Assembly: GCA_000310025.1 (NCBI GenBank)
Contig: FN648454.1
Span: 157,126-221,125, forward strand
Origin: Ectocarpus siliculosus
Taxonomy: Eukaryota > Sar > Phaeophyceae > Ectocarpales > Ectocarpaceae
Reading direction: 5' to 3'
DNA length: 64,000 nt
Shown here: in pieces, positions 1 to 64,000 of the stretch
How the letters are laid out: the number at the start of each line of letters is the position of its first letter
Numbering within the stretch: position 1 is the first letter of the stretch
Made by a program: the position numbers and the translations under genes
Notes under the pieces: model-generated
Told to the model about the DNA's origin: nothing
Databases searched by the model: none
Seen by the model: only the letters and a program-made list of their open reading frames with translations

Positions 1-3000
1 AAACGCCTAAAGCAGCATCAGCAGCCGCACGCACCACACGGCAACACCGCGTGCTAGCTCTAGCGTGTGTCGTTGGTACAGGGGACATGGCACCTCACTG
101 CAGGGTGCAGTCACCCCAAAACACACCTTTTCTTTCTTTCTCTGATCACCCCTCCCCCAGGTATGGTCGTTTTGTTTGTGTGCTGTCACATCCATCACGA
201 TAACCCGACAGCCTTTTCCGTTCCCTTCGACGTGGGTCATCCATCATTTTGTGCTGCCATCCTTACGTACGCAACATTTGTATTTATTTCCACCCGGGCG
301 TCCCAGAGCTCTATGTGTGATCGAATGCGCCCTGTCCACTGCCCCTGCCCGCATGCTGCGGTGGCGATCAATTATGCCACGTCTGTGCGCATCGCCCCTG
401 TCCGCCCTCCGTGTTTTTTGAACTACTCTGGCGCAGGTGACACGAGAGACACGTGCAATGCGCGATCGGCAGTTCAGAGGGGTGTTGATTTGTGCAGTGT
501 ATTTTTGTACGAAACGTCCCCCGTAGATTCGAATCGTGTGTCACATGCAGTGCTCTGTAGGCAGCTTAGAGGGGGTAGGCAATCGTGACGTGAATGAGGT
601 TAAGAAAGTTTCACGATTACTAGCCAATCAGGATTCGTGCTGAATCGTGCTGTAGTGTTTCCAAGTCGTTTTGCCCGATTGGTGTCCAGTTCAATTCCCA
701 TGGACGGCATTCAGGCGGCTGAATACAGGAGGTAGAACTGGCGCGGACATCCAATAAACGGTGTAATAAGTTTGCAGCGGATGAATATCACCGAGGTGGC
801 AGGAAACCCGCCACGTAATCACTGTAAGTAAGTACTGTATAGGTTCAGGCAATCCGAGTCTTTCGATGAAGCCTCGACCGAACCCGCCTCCTCTCACCTT
901 TGGTAGTAGTCATGGGAACTGCTGTTCGCAGATAGCAGTGTACGCGTCCTCGGGGGTGTCGGAGAGGGCCTAGGAGCCGACGGTGAAACACGGTCGGATC
1001 TGTCAAAGGGCCTACCGGCCAGAATGTTACAGCGTGCGGGCCCGCAGTCAAGCAATGCTCCGACAAGAAACAAGGGCTTTCGACTAGTAAGCAATTTATG
1101 ACGTATCCTTTTTTGGCAATATGCATATACCAATCAAAGGATGGACTACTGTAAGTTCCCGTTCGAGATATATCCAGTCTGAAGTTGGTATTCTCCGGAG
1201 TATTGGGTTCAACAACTGCGTTCAGTAGCCATTCGTATTGAAGCATCGTTTTGCCGACAATCCTTGTCGATTGTAGTTGGCGACCGGTACCTTTCTGAGC
1301 GGCCAAGTCTCTACGGTTGTTCCTCATCTGGCCGCCACGACACCTCTGCTCGGGTTGTTCTTTCCTTGTCATCGAGGTGCAATATGCTGACGTTACGGGC
1401 CACCCCGATGCTACACCAAACAGTCTTTCCCGAATGTCTTCCCAAATGATCGTACCACCTACGCACGAAGGGTTCGTTCAATCGAGGAAATAGAGATATC
1501 GGTGGCCTAACGTCGGCCGGTTACAGGACGACAAGGTCGCAAATCTTGGGGCCTTGCTCTGCGTACACAGTAGGGTTTCACATGCTTTTGCGGGCTTCGC
1601 CCTCGAAGCAACGCCCAATTACCGCTGTCCCGGTATATCATTCACTGCCACATCAAACGATCGTCTCCGAGGAAGAGATGGCAAGTATACGAACGCGGTG
1701 TGTTCGAGAAGGGAGGGTGATTACTTGTGTTCAGAGCCATGCGAGCTGAAGTACATGCCGTGGCCGCCATGAACCAAACTCTGCGCTGGCATGTATAATG
1801 GTGTACCCTTGGCAACATTGTGGTGCACTCCACGTGATGAAGGCGCCCTCATCATTTTCTCGCTGCGGTTTTCGTGGCCGTGGGGTGGGCCCACCACCCA
1901 CAATTAACTCCGCGAGCCCCACCCACGAATGAATATGATCCAGCGTGCTTTTCCGGGAGACAAGAAGCGAAGGGCGTGTGCGTTCCTAGATCGTAGTAGT
2001 GGGTGTGTGATGATGATGATTGGTGGTGGTATTGTATGTCGGTGTAGAGCAACTAAATTTTCGTTTCTCTGCGCGACAATGCGTCGCTTACTCACCCCAA
2101 AAGTATCCCCAGATTTTCGCCGTTGGCGATGCAAATACGCTTTGTTTGCACGGTATGGCGCAACCGACGAGACAGGCGTGGTACAGGTCCGTACGGTCGG
2201 GTAGCTTAGGAAATCCTTTCGGGTAGTGATTGATTACACCGAACAGACGTTGATACTTGATAGTTTGGGCGTCCGCGCGTCGGTCTATGCATAAGAATGA
2301 TTAGTCGTCGAGCAGAAAGAATACATTCGGGTTTTTTGTTGTTGTTGTAACGGTCGAATTTCTGTAGGTCAGGCCTCATTTTCTGTCGGGAACCCTGGGG
2401 CCACGAGTGTCAAAAATATGAGCCTTCGCGCCGTAGCTACAGTCAAGTAACGTGTGAGAGCCACAGAGCGCGCGAGAAAACGGAAGGACAGCAGCAGCCG
2501 CCCAACGTAGCGGCGGCGGCGGTTTAGCAAACAAAAAAGGACAGGACACACGGCCGTTAGGCCTTGGAGGAAACCAGCGCGTCAGGCGTTCCTGACCTCC
2601 CAGAAAGGTGTGTGTTTTGCCACAGAATACGAACGAACGAGGCACTTGTTGTACATATTTTTCTTACCACTTGTTTTACATATTTTCTTTACGAAGAACA
2701 AACAAATAAATCCGCCTCCTCCACAACGAGTCCAGTTGCAGATGTACAATTAACTTCAATCTTTGTTTATGACGATTTTTTTGTGGCCAAGGGCGTATTT
2801 TGCGACACGAATGAATACACTTGTGTGTGCTGGCAGTTGACAAGACAACCATTGATAGGTCTTGCACGATGTCCGACGCAGCTGGTTGCGCTCTGTACAC
2901 AGAACTACCGAACCGAGACATATCCGGGGCACTTCGCGTTTTGGCCTAGGGGCAGAGGACAGGGGGCTTCCGGAACATCATTCCAGATCGAGGGGCTTTT

Positions 3001-3462
3001 CATCGTTGCGTGCAACAGCTCCGATGGCACGCCAAAATTTGAAGTTGGGATATTTATCAAGGCATGCGCCGGATTCACTACAGCGCATGTCTGGCATTCA
3101 CTCGCACCTTCCAATGAAGGACAGTAGCAACGGCGGGCATACATAGTCCACGATGAGTGAACCTTTGGAACAAGAAGCTCGATAGGCGTCCGCACGGTTT
3201 CTTGTAGTGGGTAGACAGAAAACCCGACCAGTACGAATAATAGCCGCTTACTCCCGGCGGTCCAGTTCACAATAATGGTCGTTGTGCTTTCACTCAACGC
3301 CGACATACATGTGGCGATTCTCCAGTCGAAGGAACACTCATTTCCAGTTCTACAAGGTAACAAGAGTTTGAGAATAATAATCGCATTGCCAGAAAACGAA
3401 TCGCTTCATTGAGTTTGGTCTTGCCTTGGCAAAAGACCTCCAGCCCGTTGTACTTACCGCAA
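1..3462. other. No supported gene
   Basis: I see no repeat, RNA gene or recognisable protein here. The longest open frames are 845-1372 (minus, 175 codons) and 2564-3127 (plus, 187 codons). Neither has a recognisable domain, a paralog elsewhere in the window or convincing splice sites, so I do not call them genes. Base composition looks mixed and intergenic. Confidence 0.5.
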
Positions 3463-3960
3463 ATCAGTGTGAATTCCCAGAAACGACGATACATGAACGA
3501 ACCCGGCATTTAACATACAAGCGTGAGGCGGAAGAGCGACCGACGTTAAGCCGAACAAGAGTGAATATTCCCAAACATTGATACGTGAACCCGGTCTTCA
3601 TGACAAATAGTCCTGAGGCAGAACATCTCCGGGCAGTTACAATGTGAGTGAATGTTCCAAAATAATGATAATCGGACCCGACATAAAAAGAAATATCGCG
3701 AGGCCGAAGGGCGCGCAGTTACCTAAAACGAGAGTGAATCTTCCCGATCAATGATACGCGAACCCGGCATCCATGACAAATAGTCGTGAGGCCGAAGGCT
3801 GCACCTACCGAGATAAGTATAATGAGTGTTAATCCTCCCAAATAATGATAGGTGAACCCGGCATTCATGACAAATGTTCCTGAGGCGGACGGGCACATCA
3901 CCGGAGTAAAGTCAAATATGAGTAAATCCTCCCGAACAATGACAATCCGACCCGACAAAA
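3463..3960. repeat. Degenerate tandem repeat, unit about 86-96 bases, 5-6 copies
   Basis: Units begin near 3470, 3562, 3649, 3735, 3826 and 3921. Each opens with a gtgaat-like start, then a tcccaaa-aatgata block, an acccggcat-catgacaaat block and a tgaggccgaagg block. Copies differ by substitutions and small indels, so this is an old array. One diverged unit is also visible near 46,250-46,370, at the start of the second copy of the segmental duplication. Confidence 0.75.
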
Positions 3961-4560
3961 AAACTAAAAGTAACACGATGCGGGATCTCGCACCTCCGGA
4001 GTTTAACCTCAATCCCGTTCCATCTCGCGATTACAAACAGTACTGTGCCCAAGGGCCAGTGTCCCGTTACATGACCAAGGCGATCAACAACCACGGACAG
4101 GTTCGAGTAAAAAGGCTTCACACGCGGGAGAAACTCCCTGAGCTTGAGCGGAAGTATAAAATGAAACAAATTCTTGAACACCAAAGAAACAAATGCTGTT
4201 CCAAGAGGGGAACGAATGAATGAAAAACAAACAGCATAAGGGCAACACCACCAAGGGCAAACAACGTCGACGGCGCAGTCTCCGAAACGGGATACACAAG
4301 ACACGACCCAAACCTTGTACCCAACAACATGGAGGATTCAACATTCGAAAATATCTGTCAAGAGATAAAACAGGTCCGGTACGCACATAGAACGGAGACA
4401 CCCCAAACGTTCACGACGGGGCTCACCACACACCACTCTGAACCGAAAACAGGCCAAGCTTCCACCACCACAAACGCACGAAAACGAGGGCAGCCCAACA
4501 ACAGGACGAGTCACACCCCGTCTAGGGTAGGCGGGTTGGTGCACCTGCTGTACATGTAGT

Positions 4561-5400
4561 CTAGGCGTCATCCTCCTCCCTGTCGACGTCCCCCTCGTCG
4601 CCGTCATCGTCGGCCTTCTTCCCCTCCACCGCCTCGCCCGCGCCAGCCGTGTCCGTGTCGTTCTCACCGGCTTCCATGCCCGCCATGTTGCCGTCGCTTG
4701 TGGTATCACTGCTATCGCTATCACTGTCGCTGCTGCTGCTGCTGATGCTGCGCCAGCGCCGTTAGATGGCACCACTGAGTTGTCGTCGTTCTCGAATCCC
4801 TGTTGAGCGAAAAGGGCATCAGGAATTGGCGGTCAGTACGGGTGCCAGCTCCAGGAGAGGTGGGGGGTACTCCTTGCGTGCTCGCCTTAAGAATATGGCC
4901 ATTTGGCGTGGAACTTCCGGAGGACAGACGCGTTCTCAAACTCTTACTCCACCGCTTTGCCTTCGCCGGTCAGTGTGTTCGTACTTCCACATTTAATGTC
5001 GACAGCTACTGTAGCTCTGCTCCACATGGACCTTGGCGTTACGCGATATTTCTATAGTAGGACCTCTGCTTCGGTCCAATTCTGATTTCCAATGTGTATG
5101 TTCCTGTATGTAGGAGGACTATGGGTGCTTTGGCGTTTCTTCCCACAACGTTGCAAGTTTTGACGGCCGTACGGGCACGAGCACCCCTTCTCAAACCCAG
5201 GTCATCAGAAGCAGGCCAACATCCAACAACAATATCAAAAACAACAACGACCAAAGAAAAAAAAAATCGCGAAGAGCAAGCTGCGCTCATGCACGATACC
5301 TTTGGACCGACCAACTCACCGCGCCATCGCAGCTGCAGAGGGTGGGCAGCTGCTGTGCAATCATTCGCATTTCCTTGAATCGGGCGCTATTGTAGGACAT
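4561..5400 (-). pseudogene. Acidic-tail hypothetical gene, damaged copy A
   Basis: This is the paralog of the minus-strand gene at 47,139-48,136. The first exon (5400-5330) opens with an ATG aligned to the ATG of the other copy; both continue with an A-R-F-K-E core, and both end at a GTGAGTTGG donor. Copy A lacks about 75 bases inside this exon, which changes the frame. The last exon (4799-4561) has a Ser/Asp/Glu-rich acidic frame ending in a stop. The frame entering from its acceptor does not join the acidic frame, unlike in the other copy. I therefore read it as a broken paralog. The intermediate exon is not resolved, and no known domain is seen. Confidence 0.55.
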
Positions 5401-5634
5401 ACAAACACGCAGCGGGGGGTGCGTGGAGGAGACGCAAGGGGTGGGGTCTATTATAGGTATGAATCCTAGAGTCACTCATTTTGCCTAGTCAAGCGCAGCA
5501 TGCATGTTGAAAACAAAGCATTCTCTGCGAAAATGACTCTCAATCAAGAATGACACAGTCTTGTCGAGGCAGCCATAGTAGATGTTGCATACCACAGAGA
5601 TGTTGCAGGCAGCGGGCGGGATACCCCTGAACAA

Positions 5635-6210
5635 TCAGCCCTTACCACGCACAGAAAATTCGGCGGTCTTGCGAAATTTCTGAAATTTAAGAAAAAGAGC
5701 GAACGGCGCCTGCTGATTGGATGGTGCAGACAGTTCCATCCCTGGGTGCAAGTGCAAAGCTGCCTTCCCACTTGAGCCGTCTCTTGTCTATAATCCCTAT
5801 CAATTGTCCCCTCGATGCGAGGGGACACGAGGGGACATTTGATAGGGATTGTAGACAGCAACTGGCGGGAGCGTGGTAAACGGGGCACGGAAAGGAAGTT
5901 TTCAAGATATTTATCTAGGTTGCTTGGTGCCTCCTATCAACGGTGGTCTAGGTACTTCTTCCGCGCTTGCCCCTAGTAGCGCTTTCCACCCAAGGGTAAA
6001 CAGACGCGGCGCAACTTCGCTGTTGGACCGGCGGCGTAATCGCCCCGCGATTCGACCTGTTCATTACCCTCATACTCCTCCACTCTACAAGGCATCCATA
6101 CTAGACTAGAGTCGTCCCTGTGTACCCTGGCACCCCCCTGGTCGAGTAGTGCAAAGGAGGAGACAATCATGCCAATCTTCGCGAGGTAAAGCAGGTGAAG
6201 AAGATGGGGA
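5635..6210. other. Copy-A-specific insertion of about 0.6 kb
   Basis: Comparing the two duplication copies, sequence up to about 5,635 matches copy B up to about 48,350, and matching resumes near 6,230. The intervening bases have no equivalent in copy B. They hold a near-perfect hairpin (5786-5856) but no terminal repeats or coding frame that I can identify. It could be an insertion in A or a deletion in B. Confidence 0.5.
5786..5856. repeat. Hairpin with 29-base arms
   Basis: Positions 5786-5814 and 5828-5856 are reverse complements over 29 bases with two mismatches, separated by 13 bases. It lies inside the sequence unique to copy A, so it may be the core of a fold-back element. It is not a transcription terminator in the bacterial sense. 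Confidence 0.8.
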
Positions 6211-6302
6211 CAAAAAGTGTCCCCAAAAGGCGATCCAGCCCTAAAGGGGTTAAGGGTGGCCATACATCGGATCGAACCGGGTACGGAACGCAGCAGGCAA
6301 CA

Positions 6303-9300
6303 TCAACCAACACACACCAACAAGGAGGCAGGCAGGCAGACAGGCAGGCAGACAACCGACGAATAAAAGGCAACGAGAGCAAAGCCAACAGCAAAACCAC
6401 AAAACAAACAACACATTGACGACAAGACACCGATCACCTTCGACTCCGACAAAATCTGCCATGTATTCTTATCCACCCTCGAAATCGACCACGCACAAAC
6501 CCCATTGTAGACGTCATCGCTCAAGCCATCCCGGTCGACCATGCTGAATCGATACCGTGCGACGAGGTCGGAAGCTTCTTCACTCGAGACAACTACCCCC
6601 GCTTGCGAGATCATGTCCTCGTAGAGAGAGGAAAGGTCCGGAGATAGAGAGTCCAGTGACATGAGGTCCGCGGCAAATTCCTCGTAAGCCGTCATGGTCC
6701 CATTCGCCTACGTCAAGTGAGAGCCGTGCCGATGAAACAATCGAGAGACAAGGGTGGGGTGGGATTACCGAGTAGCTCTGTCGATAGCTCTTGGGGGGAC
6801 GGGCTTCGGTTTTCACGGTACGCTTTCAGCACCTACTCCTGACTGACATGTGCGTCAAAGGTGCAGCCCCAGTGTGCAGGTGACGTCGAGTCTCACTCTC
6901 CCCCGCCCCCCGTTCGATCTACCAACACACCCTTCGTCATCGCTAAACTACATCTATTTGGATATCCAAAAAAGTGCTGCAGTGACCGAAAACGCTAGGA
7001 ACGGGATTGATCCCCTTTCCCCCTTGCCCGGAGTACGCAAACCGGCGGTGGCGTTTACTTCTTCCGTAAAGATCGCGAAAGTACATACCACCAGCGACGG
7101 CACACACACGGACGGCGGTACCATTGATTTAAGTCACACGCTCGGGCACACGTTGGTTTAGCGGATGCTCACATCGCTGTAGCAGGCAATAAGGTCATCC
7201 TTGACCCAGTTCACCCTCTCTTCGGTCTCGGCCTCACGACCCGCCGCCTCTGCCTTCGCAGCCTCGCATCTCGATACCTCTTCCACGAGGGTAGACGAGG
7301 TCGTCAACACCAGTCGCTGCACGGCCTCCAAGTGCGATCTACAGTGCAACGCGCGGCATTAGAGCGGCCGGGGTGTGTGCGGCGGGGTGTGTGGGGGGGG
7401 GTGCCATGACTGCAACATCAAATCACGACACAGAAACCTTTGTGTTTCTGGATGAAAATCCCGTGCAGTTGCGATACGCGTCATCGAGACGGCAAGAGAA
7501 CACCGCAACAACAACCACCACAACCATCACCAAGCACACGCAACGAACCTAACGGCAATCACCATAACCGCGCCAACGGAAACCTGCCACTCCTGTGCTT
7601 CCCATTTGCGATCGATGGCACGCCAACACGCACCGGACCATTGGATAGCCTGCGAGCGAGCCCCAGCGGTCTTCGCTGTCAAAAGCCGGCGTGACACGGA
7701 GCACCGCTCCCTGAGCAACGTGGGCCAGGCTGTCGATGACCAACGCCTTCTCAGACACGTTGTTGGCCAGAGCGAGGGCGACCGCGAGAGCACGGGAGTC
7801 CAGGTCCTCGATGTCGGCACCGTAGGACTCAGTGATTGCGCGAGCCTCGTCCACCTTCGTCAGTACATCGAGTGGCGACAGTCGACACGGTGCAGCGGAG
7901 GAAGGGCGGGTGAGCGAGAGATGGGGGATAAAAAGGGTTGCCGTGTGGGTGATTCTCTTCGGGCCAGGATACGATACAGACCCCAGTAACAATGCCGCCA
8001 TGCATGTATCACTGTCGAGAGTCCTTGTGGTCAGTTGCTTACATTGCTCCGACACAAGGTCAGGTCGTCCTCCAGCTCGTTCCTCATGTCGTTGCCCACG
8101 TCCAGAAGGCACTGGAGCTCCATCTCACGGTGCCGAGCTTTGGACTCATCGACCTGGCACCTCTTTGTCGACGCATCGACCATCCTCGTGACGGCATCCA
8201 GGCGGGTGCTGAACACATCCGAAGCATGGAGGGAAGGGGGCGCGTGGGCTTAGCCGTTGTTGCATCCCGGCTACCGTATTTTCGATCGGGAGACAATTGT
8301 GAGACAAATTGGGATGTGACGCCGGGTAACGGGCACGTCAATACGGATGCCAACCGGGGGTGGGAGAGAAAATCCGCTTGGCTGTGATCCTACGGTGATT
8401 ATCTCATGGATGAACAATCGGAGGAGTCGGGGGCGTAAACTTGGTACATAGGGGGTTCAGTGAGACCTCCTCAATATATAAAGGTATACCGTTTACCACG
8501 TTGCCGACAGTACCATGACCCTTTCGTCATCGTCCACTACAACACCAACATCAGCGGGGTCGACAATCGTCACCACCATCATCATCGATACATCAACAAA
8601 CCGGCCGACCATCAAAACAACAGCATGGCAGTACAAGCACGCTGAAGAGCTACTGTAACTTACCACGTCCTCTCAGCCGCTTCGTGGGACGCCGAGCGGT
8701 CGTTAACGCCCAGCTTCGCTACGTCCACAGCGGGGCAAGTCACGGGCTCGAGGAAGTGTCCCTCGTTCGTCCTCTCGGCCGCGAAGAGCGAGACATCGAC
8801 GGACGCGCTGTCGGTGTCGGATAGATCTTGCTCCCAGGACTCCAGCTCCTCCCGAACGGCCAGCGTGGATGCTCGAGACATGGCCGCTTCTTGCTGCGAA
8901 ACATCGAGCTCACCCACGACCAGGCGGAGGGCGAGCTGCGATCGCTCCGACTCTCTCTGGGCCGCCAGCTGCTGCTCGGCGACGGTCTCTGTGAGGGCGG
9001 CGATGGCGCCCTCGGCGGTGTCCAGCTTTTCGACGAGGTCGCCCTCGGTCCTCGCCCACGTCTCGCGGTCGGAGGCGGCAGATTCTTCGACGTAGTCGAT
9101 CGTGGCTCGGAGCGCCCCCGCCTCCTCACGCAAGTACTGCATCTGAGCACCCGCCAAGTTACGGTCCGCCTCGGACTTGGCCCGCTCCGTCCTGATCACG
9201 TCCGCTTGGGCAGAGGAAAACACATCCTTCCTGTGTACCGTCCTCTGAAGGTTCTCGAAGGTGTTCCTCAGCATGACAATTTCCGCCTTCAAGGCGTTGG

Positions 9301-10496
9301 AGCGCCTCTGGTCGTCACGTGGGTGGACAAGAGGCAGCGAGGGGGAGAGGACATGGGAAGATGGGGTGATGTTTGGGGGATCTGGTAGAGGAGGCACGTC
9401 GAGGAGGTACATCGAAGGATTGCCTTGGGTTCTAGGCACGAGGGAAAACGGGCTCTGGATACACAAAACCCGACAACATCGCTCCAACATTTCTACGCAT
9501 TGAGTTCAACTCAATACGGCGGAATCTCGAGCTACATCGTCAACTACCCCCGGGATTTGGCGCCTTTAGAACCGCTGAGCTCACTCCCTCCCCCTACGGC
9601 ACACGAACCGCTTGGCTCCAAGCAACACTGTAAACTCAAATATACACCAATCAAGGTCAACCACTCAACCACTCGAGGAGTTCTCGAGAACTGGGGGACA
9701 CGTGTCTCAGGGCTTTTCTCCTTGTACTGTTGTATATCAATGCACCATTCGGCATATGACAGGCGGGATAGAACTTACCGCAGCATCCAGCGAAGTGGTC
9801 GAGACGTAGTCGACGACGACGCCGGGAAGTCTCCTATCCAATAAAATGAAAGGGGGAACGGGATGCATGCAAGAAGGCACGGACAAACGTTGTGAGACTC
9901 TGCATCTAAGAACTGATAGTGCTCCAGTTGTGCTTGTGAGAATCGCACGAAGCCTGCACAGTCGGGAATGGCCCGTGGCGCCATCTCACCTCAGAATACG
10001 GACCAAATATACCGCCTTGGAAGTATTGGCCACAATACACGGACAATCTTTCAAGGCCTTACTTGGGGGTGCTACGCGAAAAAAAAGAAAAGGCGGGAGG
10101 GAATCGCTTCGAAAATGCACCAGTCCCACAGCCCTATAACCGAGAGACCCAAGCATGCAGGGAGTATTTCAAACTGAGGTATGGTATTTATTGCCCGCTC
10201 CTTTTCGGGGCGACGGATGACTATTCGGTCTCACACCACATGCCATCAGTGATAAAAACCAACACACATGACGGAAGACGAGCACAGCATCGGCACATAT
10301 CTCTCACCTAAAGAATACGAGGACTCTCTCTTGCTGGTCCTGTTTCGCTACAACCATCTCCGCCTCGTCGATGGCGACGGAGCGGAAGCCCTTCGTGGCG
10401 GCCTCCTCCACCAGCTCACGGATAGTGTCGACGCTAGCTACCAGAGGGGGAGCTCTTGATCGCCTTTGCCAGCTTGTTCATGAAGCGCTTCTCGCC
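6303..10496 (-). CDS. Seven-exon coiled-coil protein gene, copy A (function unknown)
   Basis: I built this model by hand from splice signals and reading phase. Exons in transcript order: 10496-10308, 9833-9779, 9307-8664, 8208-8043, 7854-7634, 7338-7173 and 6707 to about 6510 (its frame stays open to 6303). Every junction has GT donor and AG acceptor signals, and every phase joins correctly if one 4-base insertion in the first listed exon is discounted. The product would be mostly helical, charged and coiled-coil; no signal peptide, membrane segment or catalytic motif is visible. Exons further upstream are likely, because the first listed exon starts at an acceptor. A damaged paralog lies at 48.5-52.0 kb. 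The insertion means copy A may itself be a pseudogene. I do not recognise the family. Confidence 0.7.
6510..6707 (-). CDS. Exon g: terminal exon
   Basis: The acceptor is GACGTAG and the exon starts A-N-G-T-M-T-A-Y-E-E-F in phase 0. Its most conserved part reads D-L-S-S-L-Y-E-D-M-I-S-Q-A-G-V-V-V-S-S-E-E, identical in the duplicate at 48.9 kb. The copies stop agreeing in frame near 6,510 (D-G-L-S-D-D). The frame remains open to 6303 through low-complexity sequence, so the true stop or a further donor is not settled. Confidence 0.65.
7173..7338 (-). CDS. Exon f
   Basis: The acceptor is CACTGTAG. The first base completes an Arg codon with the CG left by exon e, then S-H-L-E-A-V-Q-R-L-V-L-T-T-S-S follows. 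The exon is Ala/Glu-rich and helical (C-E-A-A-K-A-E-A-A-G-R-E). It ends at a GTGAGC donor in phase 0. Without splicing, the frame would stop five codons later (V-S-I-R-stop), so this could also be a terminal exon. I favour splicing because exon g joins in phase. Confidence 0.65.
7634..7854 (-). CDS. Exon e
   Basis: This 221-base exon begins V-D-E-A-R-A-I-T-E-S after an acceptor ending GACGAAG and ends at a GTGCGT donor in phase 2. It includes A-V-A-L-A-L-A-N-N-V-S-E-K and T-P-A-F-D-S-E-D-R-W-G. Equivalent sequence around 49,740-50,140 shares E-D-V-S-E-K-E-L and T-P-A-F-N-D-x-D-R, but with an indel. No domain is recognised; the first half looks helical. Confidence 0.7.
8043..8208 (-). CDS. Exon d: helical exon
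   Basis: This 166-base exon runs from a TTCAG acceptor to a GTAAGC donor. It contains R-M-V-D-A-S-T-K-R-C and, further on, E-A/K-A-R-H-R-E-M-E-L, a charged helical sequence that would extend the coiled coil. It starts with one base completing the split codon from exon c and ends in phase 0. At the duplicate locus, related sequence is present twice in inverted orientation (50,230-50,480). Confidence 0.75.
8664..9307 (-). CDS. Exon c: long coiled-coil exon
   Basis: This 644-base exon encodes about 214 residues, starting R-R-S-N-A-L-K-A-E-I after a pyrimidine-rich tract ending GACCAG, and ending E-R-T at a GTAAGT donor. The translation is rich in Glu, Ala, Arg, Leu and Ser with heptad-like spacing through most of its length (for example T-E-G-D-L-V-E-K-L-D-T-A-E-G-A and L-R-L-V-V-G-E-L-D-V), which suggests a long coiled coil. 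The last 40 residues are less regular. The exon ends in phase 2, matching the single base needed by exon d. The duplicate locus (50.4-51.0 kb) has no counterpart to it. Confidence 0.75.
9779..9833 (-). CDS. Exon b: 55-base exon
   Basis: The acceptor is GGATAG and the donor GTAAGTTC. The exon encodes L-P-G-V-V-V-D-Y-V-S-T-T-S-L-D-A-A. The same 55-base exon with the same donor occurs at 51,299-51,353, encoding L-P-G-A-V-V-D-Y-V-S-T-T-S-L-D-A-A. It takes one base from the preceding codon and ends in phase 0. Such exact exon conservation inside more diverged introns is good evidence that it was coding. Confidence 0.8.
10308..10496 (-). CDS. Exon a: KLAxAxK-PSG repeat exon, frameshifted
   Basis: The acceptor is a pyrimidine tract ending TTCAG before 10496 and the donor is GTGAGA after 10308. 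The translation begins G-E-K-R-F and contains R-E-L-V-E-E-A followed by A-T-K-G-F-R-S. Three related copies sit near 52 kb. Against those, this copy has four extra bases near 10,433-10,440 (a duplicated tagc), which shift the frame and give an immediate TAG. Without them the exon is 185 bases, starts in phase 0 and ends in phase 2, exactly what the next exon needs. Confidence 0.7.
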
Positions 10497-10610
10497 CTGA
10501 ACGAAAAGGAAATGCATACATACATAGTGGATCGAACGAGGGGGAGAGGGGGAGAATTTGATATTTGTCCAATGTCATACAATAGAAGAGGCAACAACGA
10601 CGAATATATG

Positions 10611-11905
10611 GTGCGTGTGTATGCATCCATCTATCTTGTGTCGATTATCTTGGGGGGGCGGGCGGAAAAAAAGGCGAGGAAATACGCATAGACTACAGAA
10701 TTTTAATTCCCTGAGAGCTTTCGTTCTTTCAGGCTTCGTTCGGAGTCTCAATCTAACTGTGGTTGATGCTTTCACTGTTGTTCTCTGGGCCTCTCGTCTG
10801 ATTGCAGCAGGGCACAGACACGTGCATTTGACAATAATTATGGTGGTCTCCACAATATTCAAAAATTCAAATTTCAAATATTCTGCAAGTGCCCAAAACA
10901 ACGAAACATTTCTAATTGTTCATGAAGACGTTCGACGGTACTGCCGAAAGTGGAGGGGCCAAACCCTCCTGCTGCTACTCTCCGATCCATGCTATAACAA
11001 TTCGATCCCCGTGCCGATGTGCAATATATAAGTTCAAACAATATCGTTCTTGAGGATTTTCTCGCACGAAAAACATTGAATCCAGGTGTGGTGACAGCCA
11101 TCTATCCGATCAGTACCCAGTACCAACGATTAGATTAAATTCTGCCGTTTTTCCAGTCATCTACATTATAGTATTTTTTGGTGAAATATTTCATGGAAGT
11201 CCATGGAAGTCCATGGACGTCCAATGTGACACAGGCCAGGGGCGCTACTCTCCTCTTTCCCGCTGGGGGATACTGCTACAGTAGGTGTTTCAGAAAGCCC
11301 GTGGGGATTTTGGTTTCGTATGTAGCTCTCAGAATTTCCGAGACTGCTGCGGCATGAAAGCTGACGACAGAGGATTGGAGGCGGATGAAACTCAGCCGCC
11401 GGTGGCGGAAAGAGCAGAATCGGCATGACGTGAGGGCAGATTCCTACCAACAAAGAAGTATCCTCTTCGCACCAACCGCCATGGTGGAGAAGCCTCGAAC
11501 CTCGTTTTTAAACTTACTCGCTGCTGATTACTCTGCGTACGTCTGCCTAGATGCTCATTTCTTGCCTCGCGCGAAATCACCTGTGTGTACTTTGTTTGCT
11601 TGCCCGGGCGGGTATTATTGGGAGTCTGGTCCCGTCCCGTACAAGATCCGAAGCCGAACGTCTTCGCGTGGCGACTCGCAGTGGCACTGCTGTCACCGGT
11701 AGTTTCGATGCTCTCGAACTCAGATGCACGCTACAAGCAGGATCCCGATCGGTGTAGTGTGCTGAGTGACGGCAGGGCAAGAGTGAGCGTGTGTGGGCCC
11801 ACAAAGCGCTCACGGGGGGTTTCAGAAAATGCGAAGATCGGAGAAGATCGCCCCCCCACCCTCAGCATTTGGGTCAACATCAAGGGGAGAGCAGGCGGAG
11901 AGAAT

Positions 11906-11908
<3 letters not shown>
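10611..11908. other. No supported gene
   Basis: I find no domain, repeat or exon with conserved splice sites here. Several short overlapping frames exist on both strands but none resembles another part of the window. Upstream exons of the coiled-coil gene could lie here but cannot be identified from sequence alone. Confidence 0.45.

Positions 11909-11973
<65 letters not shown>
11909..11973. repeat. (AG)n microsatellite
   Basis: An uninterrupted run of alternating A and G of about 65 bases. It generates meaningless Arg-Glu or Ser-Leu frames on the two strands. Confidence 0.97.
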
Positions 11974-11976
<3 letters not shown>

Positions 11977-13328
11977 CACCCGACTATATTGTAGACCAAA
12001 ACATGGATTGAACAGTGTAAAACAGAGTTTCCTCCGATGATCTGGTCGGTCAAGGGCTGACCCTACATGGTAACGGTGAGACGCCGAGCTATCAAAGGGC
12101 GGTCTAGAAAAATTACAACCGCAACCTACGAAGAGGACATTGAAAGGCGTCGAGTAATTCCAGAGGCAGTTGCGCGGAAACTGAGACCAGGTGTAGTGTG
12201 CAGTACAAATTTCAGGTGTACTCCGATCTGCCGTACGGAGAGCATAGTGTCGGGTAGGGCGTGCAACTCGGATGCCCTAGTCACTGTGCGCATGTTCGTT
12301 GAAACGCCAGCGGCTGCACCTCCAAGTCTACTGAGGAACCTAATTGTTTCGGCCTCTGCGTGAAATCACTGTTGTGCCCATCTAATGAGTCGCACAAGGG
12401 TTCGACTCAATGGCGCCGGGCAAGAAGGAGCACTAAGCTTGAAGCGATGCCTAGGCATGTCAAGAACACAGCGAGCTGCCCACGCCTGAGGGTCGTGCGA
12501 CAAAACATAGTTACCGCAGTACACGACTTGACCTCTTTCGGAGAACGGGCACCTAGTGGACACCAGAGTCACCCAGATCACGGAACATCAACATTGACAA
12601 CGGGGGTATTAATGTCGCGTAGGGCAGTCAATTCCACAATACTGGTGTGTCCTCCAATTCCTTCGCAATCGATAGCGGAGACGCCCAAAACAATTTTTTT
12701 TTACAACTTTGTCGCCAGCGAAAGCGCATGATACCTACTCGACGCATGCATGCCGGCTGTGGCCCATGCTGTCGATCTTCTTGAGAGTAGTCAAGGCCTC
12801 CCGTACCCTACTTCAAAACCCAACGACAAGCGCCATCGCCCCGTGCTTAAAGACCTCCAACAACACCGGCCTGTAGAAAAAAACAGCAAACACCACCCTC
12901 GCAAAACATTGCATCCACCAGGGTCGACCTCACCGTACCCCCACTGCTGTAGCTGGCACCGATACTTCAGCGCATGCCGTTTCCCTCAATCCCACCGTAA
13001 ACCAAGCACACGGCTGTGCCCGCCACATATTTCTTGTCAGTCAAATTATCGCATGGCGTGGTGGATGCGCAGCTATTGGAACATTACACAACGGCTCCCA
13101 TAATATACGTCACGGAATGGTTACGCCGGCCATTACCACCTTCTCCATCACGAAAAGGTTCGACCCCGCCGTCCATATGCGAAACACCACTCCTTTCGAC
13201 ACCCCGATGGATATACACCAATGAACCCTATTCACAGAAATGAAAGGCTTACACCTCCGCCTCTTCGTCACTCAGAGCCCATCAAGAATCGCCACCACCA
13301 ACCGAAACCTCCAACCCGAATTCGAACC
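11974..13328. other. No supported gene
   Basis: The plus-strand frames between 12,060 and 13,420 lack domains and are short. The stretch ends at the 3-prime end of the minus-strand coding exon that stops at 13,329. Confidence 0.45.
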
Positions 13329-14285
13329 CTACTTCTTCACTCCACTCCCGTCCCCATGAACTTCTCTTCCCCCTCGCCCGCCTTTCTCCTCCTCCTCCTC
13401 CTCCTCCTCCTCCCTCGACGATGACGACAACGCATCAGACATGTCCACTGGCATCACCCCGTCCGCGCTGCCGGTCCAACTCCCCGCGTTGCTCCACGCC
13501 GCGCTTAACAGGCCGGACAGGACGTAGTGATGCCGCGGCTCGCTGGAAGCGGTGCTGAAAAAGCTCCGCTCGGTGTCACCTCCGTCAACCCCGACGACTC
13601 CCGGGGCGATGAGCCCGCTCCCGCCGGCCACACCCACCTGTGTGGAATTCGCCGGTGTGACGGCATCGGTACTGCCGTTCCACCAGGCGATGTTGAAGCT
13701 TCCTCCGGGAGGGCTCGTCATGCTGCGAGCCCGCGACGAGGCCGGTGACGGCGGTGGGGGAGAAGACCTCCCGTTCGAATTCACGACGGCTTCGGCGGCG
13801 GTACTGATATCCCCTCGCTCCTCGGTGCCCGCCTCCGAAGTCGAAAACACGGGGGCTGTCTTCGTCCGGAGATGTGAGCGGCGCGTTGGCCGTCGCCCGA
13901 ATCCGGAGGAAGCCGTCGGCGGCACCGGTGCCGCTACGATCGCGGTTCTGTCGGTGTCTAGCGGCCGGAGCCGTCGTTTCTGGGCAGCTCTTGTCGCTTC
14001 CAGCTGATCGGGGCCTTTCTTGTCCAGCTGATCGGCGCCTTTCTTGTCCCCCTTCTCCGCTTTGGATGTAACCGCTAGGCGGGGACGTCCAGCCGCTGCC
14101 GCTAACCCCTCCGCCTCCGCCTCGACTGCTTGGGGTAGGGGTCTCGATCGTGAGCACGGCCGATGCTGGCCTGTCGCCATCAAGGCTGCCGTAGCGGGCG
14201 GTGCCAGCTGCTCCACAGCGAGCGTAGGATGAAACGACGCGGCGGAGGAAGTTCCGGTAATCGACGTCGTTTGCGCCGCGGGGAA
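13329..14285 (-). CDS. Low-complexity hypothetical protein, terminal exon
   Basis: A long open minus-strand frame reaches up to 14,594, and I regard 14,285-13,329 as its credible part because the base composition turns GC-rich and coding-like there. The translation is rich in Ala, Ser, Pro, Thr and Gly. It contains a duplicated D-Q-L-D-K-K-G / D-Q-L-E-A-T element, a motif around F-N-I-A-W-W-N-G-S and a C-terminal Glu run encoded by (GAG)n. It ends at a TAG after G-V-K-K. No membrane segment, signal peptide or known domain is visible. The upstream boundary is uncertain; the frame continues upstream through less coding-like sequence. A nuclear or disordered regulatory protein is possible but unproven. 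Confidence 0.5.
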   Translation of the reverse strand, partial: FPAAQTTSITGTSSAASFHPTLAVEQLAPPATAALMATGQHRPCSRSRPLPQAVEAEAEGLAAAAGRPRLAVTSKAEKGDKKGADQLDKKGPDQLEATRAAQKRRLRPLDTDRTAIVAAPVPPTASSGFGRRPTRRSHLRTKTAPVFSTSEAGTEERGDISTAAEAVVNSNGRSSPPPPSPASSRARSMTSPPGGSFNIAWWNGSTDAVTPANSTQVGVAGGSGLIAPGVVGVDGGDTERSFFSTASSEPRHHYVLSGLLSAAWSNAGSWTGSADGVMPVDMSDALSSSSREEEEEEEEEKGGRGGREVHGDGSGVKK

Positions 14286-14289
14286 ACAG

Positions 14290-16136
14290 GAAACACCGCG
14301 GTCACAATACAAATTAGGGTGAACAACAAAACAGAACGCGGTACCGCAAGCGTCAGGCAATGCCGAATGTAGAGTAGAATAGCAACCCGCTAGGGCTATG
14401 GGTGGGGCGATACGGGAGGAAGACGACCAGCAACAAAATTGGTGTAACGCATAATAGCGAAAGACGATCATAACAACGAGGGAACACGAACATCTTGCAC
14501 GACATCCAGGCAGCCGCTGGACGCTGGAGGTTATCCCCTTGTGGTCATCGATGGGTGCAAGAGTAATGCACCATAAAACCACCAACCCGTGCAAGAGTAA
14601 TGCAACATCAAACCACCACCCCGCCTACGAACGCCTACAAGGTCTACCACTTCTCAGGGGCTGCGATTGGCGAGGATTGCGTATCTCTTCTCCCGAAGCA
14701 TTTTCACAGGTTGCTGCTCTTGCTCACCGCCATCGTAAACACTCCCGCGGGCACTATCGACCTCCACCCAGCCCAAAAACAATACATTCGGTCTTCGGTT
14801 GTTCTGCACAACAAGGTCTCACTCTCAGTCTCCAGAAAGCTCCCGCCGCTCTCCTCGCCGCCCACTTGTGGAATACGCCTGACAGAACTCTCGCACCGCA
14901 CATGAACACACGCCAGCTCGGGGCGCGCTAGCCTACACGAATTGTTGCAGTTCGCGACAGTCAAGGAAGGAATCGGGCAAGGGGTGCCGCAGATTCCGGT
15001 CAGTCGAGAAGGGGGGGGGGGGCAAAAGGATTGAGGGGGGCAAAAGAAAATCGACTCCCCTCCTGGTGCTTGTTGTTCGAAAACCTCTTGTTCCTACACC
15101 TACTTCAAGTATCGACGAATGACCAAGATAAAATCTACCTGAAAAGCACGACCGGCGGTCATCCGGGTGTTTTGAGTACTTTCAAGTGGTCTTGCATCTT
15201 TCGTGTCGAGACAATGATCTGGTCTAAAGTGGGAAGAAGATCTGGGCATTTGTTGCGGGATGATCATTTGCTCAACGGCAGAGCACAGGATACTGGGTGT
15301 CAGCACCTGACAAGTGGTGGGCCACGGGCAGCGGCGCGCACACCGCCAGAACAAAACGGACTAACGCACATCTACATACCACATCTCTCGTTCTCAAGTC
15401 TTCATTTGAACGCCCATGAAAAACGGACCAAACAGGAGGACGTACTTGGACGAATGATAATGATACGAGAACGGACCGAGAACAAACGTTTGCTTCACGC
15501 AGGCCACACACGTACCACATCTACACCCGGTCCAAGGGGGATCAATACACAGTGCGGATTAAGTAGCACTACATATCCGCTACTCTCAGCACGCAGCGAG
15601 ATTCAAAACCACATCGTGTGCAAGTTTCGATTCCCTTTTACCTAAAGCGGACGAATTCCGAATCCCTCCCCGGCCTGTTGAGGGACTCCGCCAGCAGCCT
15701 CATCTCGGGGGAGGGGTCCTGACCGCTCCCGCTTCCGGCCGACAGAGCCTCCGTCAGCTAGGACGTGTTCACCAGCCGGTGCTGGAGATACCGCTGCAGC
15801 ACGTTGCTCCCCAGGACGGACTTGGCGATGCCTTTCCTCTCCCCCCACCTCCGTCGTCGTCGGCGGCGGGGGTGGGTGGGTGGAGACGGAGTGACGTCAA
15901 TAGTACGTGCCGGCCCCCCTCTTGGGTGACAACTGAGACGTCCAGAGGGGAGCTTGCGGCACACGCTCTCGCGAAGACGTTATAATACTTGCACGTTCAG
16001 GAGAAGGAGAAGGAAGGAGAAACGAGAAAATAGAGCTGTTGCTCTTGTCGAGAAGAGACCGTTCACGTTGTCGCTTGCTCGGGGCCAGTCGGTTGTGAGC
16101 GCATGAGCATGTGTAGAACACATTCACACACCAGAG

Positions 16137-16141
<5 letters not shown>
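14290..16141. other. No supported gene
   Basis: No conserved frame or repeat stands out apart from a G-rich run near 15,010-15,040 and C-rich sequence near 15,840. A first exon of the gene ending at 13,329 could lie in 14.3-15.0 kb but cannot be placed. Confidence 0.4.
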
Positions 16142-16204
<63 letters not shown>

Positions 16205-16232
16205 AGCGCGCGCGCGTGAGAGAGAGAGAGAG
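16142..16232. repeat. (AG)n microsatellite with (CG)n interruption
   Basis: About 53 bases of pure AG repeat are followed by a short gcgcgcgcg stretch and more GA repeat up to about 16,232. Confidence 0.95.
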
Positions 16233-16524
16233 ACGGCACGCTTTATCGATAATCTAAGATGCTTGCGTGAGGATTTTCTGCACTTGCTTGTACAATTATT
16301 CGTAAAGAAAGTCTGAGCTATGTAAGCGCACATCGCCGCCCAGTTGGGGAGGAAGATGGCACGGGAAAGCACGGGGCGAATTGACACCACCCCGCTCGTT
16401 GGTATTCCTCTGTCCCGCATCAAGCAACACCCCCATCGTGTCGACCAAAAGCACAACAGCTTCACCCCTTCCCTTTCTCGAAGGAAATTCTCGTTTTTAG
16501 TTTCAATTACATGGTCCAAAGGCC

Positions 16525-16610
16525 GGTCGCCCCGGTGGTCTACATAGGTGGTATCCTCGAAACCTTCTAGAGGTCAGGTCAGGGGTTCGAATCCCGGTGT
16601 AAGCGAGCTT
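16525..16610 (+). mobile_element. tRNA-derived SINE head
   Basis: The sequence starts ggtcgccccggtgg and carries a polymerase III A-box-like block (tggtctacataggtgg) and, about 50 bases on, a B-box-like block (gggttcgaatccc). The same start recurs at 43,051 with the same box order. The acceptor and anticodon arms do not fold into a normal tRNA, so I call it a tRNA-derived retroposon head. A further A-box-like tggcctagtggatagcg lies at 16,650, but without a B box. Confidence 0.6.
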
Positions 16611-18070
16611 TTCTTGCAAAGTGAGTTATTCTCTCGCTTCCGCTCCTGGCCTAGTGGATAGCGCTAGTTCGTGTGTACACAGAGGGAAGAGAGTGCGGAA
16701 CTCTTTTCGCATTAAAATTGAAGGCAACGTACCGCAGGAGGGGAGGATATAGAGGGGTCCTTCTGTGTGACCACGGGTTGGAGTAAACGGCACCAGTGCT
16801 GTGAGCGCTGATTTGAAGAAAGACAAAAAAAAAGGGGACCGCACGTGAAGGTATTCGGTTGAGCCAACTCATGATGATCAAGAAGATTCAACCGTGCCGC
16901 CCCTCACCCATAGAGCACTCGAGAAAACAACTCTACACCACACAATCCCACCACACCAGCACCGCGTGCGGGTGACTCGCTAGTCTAGATCGAAAGAGAA
17001 AGTTCACTCCGAGTAGCCTCGACTGTGCCAACATTTCGACAGCAGTAGTATTGCCGGAAAAAAATGCGGTCGACATCAGAACTCCCTCGATTTTGGTTGC
17101 ATTACTGTCTTGGGATTGTGGCGTGTACATGAGATGGGTACCTTTACTCCAACCACCTTGAAAATGTGCCAAGGAGTTCAAATCCGACCGAAACAATAAG
17201 ATCGGTCTGTTGCTTTAAACTCCTATCCCATGATTTGCACGAAATCTTTCTCACTCTGCATAAAAACGTTTCGATGAAAACGACGTAGACGATTTGCGGA
17301 TTTGGAAGGCTTGTTGACCATGGACGATTTGTCTCTGGCGCGTGGTGATCACTCCATGAAAAGTATGGGTGCAGCATTCTTTGGCGTCGTCGTGTTTATC
17401 ACCGGTTGTTCTATTCGATGCGCTCAGGTTGGCGATAGCCTGGGCCATGTTTCACGTTCAAAGCGCTCCAGGCCCTATAAATTGCAACAATGTGAAACGC
17501 CCTCCCATTTGCGGCAGTTTCTACCCCGGTAGTCGTATCCTCAATCATTTGTTAGTGTCGAAATTCCACGTCCGCCAAACCAAGTACAACAGGGAAGAAT
17601 CATATAGAAAATGAGTCCATGACAACGCGTATAATATACTCAATGCAACAAATAACACACGACAGAGAACAAAGATCAGCGTTGGCATATACACAACCCA
17701 AGGGGTAGCCTAAAACATAGCAGTACATGGACCCGGATAACCCTACTGCGAAAACCTTCAGAGGACATGATCAGACGAACCACCTGTTTTCCATTGCGGC
17801 GCAAGCGATGCAGCTCAAATCCCCCGCCCCCACCGTGTGCTTCAACTTTGGACGGATGCGGAGGGAGTGTATGCAAGTATTGGTCAAATTGTGCCACTCA
17901 AGCAGAGGGCTTCATTTGTCATGGTAATGTCGTAATCATTTTTGCTGGCGATGCCTCGCGCAGTGAACGGGCGCCTATAGCGTTTCGGCAGACAATCGAT
18001 ATGAGTATACGCCAATAGATAGCACTGCGAGGTAATACGCGTAGTTGGCTACAACGCGGTGGTCGTCCGT
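16611..18070. other. No supported gene
   Basis: Sequence between the SINE-like head and the minisatellite. I see only short frames with no recognisable similarity. Confidence 0.45.
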
Positions 18071-19512
18071 AGACTTGGTTTCAATTGTGCCGATGGTCTT
18101 CAGAAACAATTGTGACCATGTGGTTCGTCTTTCAGTGTGACGATGGTCTTCGGTTTCACTGTGGCGCCCTTAGTTTCAATTGTGACGACACTCCTTGGAT
18201 TCAAATATACTGATGGTCCTCGGTTTTAATTATGTCGATGGTGCTCAGGTTCAATTGTGTTGATGGTCCTCCGCTTCAATTGTCACGATGGTCCTCAGTT
18301 TCAATCGGCGCCCTTTGGTTTGAATTGTACCGATGGTACTCGGTTTCAATTGTGAAGATGGTGCTCTGTTTCGATCTGGCGCCCTTTGTATCAACCGTGA
18401 GGATGGTCCTCAGTTTCAAATATGCCGATGGTCCTCGGTAACATTTGGGACGATTGTTCTCCGTACGTATTGTGACAATGGTCCTCGCCTTCAATGGTGA
18501 TGATGGTTGTCGGTTTCAATCTGGTGCCCTTCGTTTGAATTGTAACGATGGTCCTCGGGTATAGCGGTGATGATGGCCCTCGTCTTCAAATGTGACGATG
18601 GTTCTCGCATTGAATTGTGAGGATGGTCCTCCTTTTCAATTGTGGCGATGGTTCTCATCTTCAACTGTGATGATGGTCCTCGGTTTGAATTGTGTTCATT
18701 GTCCTCGTCTTCAATTGTGACGATGTTCTTCGGATTTAATGGTGATGATGGTCCTCGGGTACAACCTGGTGCCCTTGTTTGAATTGTGACGATGGTTCTA
18801 GGTAGTAACTCCTCGTTTTCAAATGTCGCGATGGTCCCGGGTTTCTATTGTGAAGATGGTCCTCCGCGTGTGTTGTGACGATGGTTCTCGGTTTCAATCT
18901 GGTGCCCTTCGTTTCAATTGTGAAGATTGTTCTCAGGTTTAATTGTGATGATGTTCCTCGTCTTGAATTGTGACGACGGTCTTCGGTGAAAGTTGCGACG
19001 ATAGTCCTCGTCTTCAATTGTTATGATGGACCTCGGTTTCAATTGTGACGATGATTCTCGGGTTGCCTTGACGGTCCTCGGTTTCGACTATGGTGATGGT
19101 CCTCGGCGTGTATTGTGACGATGGTCCTCGTCTTCGATTGTGATGATGGTTCTCGATTTCAATCTGGTGCCCTTCATTTCAATTTTGCCGATTGGCCTCT
19201 GATTAAATAGTGACGATGTCCTCGGTATCATTTGTGACGATGCTTCTCGCATGCAATTGTGAGGATGGTCCTCCTCTTCAATTGTGACGATGCCTCTCGT
19301 CTTCAATTGTGATTATGGTCGTAGGGCTCAACTGTGACGATGGCCCTTGGATACACTGGTGATGATGGTCCTCGGTTCCAATCTGGTGCGATCCGTAGGA
19401 ATTGTGACAAATGCCATCGGATAAAATAGTGACGATGGCCCTCGTCTTGAATTATGACGATGGTCCTCGGTTTCAATTGTGACGATGGTTCCCGGTTTGA
19501 GTTGTGATGATG

Positions 19513-19612
19513 NNNNNNNNNNNNNNNNNNNNNNNNNNNNNNNNNNNNNNNNNNNNNNNNNNNNNNNNNNNNNNNNNNNNNNNNNNNNNNNNNNNNNNNN
19601 NNNNNNNNNNNN
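19513..19612. other. Assembly gap (100 N)
   Basis: Exactly 100 N bases within the minisatellite, so the true array length is unknown. Confidence 0.99.
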
Positions 19613-20579
19613 TGATGATCGTCGGTTTCGAATTGTGATGATGGCACTCGCCATATGCTGTGACTATGGTTCCCGTCTTCATATGTCACGATGGCTCTCG
19701 TGTTGAATTGTGATGATGGTCCTTGGTTTCAATTGTGACCATGATCCTCGGATTTAGTTGTGACAATGGTTCTCGGTTTCAACTGTGATGATGGTCGTCG
19801 TCTTCAGTTGTGACGATGGTCCTCGGTTTTTATGGTGAGGATGGTCCCCGGTTTCAATCCGGTGCCCTTGGTTTGAAGTGTGACGATGGTCCTCGAAAAT
19901 ATTTGTGACGATTGTCTGCGGTATTTTTTGTGACGATGGTCCTCGTCTTCAGTTGTGACCATTGTCCTCGTTTTCAACTGTCACGATACACCTCGCCTTG
20001 AATGGTGATGGTGGTCCTCGGTTTCAATGGTGACGATGGTGCTTGGCTTCAAGTGTGACGGCGGTCCTCGTCTTCAATTCTGACGGTGGTCCTCTGTTTT
20101 TATGGTGATGATGGTCCTCGGTTTGAATCTGGTGCCCTTCGCATGAATTGTAACGATGGTCCTCGGTTACAATTGTGACGATGGGCCTAGGCTTCAATTG
20201 TGACGATGGTCCTCGGCTTCAATTGTGACGATGGTTCTCGTCTTCAATTGTGATGATAGTCCTCGGTTTCAATATGGGGCCCTTCGTTTCAATTGTTACG
20301 ACGGTTCTCGGTGTGAATTGTGATGATGGTCCTCGTCTTCAAATGTCACGATGGCCCTCTGAAATGGTTATGAAGGTCCTCGGTTTCGATCGTGATGATG
20401 GTTCTCGTCTTCAATTGTGATGACGGTCCTTGAGTTCAACTGTAAAGATGGTCCTTGGATATACTGGTGATAATGGTCCTCGGATTCAATCTGGTGCCCT
20501 TCGTTGGAAATATGACGATGGTCCTCGCAAATATATATGACAATGGTCCTCGTCTTGAATTGTGACGATGGTCCTCGGT

Positions 20580-20930
20580 TTCAATGTCGACGATGGCCCT
20601 CGGTTTCAATCTGGTGCCCTTCGTTTCAATTGTGACGATGGTCCTCGGCTTCAGTTATGACGATGGTCCTCGGGAAGAATTATGATGATGGCCCTCGTCT
20701 TGAATTGTGAGATGGTCCTCGGTTTCAATGTCGACGATGGTCATCGGTTTCAATCTGGTGCCCTTCGTTTCAATTGTGACGATGGTCCTCGGCTTCAGTT
20801 ATGACGATGGTCCTTGGGAATAATTATGATGATGGCCCTCGTCTTGAATTGTGACGATGGTCCTCGGTTTCAATGTCGACGATGGTCATCGGTTTCAATC
20901 TGGTGCCCTTCGATTCAATTGTGACGATGG
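20580..20930. repeat. 145-base higher-order repeat within the minisatellite
   Basis: The landmark caatgtcgacgatgg recurs at 20,582, 20,726 and 20,871, that is 144 and 145 bases apart. Between landmarks the same order of units appears: the 45-base variant, then four 25-base units. The 144-base spacing is explained by one missing base near 20,708. This block looks recently amplified compared with the rest of the array. Confidence 0.85.
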
Positions 20931-21973
20931 CCCTCGTCTTCAATTATGACGATGGTTCTCGTCTTCAATTGTGACGATGGTTCCCGGTTTGAATTTTGAC
21001 GATGGTCCTAGGCTTCAAATGTGACGATGGTCCTCGTCTTCAATTGTGACGATGGTCCTCAGTTTCAATGTCGACGATGGTCCTCGGTTTCAATCTGGTG
21101 CCCTTCGATTCAATTGTGACGATGGTCCTCGGCTTCAATGATGACGATGGTCCTCGGGAATAATTGATGATGGCCCTCGTCTTGACGATGGTCCTCGGCT
21201 TCAATGATGACGATGGTCCTCGGGAATAATTGTGATAATGGCCCTCGTCTTGACGATGGTCCTCGGTTTAAATCTGGCGCCCTTCGATTCAATTGTGACG
21301 ATGATTCTCGTCTTCAACTGTGATGATGGTCCTTGGGTTCAACTGTCACGATGGTTCTCGTCTTCAAATGTGACGATGGTCCTCGTCTTGAATTGTGACT
21401 GCGGTCATCGGTTTCAAACGTGATGAACGTCCTCGGTTTCAATTGTGATTATGGGTCTCTGGTTTGAATTGTGATGATGGTCCTCGTCTTCAATATCACG
21501 ATTGTCCGCGGTTTCAAATGTGATGAAGGTCCTCTTCTTGAATTGTGACTGCGGTCCTCGCATTCAAATGTGATGAACGTCCTCGGTTTCAATTTTGACG
21601 ATGGTTCTCGGTTTGAGTTGGGATGATGGTCCTCGTCTTCAATTGTCACGATGACCCTCGGTTTCAAATATGATGAAGGTCCTCGGTTTCAATTTTGACG
21701 GTGGTCCTCGGCTTAATTGTGACGATGGTCCTCGGCTTCAACTGTGACGATTGTTCTCGGTCTGAATTATGAAGATGGTCCTCGTCTTCAATGATGGCCC
21801 CTCTGTTGAAATGGTGATGATGGTCCTCGGTTTCAACCTGGTGCCCTTCGTTTTAATTGTGACTATGGTCCTAGGGTATAATTGTGATGGCCGCTCTCGT
21901 CTTGAACTGTGACGATGGTCCGCGGTTATAATCGTGGCGATGGTTCTCATCTTCAATTGTGATGATGGTCCTA

Positions 21974-23078
21974 CAAGCTGGTTCACGCAAGAAAAAAAAA
22001 TGTTCCCCGCAAATCCTTCGTTCGGGTTTTTGAGATAGGTCACCAAAGGATGCACAGTTGTCCCCGAGGTAGTTCCCAAACTTTTCACGAGTGGGGCTTT
22101 TCGATTTTGTGTTATTTGCACGGAATACCCGGGGTCCTGCACGTTTCTGGGACAGAAAGGCTGTGCTGGACCCTGAATATTCGGCGAATAATTTGTTTCT
22201 AGAAAAACCCCATTCCTAAAGTTTGGTAACTACGTACCTTGGGGACATGTGTGCAATTTTGGTGACCTATCTCAAAAAACCCGAACGAAGTTTTTTGTTT
22301 TTGTACCAAGAACCTGAAGCTTCCTCTGCGAACCCCTTATTTACTTGGATTTGGACTAAAATGAGCTTTTTGACACAGCTTTACGACCGTTCTACCTCAG
22401 TCTCGCCCCTTGGGTAACGAAACTTTGTACAATCCTTCAACACCCTACACCGGAGCCGACCGAATCTGATTTTTATTTGAGATACATATACCGGCTTCCG
22501 GGGTCGTATCCGTTAGACCCCAGTATGCCGGTACGAGCGGGAGAACTTCGTGAATAGTGTTCAAGAATGTTGTTTCAGATTTGTAGCATCAATGCCTGTC
22601 GAGCTGCCAAATTTGGGGACGATCCAAGCTTTCCTCAAATATATACGACGGAAACCGTTTTGCTTTCTGGGCGGTTGCTCCGTACAACCGGTGGCCATCT
22701 GACGACGCCGAAGAGCCATCACACCGGAAATCCCACCTTTTGGGGTGTAACTCGCTGCAACGGTGGCCGTTTTCACTTCTGCTTTTATTGTTGGGTTGCA
22801 AGAGCTGGAAGGTCATTTGGCGTTGAACTCCGGTCGAAGAACGTCGTGTTGCATCAGTATTTTGAGCTCTTGATTCTCGAACAGCATGAAGGCCTTTGAT
22901 TGGCCAAGACACAGTATTGCGCCCGACCACCGTAGAAAGGTGTTGTCAGTCCAGGTATGCCACTCTCTTAGGCTAAGCGTGGGGATCACTGTGGTATATG
23001 AAATGTGTTGATTGGTGAGTAATTGCGTTCGTTATCAGTTGGGGAACAAATTTTGGGTTTCTTGCGTGAACCAGCTTG
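21974..23078. mobile_element. Non-autonomous DNA transposon with TA target duplication (mariner-type)
   Basis: The ends are inverted repeats: caagctggttcacgcaagaaa at 21,974 and its exact complement ending at 23,078, and the similarity continues inward to a shared gttcccc/ggggaac block. Both ends are flanked by TA. Removing the element and one TA leaves cctaggattcaactgtgac, a normal unit of the surrounding minisatellite, so the insertion is precise. TA duplication is characteristic of Tc1/mariner elements. The 1105 bases carry no transposase; the longest internal frame is about 110 codons without a DDE motif. It presumably moved with enzyme supplied from elsewhere. Confidence 0.88.
22016..22290. 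repeat. Fold-back inside the transposon
   Basis: The block ccttcgttcgggtttttgag... at 22,016-22,084 is matched in reverse complement by 22,218-22,290, including shared tgagataggtcaccaaa and tccccgaggtag-like stretches with some mismatches. A second, smaller hairpin (ccggcttccggggtc with gaccccagtatgccgg) lies at about 22,490-22,535. Confidence 0.75.
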
Positions 23079-23080
23079 TA

Positions 23081-23195
23081 GGATTCAACTGTGACGATGG
23101 TCCTTGGATATACTGGTGATGATGGTCCTCGTTTTCAATCTGGTGCCCTTCGTTGGAATTGTGGCGATGGTCCACAGGTATAATTCGGACTGGTC
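23081..23195. repeat. 25-base minisatellite, part beyond the transposon
   Basis: The array resumes immediately after the transposon. The order of units (ggatatactggtgat, then caatctggtgcccttcgttgg) is the same as at about 20,440-20,510. The array then ends near 23,195. Confidence 0.9.
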
Positions 23196-24253
23196 CTCGC
23201 CATGAGAGGCGGGCTCGGGAGTCGGGGCCATGACGGGCTCAGCATCGGCGCCCTCGCCAGCCTTTCGGTGACGGCTGCCGCGGTCGGCTCCGGTAGAGGC
23301 GTGTTATGGATCAACAGCATATCAGAGAAGGACGACATGCACATTCATCAAGGGCAGAAAGGAGCCATCCGTGTGATCCCCGACATACGGTGACGTCACG
23401 CGAGCTTGCCAGATACCCACGTATCAGATACCCGCGTATCAGGGCGACATGAGAGGCGGCGGCCTCCATTGAAGGTTTTGCATTACACTGTTCTTTCATG
23501 CGTGTGCGCCGGAGTATACACCGATAAGATATACCGCGAAACGCCTACATGCCGCATAGATAGTATATTCGCATCTCAATGTTCGCGTGCGATGTCTGGG
23601 CCATACTCAAAACCCTTCAATGTACGTAGTAGATGGGCGTTATAAAATGTCCTCACGTTGAGCGAAGCGCTCGAAGCTTGAGCAAGGACTGCTCCAGGAA
23701 GGCTCCCTGGGGAGTGAAGTGACAAGGGGGGACGTCATGCGAGATAATAGCCGACGGAGGTCGTAACATTGAATCGATAGGCGAAAGAAAGGACGGAAGT
23801 CGTATTAAAAGTTCACCATTTATCCTGGTCGATTCACTCTGACTACGACCATCGCCCGTTCTTTTCTCGCATGCCGTTGCCCCTCCCCCCCCAGGAGCCT
23901 TCCCGGTGCCTTCGTGGACCACGTTTCGACCACGTCACCGAATGTCGGTGGAAGTCTACAGCGCCTATTTACTACATTGATGGGTAGTTCAGAGCGGCAT
24001 AGACGTCGGGCAGTGTAAGGGCTGCTCACGTTCTGCGCCTGATCAGGGCGACCTGCATACTGCACACTCTTGTCGGCCACAGGAGGCGGAAGCCCCTCAA
24101 ACTCGGGGAGGGGTGACGATCTGCGATTCTCCACCGAACCATGCCTGAGACACCGCGAGATTTCCAGTGTAGCTCGAGATCAGCATTTCAGGCCATGTCG
24201 TGCAAGGTGTGGAGGAGTCGATTGAAACTTCTACGGATATTGGTCATGATAAG
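23196..24253. other. No supported gene
   Basis: A short plus-strand frame (23,202-23,393) has no recognisable domain. A small direct duplication of agatacccacgtatc / agatacccgcgtatc lies at 23,411-23,441. Nothing else stands out. Confidence 0.45.
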
Positions 24254-24706
24254 CTAGAGCTTCAGAATGTGTTTTGTGCGTAAATGCTTTTGGAACGACC
24301 AGAGAAAAAAACACAAATTACCCGACGCGGGGAAAAGAAATATTGCTGCATCATACCTGGTCTCACGTGAATCGACCCGATGAGCGCCCTTCACAGCAAT
24401 GCTACCGGCCGGGTGGCACCCGCGCCTCCGTTTCCGTGCCAGGAACACGTTCGTCCCGGGCGGGCACCTATGTTCCCACTCCATTGGCAACCACGATCGG
24501 TCGAGGCGGGGACCCGCTTGCTGGTGAAAACCCAGCCAGCTCGCGGCCATCTGAAACCAATGAACGCGAGCTGACTGGCTTTTCACCAGCAAGCGAGTCT
24601 CCATACCGCCGGATCCTGCGCACCGATAAAATGGGAAGACAGATACCCACCCGTCTCCAGGAACGACAATAGTGGGCGTGCTCCGGCCACGTTGCCCCTC
24701 TGGCAT
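24254..24706 (-). CDS. Hypothetical exon carrying a WL-F-QQ / EWE-RCPP motif
   Basis: The frame is open for 150 codons. Its central part reads A-S-W-L-G-F-H-Q-Q-A, then after 8 residues L-P-M-E-W-E-H-R-C-P-P-G. The same pattern is found at 53,058-53,138 (minus), 53,189-53,266 (plus) and in inverted orientation next door at 24,581-24,664 (plus). Repeated conservation at protein level, with different codons, argues that the motif was coding. A donor-like GTGAGACC occurs near 24,370, so the real exon may be shorter than the frame. The single Cys and acidic-aromatic core do not match any domain I know. Confidence 0.4.
   Translation of the reverse strand: MPEGQRGRSTPTIVVPGDGWVSVFPFYRCAGSGGMETRLLVKSQSARVHWFQMAASWLGFHQQAGPRLDRSWLPMEWEHRCPPGTNVFLARKRRRGCHPAGSIAVKGAHRVDSRETRYDAAIFLFPASGNLCFFLWSFQKHLRTKHILKL
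24449..24664. repeat. Head-to-head inverted pair of the WL-F-QQ / EWE-RCPP motif
   Basis: Minus-strand positions 24,529-24,449 and plus-strand 24,581-24,664 encode the same motif, facing away from a centre near 24,555. The plus copy reads F-H-Q-Q-A and later P-I-K-W-E-D-R-Y-P-P. DNA-level complementarity is strong around the centre (cgcttgctggtgaaaa with ttttcaccagcaagcg) and decays outward. Confidence 0.75.
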
Positions 24707-25100
24707 ATGATTTCATCCTCATGTTATGTAACTTTTCACTTTGATCGCATCGCCCAATCCGTACAGAATCTACATTCGCACTCAGCCCGAGATCCCAGAG
24801 TATCCTTGTCACCGTACCCCTGCCCAAAAATGATCCCAGGAACACGACGGTAATATGTACGCCTTGTGCAATCCCTACCTCCATGCACAGCGTGCACAGG
24901 CCGACGAAACGAAAGGAAAAAAAACATGCACTCACGCGCCATGCGCGTGGAAGACGGTGTTGGTCAAGACAGGCCGGCGACATGCGTCAAAATTTCCCTT
25001 TGCCAAACCATGTATCTAGCGCGTACGTAGCGGGGTCAACCTACCAACGACCGTCCGGAACGGTACGAGACCACACGTGCGGCAGTACGTCTTAGTGCTA
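24707..25100. other. Spacer without a recognised gene
   Basis: Short frames only. It lies just downstream of the EsV-1-7 array and may contain its 3-prime untranslated region. Confidence 0.4.
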
Positions 25101-27706
25101 CTACTGGAGTTTAGCACGTCGGACATTCATCATTCCCCCGTCGCTGTGCTGGACACAGAACTCCGCATTCTTGCTGCCGTTTTTTCCATACGACCGCCGC
25201 TTCGTGCAACCTGGATGGTCGCACCTCTTGCTCACAACATCGACCATGCCCTGTTGCACGTGCTGCCGGTAGACCTCCGCCATCTTGCTGCCGTCTTTTC
25301 CAAACGACGGACGTTTCGTGCAACCTGAATGGCAGCACCTTTTATTATCAACATCGACCATTCCCTGTTGCGCGTGCCGGGCACAGAACTCCGCCGTCTT
25401 GCTGTCGTCTTTGCCATATGAAGACAACTTCATGCACTCTGGATGGCCGCACCGCTTGCGGACAACATTGACCATGTCCTGATGTGCGTGCTGGACGCAG
25501 AACTCCACCTTCTTGCTGCCGTCTTTTCCATACGACGGATTCTTCGTGCACTCTGGATGACTGCACCTCTTCTGTTGAACACTGACCATGTCCTGATGTG
25601 CGTGCTGGGCACAGAACTCCGCCTTCTTGATGCTGTCTTTTCCATATTAAGGCTCCTTCATGCAACCTGGATGGCCGCACCTCTTCCTGACAACATTGAC
25701 CATGCCCTACTGCACGTGTTGAAAGCAAAACTCCGCCTTGTTGCTGCCGCATTTTCCATACGAAGGCTTCTTCGTGCAACCTGGATGGCCGCACCTCTTC
25801 CTGGCAACATTGACCATGCCCTGCTGCACGTGTTGAAAGCAAAAATCCGCCTTCTTGCCGCCGCATTTTCCATACGAAGGCCTCTTCGTGCAACCTGGAT
25901 GGCCGCGCCTCTTCCTGACGACATCGACCATGCCCTGTAGCCCGTGCTGGACACAGAACTCCGCCTTCTTGCCGCCGTCTTTGCCATACGAAGACAACTT
26001 CGTGCAACCTGGATGGCCGCACCTCTTGCTGACGACATCAACCATGCCCTGTAGCGCGTGCCGGACACAGAACTCCGCCTTCTTGCCGCCGCATTTTCCA
26101 TACGAAGGCTTCTTCATGCAACCTGGGTGGTCGCACCTCTTCCTGGCAACACTGACAATGCCCTGTAGCGCGTGCTGGGCACAAAACTCCACTTTCTTAC
26201 TGCCGGCTTTGCCATATGAAGACAACTTCATGCAACCTGGATGGCCGCACCTCTTGCTGACGACATCGACCATGCGCTGTAGCGCGTGCTGGACACAGAA
26301 CTCCGCCTTCTTGCTGCCGTCATTTCCATACGACGGCCGCTTCGTGCAACCTGGATGGCCGCACCTCTTGCTGACGACATCGACCATGCCCTGTAGCGCG
26401 TGCTGGGCACAGAACTCCGCCTTCTTGCTGCCGCATTTTCCATATGCAGGCTTCTTCATGCAACCTGGATGGTCGCACCTCTTCCTGGCAACATCGACCA
26501 TGCCCTGTAGCGCGTCCTGGGCACAGAACTCCGCCTTCTCGCCGCCGCATTTTCCATACGAAGGCCTCTTCGTGCAACCTGGATGGCCGCACCTCTTGCT
26601 GACGGCATCGACCATGCCCTGTAGCGCGTGCTGGACACAGAACTCCACCTTCTTGCCGCCGTCTTTGCCATACGAAGACAACTTCGTGCAACCTGGATGG
26701 CCGCACCTCTTGCTGACGACATCAAACATGCCCTGTAGCGCGTGCCGGACACAGAACTCCGCCTTCTTGCCGCCGTCTTTGCCATACGAAGGCTTCTTCA
26801 TGCAACCTGGGTGGTCGCACCTCTACCTGGCAACACTGACCATGCCCTGTAGCGCGTGCCGGACACAGAACTCCGCCTTCTTGCCGCCGCATTTTCCATA
26901 CGAAGGCTTCTTCATGCAACCTGGGTGGTCGCACCTCTACCTGGCAACACTGACCATGCCCTGTAGCGCGTGCCGGGCACAGAACTCCACTTTCTTACTG
27001 CCGGCTTTGCCATATGAAGACAACTTCATGCAACCTGGATGGCCGCACCTCTTGCTGACGACATCGACCATGCGCTGTAGCGCGAGCTGGACACAGAACT
27101 CCGCCCTCTTGCTGCCGCATTTTCCATACGAAGGCTTCTTCATGCAACCTGGATGGTCGCACCTCTTCCTGGCAACACTGACCATGCCCTGTAGCGCGTG
27201 CTGGGCACAGAGCTCCGCCTTCTTGCTGCCGTCATTGCCATACGAAGGCCTCTTCGTGCAACCTGGATGGCCGCACCTCTTGCTGACGACATCGACCATC
27301 CCTGTAGCACGTCCAGGACACAGAACTCCGCCTTCTTGCCGCCGTCTTTGCCATATGAAGACAACTTCATGCAACCTGGATGGCCGCACCTCTTCCTGAC
27401 GACATCAACCATGCCCTGTAGCGCGCGCTGGACACAGAACTCCGCCTTCTTGCTGCCGTCATTTCCATACGAAGGCTTCTTCGTGCAACCTGTGTGGCCG
27501 AACTTCTTGTCTCTCACGTTTGTCATCCCTGGTTTCTTGTGCTGGGAGCAGAACTGCGCATTCTTGCTATGGGCTTGGCCGTACGATGCGTGTGTTGTAC
27601 AGCCGTGCTCCTTGCAGCATCGCCGTCGCCGGCCTTGATGTCTGGCGGTCGTACGCCATGACTGTTGAAAAGCACGGTGCCAAACGCGATTGAGCAGAAA
27701 CCACAT
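25101..27706 (-). pseudogene. EsV-1-7 domain array, at least 22 repeats, disrupted
   Basis: The minus strand encodes tandem 38-residue units spaced C-x4-C-x16-C-x2-H-x12, the EsV-1-7 consensus, with typical units such as C-G-H-P-G-C-T-K-R-P-S-Y-G-K. The repeat is 114 bases at DNA level, and I count 22 units. Four in-frame nonsense codons (26,937-26,939; 26,823-26,825; 25,707-25,709; 25,647-25,649) and a one-base deletion near 27,299 break the frame; the longest intact run is ten units (26,801-25,707). Some units have lost ligands: Cys to Phe and His to Arg in unit 2, His to Leu in unit 5, His to Asp in unit 10, Cys to Tyr in unit 21. The domain is known from virus EsV-1 and the brown-algal developmental regulator IMMEDIATE UPRIGHT. 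A recently decayed host gene is most likely; assembly error in a collapsed repeat is the alternative. An ATG lies at 27,706, but an acceptor (CAACAG, near 27,665) may mark an upstream exon. Confidence 0.88.
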
Positions 27707-27719
27707 TCCAGAGTGCAAA

Positions 27720-30700
27720 ACAGGTCAGCATCTCAGCAACGAGGAGAGCGACATCGGGGAGAAATCTGAGACAAATTAATTAACTCACACGACACCGCCT
27801 AAAGACCTCCTTACCTCCATTCTAGATTGTTCAAAATGTATGTGCTTGTTGCCGGGGTAGAAGCAGCCATCGATATTCCACCACCAATACCATGTGCCCT
27901 CTGCTTTTCGACACGTCCATGCTCTTGTTCCTCAACTTCATGGAAGGAAATTCCGAGGTGAAATTAGTTGGTTGCCTCTCACTCGGCGCCATCGACAAAG
28001 CCATTGACTGAACATGTTCGTCGTCAGCTACTCTTAGTGTGCTGCGCAGTCGTTCGCCTTTCACACTACCTCCGACTATTTGGTTTCTAACCGAAGGTTT
28101 CCACCTTTCATCGTATATTGGAAAGACAGTATGATGAGTTCGGGAGGCCTTGCTTCCCATATTCAACTCCACTCGTAACACACCTGTGTGGCTTCTCGGC
28201 TACCATCAGTGAGAAAGCGCGTCGCAAAGTCGGCGGCGAGCATTCCCGCTACCGTTCCTCAGACATCCTCAAAACCCAATATTTCCAGAGCAGTTGTACG
28301 GATAGTCGGAAGCAGGTCAACCTACACGAGTGTAGACTTGCTAGAGTTGCGATGACAATTTCCTCTCAGCGTCTAGATATTTAGCACTTTCGCCGGTGCT
28401 CGATTCCGCCAGCTGTGCACTACTGATAAGGTGCGCGAGAGCAATCATCCCGAACCGGCACCACCCACCAGCTGGTCGGAAAGCAGGAGCGACTGACGCG
28501 GCAAACCAGCACGAGCAACGCATGCACTGATCAACCGATAATCATGAAATATTCGCGATTAAACGCGAGAGGAATAAGCCTTCCACATTACTCACCGCCG
28601 TGTGTGCTGCCGCCGTCCCACCGCCCATTGTTTCTGGTAGGGAGGTATTCCGTTGGCGCTTGGATGACGCTGTTGCGGGGCTGACATCCAAACACCATAC
28701 ATCTCGAGGCGTCAAGATACAAACACCGTGGAGGGGGTAGAACGGCATGAGATTTTATAAACAAATCCAATCGACTTAGAACGCCATGGGTAAGGACATT
28801 GGGCAAAGTCGACCGAATTTCCATTCACTTCAAAAACGTGTAAACAGAACTGCCCGTGTACGTGATGGATTCAGTACAGGAAATATTCTGTTCACCGCGA
28901 TGGTCCCAGTCGAATAGACCTCCCAGCTGCCACGTAGAACGTCCGGAATGTACAGGAGGCAACCGAAGCTAGAGAGAGGCCGTGACATGATGCGGCGATC
29001 GACATGAATGATTCAACGATGTTGAGATTGCCAATTACCATACCCAGGGGTGGACCATGGGTCAGCCTGAAGCGTCGATGGTTATTTTTCCCCGCCGGGA
29101 CAGAGAGGGGGACAAAACGTCTACCAGCAGTTGGCGTTTGGGAAGGGGGAGATTGCCTTCATTAGCCCTAGTCTTCTGAGGGAACGGGGGAAGGATTGAC
29201 ATTGGCCTCCGGGAAAAAATAGGTAAACGATACAGCAGGATCAACATGGTCAAAACTCGCCTCCCCCGGATACGCGCTTGTAATCAGCGTTAACTAAGAC
29301 TAACGTATTGGTCGACGCCCATTTCCCCCCTCCGCTTCATACAAGCCCGGGTGTATCCCCTGCCGCTGCTAGTTTTGTCTGCAAATGGCAACCAAACTCT
29401 CTAAAATATTCCCTGCTCTGCGGAAAAAATATACTACCCTTCAATCCAATTCTTCCCAGAAATCGCCTTCTGTTCCAGGACATCAATACACGAATCTTCC
29501 AGCTCCAACGAAATGATGGCAACCGAAACCCGAGACACACTCCGTATTCGAGCACAGCATGGATGACACACCAACAAAAGTATAACATGCGGGTAGATGT
29601 TCGCAAAAAGACAGAAAGAAAGCGGGGGAGACGCACGAGTACAAAATGAATCATCATGAAAAGGGATGCGTGGAAATGGCTGAGGTGGTAGACGTATCCG
29701 TGACTGCCACGTTTTGGCAGTGATATTTGTCAAACGTCATAACCAAGAAAATGTGCAACAGACACTACTGCAGGAACAAAGGCCTACTGAACCCAAGCAA
29801 GTCACCTACAATTTCCTATTTTGAATGTTGTGTGCGTGATCTGTCTCAATCGGCATGTCAATCACAATGCCGTACGAGAGGAGCGTGTGTCGGATTCCGG
29901 TTGCCACCATGTTTTTGGGAGCTGGATTACTCGCGTGTTGGGGTCGTATGGTTAGAGCAGAAGTTGATTTCTGGGGAGAAAAAGACAGATGTAAGGGTTA
30001 TATTTTCCGTCGTCTCTCAGGGCAGGGAGTAGCTGAGACACTCAGGGTACCATCGTCAACAAAATATCTGCGGCACGGCATGTACCCCGGGCTTTTGTTG
30101 ATATGGCAGAGAGGACACGGGCGTCGACCAACAATCTAGGCGCTTTCGCGCTGACAATGTAGTACCCGGGTGAGTCACGATTCACCAGGGTTACTCGGTG
30201 GTGTCGTGTATTCTGAACAACACACCTTCCGAACATCTGTGAGGTTTTGAGTCACGGAATACAAAACTCCGCAACAAACGCGAGCCGTTCGTTTGCCTGT
30301 TTCTTGCAAGTGTGCAAGTGTTATCGGTCGTGGACCGTGTACGGGCTGACTGATCAGCTAATAAATGTGAGCTGTCGCGGGACGAAAATCCCTTCAGCCT
30401 CTCGATGAAATACGAACGCTAGAGCGCCATCTATCCTGCGGACTCCCATGACGAGGTGTGCGACACATAGCATGTATCACAGAATATATCACACAATGAG
30501 GGGTACGAGCACTACCGTTGCGAGATGCCATAACGCGTATTTCGTCTCGTGTTCCGAGATGTCGGCAGCTTGCTGCCGCCTGAGAGAGATTCGTGGCCTC
30601 CATGTGATTTCATCTCACCGTAGGTACTGCAGACTCGACGCAAGACGGGTGTGGCCCCCTTTCAACCCTCGACATGGCTGTGCTTGCCGTGTATCGTGGT

Positions 30701-31331
30701 GGCGAAAACGACACTGCGGGGACCAATCAGCGGGGCAGCAGATCTTGGGTACAAGATACCGGGAAACAGATTGTTACCGAATAAAGCCAAAAGAGAACTT
30801 CAACCCTTTACGATCAAAATTTCTCGCGGTTGATTCCTGCATCCCGTGCGATAGCTACACTCCAATTCCTCTATCTCGCACTACTGATTTTCACCTTTGA
30901 GTGTGGTTGGGTTGCCCGCTGCTGGCTGTCCAGACGCTGTACCGGCAGAGGGCCTTGGCCATACTCCCGAGCTTGCGCTTGCCCGGCCTTGCCTGGAGTG
31001 AGTCATCCACACACTGTAAGGACTGGGTCTCGTTCATGTCGCAGAGCACAATCTCAAATAGCCGAGCCTGGGGCTACACATAGGATTGATTCAACCGACA
31101 TGAACACCGTGAAAAACTCCAGTCATCTGCAGCATCTGACCACACCAAAGATGGAAATACTACATGCTAAGGAGAAATAAAGCTCGGATACTCAGATTAT
31201 CCCCAGAGAGGCCACCCCGCAATGTAACCAAGCAAACGAGGGGGACTTTGCCATGACATGCATCGGCTTGAACGCAATGGATTCACCCTGTGCACAACGT
31301 TGGCCATGATTGTGTCGAGAAGAGCAGCCAC
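27720..31331. other. No well-supported gene
   Basis: A minus-strand frame at 27,831-28,181 (116 codons) lies directly upstream of the EsV-1-7 array and could hold a 5-prime exon, but no splice or domain evidence ties them together. The rest holds only short frames. A Leu-tRNA-like string (atggctgaggtggtagacg, about 29,680) lacks a B box. Confidence 0.4.
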
Positions 31332-31491
31332 CTCCAATGTGGGTTGATCTGTCGATGTTACAATCTATACCGAGGGTCGATAGTTGAGCAAACTTCACGC
31401 GCTCTCCACGGCTCCAATGTGGGTTGATCTGTCGATGTTACAATCTTTACCGAGGGTCGATAGTTGAGCAAACCTCACGCGCTCTCCACGG
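31332..31491. repeat. 80-base tandem duplication
   Basis: The block starting ctccaatgtgggttgatctg at 31,332 is repeated at 31,412, with two substitutions noted between copies, so it is recent. Confidence 0.93.
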
Positions 31492-34400
31492 CTCGCAGTT
31501 TGGGGCGACATCAAATGCGTCTTGCCAAAGCAAAGTACCTCTGATGTCAGCACTAGCCTCACCCTCTCTTCTTCGTGCAACATGAAACGGATTGCAACAA
31601 GCAAGGCACGATAATTCCGAATGTAGTGGAGGTTTCGAAAAGAGCTAAAGTAGGTGACACGAAAGAACCAGCTGCTTGCAGATAGCACAGGCTGTGATTC
31701 ATCACCAAGACCACCGTCCTCCCTACTCTCTCGGTTGCTTCCCCGCCTACTTCCCACCTGAAACCTGTCTGCCGCTGCTGCCGCCACCGGGCCTTCTCTT
31801 GAACGAGGTGAATTCACAGCAGACATAAATGGTGGTGCAAGCGCGCCGTTAGCTTGTACCAACTTTGTGATCTCCCGGACAACTGTTAGTGACAGTTTTC
31901 ATTTCAGGTCCGCCCATCCCCAAAACACACGTGAGATAGTTCTTATGCTAAAAAGGAACGACTGTCTGCAACCTCGGAAGTGATCGCATAGGTGTGTGCA
32001 CGACACAATGAATTCGGTGTTGGGCGGCGCGAAAAACGCAGGAGGGTATCCTATGGTGTGGGCGGGCGTGTGCATGCGTGAATATAGATGGCAGGAAAGC
32101 GACTGGAGCCCATTTCACGGACTAGGCACCAAACTACAAGCCAATACTTGTGCCCAACAGGTAGTGATTTCCCCGTGCTGCAACAAATGCTTCTTGCTCA
32201 ATCCATACTCACTGTGCCGAGACGCAGGGCGTGTCTACCGAACTTCTTGTCGTGACGCATGCATCCCCCCGAAACAGAGAGAGGCGTCGATCTTAATCTG
32301 GCTTGCCCAAGACGTGTATGTTACATATCCATGATTAGAGGGAGAGAGGGAGACGGATTACGGGGCAGGGACATGCCAGTGGAAAAGAGGCGAGACGGTG
32401 TGACCTATACTATTGAAATGCTGTAAGCAAACTGTGCAGGCGAGGAGAGTAGCGGCAGGGTCATACACATGTGTGTGTGGATTGGTTGCGGTGGATTGTT
32501 GCTTCACGCAAAGGGAGACAGATCATCATGCATGCGTTAGACACACGTATAGAGAGGAGGCTGATCTCTTCACCCGCTGAAAACAAGGAGATAAATGAGA
32601 GACGTTCATGTTATTAGGTATAGAAACGTTTTTTCAATGCCGCTCTTGTTTGTATGTTCTGATGTGTTACTCGTGCCGAGGTGCAACAACACTAGAAAAA
32701 GCAGGTAGAGTAGGGAACTGAACTGAGGTGAGAGCACACACACCCTGCCATACACACCAACCACTGTATGTCCAGCTCTGCTGCTGTGCTGCTCTACACT
32801 TCTGTATATTGTGAGAATTAGGGTGTGTCCAGTATACGATATGATCCTTCCCTGCGCACCTCAACACCACGCACTGTTGTTTGAAAAAGCAGAGCTCCTT
32901 CTTTTGGCCCAGAGACCCGTGCGGATACGCAACACCTTGCTGCAGGAATACACCTTTTGCAGGATGAAGGGAAAAAACAAATGTACTCCTCCCGGATGGA
33001 GTTGCAATGATCCACGGAGCGCGAAGACCGACCTTTCCCTTCATCCCAGGAGGAAAACAAATGCCCTAAACATCGGCTAGTTCCAACGCGATGCTGGGGC
33101 CCGAGTTTGATATCCGGGGGCCTTCTTTTCGACCCATCAAATACCAATATATTGACGACCTGTTGGCTTCTGAGGCGGAAGAAAAATAGGACACTCTTCG
33201 TTGCACCGGTTTGGTCGTGCTCCGACAGCGTATGGCCGTTCTACACAGGCGTCTCTGCCCAAAATTCGTAGGACCTAACCCCGCGTGTTGATCAAGGGAA
33301 GGGGAAATGCCAAAAAGCGGAGAACTGCCGCCCGCGATTCAAAGCAGGAGAAGAAACAAAAGTAACAGCCAGGGCGTGTCCTCAGCTACACACTCAACAC
33401 TATGGGACGCACAGACCCGAGGCTAGATTTCAACAACAATAGGGGCCGAGCCTATGCGACCTGCGTGTAGTGGGCATAGTCGTACGCCATGCGTAGCCTG
33501 GCGGGTTGGTTCTTGATGTTGCGTGGTTCTACCTGACTGCTCTAAACGGTAGAGTGACGAGATCTCAGGTACACAATCTAAACACACCGTCGCATACCGA
33601 GAGCACACCAACCATTGAGAGCAACCTTCGAGGTCGTGAGGGTCTACTGCTGTGCGTTCCCAGGATGGTTGCCCGGGATCGGGTCAGGCTGCGTGTTTGC
33701 GCCGCGCTACTGAATGTCTTCGCGAAGCCGTCTGCCATGCCTGCTGTTGATGCTGTTGTGTCCTTTTCGTGAAATTCGACACCCATATATGTCTTTCGGT
33801 GGTGCATGGGAAATAATTAACATTGCTTTCAGTCCGCGGGGAATTTGGCAGGCTTGGAACGATTGAGTGTAGCGGGTATGATGTGAGCCTGCCGCATTTG
33901 TTCATGTCAACGCCGCTACTGGCGTTCTTCCGCGGCGTGATATGCTCGCCGCCAGATATATGCATGCCTATTTCCCGATGTGCGTCCGCGCACGGCGGGA
34001 AGACTTTTGGTGCTTCGTGAGGTGCGTGACATCAACGGAAAAGCAACCGCCGCGTGAAAATGTGCAAAAATTTGAACGGGAGCTGCACACACCCTCGTCC
34101 CGCCCGTCGCACACCTGTCCCTGATGAACCTACCTGTACACTACAAATATTTCACGCTGCCGTTTTTGGGCCTTCGCACATCAGCATCGCAGATAGATAG
34201 ACTACTCGAGTCAGCCACCCCGCGGCTCATTACCTATTCCGCTACCATCTAGTAGTAGCCTACGGCAGAGCACCCTGCCCGTAGCCATCACGCGCACTCT
34301 GTCGATCTGCACGACGAAAAACGCTAAGCTAAAAACTAGGTCGATATAGTTGGAGCATGGCGCGCGAGTACACCAAGCATTCAAGATCGATTGCGAACCA

Positions 34401-37400
34401 GTCAGTCAAGGGCATACCTGTCTCTCACGCCCGGCGGGTTGTTTCTGACTCCAAGGCTGCTGCTGCAGCTACGGCCGTCGCTGCTGCTTCGATTTTTGCT
34501 GCTGGTGATGATGCGGCGGCCGCTGTTGCGGTCCCAGAGATGATAAAAACGTTGGTGAAAATTGTATTTGTCGTTTGCGGAACGGGTCGTCTTCGTTTAC
34601 AGCAGTACTTGTGACAAGTTAACCTCCGCCCCCCTGGTTAGGGGTAATTTGTTCCACGAACGCCCCCCCCCCCCTGGATTATGGGCACCTAAACGTATAC
34701 CGTACGTTTAGTCTAGACTGCACCCCATGGCACAGCAGCAGTTTAACTCTGCTGTTTTCCAGATGAACGGCGGTACAGCAATACACAGTTTCGGACTGGG
34801 GCTCCAAATTTGCTGAGATAAGGAAACATATTTTGAGATAGGAAAGTTTCCTGCAAAATTCCTGCAGACGAATATCTTCCGATTTAAGGCGGCTTCATGT
34901 GATTGGCTGTGGGACGACAGTCACCCAACGAACTTCCCCTGTTCGCAGGTACTGCTGTTTTTAGTGGTGCGCTGCGTGACAGCTGCACCCTGATCACAGC
35001 GCTCCCACTGCTGTTGAGTGTGCGTGCATACATGCGTGTGCGTGTCTGTGTTGCCCCGTCAACCCCAGCACACGAACTCGCACCAGTACAGCGACAGTCC
35101 TGTACGAAGTGCTGTGTATCGCATTTCAAGCATTGGTGAGAGGGTGTTTCTTGGGGGGCGGGGGCACATCGAAGTCAAACACGCAGTAGAAGCAGAGAAT
35201 ACGCTTGCGGCGCGTCACCAGAAGGCAACTGCGTGCTCTTCCTCCTCTCTGCCCTTTGCTGGCGGTGCTGCCACCTCCACTACGTCATCGGTTACCGCTG
35301 TTCGTTCCGGCGCTCTTCTTCCCCCTTGCCTCAACCTGTGTGTGACGGGCGCGTGTTGCTGACCTAAAGCCGCGCAACAACCAAACCCAACTTGGTTTTC
35401 TCACCGTGCAGCCTCCCCCTTTTTGTGTTGGTGGCGCGCCAACTCCAGGGCCTTTGCGCTGGGCGCTGGGTTTTATTTGGGCGGCCGCTGGACATGTTTT
35501 TGCAGACTGTGTGTGTGCGTGTGGGTGGTGCCTGATGATGTGTTGTGTGTGGTGCCTGATGTGTTGTTTCGAACAATGTTGCTTAATTCGAAAAGTTGGC
35601 AAAATTTTCCACAAAACGAGCCTCCCTCCGCTGTTTAATCTGATTTTTTTTCCTTATCTTGGGTTCTGGCGAGACTGTCATGAACGATCCTCAGAACGAT
35701 GGCTAAATTCAAAATATATTTCCTTTTTTCAGCTTTCTTTTGGATCCGAAACTCTCTAATAGCTCACAAACAAAACAAAAACTTTAGTCGGCTACTCCAA
35801 AACGCCTAATGTGCAGGTCCAAGCCTACTTGCTGTTGTTCATGGCCCGCCACAGCAGAGGCGAGTAAGTCAAGGCACGACAGTGCAAACCCCACCCTCCT
35901 ATGTGACCCCGGTTAGGTCGCCTAGCTACAGTAGAAGGGGAGGATGGGGGCCAGAGGGGCAGACGACAGTGTCCAATGATGGGAGGAAAAAACTAAAAGT
36001 ACTCCACTCTACTACTGTAGGTAGACAACTACTACTGCTGCAGACAAACGAGTGCAAACCCTCCTGCAGTTCGACACTTCCGGGCAGCTACACAGGATTA
36101 CGACTCACCAAGGAAGGAGAAGAAGAAGGCGCGTCAGCAGGAGGATCCCGACTGCTCGTCCTCGATCTGCCGGAGACTATAGCGGTATCACGGAGGTACC
36201 ACAGCGTGTGGGAGAGATGGCTTGTTTCGCTCGTCTGTGAAGAGGGTAGGGTAGCTCATGCACTGAAGGAACTGTGAATGCCACACCAAACAAACCGGTC
36301 TTAGAGCAAATGTTCTCTCTTGCGGCGGCTGTGTTCTCCGGCTGAGGTGCTTTGGCGAAGTTCCCTCCCGACAAGGCTGCGGGGAAGGGTTAAAGGTCGA
36401 GGGAGAGAGCTGGCAGGCAGAGACTGAGCTGAGAAGAGGCAGGATGGGAAACGCCTTTTCTCATTTGTTGGATGCTTGCACGAACAGTTCCTCGTGCGCC
36501 AGGTGGATCCCATGAGGAGGTGCGAGGTGCACGCACTAATGTATTTACCGTGTCCACCCATAGGCCCTAGATGGAACGGAACTCACGCTTCGGTGATGGG
36601 CTGGACATTGGTCTGGTGAACTATGGTACTGTAGACTGCAGTATCCTATTTTCTGCGCGCCTGTGGACAATTGACTCCCTCGGAGAGGATGGTGTCCATT
36701 AGCTTTAGTTCCGCGGCCTACTCTGCAAAGACCGAGTCATAAACATACCAACACACTTCCGAGGGCTTGGAGAGCATGCCGAGGGGACCTCCTTCCTTGT
36801 CTTTGGCCCGGAGCGAGGGGGAAGTTACACTGTAGTTCTCCTTGGAGAATATCTGTCACACAGCAGTAGACTACAGTCTAGCGAGCCATGCAAATGACGT
36901 GAAAGATATTTTTATTCGTACTTTTTAAGATTGACATTTCAGGAAGTTTTGACGTGAAGAGGTTGCGCCGCTTTTTTGGGGGCAAACTCTGACGGCGAAA
37001 TTTTTGTGAGGAAGCGTCAAAATTAAATTTCACCCAAACTTAAACCGACGCGAAAAGATTGACGCTTCAAACATCGCCAGACTGTGGCTCACACACGCTT
37101 GCTCTGCTGCGGTCTGCTGTGCGCGGTCAGCAGCGAACACATTGGCCATGCCTATACTAATTGCTCCTAGCGGTCCTGCACCCACGCGTCTCGGCAGTTC
37201 TCACGGCGGCCAAGTGGCCAGACGCGCGTGTTCGGCGCGCGCGTTCAGTAGATGCGCCGTCGCGATTGCGCACGGGCTTTCAGCAGCAAAAAGGGGCATA
37301 GGCAGAGGAGTGATTGGGGGAGTCTCGCCCTCGAAGGGAGCACATGGAGAGGAGTAAGGGAGGGTACACGGACTTTGCCAGTCAGTATGTGCATTTCGCC

Positions 37401-37939
37401 CGCCCCCTCACGGGGTTCGGTGCTCTGCTGCCGCAGTGACATCGGTATATACACAGCAGCAGTGCAGCGAGCAGCTGCCTTACTCATCAGCAACGAACGG
37501 CAGTTTGACGCCTGGGAAGTCGCAGTTTGACGCCTGGGAAAAGTCGCCGCGGCAAAGGAGGGAAGGTCGGCGGGATGAGGCGAAGGGGTACACCTAGTCT
37601 CCTGGGAGCCTGGGGGTGTGAGTCTTCGCTTCGGAATGTCGACCCTGGGTGGCAGCCCGAACCAACCTTGAACTCTACCTCCACCATTTTTTTTTTTTCA
37701 CCTCTCACGTGTCAACGGGCACACGCGGTGCGAATTTTTTCCCGTCAAAACCCTCAACCGTCACTTTATGTTGGCGTCAATCCTCAAAGGTCAAAATTCC
37801 GCGTCAATCCATAGTGGATACCCTATAATGTGTTGCCGTGTCCTTGGACATTGCCTGCCAAGCTATCTGGGTTTTGTCGTCTCGGGACTTCTCCCTCGCT
37901 GGCTCTCTCTCTCTCTCGCTGCCGAAGGACTCCAGCTGG
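31492..37939. other. No well-supported gene
   Basis: Items of possible note: a short Ala-rich plus frame (34,357-34,614) over gct/gca triplet repeats; a run of 14 C near 34,660; a direct duplication cagtttgacgcctgggaa at about 37,500 and 37,523; and recurrent ttgacg(c)-type words on both sides of 36,930-37,820. None amounts to a gene or a defined element. Confidence 0.4.
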
Positions 37940-39360
37940 TGGATCGGCGGGGGCATCTGCACTCGCTGGTGGTTCCGCCATTGTTTCATCTCACTTGTGA
38001 GGGGAGGAAACATTCCGTCAGAGTGCTTCGGCCATCCTCTCTGCACCTATGTACCTCTGTTTATGTAGTGATCCGTCTCCATAACGAGGATCATGAAATG
38101 TAAGTGATGAGTTTGGGTAAGGGCTCTTGCGCCGGTCTGTGGTCCCGCCGTTCCGCCGCGGACCGCGTAGCTGCTGCTACTTCCCCCCTGTACGTGTGAG
38201 CTTCCTCGAGGGCCGATGCCTCGTGTAGTTGCACCCAGTGCTCTGGTTGCAGGAGCAAGTTATGGAGCTTTAGCAGGTCCAAGATGTGAAGCACCATCAA
38301 CAACTGCTTCGCGTCCATTCGAAGAAGGCGTCAGCAGTCCCTGCACCTGGAGTGCGCGCCTGTCGTTCTGGCACATCGAGGATGGAGAGCTGGCCTTGGT
38401 GACCATGCACCCAAGCTCGTAGGAAAGCTCGACCCGTGGCATCTCTTTGCAGCTCTTGCCCGAGGAGAAGAAGAGGTACCCTAGATCGAGAGCGTGGGCG
38501 GGGCGCCCACGGCATCAGGAACGAAGCACCAAAGTTCTTGCATAGGTGCCGCTGGGGCCAAAGCACCACCGTCCCAAGGTCCGGGACCGGCTGTGGCGGA
38601 CTCGCGGGCTGAGCCGGAGCCGCAGCCGGAGTGGTCGCCACAAGAGGCGGGGGCGAGGCGGTGGACAACCATGCTTTCACGAACTTTGCCACGAACCTGC
38701 AGTACGTAGACCGCCCGGGAGGGTTAAGGAAGCGAAAAGGAGTTGTGCTCTCTGTCGCTTTCAGTAAAAGCCAGATATTTCGATACAATCGGAGGTTCAT
38801 CATTGGTTCCAAATTTGGATCCATCGTGTTTTTCCAACTGGACCAGACGTGACGATCCAGGCCCCTTCTATCTACCCCTCGCAGCACCTCCTAAATGTTT
38901 GTGTTCACCGATCGCTTCTCAGCCGCCGGGTCGACATGCGTGCCACGTCTGACGCAAAACATGATAGGTTTGAAAGGCGCTGGGAACATCTTTGTCAATG
39001 ACACAAGCACATTTCGTCTGACAATGTCCGGGTTGCCTCAAACGCATCTTCTCCCAACAACCACTGAAAAATACGTATATTTCTCCAATGATTCCGCCTT
39101 CATCTACAAACTACTTCACGTGCAATATATAGGACGAGCACCCCACCCCAACGGAAATGTGTTGAGCACTTGAATCATACATTGGCACCAATGCAGTCTG
39201 TGATTGTCAACGAATGACAAGCGATTTGATTTCGAACCTGCCCCACGCTGAATTGGCCTCCAAACACTTCGGCCAGCGGTGCTAGTTGACTTGGGCCAAA
39301 CTCACATCAACAGACTTCCCCATCTCCAAACCATGTTTTCTATATACTCACAAGATGTCG
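37940..39360. repeat. Diverged direct duplication, left copy
   Basis: Several blocks recur in the same order at 40,935-41,600: gcatctgcactcgctggtggtt (37,949 and 40,943), tttccaactggaccag (38,830 and 41,050), ccgatcgctt-cagccg-cgggtcga (38,908 and 41,140), gggttgcctcaaa-gca (39,030 and 41,250) and acatcaa-ag-cctcccca (39,305 and 41,545). Intervening sequence differs in length. Short blocks conserved in diverged surroundings could be exons of duplicated genes, but I could not build a consistent frame. Confidence 0.55.
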
Positions 39361-40934
39361 TCGTCGCGTGACATCAGACTTGATTTTAGAGTACACCAAA
39401 ATGTGGCGTTTGTTTGTTTTCAGGCCACACATTGCGACAGCATGTGCTGCGACGGAATGCCAAGCGTTGTGTCCATCACATGTCTGACGAAGTTTGGTGC
39501 TGCTACAACGACGTGTACTGAGAGAAGGTTTACGTGCTGTCCCCACACCTTGTCATGAGTACACTTGTCGACGGTGCACGTATGAGTTTGGAGTTGTGGC
39601 GAATTCGTGATGGCTGCCGCGCTAGACACGACGGAAAATCTCACCACCTTGACCAGAATGCAAAAAAGGTTACCTCCCAGATACCGCAGTGGATAGGCTC
39701 TCAACAACTTTGAACTTTTGATCAAATACGATGCAGTTCGTGTACCAGGTACCCGTCACCGCAATCACAGGTAAAATGTCTGTCCAATATGAATCAGACG
39801 CGCTTCTGTGAGGAAATGCCGGCAACATGCCTGTTCTTGACATTTTAAACCTGCTGCTTTGCACCACCGCCAACCCCTCAACACCAAAGAAGCAAATACA
39901 TCCTCCTACGCTCCTACAGGAACTGCTGCTGCAATGTAGTGCACAGAAGCATTCGGTTACGGGCCGGCCTAGAGATTCCGCGCGATGTGTTACCTGCAGC
40001 GTGCCATTGATATAGATCTGCATGAACACCTTTCACATCAACAATCAAAACATCGCGTCCTGTAGTGCTGGAATCCATGCCAATCCTCTCTCGCACATCA
40101 ACATTTACACTCACTGCGGTTGGATCTACGGTACTACGACAAACCCTTCACACCGGCTTTCAAATCGCACTTACTTGCGCCTGCGTTGATGACGAAGGAT
40201 GGTGTGCTATTGGTCAGAGGTGCCATTGCCGACTGTCCCTTTCCGTTCTTTCTGTTGGGAATGATTGTGTGACTTGGACAGTTTCTTGTCCTTTTAAACA
40301 CGTGTAAGGGTTGACGACCTCTTCTGTATCTTCTCACTCTCGGTCTTGATTCCTTGCTTGCGTCAATCATGTTCCTTCATCGCTATACACGGGACGGCGC
40401 TATGCAACGGGCCCTTGCGCCCTGGCCACGCGCGACCCACATAATCCATAACCCACGTGCGGGGTTCTCCCTCGAGCTTCCGTGGCATCGGACTGCCACA
40501 TTCGACGATTATTTGGCGCATGTTTTTCATTCTTCGGGACTCCATTCCGTACCCGCACCCTTATCGCCCAGTCGGTTCGTCATATTTCTCAACATGACTG
40601 TTGTGTCTCAGTCTCTTTAGGCCATTCATTGTCTTGTCTTCCGTGCTCGACCACAAACCCCTTTTAATTGTTATTGCCGTTCACACCAACCAACTCTCAA
40701 GACTCAGATTCACAACCTTGACTCTACATCCATCCTACAACGCACACCGATTTTCCCGCTACTATCATCCCGCGTTTACGCCCTTCGTACTGGTTGCACT
40801 TGTTGCACCAGCCCAATACCATACGATAATTGTTTTTCATTTTCCCGCCCTGTTCCTGTTGTTTTCACAACTGCTTTCCCTCCAACATTCACCCGTCCCT
40901 TTCGACCATACCCTGCTACAGTACTTCTGGTGCA
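39361..40934. other. No well-supported gene between the two diverged copies
   Basis: A minus-strand stretch near 40,030-39,670 includes I-Y-I-N-G-T-L-Q, reminiscent of laminin-G-like folds, but it is too short to assign. Confidence 0.35.
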
Positions 40935-41600
40935 TTGGCGTGAGCATCTGCACTCGCTGGTGGTTGCACACTTGTCTCAGGTGTCAGGCAACACGAACTT
41001 CACATCAGACTCTGCGCTCGCCGCCCATCCTCCCTAAACGTTACTCTCTTTCCAACTGGACCAGGCCTGGCCATCAGCGTCGATTTCTTTAGTATATCCC
41101 TGCTACATGTCGCTGCCCACCTATATCCTACTACTTCGCCGATCGCTTCAGCCGTCGGGTCGAACATCATTTGTGCCATGCCTGACGTAAATTGAACAGT
41201 ATTCCAAAGGCACCTATTCAAACAGATGGACTACTTCTCCTCCTACACGAAGGGGTTGCCTCAAATGCACCCTCTCAGACAACCAAACTACGATTTGGCT
41301 TCAACCTCTCCGTGCTTACCTACAAACTACATGCATTCGCGTACGTAAAGAGGGAGAGCAACGATACCGTTCTAGCGGCAACGGTGCCGTGAAACGCGTG
41401 AAGTCCATACATGATGGCACACATGCATTCCGTGGTTGTCAAGAAAAACTACGACGATTCGGACCTTCACCTGCCACACGCTAATCTCACCTACTATTTT
41501 TTCGGTCAGCGCTACTACTGGACTCGGGCCGGACTTCAATCTAACATCAATAGGCCTCCCCACCGCCCAATCATGTTATATACACTCACAGACTGGCGTT
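40935..41600. repeat. Diverged direct duplication, right copy
   Basis: This is the counterpart of 37,940-39,360 with the same ordered blocks in a shorter span. A 128-codon plus-strand frame (41,411-41,797) overlaps its end but shows no domain. Confidence 0.5.
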
Positions 41601-43050
41601 CGTGCCGCGACACATTCCTAAAGTTGAGTACGGGAAAGAATATATATGGCTCGAAACAACTCGAAACTATTTTTCGTCTTCACGGACCAGACAGGGAAAC
41701 TTGCCTACCGCGACCACGATTGCCGCATGAGTGCCTCCTGTATGATCATGCACGCCGACAAAGGGCTTGTGCCGCCATTGACAGTGGCGTTCCCTGATAT
41801 GCGTACACCGTTGTGCATTCCCACTTTTGTGCTGGCAACATTTCCGAATCTTGTGCGTCCGCCTTGCGCACAACGTATGACGATCGTACACCGGAAATTT
41901 CCTGTGGAAATGGGCATACAGCCGCCCATTTCTCCTTACCGTCAAATCGAGACACAGCGAATAGGAGAGAAACATTGTTGAGACCCACCACTCACCCTCC
42001 TGCTACTGTGACCAAATATAGGCTTGACGCCTCGGGATAATTACAGATTCATGGCCACGCCGACCGCCGTTTAGGCCGCAGTGCATCGGTGGAACGGCAG
42101 GCCTCAGAGGTGGAGGCCTCACCCAAAATCCATTACATATATTCAAGTATCCTAGACCAAAAGCAAAAATAAAACAGGATGCCCCAACTGAGCTCTCACA
42201 ACCACACTCAGCAAAGTGGGTCTACAATCAGAACAAGTAGGGTTGACAAGGCTAAATGCTCTGGTCAAGGCAGGTAGATGCACGTAAGTCAAGCATGAAC
42301 TGTTTTCGCGCACACCCTTGAGTGAAATGCCCTGTCACTGATTCCCCGGCACATATCGTCTACTCCACACCTTCATCTCTATCACTGTCTTGCCGTCAGG
42401 CCTGTCGGGGACAGTGGGTCGATCCTTCATTCTAGTGCATATATTCATTTTCAGGACCAAGCTTCAACCACCATGCCCGCCCCAACAGATCGCAACACCA
42501 CCAATCCGGACTACTGCCACCTACAGCGGATCAGTCCACGGCCTCTTGGACAGGGCGCTTCATACCAAGGACCTGATTCATTTGCCGCACGTTTCACAAA
42601 ACGATGCTTCCGTCGTCAGAAAATAGGAGCTTCCTCAATGGCGTCAAACGAGAGAATCCAACACGACTGCCGCGACCCGAACGTGGTTCCGGTGTCACCG
42701 TTACATCACCAACACAAGCGTATTTTTTTACTCCCTGTGCTACTGATAGTCGGTACTCTGCCGGCAAAAGTGTACCAATACATGTCCATGTTGAACAGTC
42801 TTCCGCAGAGCCTAACCTACCTGTGGGATTTCGAGGCCAACCTTCTCCACGGGGAAGGCGTTTCCGGCATCATCTGTTTTAGTACAGGATTAGTTTCCGC
42901 ATCTGGCCGCACCAGTTCGTATTGGTCGGGTCAGGTGCAGATCTCATGAATGCACCAGGTTGCTTGGTAATGCTTGCTGCCAGACACACACGTCGACTAT
43001 TTTTCTCGGCGGTCTCCCCTGTGTCTATCGTGTAGCAAGTGTAAGTCTAC
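41601..43050. other. No supported gene
   Basis: Short frames on both strands, no recognised domains or repeats. Confidence 0.4.
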
Positions 43051-43130
43051 GGTCGCCCCGGTGGCCTAGTGGTAACCTCGAACCCGCAAATAATGGCAAA
43101 GCCCCGAGTTCGAATCCCCACAGGGTGACA
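43051..43130 (+). mobile_element. tRNA-derived SINE head, second copy
   Basis: The sequence opens ggtcgccccggtggcctagtgg, with a good A box, and carries a B box gagttcgaatcccc. The first seven bases after the initial g (gtcgccc) can pair with gggtgac at 43,121-43,127 through one G-U pair, like an acceptor stem. The T stem does not pair well and no normal anticodon arm forms, so it is a tRNA relic. Downstream words (acaagcg, actttgcgaatgaaagtg) resemble those after the 16.5 kb copy. Confidence 0.62.
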
Positions 43131-44418
43131 AGCGTACAACTTTGCGAATGAAAGTGAAAAAATATACTGGATAGCTCAAGTGAGTACCAAACTCCGATGG
43201 TAGCACCGTCGACAAGGGAAAGGGACGGCTGGAACCTTCTGGCGATGAAAAGCAAAATTCAACACGCACCGCAGGTGGAAAGTGGGGCACGAAAATAACA
43301 AGAAGAGTCCCCTTCCTGTGTGGCCCTGGAGGGTTAAACTTGTACGAATGCATGCACTGAAGAGTCTCACCACCTAAATTGGGGGGACTGTCGCCAAAAT
43401 ATATAGGACGAAAACACACACACACAGTTTTCGAGCAGACGTACCGCGTTGAATGAACCTAGCGACATGCTGTTGTATACACAGTGTAGGTCATGATGGC
43501 CTGCTACAATCAGCCGGTTCCGATGGTGTGAATCCCATTCATCTTTTGCGATGCGTGCATGGCTCTCGGAATTGTGAAATTTGATATAGTTTCGCCGTAC
43601 AACAACAGACAACAAGGAGAGATCACGGTTCTACTCTATACTGCTGTAGTACGACACAGCTGTCGTGAAACCAACGACGGAGAGCTCGCTGCACCTGTAC
43701 AGCAAGGGTGAGTGGTGGATGCACCGCCTGCCACAAACACTGCCTGGCATGACATGCATGGTCATTTCATTGCTGCCATGAGAGCTTGACGAAAGCGGAA
43801 CAGTTCCGAAGAAGGGATGTGTAGGAACACAGGACACAGCAGGGCTTAACCCGAGATCACTTGTCGCGTTGTCCTCGACGAGGTGCTACACATTCTGATC
43901 TGTAGTTTTCGTGCTCCGTACGTGCACCCGATCTATTGTAGCGCAGCGTCGACCAATTGGTAACGCTTCTAACATCCAGGCCCGTTTTGTATGCATGTTA
44001 TCTGAAGTTCTCCGATAGTGGAGAAATAGCGCTTTGAGTATTGTTTCATATGCGGTAGACCAAATCGATGCTGTGTGGTTTGGTATTCACGCACGGATTC
44101 CTGTGCTGCGAAACGGTACCTTTGGTGCAGTCTAAAATGATGTGCTACAGCTTCGCTTGTAGGGAACCAAAGCTGGCGAACCTTCCCCCCGCACTCAAAA
44201 TCAACACCGATGCGCAGGGGGCTCGAAACTGGTACTACGCTGACGACGCGGTTTGATATTGTCAAAATTCAGTGATACACGGGGACCCGTCTCCAGCGCC
44301 GGGAGGAGAGACAGCAAGGGAGGCAACGAGATAGGCAGGGGGGCTGTTAGCGCGTTCATACCAAGTAGCTGACAGACTGGCTAGCACCACGACGCTGAGG
44401 GAAAGATCGGGCAAGACT
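43131..44418. other. No supported gene
   Basis: Body and flank of the SINE-like copy, then sequence with only short frames. Confidence 0.4.
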
Positions 44419-45295
44419 ATGGCTACGCGTGCGGCCAAACTCGTTCTAGAGCGTCCGACCTCCCGTGAACAACAGGCTAGGGGGCATGAGCCCTGCTGTA
44501 AAGAGACGGTGGCGTGTGCGGGGTCGATACACGAGGCTGTGCGGCGTGGCCACCAGACAATCGTTGCAGACATGCTAGAAATGAACGTTTGCGGACAGCC
44601 AAGATGCAGGTGGCTCCACCGCTCTCCACATTGCCGCCGGCGTAGCGAAGTTGGGATGCATGGTGGAACTGTTCTCCTGTAGGGAGCTGTGCTCGAGATG
44701 CAGGACGGTACAGAGCGCCGAGCTGTTCACGTTGCAGCCCAATCGGGTCACGTCGGCGTGACTGCGGCTCTGGTGGCTGCTGGAGGTGACGTTGGCGCTC
44801 ACTACGGCGCCTACAGCCTGTCAACCCTGAAAATGGCCGCCCGCAATGGCCGTGCAGGATTGTGCCCCCGTTGATTTAGCGCGGGGTGAATGTGAAAACG
44901 AGGAGGGCTCCACACCCGTACATCAGGCCGTTCATGGAGGTTCCGCACCGGCCATCGATATGCTCGCCAAGGCAGGAGCGAACATCGAAAAAAGGAATGT
45001 CAACGGGGCGACACCACTTCATGCCGCTATGCAGTGCTACCTCGAAGTTGCTCTCCCTCTGTTGAGGCATGGCGCTGAAGTGATTACTGCCACCACAGAA
45101 ATCCTGGCCCCTCTGCATCTCGCGGCTGGGTTTGCTGGAAGTGAGCGTGCAGCGGAGATAGTAGATCTTCTCTTGAGGTGGGGTACTGACGAAGGTGTGC
45201 CTGACGACGAAGGCCGCAAAGCCGGGGACTTTGTTTGGGTGGACGCTCGCTGCGGATGGATTGGACAAGGTGTCCAGGACACTCAGCCAGCATAA
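44419..45295 (+). pseudogene. Ankyrin-repeat protein gene, frameshifted
   Basis: About seven ankyrin-like units are recognisable in order, spread over different frames: S-I-H-E-A-V-R-R-G-H; G-G-S-T-A-L-H-I-A-A-G; R-A-V-H-V-A-A-Q-S-G-H; a weak unit with L-K-M-A-A-R-N-G-R; G-S-T-P-V-H-Q-A-V-H-G-G; G-A-T-P-L-H-A-A-M; and A-P-L-H-L-A-A-G-F. The last three are in one frame (44,846-45,295) and end at a TAA. Frame changes occur near 44,590, 44,680 and 44,860. Ankyrin proteins bind other proteins, but no partner can be named. Introns could explain one change, yet no good splice sites lie at the breaks, so I favour a pseudogene. Confidence 0.75.
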
Positions 45296-46259
45296 AGCGA
45301 ACGACGTGTCCGACAGCTGTTGGCCAACGCCTCTGCCGACAGAACCTGGCGCCGCCGCGGCCTGCCAATCATGGGTCGTGCTCATCCCGGTAGGGTCGCG
45401 ACTGCGGGTGTGACGGCCTGGGTAATGACGGTGGGGATAGAGGATGTCTTCCGGGGGATAGTGAGCTACCTGTGATGCCGCTGAGGATACATATATATAT
45501 ATCTACATACAGAAAATGTGTGCATGTTGTTTTGTGTCCAGGGCAGCCAGCAGTGTTCGACGTTTTATTCTGCGATACGTTTGGGCTCTCGTCTGTTGCG
45601 GCTGGCTGTCGCGATGACTCCAGCTACTTCCCGGTGACCCGACAAGACCACCACGTTCAACGACTCTTGATGTAGGGAGCGCGGAAAAGCACGAAAGGGT
45701 GATTTACGAGTGATCCTTACGATCCTATCGTTAAACAAAAAGGAACGGCTGCAGACGACGCGACCCAATTCACAGCCTGTCGAGTGAATCGGTGTCTTGC
45801 GAAGTACCACGTGCCGACGATAGATCGCATAACCGGTGGAACGCAATTAAGGTGGAAGCGTGACGTCCTTCTCAACCATGCTCCAACAAGGAAGAAGCAA
45901 GCCCAGAATGTTGTCTAGCGTTGCGGGTACACGAAGAACAGTCGGGATTTCAATTTCACTACAGTATACAGTACTGTGCAGGGTGGACGAGCCCGACAGT
46001 GGAATTCCGTTCGCGAAAGAATGAACAACATCATCTCTATGCGGACCCGTGCCCAACATGTTGAAGGTACAACATTAACGTGGAGACATCCCGGTAGCTA
46101 TGTCGTGCTTTGGCTATTGCCAACATGAATATGTCGGCTCCTTTCCCGTACGAGGACGCGCATCCCCAGTTGGACAGAGTGAACAGGAGTTCGAGAATAT
46201 TAGTGTCTTGACTCGAGGCAACGAATCCCCTTCAACTACTACTATTGTCGTGCCGGGCA
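45296..46259. other. No supported gene
   Basis: Spacer between the ankyrin relic and duplication copy B, with short frames and a (ta)n run near 45,492. Confidence 0.45.
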
Positions 46260-47138
46260 TATTCAGCGAATACAAGAAGAGCGAATTCATGCCCAAGCAA
46301 AGATACACAAACCCGATGTTCATGACAAAAACGAGCTCGAGGCCGAAGGCCTCACCTCCGGAGTGTAGCCCCATGCATTCCTCCTCTCGATTTCAAAACA
46401 ACTGCGCCCAAGGACCCATGTCCCACTGCATGACCAAGCTGATCACAAACCACGGGAAACGTCACGTGCGAGCTGAAATGCAAATATAACTTGTAGTCCT
46501 AGTAGCCTGAGACTATGGACAGCACCCAACAGCTTCGACAAAAGCAAGCGTCACACGGGAGATCGACTCCCCGAGCTTGAACGGAAGCAAAAATGAATCA
46601 TTCTTGAAACCGGAAAAAAGAGGCTGTTCCATGAGGGAATGAAGATCATCCCGGACTAAGGGAAACACCACAATGGGCACATGTCGATGGTGAAATTATA
46701 CAGGACCACCTGCACACAGCAGATGCGAGCAAGCAAGCTTCACACGAGAAACCCTCCGAGTTATTACGGAAAATATGTCATTCTTGAAAGATGAACAAAC
46801 AAGTGTTTCATGAGGGGAAGGAACGAATAACATATCCCAGCACAAGGGCAACATCACCACAGGCACACGTCGATGACGGTGCCTCAAAAAGAAACGAAAA
46901 CTGACACGCAACCACTTTGAGCTCAACAATAGGCAGGTTACGTACTGTGAAGACAGATCAAACAGACCAGACAAGACGTATCACACAACGCTCCCCGCAA
47001 GAACCGAGAGAGTCCACACGGTTACGACAAGGGTTGCAACACAGCGCTGAACGCACGCTGGAAATCAGGCCACGCTACCACCACTACCAACACATGAAAA
47101 CAAGGGCAACGAAGGAACAGCACAGGTCCAAACCCCGT

Positions 47139-48136
47139 CTAGCGTGTAGGCGGGTTGGTGACACTGCTGTAGGCGTCATCCTCTTCCATGCCGACGTCCC
47201 CCTCGTCGCCGTCATCGTCGGCCTCCTTCCGGTCCACCACGGCGCCGTCGCCGGCCGTGTCCGTGTCGTTTTCCCCGGCGTCCCCAGTGGTCACAGTACG
47301 GTCGCTTGCGGCATCGCTGCCGTCGCTACGGTCGCTGTCGGTGCAGCTGTCGCTGATGCTGCTGCCGGTGGTGCTTCCATGGCTGTCAAATGGCTCCGCT
47401 GACTCGTCGTTGTTCTCGAATCCCTGTTAAGCTGAGACAATATCAAGAATCCGCTGTAACAGTACCCGTTGTCAGCTCTAGGAGAGGTGGGTGGTACTCC
47501 TTTTTTGCTCGCCTTGAAAATTTGGCCATTTGGGGCGGAACTACCGGAGGACAGATGCTTTCTGAAACTCTTGGGACTATCGCTTGCCTGTACCGGTCAG
47601 TGTGTTCGTATTGTCGAAATATTTTATTGACGTCTCTGCTCTACATGGACGTTCGTGCTACGCGGTGTGACTAGGTAGGCTTTCGGCTTCGGTCCAATTC
47701 AAATTTCCATGTACCAGTCGATGGTGCTGGACTAGGAGGTCTGTCGGTGAATGGGCGTTTGCTTTTTTTCACCATTGCAAGTTTTGACGGTCCTAGGGGC
47801 ACGAAAACCCTCTCTCAAACCCAGGCCATCACGAGCGCGCCAACCAACAACAACAAAAATATCATCAAAAAGAGGAAGAACAATGACCAAGTAGCCGTAA
47901 GCTCCACCCCTCGCAAAGATGCAAAGAGTTCGTGAAACGAAACTTACGCTACAGAGCATGTGAGATACCGTTGGCCCCACCAACTCACCATGCCATCGCA
48001 GCTGCAGAGGGTGGATAACTGCTGTGTCACTCTGCGTTGTGCACTCCGCAAGCAACCACACATCTTTGGTCAGCTTCGACACGATGGCGCCAGCCACCAT
48101 TCGCAGTTCCTTGAATCGAGCGGTATGATATGCCAT
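47139..48136 (-). CDS. Acidic-tail hypothetical protein gene, copy B (better preserved)
   Basis: The first exon (48,136-47,989) starts at an ATG shared with copy A, reads M-A-Y-H-T-A-R-F-K-E-L-R and ends at a GTGAGTTGG donor in phase 1. The last exon (47,423-47,139) follows a TTAACAG acceptor, begins G-F-E-N-N-D-E-S-A-E, becomes strongly Ser/Asp/Glu-rich (S-D-G-S-D-A-A-S, then D-D-D-G-D-E-G-D-V) and ends N-P-P-T-R at a TAG. It is 95 codons including the stop, in a single frame. The phases of these two exons do not join directly, so at least one middle exon is missing from the model; a conserved frame with G-V-P-P-T-S-P near 47,490 is a candidate. No domain is recognised. The tail resembles those of chromatin or RNA-associated proteins, which is only a compositional hint. 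Confidence 0.5.
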
Positions 48137-48654
48137 GACGCAGCGGGGAGCGTGTGGAGGGGACGCAGCAGGGGGGGTCAATTCGAGGTATGACTCCTAG
48201 AGTCACTTATGTTGCCTGGCCAAACGCAGCAGAATCAATCACTCTCCGCGGGACTGAGGAACAGCCAAGAATGAAACTCTCGTCGAGGAGGCCACAGGAG
48301 TTGTTGCGTACCACACACCGTGGGTAGGCAGCGGCCGGGATACGCCTGGACAAAAAGCGTTTCTGGTGTAAATCGTACCCTCAGGGCGGCCATGCGTCGG
48401 ATCCAAACGGGTAGGAAACGCAGCAGGCACAACCAAACAATATTAACAAGCAGGCAGGCGGGCACGCAGGCAGGCAGCGAACAGACGCAAAAAGCAACGA
48501 GAGCAACGCCAACAGCAAAACCATAAACCAAAAACTTTGGCGACAATGACAGGGATCACCTTCGACTCCGACAAAATCTGCCATCAACCTCGTATTCGAC
48601 CCGACACATTTCCACATTGCTGTATCGTAGACCGACCCTTTGTTGATGTCATCG

Positions 48655-48731
48655 GCCAAGCCATCCCGGTCAATCATTGCCCAAGCCATCCCGGTCGATC
48701 ATCGCCCAAGCCATCCCGGTCGACCATGCTG
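48655..48731. repeat. 25-base triplication inside the terminal exon of copy B
   Basis: The unit gccaagccatcccggtc-atcat is present three times in a row, once in copy A. It shifts the frame of the terminal exon after D-G-L-G-D-D. Confidence 0.88.
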
Positions 48732-49779
48732 ACGCGACATGGTATGCCGAGGTCGGAATCCTCTTCACTCGAGACAACTACCCCCGCTTGCGAGATCATG
48801 TCCTCGTAGAGAGAGGATAGGTCCAGAGACAAGGAATCCAGAGACATGAGGTGCGCGGCAACGTCCTCGAAAGCCGTCAGGGTCCCATTCGCCTGCATCA
48901 AAAGCGAGCCAATCGAGAGACTGGAGTGGGGTGGGAATACCGAGTAGCTCTGTCGATGGCTCTAGGAGGACCGGGCTGCGCTTATCATAGTGTGCTTTCA
49001 GCACCTACTACTGACTGACAGGTGCGTCAAAGGTGTACCCCGCCCCTCGACGAAGTATACAGGTGCCATCGAGTCTCACCATCCCCCGCCCCACCGGCAC
49101 CACACCAACACGCCCTTCGCCATCGCCAGAACTACATTTGAAGAGCCAAAAAAGTGCTGCAGTGACGGCAAAATCGAGGAACGGGATTGATTTCCGTCTC
49201 CCCCTCGCCCGGAGTTCGCAAACCCGTGGTGCCGTTTACTTGTTCCGCAAACAGCGCGAAAATACATACCACCAGCAGAGACGACACACACACAGGCGGC
49301 GGTGCCGGTTTTATGTATCACTCCCGGGCACACGTCGGTTGATCAGATGCTCACGTCGTTGTAGTACGTGATCAGGTCGTCCTCGCCCTCCTTCATTCTC
49401 TCTTGCGTCCTGACCTTGCGATTATTCGTCTCTATCTTCGCAGTCTCGCAGCTCGACACCTCCTTCACGAGGGTAGACGAGGTCGTCAACACCAGTCGTC
49501 CACGGCCTCCAAGTCGGATCTACAGTACAATGTGTGGCATTGGAGCAGCCGAAGTGTGTTCGGCGGGGGGGGGGAGGATGGCATGACTACAGAACCAAAA
49601 CTGGGCTACACAATTCGGTGAACAACAACCACAACCACCGTCACGATCCACAAGCATCGAACCTAACGGCAATCACCATTACCACGCCGACAAAAGCTTC
49701 TAATCCTGTGCTTCCCATTCGCAACCTTTTGCACACCAACACGCACCGGATCATGCCGTATCCCGCGTGCGATCCCCAG

Positions 49780-50090
49780 CGGTCATCGTCGTTGAACGCT
49801 GGCGTGGCGCCGAGCACCGCGTCCTATCGCGACGGTGGGCCAGGCTTTCCACGATCAACTCCTTCTCGGAGACGTCTTCGGCCAGAGCGAGGGCAACCGC
49901 GAGATGCAACNNNNNNNNNNNNNNNNNNNNNNNNNNNNNNNNNNNNNNNNNNNNNNNNNNNNNNNNNNNNNNNNNNNNNNNNNNNNNNNNNNNNNNNNNN
50001 NNNNNNNNNNTCGTGGAAAGCCTGGCCCACCGTCGCGAAGGACGCGGTGCTCGGCGCCACGCCAGCGTTCAACGACGAAGACCGCCGGGG
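49780..50090. repeat. Inverted repeat flanking an assembly gap
   Basis: Positions 49,780-49,854 and 50,011-50,088 are reverse complements with only a few differences. Both derive from exon e of the duplicated gene. Between them lie 56 known bases and the 100-N run, so the gap sits in the loop of a hairpin. Confidence 0.88.
49911..50010. other. Assembly gap (100 N)
   Basis: Exactly 100 N bases, located in the loop of an inverted repeat. Confidence 0.99.
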
Positions 50091-50229
50091 CTGGCAGGCC
50101 CCGCACGAGTCAGCGATCTGGAGAGCTTCATCCATCTACGTGGGTACATCGAGTGCCGGCGGTCGAGACAGTGCAGCGGAGTGAGGGAGAGTGGGTGAGA
50201 GATGGAGATTTTAAAAGGGTGGGCGTGCC

Positions 50230-50480
50230 GACGGTGTTCCTTCCTTCTATCCTTGTCTACGCCCAGGAGGCAATCGAGCTCGATCTCTCGGTGACGAGCC
50301 TCAGACTCCTCGAACAAATGTAGCACCTCGTTGTCAAGGCATCGACCATCCGCTTCGATGCGTCGACAGCGCGGTGCCAGTTCGAGGAGCCTGAGGCTCG
50401 GCACCGAGAGGTCGAGCTGGAGGGCCTACTGGACGTGGGCAAGGACAGGAGGAAGAAGCTCCAGGGAAGAGGGGGCGGCG
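50230..50480. repeat. Inverted duplication of exon-d sequence
   Basis: The minus strand (about 50,345-50,235) encodes F-E-E-S-E-A-R-H-R-E-I-E-L and the plus strand (about 50,355-50,470) encodes F-E-E-P-E-A-R-H-R-E-V-E-L. Both match exon d of copy A (R-H-R-E-M-E-L). The two halves meet near 50,350. Confidence 0.82.
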
Positions 50481-50717
50481 GCAGAAGTCACTGTTACTTA
50501 ACGCCTGCTGACACGACCTGTCACGCACCCTCCCCTTGCAACCGGCCATGCGCGATTGCTTTCCTCACCGGAATCGCCACCTCTGCCGGGGTGCTCTCCA
50601 CCAGGTCGCAGCGGTTGGCGATGGTGAAAAAACTGGACGCCTCCAGGTCGGAAACCGGTCGACGTGAGAACACGATACCCTCCTAGAAGGAAACTCTCTC
50701 GAAAGAAGGTGCAGGTA

Positions 50718-50807
50718 TCGAGGGACCGCGAATCTAGTCGGTTGAGCTGCTCGGTACACGATGTCGTGTACCGAGGAGCACAACCGACTAGACTCGCGGT
50801 TCCTCGA
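50718..50807. repeat. Near-perfect palindrome, 44-base arms, 2-base loop
   Basis: Positions 50,718-50,761 and 50,764-50,807 are reverse complements with four mismatches. It lies where copy A has its coiled-coil exon. Nearby minus-strand sequence (about 50,660-50,570) has an open frame with a GTGAGG donor, possibly a foreign exon. Confidence 0.92.
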
Positions 50808-52110
50808 CACATACTAAATTTCGAGGAAACGTCCTGTATCGTGTTGTGTCCACCCAAGCCATGTGGGAACCATAAGGCGGGTGTACAACAGGCAGCGAGG
50901 GTGAGTGGGAGAATGGGGTGAATGTTCGGGGGGTCCAGCAGGGGAGACATGTCGAAAGAACGCTTCGCGGTGCAGTCGCGAGGGATAAACAGCTCAGGAT
51001 ACAGAACAAACTGCGACTTCAGACACAACGTCGCTCCAACCTTTCGACGCATCGGGCACACTCAACCCGGCGGAACCTCAAGTTACATCGTCAACATACC
51101 TCACGGGATCTGCGCTGTTAGAACCGCTGAGCTCGGTCCCTCACTCTACAGCACACGGACCAAGGTCAACCACTCGAGCCGTTCTCGAGAACTGGAGGAG
51201 TGCCCCAGGGCTTTCCTGAACGCTAGTCCCTCGCTATGCTACACTGTAGTGTACATTAATCCACCAATCTAGCATATGGTAGGCGAGGTAGAACTTACCG
51301 CAGCATCCAGCGAAGTGGTCGAGACGTAGTCGACAACGGCGCCGGGAAGACTCCTGTCAAACAACATGAAAGGGGGAACGGGATGCAAGCAAGAAAGCAT
51401 GGACAAATGTTGTGAGACGCTGCATGTAAGGACCGATGGTTCTCCAGTTGTACGTGTGAGAATCGAGACCTGCACACACAAGGCAATGGCCCGTGGCACC
51501 ATCTCACGTCGGAATACGGACCGCAATTCTAAACGTTTGCGGGAAGGACTCGCCACAATACACGAACAATCATTCAAAGCCTTACTTGGGGGTGCTACAC
51601 TGAGAAATAAAAAAAGAAACGGCGGGAGGGTGTTTTTGTAGAAATGCACCTGTTCCACAGCCCCATGGCCGAGAGACCCAGACATGCAGGAAGCACTCCA
51701 AAAACTGGCCTATGGAAACTCTAAGTCCACCTCTTTCCGGGGGATGAATGACTACTGGGTACAACCTCACACCATATTTCATCATTGTAAAGGCAATAAC
51801 AAGCATCACACACATGACAGAAGACGAGCAGCGTCTGCACACATCCCTCACGTAAAGAACGCGAAAATCTTCTCTTGCTGGTCCTGTTTGGCGACAACCG
51901 TCGTCGCCCTGTCAATGGCGAAGGAGCGGAAGCCCTTCGTGGTGGCCTCCTCCACGAGCTCACGGACAGTGTCGACGTCGCCAGAGGGGGATCTCTTCAT
52001 CGCCTCCGCCAGCTTCTTCCTGAAGCGCTCCTCAATGAGGCAATGTGGACCGAACGAGGGGGAGATTTCGTTTTTAGTCCAGTGTCACAGAAGCGGCGAC
52101 AACAACAATG

Positions 52111-52435
52111 CACCGTTTTTGCGGGACTTTCGTTGGGGGAGGGGGTCCGTTTCTTAGCCCAAAATAATATTTGGGCTTCTTGTTCGGAGGAAACTGCTAT
52201 TCCTAGAGCCCAATTGTCACTGGCCGAATATTTCCTACAATAATAGTATTCCAGCTGGCGAATTGCAAAATGGGCCCATTTTCTCACAGGATTGGTTGAC
52301 ACTTTCCAGCTTGGAAATGGGGAGGATCACACCCCGACCGTTCCAGAATGACGAACACACGTCACCTTTGTTTCGTTGTCGCTGTGTCAACTCCCCCTCT
52401 CTCGTTCGGTCGGTCAACTGTGTATGCCTTGCCTT
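52111..52435. other. Spacer between duplication copy B and the exon-a palindrome
   Basis: I see no gene here; only short frames are present. Confidence 0.4.
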
Positions 52436-52931
52436 CTTGTTCAGGACGAGAAGCCCTTCAGGAAGAAGCTGGCGGAGGCGATGAAGAGATGCCCCTCTGG
52501 TGACGTCGACACTGTCCGTGAGCTAGTGGAGGAGGCCGCCACAAAGGACTTCCGCTCCGTCGCCATTGACGAGGCGGCGATGGTTGCTGCGAAACAGCGA
52601 CCAGCAAGAGAAGGTCTTCGCCTTCCACCCTCCCCCCCCGGGTCTCCCACAATCCCTACAGTATTGCTAAACCGCCCATGGGCGCCCATGGGCGGTTTAG
52701 CAATACTGTAGGGACCTGGGGGGGAGGTGGAAGCGAAGACCTTCTCCAAGTCTTGTTTGACGACAAACGTCGCCGCCTCGTCGATGGCGATGGAGCGGAA
52801 GCCCTTAGTGTCGGCCTCCTCCACAAGCTCGCGGATAGTGTCGACGTCACCAGAGGGGCATCTCTTCATCGCCTCCGCCAGCTTCTTCCTGAAGCACTTC
52901 TCGTCCTGAACAAGAAGCACAGTGGACCGAA
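52436..52931. repeat. Palindrome containing two head-to-head copies of exon a
   Basis: The plus strand (about 52,441-52,620) and minus strand (about 52,920-52,745) both encode the PSG exon, starting D-E-K and F-R-K-K-L-A-E-A-M-K, each behind a TTCAG acceptor. The centre is a perfect 60-base palindrome (52,654-52,713) around gggcgccc. The arms are imperfect further out. With the exon at 52,030-51,852 this gives three copies within 1.1 kb. Confidence 0.92.
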
Positions 52932-53057
52932 CGAGGGGGGGAGTTCTCTTTTAGCCAAACGTCACAGAAGCAGCAACAATGAAAGTATGACGTGTGCATG
53001 CTACACTCGTCGATGCTCCTGACGGCGTAGTCGCCCTTCCTTCTTGAAGAACAGCAT

Positions 53058-53266
53058 GGTCGCCCCGGGGGGGCATCTCTGCTCCCACTCCACCGGCGAG
53101 CAGGACGGGTCTGCGCGGAGGTCCGCTTGGTTCTTGAACGCAAGCGAAGATATTCGTCGACGCTATCGGAGAGCCAGCTTGGCTTGCATTCAAGCAACAA
53201 GGGGACCTCCGGACAGACCAGTCCTGCTCGCCGATAGAGTGTGAGCAGAGATGCCCCCCGAACACA
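53058..53266. repeat. Head-to-head inverted pair of the WL-F-QQ / EWE-RCPP motif, second locus
   Basis: The minus strand (53,138-53,058) encodes F-K-N-Q-A-D-L-R and later P-V-E-W-E-Q-R-C-P-P. The plus strand (53,189-53,266) encodes A-W-L-A-F-K-Q-Q-G-D-L-R and later P-I-E-C-E-Q-R-C-P-P. The motif starts are 51 bases apart here and 52 at the 24.5 kb locus. The minus copy lies upstream of the exon-a copies in transcript order, so it may be an earlier exon of the same gene family. Confidence 0.8.
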
Positions 53267-53484
53267 AATCTAATCATGCGGCTGGCCAAACATTTTCGAG
53301 GAGCTCTTGAGTTCTCCGAAAAAGATGAATTTGTTGTGTCATACTAAGAAAATATACTCCTACCGTAGACTGACTGGGGAGGGGGGGGGGGGTTCTTGGT
53401 TGGAAAAACTACCTGCAGTATGCACCCGTCCCTTTTGGAGCTCTGAGGGGCGACGGTGGTTCAAACAGGGGAGGGGGAGTCTTC
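53267..53484. other. Boundary sequence before the giant palindrome
   Basis: Holds a 12-base G run near 53,382 and no gene. Whether the palindrome extends into it cannot be tested, because the partner arm runs off the window. Confidence 0.5.
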
Positions 53485-54211
53485 AGCTCGAAAATAGTAA
53501 AGGCCGCCCGCAGCTGGTGCTTCTCTGAACTCGTTCGTTCGTGTTGCTTTTTGAGGCAACTATCAGCACGTGATGTGTGACCAGACAAACTAGCAGGAGG
53601 GCACAGGTTCGCACACTAGATATTACCCTCGCACTCATGTATAGAGTGAGGTGCACTGCATGCATCGTCGATGGTGGTGTCTAGGAACGAGCGTGTGTGT
53701 TGTGATGTGCCTCTCTCTTTCCCACAGACCGCGTCCGCTGCAAACAGAAAAACAACAAGCAAGCTATGAACCGAGACCCATAACAAAACGTTTTCTCCTC
53801 TCGCTTCCTCCGCCCATGATAGCTCACAGCAGCAGTAGTATAGGGCACACCCTGCTCCCGTCTCGCTCTCGCTGTGGTGTGTACCCCCCTCCCCCCTTGT
53901 CCATATCTGGCTCCGGGTGGAGGTGTCTTGCGTGAGCCTACAGGCGTCTCTGGTTCCAATGATAAACGACGCCTCATCTCGGCATTGCACGGGGCCAGAC
54001 ACTTTCTTCCCTGCTCCAATCAAGTTCGGCACAATTGTGCTCTGCTATCTCGAGGCACCGACCACGGGTTGAAAAGGTAGCATATGGGTCAGCTCGGGCA
54101 AAGTGCTACAGCAGTACTTGTTGGGGCAATAGCGCAGTATTGCAATTTGGTGTTTAGGTGGTGAAATGGGCTTCCAGTCTGCTTGGGTTTTTTATGGACC
54201 TTGTTGTCACA

Positions 54212-54231
54212 GACAGACAGACAAACAAACG

Positions 54232-54300
<69 letters not shown>

Positions 54301-54322
54301 ACAGGCAGGCAGACAGGTAGGC

Positions 54323-54355
<33 letters not shown>

Positions 54356-54431
54356 GGCAGACAGACAGACGGACAAGCAGACAGGCAACCAGGCAGGCAG
54401 GCAGGCAGGCAGAAAGACAGAAAGACAGACA
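54212..54431. repeat. (ACAG)n/(GCAG)n tetranucleotide repeat, left arm
   Basis: About 220 bases of acag and ggca units. The right-arm partner (63,187-63,280) is only about 95 bases, so the two alleles of the palindrome have diverged in length. Confidence 0.97.
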
Positions 54432-55267
54432 CGCATGTCAATTTCCTTACGCCCGTTTGCTGATTGTTTTGTTTGCGCGCACATGTACATGCGATCCCTC
54501 TAAACAGCATGTTTTTGCAAAACAACAATCACACGTGAGGGCTGCCGCTCTGAAAAATATTGAAAACATATTTAGAGCTCCAACTTGAGAGCTCCGAAAT
54601 ATATTTGTAGTTTCCCAGCCGCGTGTGTTGTTCATGTTTGACAGTATATTGCCCGACAGCACACGCACGTTGGACAAAATCAGGTGTTTTCGGCCAATTG
54701 TTTGCATTCAGTTCTCTTCAAACTCGTTCGATAGCCAGGTGTGCGTGGTTGCATTATTAGGATCGACCGCGCTGACTGGCTGACTATTATAATGAAAAGC
54801 CGTCAGTGCCAGCGGGAAAAATCAAGGTCCCCGGAAGGGGGCCGATATTCGAAAAATGGGCAATGCGCTAAATACGCAATGCCAATACGACTCTCTCTAC
54901 ATATTCTTATCTCATCTCAGCAACACGAATGTCCTCGCTCGAACCTAGGAAGCCAATGATGCACAGAGCGGAGGACACCAAAAGGGTGGTTCATTCAAGC
55001 CCAGTGATTCCATGTCGTCCTCATTACGGCGAGTCACTATTTCACAGCTTGGTGTTGCAGTATGATCTTGGGCGGTGAGGAGTTCATCCGCAATATATGT
55101 CCAGCATGGAGGTTGTTCCCTCATTGATTGGCTATGCCTGCTATACCAATGCGTACGCGGGGGTGAAAACAACTTCTACTGTAGACTGTAGTACACCGTA
55201 CACCCGCCCGCGACGTATTTGCAAATGCTGGAACACATCACACAGGTATCAAACATGAGGCAATGGG

Positions 55268-55744
55268 ATGCAATTTCAGACGTTTCTCGGGCTTTCCGCC
55301 ACCACAGTCAGTCGTTCTATGACCAATCGATATGACAGTCGACAAAGACCATATCAGCATGCTACCCGGCTGCGGAAAGATGTTGATCGAAGAGCGATGG
55401 ACACAGAAACAATCATTGACGTCGAAGTAAACTACACTGCAGGGCAGTGCAGCTCGCCGTCCGATAACTTGTCTCCAAAACGCACGAACGAACGGTGGTC
55501 GATCGGATTCTATCGCAGCACGCACTACGCGAAAGGGTTCGTTGGATGTGTCCGGCCCCAAGACCTGTCTGGCACACCGGTGGCAATCTGCCGGAAGATT
55601 CACTCGAGTGTGACTCTCTGTGGGACAATCGAACGGGCCAACTTCAAGCACAATGTTTTTCGAGCTGAAGAAGACATGGCTATCTATTTTTTGGGTCGAT
55701 TTTGTTTGTTGAAAGCCATGAGTTTGAGAACTGCGTCGACGTAG
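55268..55744 (+). CDS. Candidate coding frame in the palindrome (unknown)
   Basis: An open frame of 158 codons begins with a helix-turn-helix-like string, F-L-G-L-S-A-T-T-V-S-R-S, then a charged region and a Lys/Arg-rich middle. The copies at 58.9 kb and on the minus strand near 62.2 kb contain indels that break this frame. The L-G-L-S-x-T-T-V-S-R pattern is common in DNA-binding segments of transposases and regulators, but no catalytic domain follows. The last third (after 55,660) is outside the repeated segment, so the frame may be a chance fusion. Confidence 0.25.
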   Translation: MQFQTFLGLSATTVSRSMTNRYDSRQRPYQHATRLRKDVDRRAMDTETIIDVEVNYTAGQCSSPSDNLSPKRTNERWSIGFYRSTHYAKGFVGCVRPQDLSGTPVAICRKIHSSVTLCGTIERANFKHNVFRAEEDMAIYFLGRFCLLKAMSLRTAST

Positions 55745-56942
55745 GCTGTTGTGTTGCGATGCGCACGAACGAACGTGGTGTTTATGGTCTGTGGTACATG
55801 CGTTTTTTATTTGTCAAGGATATGTTTCGCATAGTCTAGGACTTCACCGCGCCCAATGGTGCAGTTGATGTTGTTGGGTCACTGCTAGCGCTGCCGTCGA
55901 AAATCATGGGGGGGGATGAATGTGATGCTGAGATGCCATGATCTTCGTCGCAGTACAAGCAGAGTTCTAGCGGACGTTCGGGTTTGATTGTTCATTTTGT
56001 TCACGTTTTCCGCGTTTTACCTGCGGAAAATGAGGAGAAGTCCTCAATTCTTGTTTGTTTGCGATTCCGCGTTTACCTGCGGAGTTTGAGGCAACTTCAT
56101 GATACTTGTCTGATTCCTCGTTGCTAGGATAAGAAATACATTTCTTGTTTATTCGCGATTCCGCGTTTTTCCCGCGGAGTTCGGAGATAACTTCATGATA
56201 TTCGTTTGATTTCTCGTTGTTTGGATCGGAGAGTTGTTGCAGCAGGGGGGCTGTTAAGCTGTTGTGTTTTGGGAGATGATGCATCAGGGGGGCTGCTAAG
56301 CTTTTGTGTTTTGGGAGATACTGCAGCAGGGGGGTCTGTTAAGAAATCCATGCCTCGATGTTTGAGAAACGGCATAATTGGCGAAAGTTACCTTTGGCGT
56401 CTTCGAACGCCGGGTTTTTAACGTTTGTTTGTCTATTTGTGCCGCATGTATTTGGTATTGATGAATGTTCTGAACGATGTATTGGAGGAAGGATTTGACA
56501 TATTTTGGTAAGACATGGTTGAGGCCTATGTGCTTCCGAAGCTTATTTCAAATTGGTCAATGAGCTGAAACACAGTTTTGTGCGAGGATTTCGTTCGAGG
56601 TATTTGTTGACGCGTTTTGCCAGAGTTGTCCGTCCAGAGTCTTTATGACGTGGCTCTGATGTAATGTTGATCTTTGCTGAGTAATCTTCCAAGGATAATT
56701 CTTTGTGTTTGACTACTTGAGAATGTGGTGACGACATTTTCTCGAGAGGGGTGCTTGTTAAGACTCTTAGTGAAGTTCCATAGTCATAAGGAGGAGTAGT
56801 AACCTGAAATTTGAATATTCGATAGATCCGGGAGTTGAGATGATTTATTTGTGGATACGAAAGATGAACGGTTTTTAGATTTGCTCTCGACAAGAGCCCG
56901 CGAGCGTGATAACATAGTACACGCGCCGACACCCCAAACATT
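55661..56942 (-). other. Left-arm-specific segment I1 with minus-strand frames
   Basis: This 1.28 kb has no partner in the right arm. On the minus strand, 56,941-56,543 is open for 132 codons, and 56,375-55,967 holds overlapping frames with in-frame repeats. One is a 42-base unit (P-P-A-A-V-S-P-K-T-Q-K-L-S-S and variants); the other is a longer unit containing E-S-N/D-x-Y-H-E-V. The base composition is AT-richer than its surroundings. It could be a piece of a gene carried in with the insertion; no domain is recognised. Confidence 0.4.
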
Positions 56943-57605
56943 CATGTTCGACAGTATATTGCCCGACAGCACACGTACGTTGGACAAAATCAGGTGTTTT
57001 CGACCAATTGTTTGCATTCAGTTCTCTTCAAACTCGTTCGATAGCCAGGTGTGCGTGGTTGTATTATTAGGATCGACCGCGCTGACTGGCTGACTATTAT
57101 AATGAAAAGCCGTCAGTGCCAGCGGGAAAAATCAAGGTCCCCGGAAGGGGGCCGATATTCGAAAAATGCGCAATGCGCTAAATACGCAATGCCAATACGA
57201 CTCTCTCTACATATTCTTATCTCATCTCAGCAACACGAATGTCCTCGCTAGAACCTAGGAAGCCACTGATGCACAGAGCGGAGGACACCAAAAGGGTGGT
57301 TCATTCAAGCCCAGCCAAAACCAGGATGTGTATGTTTGGGTTGCATGAGGAGATGTGATCGCATGTCGTCCCCATTAAGGCGAGCCACTACTTCATATAC
57401 TTCTCGTATTGCACAGCTTGGTGTTACAGTATGATCTTGGGCCGTGAGGAGCTCAGCCGTAATATGTGTCCAGCATGGAGGTTGTTCCCTCATTGATTGG
57501 CTATGCCTGCTATACCAATGCGTACGTGGGCGTGGAAACAACTTCTATTGTAGACTAGAGTACACCGTACACCCGCCCGCGACGTATTGGCAAATGCTGA
57601 AACAC
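56943..57605 (+). repeat. Second copy of arm segment X
   Basis: This matches 54,635-55,240 closely in the same orientation (acagtatattgcccgacagcacac..., then the cattattaggatcgacc-type block, ending near caaatgctgaaacacatca). A block of about 50 bases near 57,315-57,360 is absent from the first copy. Confidence 0.93.
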
Positions 57606-58894
57606 ATCATATGTACATAAATGATTTGGTCACTTTTCATGCCTCGGCATTTCTTTCTCTCGCCCCAGCCAATCTTTTTTCGCGGTTCCTTCTCAGGGGC
57701 ACGCAGGAGGCCCGTCGGAACATTAACGCCCGTGTCGGGAGCTCGGCAGACCTGCGTGGCGCGTGAAGTTAACCGTCAAAATTTGGAAAATTGGCTCCAA
57801 ACCCAGGGGACGCGTTCCACGACGGCAATGCCTCCCGAACCAATTACTGAAACCTCTCTGTTGCATCCCAGGAGATGTCTCCCCAGCAAGTTTAGGGAAC
57901 ACGGTCGCAAAAATTGTGGAATCATTTTGATGGTTCCTAGTCGGTGTAGCATCATAGCAGCCTTTGCACTGTGTGTCCATGCGTACGTTTCTATGTAACG
58001 TGGTACTTCACCCACAGCTTCGGGGCCGCTACTACTCTGCTTTGAACTCTCACCTCCGGTTTGCAATTGTTTTTGTGTGGAAGATACATGGTCACAGACC
58101 TATTCATAGTCCATGGTTGATTAGAGCACGTCATGCCAGTCACAGAATTTTTCGATCTTTTTACAGGAGAAAGTCCGATTCAACACGAGCTCAAACCGCA
58201 AAACCTGACAGGTAGAAACGTGCCGATTACTGAATTTAGCGGATATTTTCTTCACAGGTCAGTCAAACCTCCGATTTTGTCCTGAAGGGTGCGGGCCATC
58301 GCTGACGGGCCATCACTGCGCCAGCTGCACGCCCCCTGCACGGATGGATACGCCACAGCAACAACACTTATTCATACGTCACGGCGCAGTGTATGCATGT
58401 GCATCAGTACCCCTTCCCGGGCTGGTCATGTGCAGAACAATGTGTCTCTTCAACACGAAAAAAGAAAAAATCTGTTCCAAGAGCAAAAATCTGCCGTGGC
58501 ATGCAAATACTCGGCTGCCCGCACTCACTCTCGCGATGGATCTCCTCGCATCTACTCCTTCTAGACCCTCCCTCCCATCACAAATCACAGCTCACACCGC
58601 CAGACAGAGCAGCTTTCACCCTCTTTCTCTCCCTCCGTCAATACACCGTACATCCATGCCTCGCCAACGCCGCCAAGCCTCCAGCGCCGCTGCCAACGCA
58701 TCGTTCCCCTTCCACCTAAATAAATGGTTTTCGTGTTGCCACATCCGTCCCATGGTACATGCGATGTTTTGTACGGGGGCGAGCACTACTGAACTTTTTA
58801 ATTTAATCCATGACTTCACTTCCTTTCCTACTTGCACCACCCCCGGGGGGCCTGACACCAACGTCCCGAAGGGGCACCTTGTACATGTATAATA
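57606..58894. other. Left-arm-specific segment I2
   Basis: This 1.29 kb separates the second X copy from the second Y copy. A plus-strand frame of 182 codons (58,344-58,892) is Ser/Pro/His-rich without a domain. The edges carry atgtacata and tgtacatgtata, a weak inverted resemblance only. Confidence 0.4.
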
Positions 58895-59285
58895 CATGAG
58901 GCAATGGGATGGAATTCCAGACGTTTCTCGGGCTTTCCGACACCACAGTCAGTCGTTCTATGACCAATCGATATTACACCATATCAGCATGCATACCCGG
59001 CTGCGGAAAGAGGTTGATCGAAGAGCGATGGACACAGAAACAATCATTGACGTCGAAGTAAACTATATGCAGGGCAGTGCAGCTCGCCGTCCGATAACTT
59101 ATCTCCAAAACGCACGAACGAACGGTGGTCGATCGGATTCTATCGCAGCTCGCACTACGCGAAAGGGTTCGTTGGATGTGTCCAGCCCCAAGACCTGTCT
59201 GGCACACCGGTGGCAATCTGCCGGAAGATTCACTCGAGTATGGCTCTCTGTGGGACAATCGAACGGGCCAACTCCAAGCACAATG
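58895..59285 (+). repeat. Second copy of arm segment Y
   Basis: This matches 55,253-55,660 but lacks the gacagtcgacaaag stretch that the first copy shares with the right arm. The first copy is therefore the true palindrome partner and this one a paralog. Confidence 0.9.
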
Positions 59286-60597
59286 TTTCAAAGAGCGCAC
59301 AGGTTGGTCATCATACTTGACACATTCATTTCCTGGGTTCCGCTGAACCACGCGCCTACAGTACACAAGCACCACAATGGTGTACAGTCTCTCCACCCCT
59401 TTCAGTTCTCCATATTTCTCTTTGCGTGCTTGCTGTGTCTGAGCGTGAACGCCCATTGCTGAACCGTTTTCATCACGGCGCTGCCAATGACCGAGGCACG
59501 CTAGATGGTAGATACCCTGGCCAGGGCTGCTGTTGTTGCTGTCGATGTGATAGCGTTCGCGTCGAGAAAGGAATTGGTTTTTTTTATGTTTCCAACGTAG
59601 GATAACTTGCTCACACGACGACCCGATGGTATTCCGCTGAGGCTGTCCCTATATATGCTTGGGGCATCCACAACACAACGGTGGCAAGCGAGGCAGTCGT
59701 TATCCGGTCAGCATCAAGCAAAGAGGAGACAAACCAAAAAATACTCGGGCACACAAGTCGGCACACACGCATCATATGCATACATACCATGCATATGCGC
59801 ATGCATACGAACAAGAAACAAATGCATATGCCATTTTTTCCTGCTGTCGGTTGAATGGCTCACCGGTTGGCGATGACGGACGGACAGGCTTCTCTAGAAC
59901 CATGTGGCAAGGAGTGAGAAGAGATGTGGGACTACTGTACCACGTCTCCACAGGGAAGATGCTTCCGGCGTCTTACCCTCCCGGAGAGTGCACATGGCTT
60001 CTTCATCCTCGTCATTTTTGCCCCTGTTGCCTGACGTTGGTGCGGGTATGGCAGATAGATGCATGACGGATTGGGTTGTGCGGGCATGTGCGGGAGGGTG
60101 GAATCATTCGCGGATAAATTATTCCGACGATGCGGAGGAACTTCACATACACTTCCAGAGAATAATCAAAAGTCTGTCGATTGGATATGTAGACGATGAT
60201 GTCAGGACGGACATCACACTAAGGACCAATAAATTCCGACGGTTGCACCCTACATGTCGCCACACGCCCATCAACTATGTATGGTACGGGGATAATTTCG
60301 GCTGCACCATTTTTCCAGTTTGTATCAGTCAAGTTCAGGTCCTCTCACGAAAGAAAGTGCACCAGGTTGCTTGCGGCGGGACGCCGGCCGATTGATTGAG
60401 TGTTTCTTCAGCGGCCTTCCTCCCTCTACGTGCGTCTCTCGCCAATGCATGGACGACACACATACCATATCGAATGAACTACGCAAGCGTATCACGAGTC
60501 CGAGATGGCTGGCAAGGCATAGAGTTCTTGTGGCGTGGGGTGGGCTACACTAGTACTACTGGTTTCGAGCATGAATCAATACGATACATCATTTATT

Positions 60598-60613
60598 TCT
60601 GGTGGTGGATAGT
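60598..60613. other. Spacer at the palindrome centre
   Basis: Sixteen bases (tctggtggtggatagt) separate catttatt on the left from aataaatg on the right. Arm complementarity begins immediately on both sides. Confidence 0.9.
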
Positions 60614-61791
60614 AATAAATGATGAATCGGATTGATTCACGCTCGAAGCCAGTATAGGTATAGTACTATGCGTAGCTCACAACTCTGTGCCTTGCCAGCC
60701 ATCTCGGACTCGTGATACGCTTGCACAGTTCATTCGATACGGTATGTGTGTCGGCCATGCATTGGCGAGAGACGCACGCAGAGGGAAGGAGGCCGCCAAA
60801 TCGGCCGGCGTCCCGCCGCAAGCAACCTGGTGGATGCACTTTCTTTCGTGTGGCGACATGTATGGTTGGTGAAGCCGTCGGAATTTATTGGTCCTTAGTG
60901 TGATGTCCGTCCGTGACATCATCGCCTACATATCCAATCGACGGACTTTCGATTATCGCTGGAAGTGTATGTGAAGTTCCTCCGCATCGTCGGAATAATC
61001 AATCCTCGAATGATCCCCACCTTCCCGCACATACCCGCACGACCCAATCCGTCATGCATCAATCATACCCGCACCCTCCCAGGGGCCCAGTCAACAGGGG
61101 CAAAAATGACGAGGCAAGAAGAAACCGCCCTCCGGGAGGGTAAGACGCCGGAAGCGCCTTCCCTATGGAGTCGTGGTACAGTAGTCCCACATCTCTTCTC
61201 GTTCCTTGCCATGGTCCTAGAGAAGCCTGTCCGTCAGTGCCAACCGGTGAGCCATTCGACCGACAGCAGGAAAAAATGGCGTACTATACATTTGGTTCTT
61301 GGCGTACGCATGCATGCGTGTGTGCCGACGTGTGTGCCCGAGTATTATTTTCCGGTTTTGCCTCCTCTTCGTTTGATGCTGACCGGATAACGACTGCCTC
61401 GCTTGCCACCGTTGTGTTGTGGATGCACCAAGCATATATAGGGACAGCCTCAGCGGAATACCATCGGGTCGTCGTGTGAGCAAGTTATCCTACGTTGGAA
61501 ACAAAAAAAAAAACATTTCCTTTCTCGACGCGAACGCTATCACATCGACAGCAACAACAGCAGCCCTGGCCAGGGCATCTACCATCTAGCGTGCCTCGGT
61601 CATTGGCAGCGCCGTGATGAAAACGGTTCAGCAATGGGCGTTCACGCTCAGACACAGCAAGCACGCAAAGAGAAATATGGAGAACTGAAAGGGGTGGAGA
61701 GACTGTACACCATTGTGGTGCTTGTGTACTGTAGGCGCGTGGTTCAGCGGAACCCAGGAAATGAATGTGTCAAGTGTGATGACCAACCTGT

Positions 61792-61922
61792 TGTTGTTGT
61801 TGTTGTTGTTGTCTTCACATTAAAAACCGTTCCGATCTCTCTCTACCCAGTACCTTCGTTATGTCCGTACTGATCCAACACTCGACGCGGTCGATTCCCG
61901 TGGTCACAGGTTAACTTACCCT
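61792..61922 (-). mobile_element. Short retroposon-like insertion in the right arm
   Basis: The left arm has an uninterrupted cacaggttggtcatc at 59,307. In the right arm this is split by 131 bases flanked by a 7-base direct repeat (aacctgt at 61,785-61,791 and 61,923-61,929). On the minus strand the insert ends in (ACA)n, a tail typical of some short retroposons. No coding capacity. No second copy was noticed in the window. Confidence 0.65.
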
Positions 61923-63186
61923 AACCTGTGCGCTCTTTGAAACATTGTAAAATAAAAAATAAAAAAACATTGTGCTTGAAGTTGGCCCGTTCGATTGTCC
62001 TACAGAGAGTCACGAGTGAATCTTCCGGCAGATTGCCACCGGCGGTGTGCCAGACAGGTCTTGGGGCCGGACACATCCAACGAACCCTTTCGCGTAGTGC
62101 GTGCTGCGATAGAATCCGATCGACCACCGTTCGTTCGTGCGTTTTGGAAATAAGTTATCGGACGGCGAGCTGCACTGCCCTGCAGTATCGTTTACTTCAA
62201 CGTCAATGATTGTTTCTTGCGTCCATCACTCTTCGACCAACCTCTTTCCGCAGCCGGGTAGCATGCTGATATGGTCTTTGTCGACTGTCATATCGATTGG
62301 TCATAGAACGACTGACTGTGGCGGCGGAAAGCCCGAGAAACGTCTGAAATTCCATCCCATTGCCTCATGTTTGATACCTGTGTGATGTGTTCCAGCATTT
62401 GCAAATACGTCGCGGGCGGGTGTACGGTGTACTGCAGTCTACAATAGAAGTTGTTTTCACGCCCACGTACGCATTGGTATAGCAGGCATAGCCAATCAAT
62501 GAGGGAACAACCTCCATGCTGGACATATTACGGCTGAACTCCTCACGGCCCAAGATCTTACTGCAACACCAAGCTGTGAAATAGTGACTCGCCGTAATGA
62601 GGACGACATGGAATCACTGGGCTTGAATGAACCCTTTTGGTGTCCTCTGCTCTGTGCATCAGTGGCTTCCTAGGTTCTAGCGAGGACATTCGTGTTGCTG
62701 AGATGAGATAAGAATATGTAGAGAGAGTCGTATTGGCATTGCGTATTTAGCGCATTGCGCATTTTTCGAATATCGGCCCCCTTCCGGGGACCTTGATTTT
62801 TCCCGCTGGCACTGTCGGCTTTTCAGCATAATAGTCAGCCAGTCATCGCGGTCGATCCTAATAATACAACCACGCATACCTGGCTATCGAACGAGTTTGA
62901 AGAGAACTGAATGCAAACAATTGGCCGAAAACACCCGATTTTGTCCAACGTGCGTGTGCTGTCGGCCAATATACTGTCGAACATGAACAACACACGCGGC
63001 TGGGAAACTACAAATATATTTCGGAGCTCTCAAGTTGGAGCTCTAAATATGTTTTCAATATTTTTCAGAGCGGCAGCCCTCACGTGTGATTATTGTTTTG
63101 CAAAAACATGCTGTTTAGAGGGATCGCATGTACATGTGCGCGCAAACAAAACAATCAGCAAACGGGCGTAAGGAATTTGACATGCG

Positions 63187-63280
63187 TGTCTGTCTTTCTG
63201 TCTGTCTGCCTGCCTGCCTGCCTGCCTGCCTGTCTGTCTGTCTGTCTGTCTGTCCGTTTATCTGTCTGTCTGTCTGTGAC
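63187..63280. repeat. (CTGT)n/(CTGC)n tetranucleotide repeat, right arm
   Basis: This is the complement of the longer left-arm repeat at 54,212-54,431, flanked by the same unique sequence in inverted order. Confidence 0.95.
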
Positions 63281-64000
63281 AACAAGGTCCATAAAAAAAC
63301 CAAGCAGACTGGAAACCCATTTCACCACCTAAACACCAAATTGCAATATTGCGCTATTGCCCCAACAAGTACTGCTGTAGCACTTTGTCCGAGCTGACCC
63401 ATATGCTACCTTTTCAACCCGTGGTCGGTGCCTCGAGATAGCAGAGCACAATTGTGCCGAACTTGATTGGAGCAGGGAAGAAAGTGTCTGGCCCCGTGCA
63501 ATGCCGAGATGAGGCGTCGTTTATCATTGGAACCAGAGACACCCGTTGGCTCACGCAAGACACCTCCACCCAGAGCCAGATTTGGACAAGGGGGGAGGGA
63601 GGTACACACCACAGCGAGAGCGAGACGGGAGCAGGGTGTGCCCTAAACTACTGCTGCTGTGAGCTATCATGGGCGGAGGAAGCGAGAGGAGAAAACGTTT
63701 TGTTATGGGTCTCGGTTCATAGCTTGCTTGTTGTTTTTCTGTTTGCAGCGGACGCGGTCTGTGGGAAAGAGAGAGGCACATCACAACACACACGCTCGTT
63801 CCTAGACACCACCATCGACGTGCATGCAGTACAACTCACTCTATACATGAGTGCGAGGGTAATATCTAGTGTACGAACCTGTGCCCTCCTGCTAGTTTGT
63901 CTGGTCACACATCACGTGCTGATAGTTGCCTCAAAAAGCAACACGAACGAACGAGTTCAGAGCAGCACCAGCTGCGGGCGGCCTTTACTATTTTCGAGCT

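Follow-up and report, generated by a model that had tools for sequence, protein, structure and literature searches.

A large palindrome with almost no spacer at the end of an Ectocarpus siliculosus contig, probably an old fold-back inverted duplication

Relation to described palindromes and overall architecture

Palindromes of sex chromosomes (the Y type) have gene-carrying arms that are under gene conversion and more than 99.9% alike. The palindrome at the end of contig C72 of Ectocarpus siliculosus resembles them in having inverted arms on one chromosome, but its distal arms are 97.6% alike, almost no spacer separates them, and neither arm has a Pfam match in six frames of positions 49001-63999, by which a known protein domain in the arms was ruled out; an RNA gene or tRNA was likewise rejected. 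Three features recall the inverted duplications and triplications formed by origin-dependent inverted-repeat amplification (ODIRA) or fold-back in yeast and human: inverted copies separated by little sequence, a direct-inverted-direct triplication of small size (at 51857-52979) and, in one paralog (L041), a minimal inverted repeat where the sequence flips. The portion of PMC10766186 consulted gives ODIRA junctions as ~5-nt repeats separated by 40-80 nt, unlike the C72 spacer of 16 (or 10) nt and the CTGC/GCAG pair 4 nt apart in one paralog only; no ~5-nt inverted repeats 40-80 nt apart occur at the junction, and the third, direct copy of an inverted triplication would lie beyond the contig end. 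The same portion calls palindromes of kilobase size that nearly lack a spacer unstable, and states that natural genomes rarely contain them. Adjacent reverse-complement arms around a short spacer place the locus with interrupted long quasi-palindromes and fragile inverted repeats, as far as these are covered in parts of PMC10766186 and PMC7999016, with which it shares kilobase arms, a short spacer, mismatched arms and a central indel excess, while differing in being natural, apparently old and brown-algal, with separate repeat insertions in its arms. The phenomenon is already known in kind, and the C72 palindrome is a new instance of it.

Self-BLAST of the window (the whole 64-kb stretch of DNA that was analysed) places the meeting of the arms at 60,597/60,614 (Table 1), and the Ns of the window lie at 19513-19612 and 49911-50010, none of them within the main palindrome. 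The arms pair as 53485-54299 with 64000-63187 (96.6%), 54337-55660 with 63277-61963 (95.5%) and 59299-60266 with 61791-60847 (89%), far above chance (BLAST E of 1e-93 or less, down to 0), and 60346-60850 is self-symmetric at 78% identity in the reverse-complement self-comparison; arm-to-arm identity drops toward the centre and is not uniform. A sequence-only reading had described complementary arms running outward from these points around a 16-base spacer, and both claims are borne out by the gapless sequence, with a fold offering an alternative spacer of 10 bases by CT/AG pairing across a T-T mismatch. Its figure of over 10 kb holds for the total span and not for the arms, of which ~3.0 kb each (2996 columns) can be aligned. 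The matches do extend to the window edge, as it had stated, and position 64,000 is also the end of contig C72 (221,125 bases), which means that the assembly itself, and not merely the window, cuts the right arm short; the left limit, 53485, is simply the point matching that cut.

Table 1. Coordinates of the palindrome, its arm-specific features and neighbouring palindromes (window positions)
Feature	Position	Strand	Basis and remarks
Left arm of inverted duplication, 7.1 kb, ~3.6 kb left-only	53485..60597	+	Self-BLAST; from 54020 to 60607 colinear with C11 paralog L041
Spacer TCTGGTGGTGGATAGT	60598..60613		Sequence and four-way alignment; length recomputed as 16
Right arm, ≥3.4 kb, truncated at contig end	60614..64000	-	Self-BLAST, contig end
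Centre-proximal zone of raised divergence, both arms	59720..61370		39 mismatches in 636 aligned columns, 15 merged indel events; outer limit chosen after data were seen
ACAG microsatellite, left arm	54209..54431		TRF, 55.8 units
Unit A, left-arm-only tandem duplication	54631..55660	+	Self-comparison
Unit B, left-arm-only tandem duplication, split by 57610-58882	56941..59288	+	Self-comparison
Left-arm-only insert, dispersed repeat family member	55661..56940	+	Seven best matches elsewhere 94-95%
Left-arm-only insert, second dispersed repeat family	57610..58882	+	Matches elsewhere up to 92%
Right-arm-only ~135-bp SINE-like repeat, (CAA)n tail	61789..61925	-	Genome matches and junctions
Inverted pair centred in 100-N assembly gap 49911-50010	49765..50099		Self-comparison and C11 paralog
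Palindrome, 9-base spacer (gapped alignment)	50240..50455		Self-comparison and paralogs; C298 has one arm only
Palindrome, 2-base spacer	50715..50810		Self-comparison; no other copy among matches listed (best 40 of 108 candidates)
Second palindrome, zero spacer, innermost ~29 bases perfectly paired	52433..52917		Self-comparison; single-copy in paralogs read
Palindrome, 80%, spacer estimate 36	53068..53259		C11 and C27 matches ~one arm long by their listed lengths

Arm-specific insertions and the integrity of the assembly

The left arm is the longer because it contains a tandem duplication (54631-55240 matching 56941-57609, and 55242-55658 matching 58883-59288) and two dispersed-repeat inserts; inspection of the junctions of the insert at 57610-58882 found no clear target duplication. 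The right-arm counterpart of the ACAG microsatellite is a TGTC run of 22.8 units at 63187-63277 (TRF). The SINE-like insert of the right arm has at least 23 matches at 99% and one at 97% among those listed (best 40 of 2021 candidates); its flanks repeat ACAGGTT (7 bp at most, since ACA could instead belong to the tail), and the left arm holds the empty site. The differences in microsatellite length, indels and insertions that had been read from the sequence were therefore found again by TRF, alignment and junction comparison.

These differences bear on whether the second arm was created by the assembly or library, through a folded-back chimeric read or assembler reflection at a small hairpin. 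The right arm runs into the contig end, an assembly gap lies at the centre of another palindrome (49911-50010), and inverted duplicates are, according to the part of PMC7229812 consulted, difficult to sequence; a caution is that this assembly stops or leaves gaps at such palindromic structures. A folded read would duplicate a single molecule and so give arms identical save for sequencing error, but these arms differ by 2.4% substitutions, by a cleanly inserted repeat that has a target duplication, by a tandem duplication and by two dispersed-repeat inserts. The sequence-only reading had kept an artefact as an option against which the arm differences argued; those differences are confirmed, and on the sequence evidence an artefact is improbable.

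Private repeat insertions would equally be expected of two alleles (haplotypes) or two paralogous loci misjoined head to head, and some redundancy does exist in the assembly, as seen in the 99.6% overlap between contigs C226 and C298. That redundancy amounts to a difference of 0.4%, about six times less than between the arms, and a chance chimera would have had to join corresponding points within 16 bases. In addition, the matches listed or candidates scored in the genome searches (the best 40 of 2021 and 40 of 303, so that absence there is no proof) include no close copy beyond the two arms, and the sequence expected after the centre in a second unduplicated copy is on no contig but C11. There is accordingly little probability of a misjoin.

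Unduplicated paralogs and origin

A paralog on C11 (67-78%) is colinear with the left arm as far as the centre and then continues into different sequence. This locus, L041, has no Ns, and past the centre it shares a continuation of ~2.5 kb with a second C11 paralog, L042, at 84-86%. With 10 of 10 candidates scored, only C11 carries the continuation as a long stretch; in C72 and elsewhere it is matched by fragments of less than 250 bases at 66-77%. In a four-way alignment the first ~10 spacer bases align with the paralog sequence that runs on from the left arm. The C11 paralogs thus correspond to one arm with homology that crosses the centre; since they are unduplicated and continue beyond it, the inverted duplication is derived on C72, from a single-copy segment. 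Once the arms themselves and brief fragments of dispersed repeats are set aside, the outer arm is matched most closely at 73% on C11 (best 40 of 303 candidates).

The same homology bears on a transposable element with long terminal inverted repeats (a fold-back element), as might be suggested by a palindrome with little or no spacer in repeat-rich surroundings. Homology among the C11 copies does not stop at the position of the centre but passes on into other sequence, which makes the centre a breakpoint and not an element end; there is no Pfam match in the six frames searched, no other close palindromic copy appears among the genome-search matches listed, and dispersed palindromic copies with common ends were seen in those matches neither for the main palindrome nor for the smaller ones. 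Such an element is a very improbable source of the structure.

The palindrome is likely, on sequence grounds, to be a genuine old inverted duplication with almost no spacer, produced in a single event of fold-back synthesis in the C72 lineage, and the setting is best explained as a rearrangement-prone segmental-duplication family. That it is real and old, as the earlier reading had leaned in proposing fold-back replication or an old break-fusion event, is well supported by the one-arm dispersed-repeat insertion with target duplication and an empty site opposite, the 2.4% divergence and the unduplicated paralog. At a tiny inverted repeat, a broken or stalled strand may have folded onto itself, or else moved to the opposite template, with the adjoining segment copied backwards; the arms would later have diverged, the left gaining the tandem duplication and two dispersed-repeat inserts and the right one SINE-like insert, while the centre would keep gaining small deletions and insertions, probably via hairpin extrusion and repair. 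The anatomy of the arms, their private insertions, the unduplicated paralog and the excess of changes near the centre are observed; the snapping back of the strand and the role of hairpins in the indels are what we infer. L041 bears a CTGC-TGGT-GCAG mini-hairpin at the flip point, which is weak evidence because L042 lacks it there and such hairpins are common, 15-17% of L041/L042 positions lying within 3 bases of a comparable hairpin centre.

Divergence near the centre and neighbouring palindromes

The distal arms differ by 57 mismatches in 2360 columns (2.4% substitutions) with 6 indel events. By comparison, substitutions are ~2.5 times and indels 8 times as frequent in the ~0.9 kb next to the centre. 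A near-identical split gives 39/627 vs 59/2380 substitutions (Fisher p about 1e-5). The indel:substitution ratio is 0.38 in the centre-proximal zone vs 0.11 distally (p 0.015) and vs 0.13 between the two C11 paralogs (p 0.009). An apparently faster right arm was rejected, the first count of 38 vs 12 being a misalignment that became 20 vs 12 on realignment (p 0.22). Basecalling error, known for inverted duplicates from the part of PMC7229812 consulted, could account for part of the near-centre excess, and gene conversion of the outer arms could likewise produce a gradient. Under the latter the palindrome would be ancient, its outer arms homogenised and the centre alone showing its true age, a reading compatible with a fold-back origin; the step in substitutions from 1.7% (59299-59719) to 6.1% (59720-60597) fits it. 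Conversion alone does not predict indels rising 8-fold against 2.5-fold for substitutions, and a C11 palindrome has no such gradient, its lowest divergence being near the centre and its whole-arm indel:substitution ratio 0.22, so this history seems unlikely. Gene-carrying, near-identical arms of the Y type are not seen here. With a kilobase palindrome almost without spacer and its unduplicated paralog in one genome, erosion of the centre while the arms persist becomes visible.

Within 11 kb on its left side the main palindrome has four smaller neighbours, a density to be read knowing that the region was picked after it had been seen and that the comparison loci, fetched for other reasons, are non-random. 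The zero-spacer example belongs to the triplication, made up of 51857-52102 (+), 52448-52625 (-) and 52733-52979 (+). For the palindrome at 50240-50455 an ungapped spacer estimate of 82 missed the centre. The paralogous loci read for these two carry a single arm only, and at the place corresponding to the inverted pair around the assembly gap the C11 paralog has a 2-kb palindrome. No contig continuing the right arm emerged; among the best 40 of 108 candidates for the flanking 50.0-53.5 kb, the closest match is an inverted one at 94%, C298:5854-6970, which stops at 51,985. It is possible, though doubtful, that the segmental-duplication family (the C72 end, C11 1.6-2.15 Mb and C298/C226/C329) forms a hotspot in which palindromes arise repeatedly, with one-arm paralogs beside copies folded back at 5 or more different points; if so, a brown alga would offer a natural series that starts with a single arm, passes through a zero-spacer palindrome and ends in an eroded quasi-palindrome.

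A chromosome-end structure, also proposed earlier, finds no support: the 64-kb window has no run of at least three TTAGGG or TTTAGGG units, and the C11 paralog sits inside a 5.5-Mb contig. Genome-wide, TTAGGG gave 316 matches, those listed reaching contigs to C12 and so silent on C72. As for the sex-determining region, the MEMO match and one HMG-box match, genes we take to be markers of the Ectocarpus sex region, are both on contig C340; among the matches listed (1 for MEMO, 11 for HMG-box) none is on C72 or C11, which argues weakly against that setting and differs from palindromes in a sex-chromosome setting. An EsV-1-7 array was also noted and points to a brown alga.

Structure of the palindrome and reality of its arms

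Self-alignment supported the sequence-only reading of an inverted repeat with a 16-base spacer, placing its centre at 60,605.5, with no Ns inside the stretch. The main palindrome is best read as a genuine and old inverted duplication with a short spacer, of a known kind, its right side cut by the contig end, as the contig (C72, 221,125 bases; window, C72:157126-221125) stops at window position 64,000. With the microsatellite excluded, the aligned length is ~3.0 kb per arm (723 + 1216 + 421 + 636 columns), and most of what remains of the left arm consists of a tandem duplication and two dispersed-repeat inserts. Among the papers listed on palindromes in brown algae or Ectocarpus, none appeared from its title and opening abstract lines to report nuclear palindromes of this kind.

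Coordinates of the main palindrome, its parts and its neighbours in the window
Feature	Position	Partner or repeat	Remark
Left arm	53485-60597		self-alignment
Right arm	60614-64000		self-alignment; ends at contig end
Matching block	53485-54299	64000-63187	inverted
Matching block	54337-55660	63277-61963	inverted
Matching block	59299-60266	61791-60847	inverted
Inner matching block	60346-60850		self-symmetric
Left-arm tandem duplication	54631-55660	56941-59288	
Left-arm insert	55661-56940		dispersed repeat family; seven best matches elsewhere 94-95%
Left-arm insert	57610-58882		dispersed repeat family; matches elsewhere up to 92%
Neighbouring palindrome	50240-50455		ungapped spacer 82 (missed centre); 9 by gapped alignment
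Neighbouring palindrome	50715-50810		ungapped spacer 2
Neighbouring palindrome	52433-52917		ungapped spacer 0
Neighbouring palindrome	53068-53259		ungapped spacer 36

The earlier claim that differences between the arms oppose a simple artefact was upheld by a right-only insertion and by substitutions. A ~135-bp repeat at about 61789-61925 is present only in the right arm, flanked on both sides by ACAGGTT (in which ACA may be part of the repeat's (CAA)n tail); at the matching place the left arm has an empty site. Elsewhere, among the matches listed (best 40 of 2021 candidates), 23 are at 99% identity and one at 97%. Distally, 57 of 2360 aligned columns carry a substitution between the arms (2.4%; 15/723, 35/1216 and 7/421), and, the arms themselves aside, the outer arm's closest counterpart among the best 40 of 303 candidates is 73% identical, on contig C11, with dispersed-repeat pieces inside that arm matching elsewhere at 82-86%. 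Collectively, these traits do not fit a single locus read twice. Two alleles would fit, but the sole other redundancy met, C226:1-7000 against C298, is 99.6% identical. This 7-kb identity (C298:13130-20131, reverse orientation, starting from a contig end) is either redundant assembly or a recent duplication. Ectocarpus assemblies made from haploid material are described in PMC11541908 and PMC7386250; the present genome may be one of them.

Unduplicated relatives and the breakpoint

Two C11 loci are paralogous to the left arm. L041 (C11:2146001-2156000) matches 49073-49904 and then 54020-60607, colinear at 67-78%, and its match ends at the palindrome centre; that of L042 likewise ends at 60607. 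Past the centre, the two share a further ~2.5 kb at 84-86%. In a search of the genome (189 Mb, 492 contigs; 10 of 10 candidates scored), this continuation (L041:5330-7800) occurs at length on C11 only, its other matches on C72, C329, C298 and C226 being fragments of <250 bases at 66-70%; the C72 fragments are window 47041-47283 and one site left of the window, and two further short window fragments match at 67% and 77%. Because the continuation exists at length only on C11 and the paralog match stops at the centre, the alignments identify the centre as a breakpoint within a longer paralogous unit, with the duplication derived on C72. At the flip point L041 reads CTGC-TGGT-GCAG, a potential hairpin primer for fold-back synthesis; such hairpins are equally near for 15% of L041 and 17% of L042 positions, and this one is not present in L042. 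The palindrome is a rearrangement product for which no function is proposed: six-frame translation of 49001-63999 gave no Pfam domains, and the window held no Rfam matches at gathering score and no tRNA genes.

Divergence towards the centre

The arms are 2.1, 2.9 and 1.7% diverged across the distal blocks and 6.1% (39/636) over the ~0.9 kb nearest the centre (59720-60597), with 6 distal and 15 proximal merged indel events (~2.5 vs ~20 per kb), the boundary having been fixed after viewing binned divergence and poorly aligned columns excluded. A nearly identical split (59/2380 distal vs 39/627 proximal) gives p about 1e-5 for the excess of substitutions. The ratio of indels to substitutions reaches 0.38 in the proximal zone, compared with 0.11 in the distal blocks (p 0.015) and with 0.13 when four stretches are taken from a pair of C11 paralogs (23 indel events against 173 mismatches; p 0.009 vs proximal). 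We read the centre-proximal excess as hairpin-driven instability. Great age combined with gene conversion in the outer arms could contribute to the excess, as could residual basecalling error (PMC7229812). A 2-kb palindrome in L041 (L041:702-2674, C11:2146702-2148674; arms 84.6%) differs, with a ratio of 0.22 across whole arms and divergence lowest near the centre (2/93, 1/100), then 9/83 in the innermost bin. With L041 as outgroup, left and right arm-specific changes number 12 and 20 (746 columns; p 0.22); a faster right arm (12 vs 38 in an earlier count) was rejected as misalignment.

Neighbouring palindromes and window content

A census of symmetric palindromes (half-length at least 45 bp, identity at least 70%) returned five in 50011-64000, including the main one, and two in 1-49910. 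There were none in L009 and L010 (20 kb), two in eight related loci (L041, L042, L043, L048, L049, L053-L055; ~67 kb, ~7 kb of it near-duplicate, with an L054 palindrome at 66.9% excluded) and one in 12 dispersed-repeat loci (L019-L030, ~39 kb); L032, L034, L038 and L040 had none and overlap or adjoin other loci, so were uncounted. The density is thus 5 in 14 kb vs 5 in about 175 kb, for a region picked post hoc and non-random comparison loci. The 52433-52917 palindrome has a perfect inner stem and lies within a direct-inverted-direct triplication; its segments and those of 50240-50455 occur as one arm in the paralogs read, and C11 and C27 matches to 53068-53259 are about one arm long (best 40 of 108 candidates). 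The L041 palindrome sits between that locus's matches to 49.9 and 54.0 kb, overlapping slightly, and in the corresponding C72 interval an inverted pair is centred on a 100-N gap. The main palindrome's sequence family seems prone to fold back.

On C298, two paralogs of C72 50-52 kb in mutually inverted orientation (5862-8350 and 14931-16946) lie ~6.5 kb apart and are 69-79% alike, the first having 94% identity to C72 50873-51985. Eight of ten chosen window ORFs lacked a Pfam match; the others were an EsV-1-7 repeat array (25710-26822, PF19114, E 1.3e-161) and an ankyrin ORF (44831-45292). The former lies in a tandem array (25142-27509, offset ~114 bp) whose minus strand encodes the cysteine-rich EsV-1-7 repeats and whose plus strand is likewise open (520 codons). 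Repeats of this type point to a brown alga. A large imperfect tandem-repeat block (18137-21972, ~72-76% between offsets) contains a 100-N gap (19513-19612). Pieces of the 48.7-52 kb part recur at 6.5-10.5 kb as diverged direct duplicates (6514-7411 vs 48699-49588 and 9726-10493 vs 51243-52033; 79-80%).
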